Virus record (IMG/VR): IMGVR_UViG_3300044712_001363
Span: 1-20,147 of that record
DNA from: a virus
DNA length: 20,147 bases
Direction: 5' to 3' (one strand)
Every line of letters starts with the position of its first letter. Position 1 is the first letter of the stretch. Shown in pieces: positions 1 through 20,147 of the stretch. The notes beneath the pieces are model-generated. The model was not told the origin of the DNA. It did no database searches and saw nothing but the letters and a program-made list of their open reading frames with translations. The position numbers and the translations under genes are program-made.

Positions 1-69
1 CGCACGGAGAGTTTTTTTCCTGGGCGATTTTTCCAACCCGGGGCGTTTTTCTGTACAGATTTTCCATAG
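1..69. other. T-tract-rich leader upstream of the small terminase gene
   Basis: This short stretch is clearly richer in T than the rest of the window. Four T runs (12-18, 28-32, 46-50 and 60-63) start 14-18 bases apart, and the short word GATTTT(T)CC occurs at 26-34 and again at 58-65. I see no coding frame and no convincing -35/-10 pair. The position just before the small terminase is where packaging sites (cos or pac) and late promoters often lie in tailed phages, but nothing here proves either role. Confidence 0.35.
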
Positions 70-465
70 ATGGCGAAACGCGGCCGACCAGCCTACGCAC
101 CGACGAAACCGCAGCGCCGTCAGGTCTCGATCGCGGCGGGCGCGGGAATGTCGCACGAGGAGATCGCGCTCGCCCTCGGCATCTCGCGCGTGACCCTGGT
201 GAAGCATTTCGGGCACGAATTGACCGTCGGCGCGTACCAGCGGCGCATGGAGGTCCTCGAGGCGGTGCACCGGGCCGCGAGGAAAGGGAATGTCGCGGCC
301 GCCAAGGCGTACAGCCAGCTGACGCCGCGGATCGCCGCGCCACCCGAGACGCCCGTCGACGACGCCCCGAAGGGCAAGAAGGCGCAGGCGCAGGCCGACG
401 CCGGCACCGCGCAAGTGGGAACTGAGTGGGAGTCCCTGCTTCGGCCGCCCTCGAGCGTGCAGTAG
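70..465 (+). CDS. terS: Small terminase subunit (helix-turn-helix DNA-binding protein)
   Basis: The 131-residue product is probably the small terminase, which recognises the phage packaging site and loads the large terminase on DNA. It begins with a basic tail (MAKRGRPAYAPTKPQRRQ). A helix-turn-helix follows at about residues 27-50, with the core SHEEIALALGISRVTLVKHF. A helical segment at about 55-90 could serve oligomerisation, and the C-terminus is low in complexity. The length suits the family. The ATG at 70 has no good Shine-Dalgarno sequence in front of it. The end overlaps the large terminase start by 40 bases. The call rests on the HTH, the size and the position directly before terL, because small terminases diverge too much to name by sequence alone. 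Confidence 0.75.
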   Translation: MAKRGRPAYAPTKPQRRQVSIAAGAGMSHEEIALALGISRVTLVKHFGHELTVGAYQRRMEVLEAVHRAARKGNVAAAKAYSQLTPRIAAPPETPVDDAPKGKKAQAQADAGTAQVGTEWESLLRPPSSVQ

Positions 466-2120
466 CCTGGAACCTGTCCTGTCCCGACTGGGTCGAGCGA
501 CTGCAGTCCGGCCGCTCGCTGGTTCCGGACCTGCCGCTCAACCTCGCCTGGGGCAACCGGGCGGTCGGTGTCTACAACAAGCTGCGCCTGGCCGACGTGC
601 CGGGCACGCCTTCGCTCGAGGAAGCCGGGGCCGACTGGTTTCGCGACATCGTCCGGGCCCTCTGGGGGTCGCTCGACACCGCGGGCCACGACCGCGCGAT
701 CCGCGAACTGTTCCTGCTGGTCCCGAAGAAGAACAGCAAGACCACGAACGGCGCGCTGATGATGCTGACGGCGCTGCTGCTGAACCAGCGGCCGAACGCG
801 CCCTTCATCATGACGGCGCCGGTGCAGGACGTGGCGGAGATCGCCTTCAGCGCGGTCTCGGGCGCGATCGCGCTGGACCCGGTGCTGCAGAAGAAGCTGC
901 ACGTGCGGGATCACCTGAAGACGGTCGTCCATCGTGAGACGAAGGCCGAGCTGCAGGTGATGACCTTCGACCCGGCCGTGCTGACCGGCCAGAAGTGCGC
1001 CGGCGTCCTGATCGACGAGTTGCACGTGGTCGCGAAGATGGCGAAGGCGGCCTCGGCGATCCGCCAGCTGCGCGGCGGCATGCTGCCGTTCCCGGAGGCC
1101 TTCATGGCCTTCATCACGACGCAGTCGGAGGACGCGCCCACGGGCGTGTTCAAGGCCGAGCTCACGAAGGCCCGGCGGATCCGGGACGGCGAGCAGACGG
1201 GCGCGATGCTGCCGGTGCTGTACGAGTTCCCCTCGGACATGCAGTCGAAGCCCGAGGAATGGCGCGACCCGGCGAACTGGTCGATGGTCACGCCGAACGC
1301 CGGCCGCTCGATCTCGATCCCGCGCCTCTTCGAAGAGTTCCAGACGGCCGAGGCCACGGGCGCCGGCGAGCTGCGCGCCTGGGCGTCGCAGCACTTGAAC
1401 GTCGAGGTGGGCCTCGCGCTGCACGGCGATCGCTGGGCGGGCGCGGACTTCTGGGAGAAGGGCGCCGCCGGCGTCACGCTCGAGGACCTGCTGAAGCGCT
1501 GCGAGGTCGTGACGGTCGGGATCGACGGCGGCGGCCTCGACGACATGCTCGGCCTCGCGGTCGTCGGTCGCGAGGCGGGCACCGGCCACTGGCTGCACTG
1601 GGCGCACGCGTGGATCCATCCCGTGGCGCTCGAGCGGCGCAAGTCCGAGGCCTCGCGTTATCTCGATTTCGAGCGCGCCGGCGACCTGACGATCGTCAAC
1701 GAGATCGGCGAGGACATCGCCGAGGTCGCGGACCGCGTCGAGCAGATCGAAGCCTCCGGGCTGCTCGATCGCGTGGGCGTCGACCAGGCGGGGATCGGCG
1801 CCATCGTCGACGCGATCGTCGCCAAGAAGATCGAGCACGAGCGCGTCGTCGGCATCCCGCAGGGCTGGCGCCTGGTCGGCGCGATCAAGACCACGGAGCG
1901 AAAACTCGCCGAGGGCGCACTGCTGCATGGCGGCTCGCCGCTCATGGCCTGGTGCGCCGGCAACGCAAAGGTTCAGCCGGCCGGCAACGCGATCGTCATC
2001 ACGAAGCAGGCCGCCGGCGCCGCAAAGATCGACCCGCTGATGGCGACCTTCGACGCGGTCGCGCTGATGGCGATGAACCCGAAACCGCGTCGCAAGACGT
2101 ACGACCTTTTCTTCGTGTGA
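426..2120 (+). CDS. terL: Large terminase subunit (ATPase and nuclease of DNA packaging)
   Basis: The 564-residue product is the packaging motor of Terminase_1 type. A Walker A-like segment lies at residues 99-106 (VPKKNSKT). A Walker B motif lies at 194-198 (VLIDE, with D197 and E198). The C-terminal RNase H-like nuclease has its first acidic residue at D367 (VGIDGGG) and a likely second at D453 (VGVDQAG). The length is normal for the family. The GTG at 426 is the earliest start in the frame and follows a GGGA; it overlaps terS by 40 bases, so translation is probably coupled. The Walker A loop has Ser where the related phage form RKNGKT has Gly. The protein should dock on the portal and be fed DNA by the small subunit. 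Confidence 0.95.
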   Translation: MGVPASAALERAVAWNLSCPDWVERLQSGRSLVPDLPLNLAWGNRAVGVYNKLRLADVPGTPSLEEAGADWFRDIVRALWGSLDTAGHDRAIRELFLLVPKKNSKTTNGALMMLTALLLNQRPNAPFIMTAPVQDVAEIAFSAVSGAIALDPVLQKKLHVRDHLKTVVHRETKAELQVMTFDPAVLTGQKCAGVLIDELHVVAKMAKAASAIRQLRGGMLPFPEAFMAFITTQSEDAPTGVFKAELTKARRIRDGEQTGAMLPVLYEFPSDMQSKPEEWRDPANWSMVTPNAGRSISIPRLFEEFQTAEATGAGELRAWASQHLNVEVGLALHGDRWAGADFWEKGAAGVTLEDLLKRCEVVTVGIDGGGLDDMLGLAVVGREAGTGHWLHWAHAWIHPVALERRKSEASRYLDFERAGDLTIVNEIGEDIAEVADRVEQIEASGLLDRVGVDQAGIGAIVDAIVAKKIEHERVVGIPQGWRLVGAIKTTERKLAEGALLHGGSPLMAWCAGNAKVQPAGNAIVITKQAAGAAKIDPLMATFDAVALMAMNPKPRRKTYDLFFV

Positions 2121-2131
2121 GGACCACAACG

Positions 2132-2728
2132 ATGCGACGGGCCTACAGCCTGATGACCCTGAAGGAATTCGACGACGAGAAGCGCACGTTCAGTGGCATC
2201 GCCACGACGACCAGCGTCGATCGCATGGGCGACATCGTCGAATCGAAGGGTGCGGAGTTTCAGCTGCCGATCCCGCTGCTCTCGCACCACAACCCGCAGA
2301 AGCCGATCGGCCACGTGACGGCCGCCAAGGTCCTGAAGGACGAGATCCAGATCTCCGGCCACGTGCTGCGCCTCGACGACGCACCGCCCGCCCTTAAGGA
2401 GCGGCTCGACGTCGCCTGGGCGGAGATCAAGTCCGGTCTCGTGCGCGGCCTGTCGATCGGATTCCAGCCGCTGGAGTCGGCCCGCATCGAGGGCTCGTGG
2501 GGCTACCGCTTCACGAAGTGGCTCTGGCTCGAGCTGTCGGCCGTGACGATCCCGGCCAACGGCGACTCGATGGTCACCTCGATCAAGTCGATCGAGCAGC
2601 GCTACGCGGCCACGTTCGGCCAGCGTCGTGGCGCGCCCGTTCGTCTGATCACTCCGCCCGGCGTCTCGGGCAGCAAACCGGCCGCGAAAGGCGGCATCCC
2701 GCTCATTACCCGAGGAGAAACGAAGTGA
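2132..2728 (+). CDS. HK97-type prohead maturation protease
   Basis: The 198-residue protein matches the herpesvirus/HK97 prohead protease fold (peptidase U35 group). This serine protease sits inside the procapsid and trims the capsid scaffold domain. The likely catalytic His is H52 or H53 (LLSHHNPQKPIG), the Ser is S108 in GLSIGF, and E134 lies in the LELSAVTIPAN segment, whose ending in PAN is typical of the family. The C-terminus is short and basic, ending ITRGETK. The ATG at 2132 has GAGG nine bases upstream. The same frame is open far upstream, but that part lies inside terL and is a shadow. The stop overlaps the capsid start (GTGA). Confidence 0.93.
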   Translation: MRRAYSLMTLKEFDDEKRTFSGIATTTSVDRMGDIVESKGAEFQLPIPLLSHHNPQKPIGHVTAAKVLKDEIQISGHVLRLDDAPPALKERLDVAWAEIKSGLVRGLSIGFQPLESARIEGSWGYRFTKWLWLELSAVTIPANGDSMVTSIKSIEQRYAATFGQRRGAPVRLITPPGVSGSKPAAKGGIPLITRGETK

Positions 2729-4143
2729 AGACCTGGGCAGAACAGATCAAGGCCCTCGAGGCCACGCGCGCCGCGAAGGCCGCGCGCATGCAGGAGATCC
2801 TGCAGAAGTCGATGGACGAAGGCCGTTCGACCGACGAGGCCGAGGCGGAGGAGGTCGACTCGATCGACGACGAGATCAAGCGCATCGACGCCGACCTGGT
2901 GCGCCTGCGCCGCGCCGAGCAGCTCGACGTCCAGCGCGGCCGCCCGATCGTGCAGCCGCTCGACGGCGACGATCAGGCCCGCGCCGCCACGCAGCAGCGC
3001 TCGGCCCGTTCGCCGGCGATCATCGTGCCGAACACGAAGGACGTCGACGAGAAGTTCAAGGGCCAGAACTACACGCGCATGGTCATCGCGCGCGCGCTGG
3101 CCTACGCGGCCTTCCAGCAGGGCGAGATGGTCCGCGCCTCGGAGATCGCCGAGAAGCGCTGGGGCAAGACGAACCCGACCCTCGTGTCGCTCATCAAGGC
3201 GAACGAAGTCGCCGGCGGCGGCGCGGGCGCGGGCGAGTGGGGCGCGGAGCTCGTCACGGCGGACAACCGCTACACGGGCGACTTCATCGAGTACCTGAAC
3301 GCCCGCACGGTGTTCTTCCAGCTCCCGCTGCGCGAGGTGCCGGCGAACGTCCAGATCAAGGGGCAGGATGGCGCCTCGACGGCCTACTGGGTCGGTGAGT
3401 CGAAGCCGATCCCGACGACGACCGCCGACTTCAGCGCCGTGAACCTCACGCCGCTCAAGGTGGCAGCCCTGGCCGTGGTCTCGAACGAGCTCATGCGCGA
3501 CTCGAGCCCCTCGGCCGAAGCGCTCGTGCGTGACGCGCTGGTCGAGGCCTCTGCGCAGAAGGTCGACACGACCTTCCTGTCGAGCTCTGCGGCGGTCGCG
3601 GGCGTGTCGCCGGCCGGCATCCTGAACGGTGTCGCCGGCCACAACACCCACGGCAGCACGATCGACGACGTGATCGCGGACATCAAGCAGCTCTACGGCT
3701 ACTTCATCACCGCGAAGAACGCGACCAACCTGGCGTTCGTCATGAACCCGGGCCTCGCGAAGGCGCTGTCGCTCATGCAGAACTCGCTCGGCCAGGATGC
3801 CTTCCCGGGCATCATGGCTTCGGGCGGCACGCTGAAGGGCGATCCGGTGTACACGGGCGAGAACGTCAACGCGTCGCACCTGATCCTGCTGAAGCCGAGC
3901 GACATCTGGCGCATCGGCGACAGCGGCATCCAGGTCTCGATGAGCCGCGAGGCGACGATCGAGATGAACTCGGTCCCGACGGGCGCTTCGGACACGCCGG
4001 TGGCGGCTTCGGCCACCCCGGTGTCGATGTTCCAGAGCGAGTCGACGGCGATCAAGGTCGTGCGGCCGATCAACTTCCAGACGCGACGCTCGGGCGTCGT
4101 GCACCTGATCGACAACGCCGACTACGGCGTCTCGACGACCTGA
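2725..4143 (+). CDS. Major capsid protein, HK97 fold with N-terminal delta (scaffold) domain
   Basis: The 472-residue protein forms the icosahedral shell. Residues 1-75 are charged and coiled-coil forming (KALEATRAAKAARMQEIL and on), as in the HK97 delta domain that acts as built-in scaffold and is removed by the protease. A linker at about 85-110 (AATQQRSARSPAIIVPN) is the likely cleavage area. The HK97-like body follows, with an N-arm and E-loop region around 170-230 (PLREVPANVQIKGQDGASTAYWVGE) and a P/A-domain core, including LAVVSNELMRDSSPSAEALVRDAL, typical of Phage_capsid family members. It starts with GTG at 2725, overlapping the protease stop and preceded by GAGGAG. An intrinsic terminator follows. 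The exact cleavage residue cannot be read from sequence. Confidence 0.94.
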   Translation: MKTWAEQIKALEATRAAKAARMQEILQKSMDEGRSTDEAEAEEVDSIDDEIKRIDADLVRLRRAEQLDVQRGRPIVQPLDGDDQARAATQQRSARSPAIIVPNTKDVDEKFKGQNYTRMVIARALAYAAFQQGEMVRASEIAEKRWGKTNPTLVSLIKANEVAGGGAGAGEWGAELVTADNRYTGDFIEYLNARTVFFQLPLREVPANVQIKGQDGASTAYWVGESKPIPTTTADFSAVNLTPLKVAALAVVSNELMRDSSPSAEALVRDALVEASAQKVDTTFLSSSAAVAGVSPAGILNGVAGHNTHGSTIDDVIADIKQLYGYFITAKNATNLAFVMNPGLAKALSLMQNSLGQDAFPGIMASGGTLKGDPVYTGENVNASHLILLKPSDIWRIGDSGIQVSMSREATIEMNSVPTGASDTPVAASATPVSMFQSESTAIKVVRPINFQTRRSGVVHLIDNADYGVSTT

Positions 4144-4167
4144 TCCCTGGAAGCCCTCGACTAGGAG

Positions 4168-4196
4168 CCCGGCCCCGCAAGGGGCCGGGTTTTCTC
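4168..4196 (+). terminator. Strong intrinsic terminator after the major capsid gene
   Basis: A perfect 9-bp stem CCCGGCCCC / GGGGCCGGG (4168-4176 with 4181-4189) encloses a GCAA tetraloop and runs into TTTTCTC. This is a textbook rho-independent terminator. It would lower transcription of the portal and everything downstream relative to the capsid gene, a usual way to adjust capsid-to-portal dose. The next gene starts at 4197, the very next base. Confidence 0.9.
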
Positions 4197-4427
4197 ATGC
4201 CGAAAATGATCGCGAAGTCGGTGTTCGAGTACGGCGGCCGGCGCTTGCAGAAGCGCGAGACCTTCGAGGCCAGTTCGCGCGACGCGCGTGTGCTCGCGCT
4301 GGTCGGCCGGGCGATGTACGCCGAGTCGAGCGAGGAGACGACCGCGGCTGCGCCGGTGACGGCGGCCCCCGAGCCGAAGGCCTCCCGCCGTAACTACCGC
4401 CGCCGCGACCTGCAGGCGGAGGGCTGA
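4197..4427 (+). CDS. Small conserved phage protein of the head region, unknown function
   Basis: This is a 76-residue protein. Residues 1-42 resemble a small domain often found next to phage head genes (an aromatic-containing strand KSVFEYGGRRL, then ETFEASSRDARVLALVGRA). A flexible Ala/Pro stretch and a very basic tail (SRRNYRRRDL) follow. I cannot assign a function. The ATG at 4197 directly follows the terminator tail. The only purine-rich ribosome site (AAGGGG, 4179-4184) lies in the loop and 3' arm of the terminator hairpin, so the hairpin would hide it in transcripts that read through. A good site for the portal gene (GGAGGG, 4418-4423) lies inside its end, which supports genuine operon packing. 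Confidence 0.7.
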   Translation: MPKMIAKSVFEYGGRRLQKRETFEASSRDARVLALVGRAMYAESSEETTAAAPVTAAPEPKASRRNYRRRDLQAEG

Positions 4428-4430
4428 CGG

Positions 4431-5999
4431 GTGAACCTCGTCGCCCGCTTCGCCACCGCGCTGCGCAAGGCAGCGCAGCTGCTCTCGCCCGTCAACTGGT
4501 ACGGCTCCGGCGGCTGGTTCACGGTCAGCGAGTCGTACAGCGGCGCCTGGCAGCAGGGCGTCACCGTCAACCAGACGACCGTCAGCGCGAACTGGGCCGT
4601 CTTCGCCTGCGTCACACTGATCGCCGGCGACATCGCAAAGATGCCGGCGCGCGTGATGAAGTACTCGCGCGAACTTCTGATCTGGCAGCCGACCGATCCG
4701 CCGTACCGGATCGTCCTGCGGCGCCCCAACCGCTACCAGACGCGCATCGAGTTCTTCCAGAACTGGGTGCTCTCGCTGCTGCTCTTCGGGAATACCTACG
4801 TCCTGAAGGAGCGCGATCGCGACGGCAAGATCGTCGCCCTCTACATCCTCGACCCGGGCCGGGTGCAGCCGCTTGTCGCGGCCGACGGCGGGGTCTACTA
4901 CCAGCTGCAGGAAGACGATCTTGCACAGATCGAGTCCTCGATCGTCGTGCCGGCGTCCGAAATCATCCATGACCGGATGTACACGCCCTGGCACCCGCTG
5001 ATCGGTGTCTCGCCGATCTACGCCTGCGGCGTTGCCGCGATGCAGGGCTCCTACATCCAGTCGAACTCAGCCGCGTTCTTCAAGAACATGAGCCGACCGG
5101 GCGGCGTCCTGACCGCGCCGGGCACGATCCCGCCGGATACCGCTGCCCGACTCAAGGAGCAGTGGCAGACGAACTACACCGGCGAGAACGCCGGCAAGGT
5201 CGCGGTCCTGGGCGACGGGCTGAAGTACGAGTCCTCTGCCGTCAATGCGGTCGATGCGCAGCTCATCGAGCAGCTCAAGTTCACCGGCGAGATGATCTGC
5301 GCCTGCTTCCACGTGCCGCCGTACAAGCTCGGCCTCGGCGCGATGCCGACCGTGAACAACACCGCGGCGCTCAACCAGCAGTATTACGACCAGGCCCTGC
5401 AGCCGATCGTCGAAAAGATCGAGCTGCGGCTCGACGAGGGCCTCGAACTGCTCGACGGGTTCGAGACCTGGCTGGACGAGACGGTGCTCGTGCGCATGGA
5501 CCCCTCGACCCGCATGGACGCCTACAACAAGGCGATTGCCGGCGGCTGGCTCGCGCCCAACGAGGCGCGGCGCGACGAGAACCGCCCGCCGGTGCCGGGT
5601 GGCGAGTCGCCGCTCATGCAGCAGCAGAACTACTCCCTGGCCGCGCTCGCGAAGCGCGATGCGAGCGACGACCCGTTCGGCAAGGCCGCGCCGGCGCCCG
5701 CGCCGGAACCAGAGCCTGTCGACGAAGAGCCCATCGAGACCGACCTCAAGCAACTCTCGGTGCAGGTGGCTGACGCGGTGGGCGAGCGCGTGGCGGGAGC
5801 CCTGCAGCCGCTGCAGGAGCGGCTCGCCGCCATCGAGGCCCGCCCCGAACCTCCGGAGGTCCGCGGGCTCACGCTCGAGGACGTCCAGCCGCTGATCGAG
5901 GCGGAGGTGCAGCGGCGTCTGCCGGCGCCGGCCGACACCGTCGACGTCCGTGAGTTCTTCGATGCGTTCCTGCGTGGTCTGGAGCCGACCGGCGCATGA
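4431..5999 (+). CDS. Portal protein (HK97 family)
   Basis: The 522-residue protein forms the dodecameric ring at one capsid vertex through which DNA enters and leaves and on which the neck is built. The HK97-type portal core covers residues 1-400. It includes VSANWAVFACVTLIAGDIAKMPARVMK near the N-terminus, a wing/stem region with HDRMYTPWHPLIGVSPI, and a conserved stretch VAVLGDGLKYESSAVNAVDAQLIEQLKFTGEMICACFHVPPYKLG. After residue 400 there is an Asp/Pro/Glu-rich linker and a helical tail. The length fits the family. It starts with GTG at 4431, with GGAGGG seven bases upstream. It lies after the capsid gene, whereas most HK97-like phages have it directly after terL. It ends in an ATGA overlap with the next gene. 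Confidence 0.95.
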   Translation: MNLVARFATALRKAAQLLSPVNWYGSGGWFTVSESYSGAWQQGVTVNQTTVSANWAVFACVTLIAGDIAKMPARVMKYSRELLIWQPTDPPYRIVLRRPNRYQTRIEFFQNWVLSLLLFGNTYVLKERDRDGKIVALYILDPGRVQPLVAADGGVYYQLQEDDLAQIESSIVVPASEIIHDRMYTPWHPLIGVSPIYACGVAAMQGSYIQSNSAAFFKNMSRPGGVLTAPGTIPPDTAARLKEQWQTNYTGENAGKVAVLGDGLKYESSAVNAVDAQLIEQLKFTGEMICACFHVPPYKLGLGAMPTVNNTAALNQQYYDQALQPIVEKIELRLDEGLELLDGFETWLDETVLVRMDPSTRMDAYNKAIAGGWLAPNEARRDENRPPVPGGESPLMQQQNYSLAALAKRDASDDPFGKAAPAPAPEPEPVDEEPIETDLKQLSVQVADAVGERVAGALQPLQERLAAIEARPEPPEVRGLTLEDVQPLIEAEVQRRLPAPADTVDVREFFDAFLRGLEPTGA

Positions 6000-6379
6000 G
6001 TGACGCGGCCCTCGTCGCCCGGGAGATCCAGGACCTCGCCAGCGCGGTCGGCGACGTCGCCGGCGCCGTGCGCGAGAGTGCCGGGCCGACGGTAGAGGTC
6101 AACGTACCGCAGCAGGCCCCGCCGTCGGTCACGGTCAACGTGCCAGAGCAGGCCCCACCCGTCGTGAACGTCGCGCCGTCGTCGGCCGAGGTCACCGTCA
6201 ACGTGCCGCAGCAGGCCCCGCCCGTCGTGCAGGTCTCGCCTGCACCGGTCTCGGTGAGTCCGCAGATCAACGTCGAGGCGGCCGAGCCCCAGGCGTACGA
6301 GGTGATCATCACCGAGCGCGACCGTGAGGGCATGATCCGCCGCTTCGTCATCCAGCCGGTAACGGTCGTCGCCGCATGA
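5996..6379 (+). CDS. Repeat-containing Pro/Val-rich phage protein, unknown function
   Basis: The 127-residue protein has an N-terminal helix (residues 1-28), then a middle of alternating short beta stretches and Pro turns built from three copies of VNVPxQAPP, and a C-terminal beta-like segment (AYEVIITERDREGMIRRFVIQPVTVV). Short proteins with such Val-Pro repeats occur after portals in other phages, but I know no assigned role. A minor head or linker protein is possible. It is joined on both sides by ATGA overlaps (5996 and 6376), so it is very probably translated with the portal and the 851-aa protein. Confidence 0.72.
   Translation: MSDAALVAREIQDLASAVGDVAGAVRESAGPTVEVNVPQQAPPSVTVNVPEQAPPVVNVAPSSAEVTVNVPQQAPPVVQVSPAPVSVSPQINVEAAEPQAYEVIITERDREGMIRRFVIQPVTVVAA
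6098..6222 (+). repeat. Three in-frame copies of a 26-base repeat coding VNVPxQAPP
   Basis: Near-identical copies start at 6098, 6134 and 6197, each reading GTCAACGTnCC then AGCAGGCCCC. The spacings are 36 and 63 bases, both multiples of three, so the reading frame is kept. Copies 1 and 3 differ at one position within the unit. Copy 2 has a few changes, among them Glu in place of the first Gln. The pattern suggests in-frame duplication and supports copy-number change by recombination. Confidence 0.85.
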
Positions 6380-8931
6380 CCGCCTTTACCGTCAACGCCG
6401 GCGGCACGACGCGATGGGATTCGCTATCTGGCGGATCGACCAACGCCACCCTAGACAGCTATGCGATCTCGAACGGCACGACGCTGCTGATCGACGTCGA
6501 CAGCTACCACTGCACGAACCACTCGGCCGCCTTCGGGTCGGTGGATACCGTCACGTTCGCAGGCATCGGCGGAAAGCTGAAGATCGACGGGACGAGCGTG
6601 CGCGTCATCCCGTACAACACGGGCACGGGCAACGTCCCGGCGATCGGCACGACGGTGAGCCAGGGCGGAGTCTCCGCGACGCTGCTCGGCGTCTGGGCGT
6701 CCTGGCTGGTCGAGCCGACGGCCGCCGGCGCGGCGATGCCCGCTTCAGGGTTCATCAAGGTCCGGGCGAAGACCGGCGGCGACTTTGCGGCCGGGGCCCT
6801 GACTGGCATCGGTGCGAGCGCCACTGGCGCCGACGTCGTCGGCTGGATCGAGGTGCGCGGCGCCGACACGGCGACGATTACCGTGCCACGTATCGGCGCC
6901 TTCGAGGTCGTCGGCGACTGGTTCGAGCTGGGCACGACCAACGGCACGCGCGGCCAAGTCCTCGCGTGTCCGACCACGGCCACGGTCGCCGGCGTGTTCC
7001 CGGGCGTGTGGATCGAGACGGCGTCGGGCTCCGGGGTCTACGAGCGATACGCGGGCGCAGGCAGCATAGTGGCGCTGGCGAGCATCCCCACCGATGAGCG
7101 TGGCAAGATCGTCTGGCAGACCACGGGCGGAATCCGCATCGGCTCGGATGGCACGAACAACGTGGGCTTCCTGCCGCCGAACGGCTGCAAGGTCCGCATT
7201 CCGAACGTGATCCTGACCTGCTGCACCCGCACCGCCGGCTCGGGCTCGGGCCCGCGTGTGCTGCCCAACTCGGCGCTGGGCACTCGGCAGGAGTTCGTGA
7301 CCACGGCGGCCGGCGACATCAGCCTGTCGAACTGCGTCTTCCAGTGGTACGGGAACTTCCTGCAGGCCTTCCGCGCGGACGTCACAAACTCGGCGATCAG
7401 CGACACACTGATCCTTCAGGAGATCGCGAGCCCGATCAACGTCAACAACGTGATCGTCGCGCCGACGCAGGCGCAGCTCAACAATGCGCTGAACATGCTG
7501 TCGTGCTTTGCCGGCGGCACGGTCCAGAACGCCCTGTTGGCAAGATTCTCGCTGGCCGCGTCCGGCGCGTACGTTTGCATCGCCAACTACAACAACGGCA
7601 TCACGTTCTCGAACGTGAAGACCCAAACGCTGCTGAATCGCGGAAATGCCACGACCGGCACCTGGACCTGCATCCAGAACGTCGACTGCACGTGGACGAA
7701 CTGCACGGACATCGGCGGCCGCCAGCTGCACGCCACGGTCCAGGGCTGCACATGGACCAATTACCACTACGCCGACAACTTCAGCGGAACTACGGGCACG
7801 GGAAACGCGCACTACGCGCTCGACTTCACGACGGGTTGCAGCAACCTGATGGTCGACGGCCTTGACTTCCTCAGCCTGACGAACGTCCACCCCTACAATG
7901 GGCTCGTCAGCTTCACCGCCTGCTACGACTGGACGGTGCGGAACATCGGCACGACAGGTGCGGCGCTGAACTTGGGCAGCGCGAACGCCTCGGGCGTGAT
8001 CGTCAACGGCGGCGGCAACAATGACGGCGGCCGCGTCCAGCGCGTCTATACGTCGAACTCGCGCACCGGCCCGTGGGCGTTCGTGAACTCGGACAACAAC
8101 ATCACGCTCGAGACGGTCGCCGGCGACTATGCCGACACCAGCGTGATCGCCGCCCTCAACACGGTCGCCAAGGGCGTGCGCCTCACCGGAGCGACGACCG
8201 GGCAGACGTCGGTGTACGGCACGCACTGGAAGGACTCGTTTACGAGCGCCACGGTCGGCAAGATCGAGATTCTGTGCAACGAGCCGACGACGGCAACCGC
8301 CGCGCAGTGCGCGATCACGGCCGGCACGCCGCGCTTTAACTCGGCCGGGCAGGTCGCGCTCACCGCCGTTGGCGATCAGGTCACGTGGGAAATGCCCTAC
8401 TTTGCGAAGGGGCACACGCAGTTTCAAGACTATGTTGCTACGGGCACGAACACGGCAAATCTGGAGTTCACATACCAGTACGATCTAGGGTCGGGGTACA
8501 ACGGCTCTTGGCTGTTGTTGGGAGAATCCTTCGTCGACGTTGACCCTGCGGTTGGCGTGAGGCTGAAGGTGCGTGCAACGTGCAACACCGCCAACGCGGG
8601 CAACCTGCTCACGAATCTCAGGATCAACACGGCCACTACGGCGACGGCGCAGAATCAGCAGTATCCGCTCGACCGGATCACGCTGACCCTGACGGGCCTG
8701 GTCTCAGGCTCGGACATCGTGATCCTTGCGGCGGGCACCGAGACCGAGCGGGCGAACGTGGACGCCAACGCCGGCACGACCTACGCCTACCAGTACAGCA
8801 CGCCAGAGAGCGTCGACATCTGCGTCTACAAGGCCGGCTACGTGCCGTACCTCGTGCGCGCCTATTCGCTCGACGATGCAGACGCGTCGTTGCCGATCGC
8901 GCAGGTCGCGGACCGCAACTACACCGCCTAG
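6376..8931 (+). CDS. Large probable virion protein, beta-helix-like, 851 aa
   Basis: This is a long Gly/Asn/Thr/Ser-rich protein with no signal peptide or membrane segment. The N-terminal third (1-230) is beta-rich, with recurring modules such as GFIKVRAKTGGDFAAGALTGI found in other phage structural proteins. Residues 280-600 contain many short strands with Asn, Thr and Cys turns (for example ITFSNVKTQTLL, CTWTNCTDIGG and VQGCTWTNY), which fits a right-handed parallel beta-helix. The last 90 residues (LTLTGLVSGSDIVILAAGTE to the end) look like a small Ig-like or prealbumin-like domain. Such proteins can be decoration, fibre or host-binding parts; its place between portal and neck genes leaves the site open. 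Codon use turns noticeably AT-richer around 8410-8560. It starts with an ATGA overlap. Confidence 0.72.
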   Translation: MTAFTVNAGGTTRWDSLSGGSTNATLDSYAISNGTTLLIDVDSYHCTNHSAAFGSVDTVTFAGIGGKLKIDGTSVRVIPYNTGTGNVPAIGTTVSQGGVSATLLGVWASWLVEPTAAGAAMPASGFIKVRAKTGGDFAAGALTGIGASATGADVVGWIEVRGADTATITVPRIGAFEVVGDWFELGTTNGTRGQVLACPTTATVAGVFPGVWIETASGSGVYERYAGAGSIVALASIPTDERGKIVWQTTGGIRIGSDGTNNVGFLPPNGCKVRIPNVILTCCTRTAGSGSGPRVLPNSALGTRQEFVTTAAGDISLSNCVFQWYGNFLQAFRADVTNSAISDTLILQEIASPINVNNVIVAPTQAQLNNALNMLSCFAGGTVQNALLARFSLAASGAYVCIANYNNGITFSNVKTQTLLNRGNATTGTWTCIQNVDCTWTNCTDIGGRQLHATVQGCTWTNYHYADNFSGTTGTGNAHYALDFTTGCSNLMVDGLDFLSLTNVHPYNGLVSFTACYDWTVRNIGTTGAALNLGSANASGVIVNGGGNNDGGRVQRVYTSNSRTGPWAFVNSDNNITLETVAGDYADTSVIAALNTVAKGVRLTGATTGQTSVYGTHWKDSFTSATVGKIEILCNEPTTATAAQCAITAGTPRFNSAGQVALTAVGDQVTWEMPYFAKGHTQFQDYVATGTNTANLEFTYQYDLGSGYNGSWLLLGESFVDVDPAVGVRLKVRATCNTANAGNLLTNLRINTATTATAQNQQYPLDRITLTLTGLVSGSDIVILAAGTETERANVDANAGTTYAYQYSTPESVDICVYKAGYVPYLVRAYSLDDADASLPIAQVADRNYTA

Positions 8932-8944
8932 CTAGGGAACAGAG

Positions 8945-10315
8945 ATGCCCAAGATCACAGACGGCGACGACCTGAACGTCGGCACCGAGATCACGATCGA
9001 CACCGCCGCAAAGACCTTCACGCTGGTCGCCGCGGGCAACCTCGTGGCGAAAGACGGCGTGACCCTGCAGGCGCTCTACAGCAAGTTCATCAAGCTGTGG
9101 GAGACCTCGACTTACAACAAGTATCCCTTCCCGATGTACGCGATCGACGCGCTGTCGGGTCAGTTCCAGTTCGGCTTCGACGGCGGCAGCTACAACGGCT
9201 GGAAGCCGGCGAACGACACGACCCGCACCTACCTCCGGGACGGCGGCTGGTCGGAGTACAGCGCGGCCGGCGTGCTGAACCGGCAGTACGTCGGCATCGT
9301 CGCGCTGGCCTCTGGGTTCCCGGCGGGCGCACAGTTCTACTACCAGCGCGCGAGCGGCGGCGCGGCAGCGAACTTCACGTTCACGGACGCGCCGAACGAG
9401 GGCATACAGGTCTACGGCGACGCGTCGAACGGCAACTTCGACAACCGCACCTACTTCAAGCTCTTCTGCCGCGAGTACAACTACACCTACGACGATGCGG
9501 TCCTCGCCGACGTCGGCCTCACGGCCACCGGCGCGTTTAAGGTCTCGCTGCCGATCGCGGTCTCGTCCGACCTGAAGATCCAGGCGAACGACGCAGCGAT
9601 GACCGGTGCGCCCTACTCAAGCCTCGGCCTCGAGTACTTCGGCACGAACCAGACCGGCTACGACATCGGCGCCTATCCGTTCCGGGTCGTCGTCGACAAC
9701 ACGACGGCCGCGGCGACGCTCGAGCAGATCTACACCTGGGTGCAGTACAAGCTGCGCCAGGCGGGCGACATCGACGACGGCGCCGGCACGGTCAACGGCA
9801 AGACTGCCAACGCCCTGATGTACTTCGTCGGCGACACGCTCTACACCACGCAGGGCGTGTTCATCGATGGCGTGATCCCCGCCGACCTGAACCGGGTCGT
9901 GTTCCTCGACCAGGACAGCGTCCAGCGCACCTACCCGTATGCGTCAGCCGGCACGCTGAGCTTCAACGGCGTGCTGGTGTCCGGCGGGACTGGGTACTAC
10001 CGGATGTACTTCACCAACGACGATGCCGGCTCGAACGCTGGCAACGACTACGGCACGTCGGGCGCGATCACCGTGAACGACAAAGACGGCAGCCCGATCG
10101 CCGGCACGATCTCCGGCGCCAGCATCTCGTTCACCTACGACTACGACGGCAATGTGCAGCGAGGCGCCGGCTCCGCCGGCGACGACGCGCCCATCACCAT
10201 CGTCGCCGGCAACAAGGGCGTGGCAAAGCCGGTCGTCGCAACGGGCACGATCTCACGCTCGAAGGGCATCTCGATTTCGCTGGTGGCCGAGCAGGACCGC
10301 GCGTACGTCGCGTAA
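8945..10315 (+). CDS. Probable virion structural protein, 456 aa
   Basis: The product is Gly/Ala/Asp/Tyr-rich and beta-rich, with no signal peptide. Residues 1-300 follow a pattern known in phage virion proteins lying near the neck genes (MPKITDGDDLNVGTEITID; LYSKFIKLWETSTYNKYPFPMYAIDALSGQFQFGFDG; TNQTGYDIGAYPFRVVVDN). The last 130 residues look like a separate beta domain (SFNGVLVSGGTGYYRMYFTNDDAG, then a Gly-rich stretch). The end, EQDRAYVA, resembles the ADRNYTA end of the preceding 851-aa protein. The ATG at 8945 has AGGGA six bases upstream. The gene is followed by the 182-aa member of what appears to be one structural set. Function is unknown; decoration, collar or fibre roles are possible. 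Confidence 0.72.
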   Translation: MPKITDGDDLNVGTEITIDTAAKTFTLVAAGNLVAKDGVTLQALYSKFIKLWETSTYNKYPFPMYAIDALSGQFQFGFDGGSYNGWKPANDTTRTYLRDGGWSEYSAAGVLNRQYVGIVALASGFPAGAQFYYQRASGGAAANFTFTDAPNEGIQVYGDASNGNFDNRTYFKLFCREYNYTYDDAVLADVGLTATGAFKVSLPIAVSSDLKIQANDAAMTGAPYSSLGLEYFGTNQTGYDIGAYPFRVVVDNTTAAATLEQIYTWVQYKLRQAGDIDDGAGTVNGKTANALMYFVGDTLYTTQGVFIDGVIPADLNRVVFLDQDSVQRTYPYASAGTLSFNGVLVSGGTGYYRMYFTNDDAGSNAGNDYGTSGAITVNDKDGSPIAGTISGASISFTYDYDGNVQRGAGSAGDDAPITIVAGNKGVAKPVVATGTISRSKGISISLVAEQDRAYVA

Positions 10316-10324
10316 GACCCTGCC

Positions 10325-10873
10325 GTGGCACTCACCTTCGACGGTCCGAACAAGCGCATCGTCCTGAGTTCAGGCACGACGTCGCTGTCGGTGCGCGACC
10401 TGTGGTCGCGCTGGGTCGACTGGGCCCTGACCGGCGACAACTCGAAGTACCCGATCGCGCTCGAGGTGGTGGGCGGCAACGACATCGACGTCAGCGCGGG
10501 CACGAAGATTCCGGTGTACGCATACCTGCAGAACGGCTGGCGCATCCGGCCGCAGGAGGCGAGCCACACGCTGAACGTCGGAGACGGCGTTCTACTGGTC
10601 GATGGCGGCGGCGACCCGTTCGTCAACACGACAGGCAGCTACGTGGTGCGCATCAACTACCAGCAGCCGGTGCAGGCGATCAGCTTCGACTCTGGCGGTG
10701 GCGGCGGAGGACTCACGGTCACCCAGGCTCAGCAGCTGCTCGAGGTGTACCAGCGTCTCGGCCTGGACGCGGCTGCGCCGCTCACCCAGACCGCGGCTGA
10801 GATCTCGACGCCAGACTGGTCGCTCGAGGTCGCCCAGCCCACGGTCGGCACTGTCACGGTGACGCGCCAGTGA
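10325..10873 (+). CDS. Probable virion protein of a widespread phage family, 182 aa
   Basis: The 182-residue product belongs to a recognisable but unnamed phage family. Its beta-rich body opens with LTFDGPNKRIVLSSGTTSLSVRDLWSRWVDWALTGDNSKYPIALEVVGGND and ends near QAISFDS. A Gly-rich hinge of seven Gly (around residue 125) follows, then a helical tail LTVTQAQQLLEVYQRLGLDAAAPLTQT. A two-domain protein on a flexible hinge would suit a trimeric or clip-on virion part, but this is inference. It starts with GTG at 10325, nine bases after the previous stop. It ends in a GTGA overlap with the 79-aa gene. Confidence 0.72.
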   Translation: MALTFDGPNKRIVLSSGTTSLSVRDLWSRWVDWALTGDNSKYPIALEVVGGNDIDVSAGTKIPVYAYLQNGWRIRPQEASHTLNVGDGVLLVDGGGDPFVNTTGSYVVRINYQQPVQAISFDSGGGGGGLTVTQAQQLLEVYQRLGLDAAAPLTQTAAEISTPDWSLEVAQPTVGTVTVTRQ

Positions 10874-11109
10874 GCCTGAACCCGCGCGCGATCGCGACAC
10901 TCGGCGTCGGCTTCGGCGCTACGGCCGTCGCCTACCTCGGACTTTGGCCGGTCGGCACGCCGCCAGTAGAGCCCCCCGTGCCGCCGGCGGTGTTCGGCGG
11001 ATTCGCGGCGCCGTCGCTGACGGTGCCTGGTCTACGGATATCACGCGACGACCGGGACCTGCTCGAGCTCGTCCCGATCCTCGTGGAGGTGATCAATGGC
11101 AGACGCTAA
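10870..11109 (+). CDS. Small protein with one hydrophobic segment, unknown function
   Basis: This is a 79-residue product. Residues 7-27 (AIATLGVGFGATAVAYLGLWP) are hydrophobic enough for one membrane span or a buried helix. A Pro-rich linker and a short C-terminal segment LISRDDRDLLELVPILVEV-like follow. I recognise similar small proteins in phage structural operons but no assigned role. It starts with GTG at 10870 inside the previous stop and overlaps the next gene by 14 bases. The overlap carries the ribosome site of that gene, so translation of the two is likely coupled. Confidence 0.62.
   Translation: MSLNPRAIATLGVGFGATAVAYLGLWPVGTPPVEPPVPPAVFGGFAAPSLTVPGLRISRDDRDLLELVPILVEVINGRR
11085..11094 (+). 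promoter_or_regulatory. Near-complete anti-Shine-Dalgarno match before the 257-aa gene
   Basis: GGAGGTGATC at 11085-11094 is a ten-base perfect complement of the bacterial 16S rRNA 3' end. The GGAGG core sits six bases before the ATG at 11096, which fixes that start. The site lies inside the end of the 79-aa gene and is among the strongest in the window. Confidence 0.75.
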
Positions 11110-11869
11110 GGAACTGGCCGCACAGGCGGTCGATGCGGTGCGCCGCTATGTGGCGGAGGCGTTCTCGAAGGCTGAGCAGCGGCTCACGACGCTCTCCGAG
11201 AACCTCGAGGCGCTGGTGGGTCGAGTCAAGGACCTGGAAGAGCGTCAGGCGCCCGAGCCGAGCGAGCCACCGACCCATCTGACGCCGGACGAAATCCGGC
11301 AGCTTTGGTACGACCTGCATGCCCGCGAGTTTGCAGGCTGGCAGAACGAGTTCATGGCCAAGGCGCACGAGGCCCTCGCGCGCCTGGTCGAACAGCGGCC
11401 CGCACCCCGGGACGGCCGCGACGCCCTCGAGATCGAGGTGCTGCCCTCGATCGACCGGGCGAAGAGCTATCCGCGGGGGACCTTCGCTACCCACCACGGC
11501 GGCCTCGTGCGCGCACTGCGCCGCACGGACCCGCTGCAGGAGGACGATCTCTCGACCGCGGGCTGGCAGGTGCTCGTCGACGGCGTGCGCGAGATCTCCG
11601 TCGAGCCACGCGGCGAGCGCGCGTTCGCGATCTCGGTCGCGAGGACCTCCGGCGCCGCCAAGGTCGTCGAGGCTCGCATGAACGTCGTGCTCGATCGCGG
11701 GGTCTTCCGCGAGGCTCACGCCTACGAGCACGGCGACGGCGTGACCTTCGGCGGCTCGTACTGGATTGCGCAGAAGGACGCGCCCGAGGGCAAGCCGGGC
11801 ACGAGCCCCGACTGGCGACTTGCCGTGAAGAAAGGCCGCGATGGCGCCGACGCGAGGGCTGAGCGGTGA
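11096..11869 (+). CDS. Coiled-coil virion protein with two carbohydrate-binding-like segments
   Basis: The 257-residue protein starts with a coiled coil (about 1-52) and a Pro-rich break, then a second helical stretch (62-100). Two small aromatic/Gly modules follow that resemble CBM5/12 chitin/glucan-binding folds. The first covers about 124-160 (SYPRGTFATHHGGLVRA, then GWQVLV). The second covers about 203-243 (VFREAHAYEHGDGVTFGGSYWIAQ, then TSPDWRLAV). Short DGRDA and GRDGAD pieces are reminiscent of collagen-like linkers common in this phage family. The arrangement suggests a virion-exposed trimer that can bind sugars. It lies just before the neck genes and the glycosyltransferase cassette, and ends in a GTGA overlap with the connector gene. 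The CBM reading is by pattern only. Confidence 0.7.
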   Translation: MADAKELAAQAVDAVRRYVAEAFSKAEQRLTTLSENLEALVGRVKDLEERQAPEPSEPPTHLTPDEIRQLWYDLHAREFAGWQNEFMAKAHEALARLVEQRPAPRDGRDALEIEVLPSIDRAKSYPRGTFATHHGGLVRALRRTDPLQEDDLSTAGWQVLVDGVREISVEPRGERAFAISVARTSGAAKVVEARMNVVLDRGVFREAHAYEHGDGVTFGGSYWIAQKDAPEGKPGTSPDWRLAVKKGRDGADARAER

Positions 11870-12231
11870 CTCAGCTCATCACGCTCGCCCAGGCCAAGGC
11901 GCACCTGCGGCGGGACCATTCGCTCGACGACGACGACATCACGCTCAAGATCGAGGCCGCCTCCGCCGCGATCCTGCAGTACGTCGGCGACAACCAGTAC
12001 CGGATCCTGGACACGGGCGGCGACGTGTTGGCCTTCGATACCAGCACCGAGCAGGCGGACCTGCGCATGCTGCACGTGTGCCAGCAGGCGACGAAGCTGC
12101 TGCTGACGCATTGGGACAAGAACCGCGACGGCACGGGCGGGGAGGCCGTCGAAGCCTCCGCGGGCTACGGCTACCTGCCGCTGCCCGTCGTGTCGCTGCT
12201 CTACCCGTACCGGGACCCGACGATCGCATGA
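11866..12231 (+). CDS. Head-tail connector protein (HK97 gp6-like)
   Basis: The 121-residue product matches the gp6-like head-tail connector family (also called DNA packaging protein), which binds under the portal ring and starts the neck. The typical opening, ITLAQAKAHLRRDHSLDDDDITLKIEAASAAILQYVG, gives the two N-terminal helices. A later helix HVCQQATKLLLTHWDKNRDG and the ending LPLPVVSLLYPYRDPTIA also fit members of this family. It starts with GTG at 11866 inside the previous stop. It ends in an ATGA overlap with a glycan-related gene instead of running straight into the head-closure gene. Confidence 0.88.
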   Translation: MTQLITLAQAKAHLRRDHSLDDDDITLKIEAASAAILQYVGDNQYRILDTGGDVLAFDTSTEQADLRMLHVCQQATKLLLTHWDKNRDGTGGEAVEASAGYGYLPLPVVSLLYPYRDPTIA

Positions 12232-12884
12232 CGACGCCTTGGGTGGTCGAGCCCGAATGGAAGGGCCAGACCGCAGCGATCCTCGCATCCGGACCGAGCC
12301 TGACGCGCGAGCAGTGCGAGGCGGTTCGGGGCCGGTGCCGCGTGATCGCGGTCAACAACCAGGGCATCGACACGGACTGCGACGGCGTCCGGGTTCCGGC
12401 GTTCGCGCCCTGGGCGGACATCCTGTACGCGGCCGACGCGAAGTGGTGGCGCGGCTACGAGGACCGCGCGCTCAAGTTCGCCGGCCGCAAGGTGACGGTC
12501 CGGCACACGTTGCCGTGGCCGGAGATCTACTCGCTGACGCAGTCGTACGACTACCCAAGCTACGACCCGCGCCCGGGGCACGTGGTGAGCGGGGGCAACT
12601 CCGGCTACCAGGCGCTGCACCTGGCCGTGCAGCTCGGCGCGAGGCGTGTGCTGTTGCTTGGGTTCGACATGAAGGACGGGCGCAACGGCCGCCGGCACTG
12701 GTTCGGATCGCACCCGGGAAAGCTCAATTCCCGCGCGAGCTTCGCCAGCTGGCGCAGCGCGATGGAGAAGTTCTCGAAGGTCCTGGAACAGATGCAGATC
12801 GAGGTCCTGAACTGCACGCCGGACACCGCGCTGCGGTGCTTCCGTCGGTGCTCGATCGAGGAGGCCCTGCGTGAGCGGCTTTGA
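12228..12884 (+). CDS. DUF115/MptE-like or sialyltransferase-like Rossmann protein
   Basis: The 218-residue product resembles phage-borne DUF115/MptE-like proteins, a Rossmann-type fold related to some sialyltransferase-like enzymes. SGPSLT is at 21-26 (nucleotide-binding-like loop) and AVNN at 41-44. ADILYAADAKWW is at 63-74, SGGNSGYQAL at 121-130, and LLGFDM at 143-148 before an aromatic segment RRHWFGSHPG. The family suggests transfer of, or binding to, a nucleotide-activated sugar; donor and acceptor are unknown. The gene lies between two neck genes, with an ATGA overlap upstream and a 14-base overlap downstream. No signal peptide or membrane span is seen, so the product should act in the cytoplasm. 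The exact family name is uncertain; the association with glycan enzymes rests on motifs and neighbours. Confidence 0.7.
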   Translation: MTTPWVVEPEWKGQTAAILASGPSLTREQCEAVRGRCRVIAVNNQGIDTDCDGVRVPAFAPWADILYAADAKWWRGYEDRALKFAGRKVTVRHTLPWPEIYSLTQSYDYPSYDPRPGHVVSGGNSGYQALHLAVQLGARRVLLLGFDMKDGRNGRRHWFGSHPGKLNSRASFASWRSAMEKFSKVLEQMQIEVLNCTPDTALRCFRRCSIEEALRERL

Positions 12885-13242
12885 TCCCGGACGGTTGCGG
12901 CACGTCGTCGACATCGAACGGCGCGTCGAGACTCAGGACCCGGTTTCGGGCGGGCTCACGACGAGCTGGCAGCCGATCTTCGAAAACGTGCGCGCGGCGA
13001 TCGAGCCGCTGTCGGTGCGCGAGGCGATCGCGGCCGGCGCCGACCAGTCGAAGGTCTCCGCCCGCATCGTGATTGGCTTCCGGCCTGGCCTCGAGGCTGC
13101 GCAGCGCATCGTGCACGGCACGAAGTGCTGCAGCTCCTACCTCCAGCCCGAGTACTGGAATCCAGAGGGGTTCCTGCGCGACAGGGACACGGGCCTCGAG
13201 TACGTGACGATCCCCTGCAGCCAGGGAGTGAACGAGGGGTGA
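12871..13242 (+). CDS. Head-closure / head-tail adaptor protein (SPP1 gp16-like)
   Basis: The 123-residue product matches the phage head-tail joining family: GRLRHVVDIERRVETQDPVSGGLTTSWQPIFENVRAAIEPLSVREAIAAGADQSKVSARIVIGFRPGLEAAQRIVHGTKCC is the usual beta-barrel layout (opening with RH-VDI-R, then W-x-x-I--NVRA-IEPLS-RE, then RI--R-G). It closes the packaged head below the connector. GAGGAGG six bases upstream fixes the GTG start at 12871, which lies inside the end of the DUF115-like gene. The end overlaps the GT2 gene (GTGA). It is sandwiched between glycan-enzyme genes. Confidence 0.87.
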   Translation: MSGFDPGRLRHVVDIERRVETQDPVSGGLTTSWQPIFENVRAAIEPLSVREAIAAGADQSKVSARIVIGFRPGLEAAQRIVHGTKCCSSYLQPEYWNPEGFLRDRDTGLEYVTIPCSQGVNEG

Positions 13243-14003
13243 CACTTGAACGCTTCACGCTGATCGTGCCGTTCTACCGGAACGTGCAGATGCTGCGCGA
13301 GCAGGTGCGCAACTGGGAGGAGTACCCGGAAGCGGTGTCGATCGTGCTGGTCGACGACGGCAGCCCGGAAGACGCGCGCTCGATCGTGCTCAAGCACGCC
13401 TCCCCGGCGCTGCTGCAGCGCATCGCGCTCTACCGCATCGAGGTGGACATCCCGTGGAACCGCGGAGGCGCCCGCAATCTGGGCACTGCGCGCGCGGAGA
13501 CCGACTGGATCGTGCACGTCGACATCGATCACGTGCTGCCGGCCGCGGCCGCTCTGTCGCTGCTGCAGTTCTCGCCGGACCCCTGGCGCTGGTATCGGTT
13601 CGAGCGCTTCCGCTTGGGCCGCGCCGACGAGACCCGCCGCAAGGACAAGATTCCGGATCACGCCGAGTACGGCAGGATCCATCCGCACATCGACTCGTAC
13701 CTGTGCACGCGCGATCTCTACTGGGCCGCCGGCGGCTACAACGAAGACTTCTCGGGTTGCCTGGGCGGCGGCTCGCCATTCCTGGCCGAGCTGGAGCGCG
13801 CGGGCGGCGCCCCGCTGATCGCCCCCGAGCCGGCGCACCTGATCGTGTTCACGCGCAGCGCGGTGCCGGATGCCTCCGACCACACGCTGAGCCGGGACCG
13901 GCTGGAGTTCTCGCGCAGGAAGGCGCAGATGCGCGGCCGCTTCAAGGGCCACGACCCGATACGTTTCCCGTGGAACAAGCAGGACCTATGTACCCGCGCG
14001 TAG
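13239..14003 (+). CDS. Glycosyltransferase family 2 (GT-A fold)
   Basis: The 254-residue product shows a GT2 inverting glycosyltransferase pattern. The opening is FTLIVPFYRNVQMLREQVRNW. The nucleotide-binding acidic pair follows at 39-40 in VLVDDGS, then NRGGARNLGTA at 74-84, and a metal-binding DxD (DID, 95-97) in WIVHVDIDHVL. The acceptor region WAAGGYNEDFSGCLGGGSPFLAEL (162-185) takes the place of the usual GG-DE-F-G---ED motif but lacks its Glu-Asp, so the catalytic base may be missing or shifted. No membrane anchor is seen, so the product is a cytoplasmic enzyme, unlike bactoprenol-linked GtrB types. It starts with GTG at 13239 inside the head-closure stop, after GAGGGG-like purines. It overlaps the next gene by 16 bases. 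Confidence 0.85.
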   Translation: MTLERFTLIVPFYRNVQMLREQVRNWEEYPEAVSIVLVDDGSPEDARSIVLKHASPALLQRIALYRIEVDIPWNRGGARNLGTARAETDWIVHVDIDHVLPAAAALSLLQFSPDPWRWYRFERFRLGRADETRRKDKIPDHAEYGRIHPHIDSYLCTRDLYWAAGGYNEDFSGCLGGGSPFLAELERAGGAPLIAPEPAHLIVFTRSAVPDASDHTLSRDRLEFSRRKAQMRGRFKGHDPIRFPWNKQDLCTRA

Positions 14004-14659
14004 CCGGCGAGTTCGACACGGTGCGCCGGCTGCTCGAGGGCCGGTCGATCGCGCGTTTCGGCGACGGCGAGCTCAAGATCCTGGGTGGGGCCGGCTACAG
14101 CCGCGAGCCTGCGAACGGCAAGCTGACGCGCGAGATGCTCAACCTCGTGCGGGAGCCGAAAGAAGGCTGCCTGATTGGCATCCCGACGATGGACCCGGCG
14201 GGCCCGAAGTACACCAACTGGCTGCGCCACGAGGAGCGGTTCTGCCGGTTCTTCCGCGCGGACGACGGCCGCGAGTACGTCTCGGCGTTCATCACCCGGC
14301 CTGACTCCGCGGCCGACAACCTCGAGTCCCGCGAGTACTGCGAGCTGATCGCGCAGCTGTGGGTCGGCCGGCGGGCGGTCGTCGTGTCCGAGAGCTTCAG
14401 CAAGCTGCTCACCTGCGTGAGGCTCGCGACCGAGACCGTGCACATCGAGTGCCCGAGCGTCGGCGCCTTCGGCATCATCAAGACGCTCGAGTCCGCGGTC
14501 GTGAAGGCCCGGCCGGACGTCGCGCTGCTCTCCTGCGGGCCCACGGCCACCTGCCTCGCCAACCGGCTGGCCGGGCGCGGCATCCAGGCAATCGACCTCG
14601 GCAGCATCGGCGGGCTCCTGGCGCGCTGGCTGCCCGATCGCAAGAAACGAAGGGGATGA
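13988..14659 (+). CDS. GT-D fold glycosyltransferase (DUF1792 / SP_1767-like)
   Basis: The 223-residue protein fits the GT-D family, defined by the C-terminal domain of a streptococcal adhesin glycosyltransferase. The diagnostic ARFGDGE is at residues 22-28, with the metal-binding DxE formed by D26 and E28. Further family segments are VVVSESFSKLL (131-141), LLSCGPTATCLANRLAGRGIQAIDLGSIGGLL (180-211) and an aromatic WL-HEERFCRFF region. Known members extend O-linked glycans on serine-rich proteins, which makes a protein-glycan role here plausible but unproven. The ATG at 13988 lies 16 bases inside the GT2 gene, with a weak AGGA just before it. The next gene starts one base after the stop, with AAGGGG as its ribosome site. 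Confidence 0.85.
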   Translation: MYPRVAGEFDTVRRLLEGRSIARFGDGELKILGGAGYSREPANGKLTREMLNLVREPKEGCLIGIPTMDPAGPKYTNWLRHEERFCRFFRADDGREYVSAFITRPDSAADNLESREYCELIAQLWVGRRAVVVSESFSKLLTCVRLATETVHIECPSVGAFGIIKTLESAVVKARPDVALLSCGPTATCLANRLAGRGIQAIDLGSIGGLLARWLPDRKKRRG

Positions 14660-14660
14660 C

Positions 14661-15389
14661 GTGAGACTCACCGAAGAAGAGCTGGCGACGATGCCGGCGA
14701 AGACGAAGAAGGATGCCGAGACGGTCGCGCTCTACCTCGAGCACGACTTCCTCGAGGCCTACGCGCTGCACACGGCTCGCCGGATCGAGACGACCGGCTA
14801 CCAGGCCGCGGTCGGCGCCGGCGACAACTGGGACGCCCACGGGAAGCTGCAGCGCGACTTCCTGATCTCGCAGGGGATGAAGCCGCACCACTCGCTGCTC
14901 GACATCGGCTGCGGCACCGGTCGCCTGGCGCGCCAGGTCGTGCCGTACTTGGACCCCGGCCACTACCTCGGGATCGACATCGCGCCGGCGGCCGTGCGCG
15001 CCGCGTACGAGCTCGCGGCGACCGAGGGCTGGGGCAACCGCGAGCCGGGCTTCCTGGTCGGCGAGGAGCTGCCCGGCCGCACGTTCGATTACCTCTGGGC
15101 GTTCTCGGTGTTCATCCACCTGCCGCAGGACATCATGGAAGCCGTCATGCGCCGTGCCGCGGCGGTCATGAACGCCGGCAGCCGCTTTTACTGGGCGTAC
15201 GTGCCCGAGGAGCGCTCGTGGCGCTCGGGCGTGAAGCAGTTCCGGCACACGCTCGCGGATTACCAGCGCGCGGCGCAGCAGGCGGGGCTCACCTTCGAGG
15301 AGGTGCCGAACTGGATCGAGGCCGCCGGTTACGCGCCAGGGCGCTGGAGTGGCAGCCAGCGAGTGGCGCTCTCCCGGAAGCAGGCCTGA
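14661..15389 (+). CDS. Class I SAM-dependent methyltransferase
   Basis: The 242-residue product is a Rossmann-type methyltransferase. Motif I is LLDIGCGTGRLARQ (DIGCGTG at 81-87). The ribose-binding acidic residue follows in YLGIDIAP (D106), and then FDYLWAFSVFIHLP, a motif-IV-like stretch common in small-molecule and sugar methyltransferases, and a C-terminal LADYQRAAQQAGL segment. There is no DNA methyltransferase motif (no DPPY or NPPY), so base methylation is unlikely. In this cluster the acceptor is most likely a glycan. The GTG at 14661 has AAGGGG five bases upstream. The stop overlaps the FkbM gene (TGATG). The real substrate cannot be deduced from the sequence. Confidence 0.85.
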   Translation: MRLTEEELATMPAKTKKDAETVALYLEHDFLEAYALHTARRIETTGYQAAVGAGDNWDAHGKLQRDFLISQGMKPHHSLLDIGCGTGRLARQVVPYLDPGHYLGIDIAPAAVRAAYELAATEGWGNREPGFLVGEELPGRTFDYLWAFSVFIHLPQDIMEAVMRRAAAVMNAGSRFYWAYVPEERSWRSGVKQFRHTLADYQRAAQQAGLTFEEVPNWIEAAGYAPGRWSGSQRVALSRKQA

Positions 15390-16006
15390 TGCGCATCCCG
15401 GCCGCATGGCGCCGTCCGGCGTACCTACCCGCTGAGACGCGGATCGGTCAGCCCTACGTGGTGGACTCTATGCTGCCGTTCGTCCGGAACTTCGGCTGCG
15501 TGCTACAGGCGGGCGGGCACGTTGGCGTCTGGGGCGCCGAGCTGTCGCGCCACTTCAAGTCCGTGCTCTGCTTCGAGCCCCTGCCGCACTTGTGGAAGGC
15601 CTGCGTCGATGCCGTGACGGCGAAGAATGTCCTGACGCTACCCTGCGCGCTCTCGCGCACGACTGGCTCGGTGACCATCAGCGTGGGTGCGGTCGAGCGC
15701 TTCGGCGGATCTTCGGCCGTGGCCGAGCAGGGCACGCCGTTCCCGGCGATCGCGCTGGACGACCTGCCGGATCATCAGGTCGCGAAGCTCGGCGCCATCA
15801 TGCTCGACATCGAGGGTCACGAGCTTCCGGCGCTGCAGGGCGCCAGCCGGCTGCTCGCACAGTGGAAGCCCGTCGTTGTCGTCGAAGAGAACGCCAAGAG
15901 CCTGCGCTATCGGCAGGCCGGCGAGATTGCCGCGTACCTCGGGAAGTTCGGCTACCGCCAGGTGGCGGCCGTTGGACACGACCTGATCTTCGCCTCGACG
16001 CCATGA
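15389..16006 (+). CDS. FkbM family methyltransferase (short form)
   Basis: The 205-residue protein has the FkbM/Methyltransf_21 signature. AGGHVGVWGAELS at 41-53 is the SAM loop (usual form GANIGxxT/S). CFEPLP is at 61-66, ALSRTTGSVTISVG at 87-100 is the small sheet that often reads A-S-G, and MLDIEGHELPALQGA at 138-152 is the diagnostic DxEG-E--L-G block. FkbM enzymes O-methylate sugars or polyketides, and many sit in glycan clusters. It is near the short end of the family length. A 1-base start/stop overlap upstream and an ATGA overlap downstream bind it into the cassette. I infer a capping O-methyl group on the phage glycan. Confidence 0.85.
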   Translation: MRIPAAWRRPAYLPAETRIGQPYVVDSMLPFVRNFGCVLQAGGHVGVWGAELSRHFKSVLCFEPLPHLWKACVDAVTAKNVLTLPCALSRTTGSVTISVGAVERFGGSSAVAEQGTPFPAIALDDLPDHQVAKLGAIMLDIEGHELPALQGASRLLAQWKPVVVVEENAKSLRYRQAGEIAAYLGKFGYRQVAAVGHDLIFASTP

Positions 16007-16713
16007 TCTCGATCGTCTGCTGGCTCTGGAACGGCACCGGCCTCGGTGACCGGCCCTACCAGCCTGCGCACGTCAACACGCTGCGCCGGGCGGTGGCTCG
16101 TCACATGAGCCTGCCGCACCGGTTCGTCTGCGTCGCCGACGACCCGCACGGCTTCGACCCGGAAGTCGAGGTGTTCGAAACGCCTGCGGAGGCGCGGAAG
16201 GTCGGCGAGCTGCGCACACCCGAGGGTGGGCGGTTTCCGAGCTGCTACCGGCGGCTCTGGAACTTCTCCCCGGCGGCGACGGTGCTCGGCGATCGGCTGC
16301 TCTGCATCGACATCGACCTGGTGCCGACGCGGGACTGGGCGCCGCTCTTCAGTCGCCATGAGGACTTCGTCGGCTGGCGGCCGTATCGCGACTGGGGGCA
16401 GAAGCTCAGGTTTGGCGGCGGCAGCTACCTGCTGAAGGCCGGCAGCCGTACAGACGTGTGGACGAAGTTCCGCGGGCCAGAGTCGATCGCCGCGGCGCGG
16501 CGGGCCGGGTTCCGCGGCAGCGACCAGGCGTGGATCAGCTTCATGCTGGGCGCGCGCGAGCCTTACTACGGGCGCGAGGCCGGGATCTATTCGATCCGCG
16601 ACATGAAGGGCAAGGAGCACGTGCTCCCGCCCGATGCGCGGATGGTGCACTTCAACGGACCGCAGAAGCCCTGGGCCAGTCCGCTGGCGTGGGTCAAGGA
16701 GCATTGGCGGTGA
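16003..16713 (+). CDS. Glycosyltransferase-like protein with DxD motif
   Basis: The 236-residue product resembles cytoplasmic retaining-type GT-A enzymes found in phages and prophages. It has the N-terminal strand ISIVCWLWNG, then LPHRFVCVADDP and FPSCYRRLWNFS. The DxD DID is at 103-105 in LLCIDIDLVP, SDQAWIS at 173-179, and a C-terminal metal/acceptor-type HFNGPQKPW at 216-224. The order DxD, then SDQAW, then HF-G--KPW parallels GT8-like proteins, but I cannot fix the CAZy family. It starts in an ATGA overlap with the FkbM gene and ends in a GTGA overlap with the gp10-like neck gene, so it is the last member of the inserted cassette. Confidence 0.8.
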   Translation: MISIVCWLWNGTGLGDRPYQPAHVNTLRRAVARHMSLPHRFVCVADDPHGFDPEVEVFETPAEARKVGELRTPEGGRFPSCYRRLWNFSPAATVLGDRLLCIDIDLVPTRDWAPLFSRHEDFVGWRPYRDWGQKLRFGGGSYLLKAGSRTDVWTKFRGPESIAAARRAGFRGSDQAWISFMLGAREPYYGREAGIYSIRDMKGKEHVLPPDARMVHFNGPQKPWASPLAWVKEHWR

Positions 16714-17198
16714 CGCAGATCGCGATCAAGGGCGGGCGTGAGCTGGCCGCGAAACTCGCAGGCTTCAGCGAGAAGCTGCGCGAGGCGGCGGGCCGGCGCG
16801 CAGCGCGCAAAGCCATGGGCGTGGTGCGCGCGGACGCGCGTCGGCGCCTGCAGGGCATCGACGACCCTGGCACCCCGACCGACATCGGCAAGAACGTGTA
16901 CATCCAGCAGTCGCGCAGCCAGAGCCGCGCGATCGGCGGCGTCGTCATGCGCGTCGGCATCCTGGGCGGCGCCCGCCCGGACCGTTCCCTCAACCAGAAC
17001 CGGAAGACCGGCCAATCGCCGAACGGTCACCCGGGCGGCGATACGCGCTACTGGCGGTTCGTCGAGCTGGGCACCGAGAACGTCGCGCCGCGGCCGTTCC
17101 TGCGACCCGCGCTCGAGCAGAACTCCGGCGCCGTGCTCGAGGCCCTCACCGCCGCGCTCGCGAAGGAAGTCGAGCGGATCGCCGCGGAGGGCAAGTGA
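16710..17198 (+). CDS. HK97 gp10-like neck/tail protein
   Basis: The 162-residue product belongs to the HK97-gp10 family (tail completion or neck component at the head-tail joint). Seen here are the opening IAIKGGRELAAKLAGFSEKLREAAGRRAARKAMGVVRADARRRL and the near-invariant C-terminal YWRFVELGTENVAPRPFLRPAL. The mid-region loop (RSLNQNRKTGQSPNGHPGGDTRY) is Gly/Asn-rich. It starts with GTG at 16710 inside the last glycosyltransferase stop. It is followed by the tail terminator with a TGATG junction, the normal gene order for these two. Confidence 0.88.
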   Translation: MTQIAIKGGRELAAKLAGFSEKLREAAGRRAARKAMGVVRADARRRLQGIDDPGTPTDIGKNVYIQQSRSQSRAIGGVVMRVGILGGARPDRSLNQNRKTGQSPNGHPGGDTRYWRFVELGTENVAPRPFLRPALEQNSGAVLEALTAALAKEVERIAAEGK

Positions 17199-17569
17199 TG
17201 CACCCGCCGCTCTATGCCGTCTGCGCCGCGGACACCTCGGTGCAGGACCTGCTGACCGGTCCCGACGGACTGCTGCGCCTGTACCCGTTCGGCGAGGCGC
17301 GCCAGCAGGAGATCTACCCGTACGCCGTGTGGTCCGTCGTCGGTGGCCAGCCCGAGAACTACCTCGGCGATCGACCGAACGTCGACAGCGCGAGCACCCA
17401 GGTGGACGTGTACGCCCGCAGCTGGTCGAGCGCCCGCGAGGTGTACGCCGCGCTGCGCGACGCGATCGAGGGCGCGGCCTACGTGAGCGCCTTCAACGGC
17501 GAGATGCGCGACCCGGAGACGAAGTCCTACCGGGTCTCGTTCACCGTCGACTGGATCACGAATCGATGA
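17198..17569 (+). CDS. Tail terminator / tail completion protein (DUF3168-like)
   Basis: The 123-residue product matches DUF3168-type tail terminators, which cap the tail tube and bind the neck. Examples are MHPPLYAVCAADTSVQDLLTG, YPYAVWSVVGGQPENYLGDRPNVDSASTQVDVYARSWSSAREVYAALRDAIEG and a final strand YRVSFTVDWITNR. I chose the ATG at 17198 over the GTG at 17195 because GGAGG at 17186-17190 then has a seven-base spacer. The overlap with the gp10-like stop is one base. The end overlaps the 48-aa ORF (ATGA). Confidence 0.87.
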   Translation: MHPPLYAVCAADTSVQDLLTGPDGLLRLYPFGEARQQEIYPYAVWSVVGGQPENYLGDRPNVDSASTQVDVYARSWSSAREVYAALRDAIEGAAYVSAFNGEMRDPETKSYRVSFTVDWITNR

Positions 17570-17712
17570 GCCTGCGCCCCGAAACGATCGCGCTGCACTG
17601 GGCAATCCTGCGGCTGCTGAAGGGGATCCTCAGCGCCTGGGAACGCTGGCTCAAGGTGTACGCGGGCGGCACGCCGAATCAGGAGGCGGCCGCGCGCACC
17701 GACGAACACTGA
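17566..17712 (+). CDS. Small helical protein, unknown function, 48 aa
   Basis: This is a very short frame, MSLRPETIALHWAILRLLKGILSAWERWLKVYAGGTPNQEA and on. Residues 5-32 form an amphipathic helix with several Trp. The start lies in an ATGA overlap with the tail terminator, which is how genuine genes are joined here. The product is unassigned; a small accessory of tail assembly is one possibility. Confidence 0.55.
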   Translation: MSLRPETIALHWAILRLLKGILSAWERWLKVYAGGTPNQEAAARTDEH

Positions 17713-17735
17713 CCTGAATTTTCCTGCCTCGCGGC

Positions 17736-17763
17736 GGGCCGCGCGCCTTCGGGCGCCACGCCC
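17736..17763 (+). promoter_or_regulatory. UUCG-tetraloop hairpin in the leader of the tail tube gene
   Basis: The 117-base gap 17713-17829 is the largest non-coding interval in the window. It holds a hairpin with inner stem GCGCC/GGCGC (17743-17747 with 17752-17756) closed by the very stable loop C(UUCG)G. A three-base internal loop follows on each side, then an outer stem GGGC/GCCC (17736-17739 with 17760-17763). No T run follows, so it is not a clear terminator. It could shield the 5' end of a processed mRNA or set translation of the abundant tail tube gene. I see no promoter that I can support. Confidence 0.5.
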
Positions 17764-17829
17764 CCGATGCCTCGCAGAAACCGTGCGCCGCAGACCGCGG
17801 CTTTTCACCACTTCTGGAGGCATCAGACG

Positions 17830-18294
17830 ATGGCCAAGAAAACGCAAGGCACCGAGCTTTACTTCATCGACCCCGACACCTTCGCGGTGCGCAAGGTCGG
17901 CTGCGTGACGGCGCTCAACGGCTTGACCGCGGGCCGCGACCAGATCGAGACCACGTGCCTCGATTCGGAAGCCCGCGAGTACATGGCCGGCATGGCGACG
18001 CCGGGCGCGGCGCAGTTCACGATCAACTTCGATCCGGCCGACGCGAGCCACGTGCGCCTGCACGAGCTCTACGTCGCCGGCACGACGCTCGACTTCGCCC
18101 TCGGCTGGTCCGACGGCACGGGCATCGCGCCGACCTCCGATTCGACGGCGTTCGACCTGCCGACGACCCGGACGTGGATCGCGTTCGAAGGCTACGTTTC
18201 CGACCTGCCGTTCGACTTCGCGCTCAACAGCGTGGTGTCGAGCCAGGTCTCCATCCAGGTGTCGGGCTTCCCGACGCTTGTGCCGAAGGTCTGA
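17830..18294 (+). CDS. Major tail (tube) protein
   Basis: The 154-residue product fits a phage tail tube protein, the repeated ring subunit of the tail. It opens MAKKTQGTELYFIDPDTFAVRKVGCVTALNGLTAGRDQIETTCLDS, continues AGMATPGAAQFTINFDP and ends VSSQVSIQVSGFPTLVPKV, the layout of lambda gpV-like beta-sandwich tubes. GGAGG (17816-17820) with a nine-base spacer fixes the ATG at 17830. An upstream in-frame ATG at 17767 has no ribosome site. It is followed at once by the chaperone pair and the tape measure, the standard order. It is the first gene after a gap, consistent with a need for high expression. Confidence 0.88.
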   Translation: MAKKTQGTELYFIDPDTFAVRKVGCVTALNGLTAGRDQIETTCLDSEAREYMAGMATPGAAQFTINFDPADASHVRLHELYVAGTTLDFALGWSDGTGIAPTSDSTAFDLPTTRTWIAFEGYVSDLPFDFALNSVVSSQVSIQVSGFPTLVPKV

Positions 18295-18312
18295 CGCTGA
18301 CGAGGAGGGTTG

Positions 18313-18657
18313 ATGGATCTTTCTAAGCTTCAAGAGCTCGGTGGCTTCGTGCCGCCCACGCCCGTGAAACGACAGGTCACCTGGACGCCCGATGAGGGCG
18401 AGTCGGTCACCTTCACGGTCCACATCAAGAAGCTCTCCGCCGGGCAGATCGAGCGGCTCTACCGCGATCCGCGCCGCGACCGGAGTATCTCCGCGCTGAT
18501 GATCTCCGAGACGCTGCTGCTCGGCGACGACGGCAAGGAGACGATGCCTTTCGAGAAGGCCTTCGAGATCGTGCCTTCGCTCGCGAATGCACTGCTCGAG
18601 GTGATCGAGGACATCAACCCCATCTCGAAGCGGAAGGTCGTTGCCGCAAAAAACTGA
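18313..18657 (+). CDS. Tail assembly chaperone, zero-frame product (lambda gpG-like)
   Basis: The 114-residue product is the short form of the tail assembly chaperone, which holds the tape measure while tube subunits add on. It has a beta-rich start (VKRQVTWTPDEGESVTFTVHIKKLSAGQIERLYR) and a helical end (ALLEVIEDINPISKRKVVAAKN). AGGAGGG lies at 18303-18309. I prefer the ATG at 18313, although a TTG at 18310 is in the same frame. The last sense codons, GCA AAA AAC before TGA, contain a -1 slippery site, so a fraction of ribosomes should make the longer G-T protein. Confidence 0.88.
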   Translation: MDLSKLQELGGFVPPTPVKRQVTWTPDEGESVTFTVHIKKLSAGQIERLYRDPRRDRSISALMISETLLLGDDGKETMPFEKAFEIVPSLANALLEVIEDINPISKRKVVAAKN

Positions 18658-18708
18658 CCGCCGCCGATGAGTTCTGGCACGAGCTCGTGCTGAACGGAGT
18701 CGGCGGCG
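18648..18708 (+). promoter_or_regulatory. Programmed -1 ribosomal frameshift signal
   Basis: The slippery heptamer A AAA AAC (18648-18654) is in the exact zero-frame phase, three bases before which lies GC and directly after which lies the TGA stop. After a four-base spacer a perfect 9-bp stem forms (CGCCGCCGA 18659-18667 with TCGGCGGCG 18700-18708). Its 32-base loop contains the full palindrome GCACGAGCTCGTGC (18677-18690), able to form a second hairpin inside the first. Heptamer, phase, spacer and structure together make a classic -1 site. Confidence 0.92.
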
Positions 18709-18953
18709 CGTCAGTGGCGGAAGCGAAGGAGCGCCTGACGTACGCGGAGGCGCTGCAGTGGCAGGCGTACATCGAGAAGCGCGGGACGCTGAACCTCGGG
18801 CTCCGGCTCGAGGTCGGTTTCGCGCTGATCGCGTGGTGCATCAACCAGGCGATGGGAGGCAAGGCGGAGATGCGCGACTTCATGCCGCACCTCGATGAGC
18901 CGGAAGCCACGTTGACCGACGTCATGAGCATCCTCACCGGAGCGAAGAAGTAA
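18654..18953 (+). CDS. Tail assembly chaperone, -1 frame extension (T part of G-T)
   Basis: This -1 frame continues the chaperone after slippage. It adds about 99 residues (LTAADEFWHELVLNGVGGASVAEAKERLTYAEALQWQAYIEKRGTLNLGLRLEVG to ILTGAKK), giving a fusion of about 213 residues. The frame has no good start of its own: the first candidate, a GTG at 18687, has no ribosome site and lies within the stimulatory structure. By analogy with lambda gpG/gpGT, the T part binds tail tube subunits while the G part binds the tape measure. The stop TAA overlaps the tape measure start (TAATG). Confidence 0.88.
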   Translation: MTAADEFWHELVLNGVGGASVAEAKERLTYAEALQWQAYIEKRGTLNLGLRLEVGFALIAWCINQAMGGKAEMRDFMPHLDEPEATLTDVMSILTGAKK

Positions 18954-20147
18954 TGGGCAGCAAGAGCCTGGGCAGCCTGACGGTCGACCTGCTGCTCGAA
19001 ATGGGCGGCTTCAAGGCCGGCATGGACAAGGCGCAGCGCGAGACCGAGCGCGCGACGCAGCTGCAGCGCAACCTGCAGAAGGAGGGCGAGCGCCTGGCGC
19101 AGTCCCTCGCCACGCCGTTCGAGAAGCTGAACCGTTCGGTGGCGCGCTACAACGAGCTGCTGAAACAGGGCGCGATCAACCAGGAGACGCACGCCCGCGC
19201 CGTGGCCAAGGCCCGCAAGGAGTACGAGGGAGCCATGAAGGCGAGCGGCGGGTTCCTCTCCACGCTCGGCCGGATGCGCGGGCTGCTCGCCGGCGTCGGC
19301 ATCGCGATCTCCGGCGTCACGTTCGTCAACCTCGCGCGCGAGGCGATCGAGTTCGGCGACGAGATCGACAAGGCCTCGAAGAAGACCGGCATTGGCGCGG
19401 AGCGGCTCTCGGAGCTCGCCTACGCGGCCGGGCAGAGCGACATTCAGTTCGAGGCGCTGGGCACCGCGCTCAAGAAGATGCAGGTCGGCCTGAGCCAGGC
19501 CGGGAGCGGCTCGAAGACCGCGAACGAAACGCTGGCCGCGCTCGGGCTGACGATCGGCGAGCTGCAGCGGCTTGCGCCCGAGGATCAGTTCGAGCTGCTC
19601 GCGGACCGCATCGCGGCCCTGCAGGACCCCGCAGACCGCACGCGCGCGGCGGTGGAGCTGTTCGGCCGCGCCGGCGCCGACCTGCTGCCACTGTTCGAGC
19701 AGGGCGCGGCGGGCATCCGGGCGGCCAGGGAGGAAGCGCACGAGGTCGCTGCGGTGATGGGCGATGCGGCCACCCGGGAGTTCGCCGCGGCGGATGACGC
19801 GATCAAGCGTCTGAGCAAGACCTGGGACGCGCTCGGCCGCACGCTGACGATTGCTGTCGCGCCGGCGCTCACCGTGACCGTGCAGGCGCTGCAGAACTCC
19901 ATCGCCTGGGCGATCGACGGCGAGTCGAAGGTGCTGTCGCTGGCGGAGGCCTGGGAGGCGCTTGGCCGCGCCGTCGAGAAGAACGGTATCTTCGGCACCA
20001 GCGTCTTCGACGTGATGCGCGAGGCGCAGGCCGGCGCCCCGCAGGTGACGCAGAGGTTTTCCACCGGCACGCGGCTGCCGCCAGGTGGGCGCAACCGCCG
20101 GCCGTTCGTGCCTGGGTTCCTGCCCGAAGACGACGATCCGGCCAAGC
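18953..20147 (+). CDS. Tape measure protein, N-terminal part (runs off the window)
   Basis: The ATG at 18953 overlaps the chaperone stop by one base, and the frame is open to the window end, giving 398 visible residues with no stop. It is the tail length ruler. Residues 1-95 form a coiled coil with the typical opening GSLTVDLLLEMGGFKAGMDKAQRETERA. A hydrophobic helix GLLAGVGIAISGVTFVNLA lies at about 110-128. The family block EFGDEIDKASKKTGIGAERLSELAYAAGQSDIQFEALGTALKKMQVGL follows, then more helices to ALTVTVQALQNSIAWAIDG. Near the end is a Pro/Arg-rich stretch (RLPPGGRNRRPFVPGFLPEDDDP). The full length, and hence the tail length, cannot be judged here. Confidence 0.93.
   Translation, partial: MGSKSLGSLTVDLLLEMGGFKAGMDKAQRETERATQLQRNLQKEGERLAQSLATPFEKLNRSVARYNELLKQGAINQETHARAVAKARKEYEGAMKASGGFLSTLGRMRGLLAGVGIAISGVTFVNLAREAIEFGDEIDKASKKTGIGAERLSELAYAAGQSDIQFEALGTALKKMQVGLSQAGSGSKTANETLAALGLTIGELQRLAPEDQFELLADRIAALQDPADRTRAAVELFGRAGADLLPLFEQGAAGIRAAREEAHEVAAVMGDAATREFAAADDAIKRLSKTWDALGRTLTIAVAPALTVTVQALQNSIAWAIDGESKVLSLAEAWEALGRAVEKNGIFGTSVFDVMREAQAGAPQVTQRFSTGTRLPPGGRNRRPFVPGFLPEDDDPAK

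Follow-up and report, generated by a model that had tools for sequence, protein, structure and literature searches.

Why should a virus carry six enzymes of the sugar-transfer and O-methylation type among the genes for the neck of its particle? This question is raised by the window, that is, the whole 20,147-nucleotide stretch of virus DNA that was analysed (IMG/VR record IMGVR_UViG_3300044712_001363). The six enzymes had been recognised in an initial annotation, with which both the gene calls and the family profiles agree (Table 1). The reading that we favour, and regard as reasonably probable, is that these genes form a phage-borne cassette by which a protein of the virion would be O-glycosylated and methylated in the cytoplasm, with donors taken from the host.

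Organisation and conservation of the locus

Table 1. Genes of the enzyme set, its structural neighbours and the candidate acceptors in the window
Position	Strand	Product	Basis
2725..4143	+	major capsid protein, candidate acceptor	PF05065 1e-24; acceptor role inferred
11096..11869	+	structural protein upstream of the gp6-like gene	phrog_1289 9e-54; phrog_2271
11866..12231	+	gp6-like head-tail connector (Ad1)	PF05135 1e-5; phrog_40 2e-18; TIGR01560
12228..12884	+	DUF115/MptE-like, GT42 (CST-II) fold, candidate protein glycosyltransferase	phrog_4603 2e-44
12871..13242	+	head closure protein Hc1	PF05521 6e-19; phrog_25; TIGR01563
13239..14003	+	GT2 glycosyltransferase	PF00535 2e-10; PF10111
13988..14659	+	GT-D fold glycosyltransferase (DUF1792)	PF08759 3.5e-20
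14661..15389	+	class I SAM methyltransferase, sugar-O-methyltransferase-like	PF08242 7.5e-15
15389..16006	+	FkbM-family methyltransferase	PF05050 1.3e-11; TIGR01444; phrog_8156 7e-27
16003..16713	+	GT8-like glycosyltransferase, DxD	phrog_1962 5.5e-7; GT8 fold by model
16710..17198	+	HK97 gp10-like neck/tail completion protein	TIGR01725 2.9e-17; phrog_5
17198..17569	+	tail terminator	PF11367 4e-17; phrog_78
17830..18294	+	major tail (tube) protein, second candidate acceptor	PF16460 5e-59; acceptor role inferred from Corndog/Che8

Every junction had been described as an overlap of 1-16 bases or a 1-base gap, and all coordinates agree: the overlaps measure 4 bases between the gp6-like and DUF115 genes, 14 between DUF115 and head closure, 4 between head closure and GT2, 16 between GT2 and GT-D, 1 between the class I methyltransferase and FkbM, 4 between FkbM and the DxD enzyme, 4 between the latter and gp10-like, and 1 between gp10-like and the tail terminator, while a 1-base gap separates GT-D from the methyltransferase. 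The head-closure gene separates DUF115 from the remaining five enzymes. The six enzyme genes are under purifying selection (dN/dS 0-0.40). The structural protein encoded upstream of the gp6-like gene is a relative of the C-terminal portion of fused portals (phrog_2271 positions 706-857 of 859).

The order of the genes is due neither to chance nor to an assembly error, given that a second contig has the same arrangement at 99.2% identity and that four diverged contigs (L003, L004, L005 and L043; 54-80% protein identity) keep GT2/GT-D/(methyltransferase)/DxD between head closure and gp10. In L004 and L005, the contigs that reach that far, DUF115 also lies between gp6 and head closure. The sister phages L015 and L018 lack the five-gene block, so that head closure adjoins gp10, and retain DUF115. 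The proposal of a single six-gene cassette is therefore right as to the six enzymes, and is refined in that DUF115 is a separate element, kept without the other five. A search with the head-closure protein alone returned two contigs only, and for records with the GT2/GT-D/DxD core but no recognisable neck genes, portal and terminase searches failed to place the blocks.

A neighbourhood search, which had been suggested as a check, extended this association far beyond the window. All of the DUF115 genes that are flanked on both sides by structural anchors (47/47) lie inside the capsid/portal-to-tail interval, 18 of them exactly between gp6 and head closure; their sources are virus contigs, prophages of proteobacteria, and the phages D3 and PAJU2. 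The relatives, found mostly in proteobacterial prophages, were seeded from a phage query, which favours phages, but gene position was not a selection criterion. Several phages have two copies, and the DUF115 genes of P1 and CcrSC are not part of a neck operon. DUF115 is the widespread, neck-anchored member of the six-enzyme set; no report of this clustering was found in the literature searched, and it looks unreported. The initial annotation had missed this wide distribution at the neck, and the relatives in D3, PAJU2 and P1. Database names for the gene are limited to putative sialyltransferase, MptE-like or morphogenetic protein.

Virion protein or host surface as target

GT2 displays VDDGS and DID motifs, although phmmer found no relative of it among solved structures. 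GT-D matches PF08759 with 73 bits against a curated cut-off of 27, and its nearest solved relative is GalT1 (structure 4phr, 1e-15). The GT-D (DUF1792) enzyme dGT1/GalT1 participates in the sequential glycosylation of the serine-rich adhesin Fap1 (PMC5063993); the protein of the window shares the family with it, but not its second, C-terminal GT-A domain. In the DxD enzyme, D103 and D105 are invariant in an alignment of 20 sequences, and an AF2 model (pLDDT 90.9) matches glycogenin/LgtC in Foldseek (E 4e-9, probability 1.00), which corresponds to a GT-A fold with DxD, while PF01501 (GT8) scores below its cut-off. The class I methyltransferase, for which tblastn found nothing in phage records, has the D-glucose O-methyltransferase 6uv6 as its best solved match (4.8e-6), and FkbM is above the cut-off of both PF05050 and TIGR01444; these two are presumably O-methyltransferases of the sugar type.

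We propose that one overlapping operon would give rise, late in infection, to the six enzymes and the neck proteins alike. The glycosyltransferases would use host nucleotide sugars in the cytoplasm to attach a short glycan to a protein of the virion and to lengthen it; Ser/Thr residues of the major capsid protein or of the tail-tube protein would be the most likely sites. DUF115 could be either the initiating or the terminal transferase, GT2, GT-D and the GT8-like enzyme would extend and branch the glycan, and methyl groups placed by the two methyltransferases would cap it. The late co-expression, the enzyme activities, the acceptor, the donors and the sequence of steps are all deduced from the genes and their relatives. 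The capsid protein ends in ...ADYGVSTT, and a Ser/Thr-rich capsid C-terminus in the phages bearing the cassette is a weak pattern seen in few related sequences. An 851-aa and a 456-aa protein encoded between portal and neck were set aside as acceptors, because both are absent from L004 and L005, which do carry the cassette, and present in L018, which lacks the five-gene block.

Cytoplasmic glycosylation of protein with host donors had already been suggested, and is supported by indirect arguments: the overlaps with structural genes, the absence of membrane spans and of three donor families, and the closest solved relatives, which include builders of protein-linked glycans (dGT1/GalT1, glycogenin) and would fit such a role. 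The claim that nucleotide-sugar synthesis genes are missing holds for the three families searched (PF02348, PF01370 and PF00483), none of which turned up in the 12 related virus records covered or in a near-complete sister genome of 46.9 kb. As also claimed, no enzyme has a membrane span, given that hydropathy over 19 residues peaks at only 1.48 among the six.

This last result bears on a different target, a glycan of the host surface (lipopolysaccharide or capsule), whose modification would change the serotype or block superinfection and for which the site in the neck would be a coincidence. The six enzymes, having no hydrophobic span, include no gtr-type flippase or polytopic transferase, and the location of every anchored DUF115 gene in the head-neck region fits late lytic, and not lysogenic, expression. 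Such a role is unlikely in our opinion, even though an integrase in the sister genome points to a probably temperate phage, phrog_1962 and phrog_841 are classed by PHROGs as moron or host-takeover genes, and D3 is a serotype-converting phage.

It is equally improbable that the head-neck interval is just a place where insertions of unrelated accessory genes are tolerated, with enzymes of varied jobs. Matches to homing endonucleases, transposases and DNA methylases do occur in the gap at some loci, and the sister phages in which head closure adjoins gp10 show that the interval can be empty of the five-gene block. However, the genes beside DUF115 in the gap converge on sugar-type modifiers, which make up 15-25 of 83 genes compared with 1 of 59 control genes farther downstream in the same loci, and include methyltransferases (TylF and FkbM among them), GT2, GT9, a sulfotransferase and a hexapeptide transferase. 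Moreover, diverged phages keep GT2, GT-D and the DxD enzyme as a group.

Fold and possible donor of DUF115

The DUF115 protein has 218 aa in a single domain. Its match to PF01973 (8e-6) is below the Pfam cut-off, and MptE-like is the best Pfam name. A fold comparison was needed because a sequence-profile search against solved structures gave only chance matches. With an AF2 model of pLDDT 90.5, the best credible Foldseek match is the sialyltransferase CST-II (probability 1.00, TMq 0.54, E 6.6e-3), a moderate similarity. In an alignment of 26 viral sequences, G22, S24, D70, G122, D147 and H157 are invariant and H162 is at least 90% conserved; either histidine might correspond to the catalytic His of CST-II. 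The Maf flagellin O-glycosyltransferases have a central Maf_flag10 domain, pfam01973, which also resembles CST-II (PMC11339370). The phage protein, whose model has the same likeness, consists of the single domain, without the N- and C-terminal domains of the three-domain Maf architecture.

The fold match, the low score of PF01973 and the conserved GPS and HWxGxHP motifs make it very unlikely that DUF115 serves the structure or assembly of the neck, or is the pterin diphosphokinase that its Pfam name implies, instead of being a glycosyltransferase. Being the most neck-bound member, which persists without the other enzymes in L015 and L018, would suit a structural part, but the duplicate copies in several phages, and the P1 homologues described below, would not.

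A more speculative possibility is that DUF115 is a neck-encoded, GT42-like protein O-glycosyltransferase conserved among phages of Gram-negatives, D3 and P1 having relatives of it, and that it adds a CMP-activated acid sugar to the virion. It is based on the predominance of proteobacterial prophages, the CST-II fold, the lack of donor genes and the use of Kdo, which one Maf enzyme accepts as donor (PMC11339370). If so, CMP-Kdo would be the likely donor, and the phage would need no donor genes because every lipopolysaccharide-making host supplies it; the other enzymes would elaborate the glycan, lineage by lineage.

That the glycosyltransferases decorate modified DNA bases is the least credible alternative: virus enzymes that hypermodify DNA in this way are known (reference cited in PMC12619734), but no thymidylate-synthase-type base hydroxymethylase was found (PF00303 absent, with a positive control), Tet_JBP was likewise unseen in a search that had no positive control, and the closest relatives of solved structure have proteins or oligosaccharides as substrates.

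Known systems and implications

The combination had been thought to be possibly undescribed, which holds only in part. In the tailed phage Tetraselmis viridis virus S20 (NC_020840), the capsid and head-closure genes flank members of all six families (two of DUF115, together with GT-D, methyltransferase, GT2, FkbM and DxD enzyme), although the whole block precedes head closure, the gene order differs and the proteins are 24-39% identical to those of the window. Neither the GenBank record nor the literature found remarks on the S20 block.

The general arrangement is already known from cluster O mycobacteriophages, the Corndogvirus group, in which overlapping genes for an O-methyltransferase and three glycosyltransferases (Corndog gp35-38, Catdawg gp33-36) lie in the head operon, between portal and protease and not in the neck (PMC4351075). 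PMC12619734, PMC11600133 and PMC12363180 report that this cassette modifies capsid and tail tube at their C-termini. Its enzymes are a TylF-type methyltransferase, a GT2-like and a GT25-like enzyme and one without a family. In a comparison made with the Firecracker and Catdawg genomes, profiles detected no relatives of DUF115, GT-D, FkbM or GT8, and the only homology was a weak GT2 match of 26 bits, with none for the other five profiles. The cassette of the window is distinct in enzymes, hosts and position.

Pseudomonas phages D3 (orf7, orf12 and orf13) and PAJU2 (gp10-gp12) share the neck DUF115, and also have a methyltransferase and an unknown protein before gp10; GT2, GT-D, FkbM and the DxD enzyme were not found in them. 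Escherichia phage P1 has two DUF115-like proteins (PmgO and PmgP) near one DxD/GT8-family enzyme (PmgQ), in this case outside any neck operon and with no adjacent GT-D, GT2 or methyltransferase seen. The genes pmgO, pmgP and pmgQ were scored nonessential for lytic growth (PMC10695390), as would be expected of decoration and not of assembly.

Glycosylation of virions is documented in a few mycobacteriophages. Given that DUF115 recurs at the neck of many phages that are not related to one another, and that D3 and P1 encode relatives of it, phages of Gram-negatives may commonly sugar-coat their own particles. If the proposed virion glycosylation is true, a similar habit would be widespread in phages of Proteobacteria, with a fixed genomic place and a recognisable marker gene, and the long-unexplained genes of D3 and P1 would gain a likely function. 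This reading can be tested directly in laboratory phages, and the sugar coats of phage particles bear on their stability, adsorption and recognition by antibodies.

Gene content of the neck operon and its phage

The record is a linear viral sequence of 20,147 bases, with genes in the order terminase, protease, capsid, portal, several unassigned genes, neck, tail tube and tape measure. Gene calls confirmed the placement made in the initial annotation of six enzyme genes among four neck genes. DUF115 lies between gp6-like and head closure, and GT2, GT-D, a class I methyltransferase, FkbM and a DxD glycosyltransferase form a block between head closure and gp10-like, which the tail terminator accompanies. 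All junctions among these genes are 1-16-base overlaps or a one-base gap.

A sister contig of the same phage (46,906 bases) is 100% identical to the first 8.1 kb of the window and 99.2% identical to the other 12.3 kb, with lower identity at the tape-measure end. Its two ends have 299 bases in common (96.7% identity), which suggests a near-complete genome. Among its genes are those for an integrase and for ParB-like and RecT/Bet-like proteins, which makes a temperate phage probable. Between the portal and the gene upstream of gp6 lie a 79-aa protein and four others, of 127, 851, 456 and 182 aa, for which scanning gave no Pfam or PHROG match. Contig L018 has the 851-, 456- and 182-aa genes and L004 and L015 lack them, so the three form a distinct module that can be swapped, perhaps one for capsid fibres. 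The following protein aligns to the C-terminal part of a portal family, and may therefore be fused to the portal in some phages.

Positions of the features discussed
Feature	Sequence	Position	Observation
Capsid	window	2725-4143	C-terminus VSTT
Portal to gene upstream of gp6	window	5996-11109	four proteins without Pfam or PHROG match, and one of 79 aa
Portal-related protein	window	11096-11869	aligns to 706-857 of 859 of a portal PHROG family
Enzyme cassette	window	12228-16713	
Tape-measure end	window	19821-20147	88.5% identity to sister contig
PmgO, PmgP, PmgQ	phage P1 (L057)	5983-8502	

Enzyme families and conservation of the arrangement

The DUF115 protein matches phrog_4603 (2e-44) and, below its cut-off, the Pfam MptE-like model. 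The only credible structural neighbour of its predicted structure (pLDDT 90.5) is the sialyltransferase CST-II (probability 1.00, TMq 0.54); a xylanase-inhibitor complex, top by E-value, was rejected as spurious (TM-score 0.21). GT-D (PF08759, 3.5e-20) has solved relatives in GalT1/dGT1 (1e-15); the adhesin protein Fap1 bears a glycan to which dGT1 adds glucose (PMC5063993). For the DxD enzyme, the model (pLDDT 90.9) has a GT8 fold like that of glycogenin and LgtC (4e-9), and both DxD aspartates are invariant in an alignment of 20 sequences. GT2 was assigned through PF00535 and FkbM through PF05050 and TIGR01444, while the closest solved relative of the methyltransferase is a D-glucose O-methyltransferase (4.8e-6).

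The arrangement is conserved in two layers. Four diverged contigs (L003, L004, L005 and L043) carry GT2, GT-D and the DxD enzyme upstream of gp10, accompanied in some by the methyltransferase or FkbM, and the two that reach further (L004 and L005) have DUF115 and then head closure before these genes, as in the window. The sister phages L015-L021 keep DUF115 alone between gp6 and head closure, and their head closure adjoins gp10, leaving an empty site for the five-gene block. The dN/dS of the enzymes (0-0.40) is within the range of the structural genes. The GT2/GT-D/DxD core also recurs, often with two DxD genes, in five contigs without recognisable neck homologues (L006, L007, L009, L047 and L048).

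DUF115 in phage structural operons

Scanning of virus contigs, bacterial genomes and phage records recovered DUF115 relatives from the Pseudomonas phages D3 and PAJU2, P1 (PmgO), Caulobacter phage CcrSC and Tetraselmis viridis virus S20, and from prophage-like loci. These loci come chiefly from Alphaproteobacteria, in some cases from Beta- or Gammaproteobacteria, and in a few from other metagenome bins. S20 (NC_020840) was deposited with a green-alga host, yet is a tailed phage with standard siphophage gene order. When flanking structural genes were located with profiles made from the window proteins, all 47 DUF115 genes with structural genes on both sides had the capsid/portal part of the structural operon on one flank and the tail part on the other, a figure that includes a few loci nearly related to each other and, the query being phage-derived, covers phage DUF115 genes only. 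The position was exactly between gp6 and head closure in 18 of the 47.

That the head-neck interval is a mere insertion hotspot is less probable: this would account for phages that have the block and phages that lack it, and would leave unexplained the bias to sugar-type enzymes. In the gaps between DUF115 and head closure, 83 genes were called. About a quarter of them are head-tail adaptors, and an estimated 15-25 are sugar-type enzymes, a range given because the tally counts families overlapping on the same protein: methyltransferases (including TylF and FkbM types), glycosyltransferases (GT2, GT9, GT1-like and phrog_1962), sulfotransferases and a hexapeptide transferase. Just downstream in the same loci, 1 of 59 control genes matched such a family (Fisher p 0.0014, using the lowest count, 15/83). 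In S20, all six window families lie between the capsid and head-closure genes.

P1 has two DUF115-like proteins, PmgO and PmgP, and a member of the DxD/GT8 family, PmgQ; together they make up a set of three sugar-transferase genes whose only annotation is putative morphogenetic functions. All three were classed as nonessential for lytic growth (PMC10695390), consistent with a part in decoration rather than in assembly. This dispensability in P1, the predicted fold and the duplication of the gene in some phages make a structural role for DUF115 less likely.

Candidate acceptors and relation to known systems

Against glycosylation of DNA, the search found no thymidylate-synthase-type hydroxymethylase; Tet_JBP likewise gave no match, in a search without a positive control. 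Conversion of a surface glycan is at odds with a cassette that has no membrane component: as initially proposed, none of the six enzymes has a hydrophobic span. Most likely the cassette acts on a virion protein during assembly, given that the enzymes overlap neck genes, have no membrane anchors and are related to cytoplasmic protein-acting enzymes. None of 12 related virus records, among them that of the near-complete sister genome, carries the nucleotide-sugar families PF02348, PF01370 or PF00483, so the sugar donors should be supplied by the host.

By analogy with Corndog-type (cluster O) mycobacteriophages, the capsid and tail tube would be the first acceptors to consider. The capsids of the window phage (VSTT) and its cassette-bearing relatives (ATDTST and SSDTST) have Ser/Thr-rich ends, and those of the DUF115-only sisters end in GTAGSP; the capsid of L040, a contig that breaks off ahead of the block, ends in AATTGT. 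With few sequences, these tails are a weak lead to the acceptor.

Corndog-type phages have the same arrangement in kind, an O-methyltransferase and glycosyltransferases in the structural operon, although between portal and protease (PMC4351075; gene tables) instead of at the neck. Their enzymes were detected in infected cells and not in virions (PMC4351075), and later reports describe them as modifying the C-termini of capsid and tail tube (PMC12619734, PMC11600133, PMC12363180). In the literature searched, which covers few subscription journals, we found no description of DUF115 clustering in the neck, of its link with phage glycosyltransferases, or of a glycosyltransferase and methyltransferase cassette at a phage head-tail connector with virion glycosylation. 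Virion glycosylation by phage-encoded enzymes is already known; what is new here is the use of other enzyme families, in another host group, at the neck position and with DUF115 as a marker gene.
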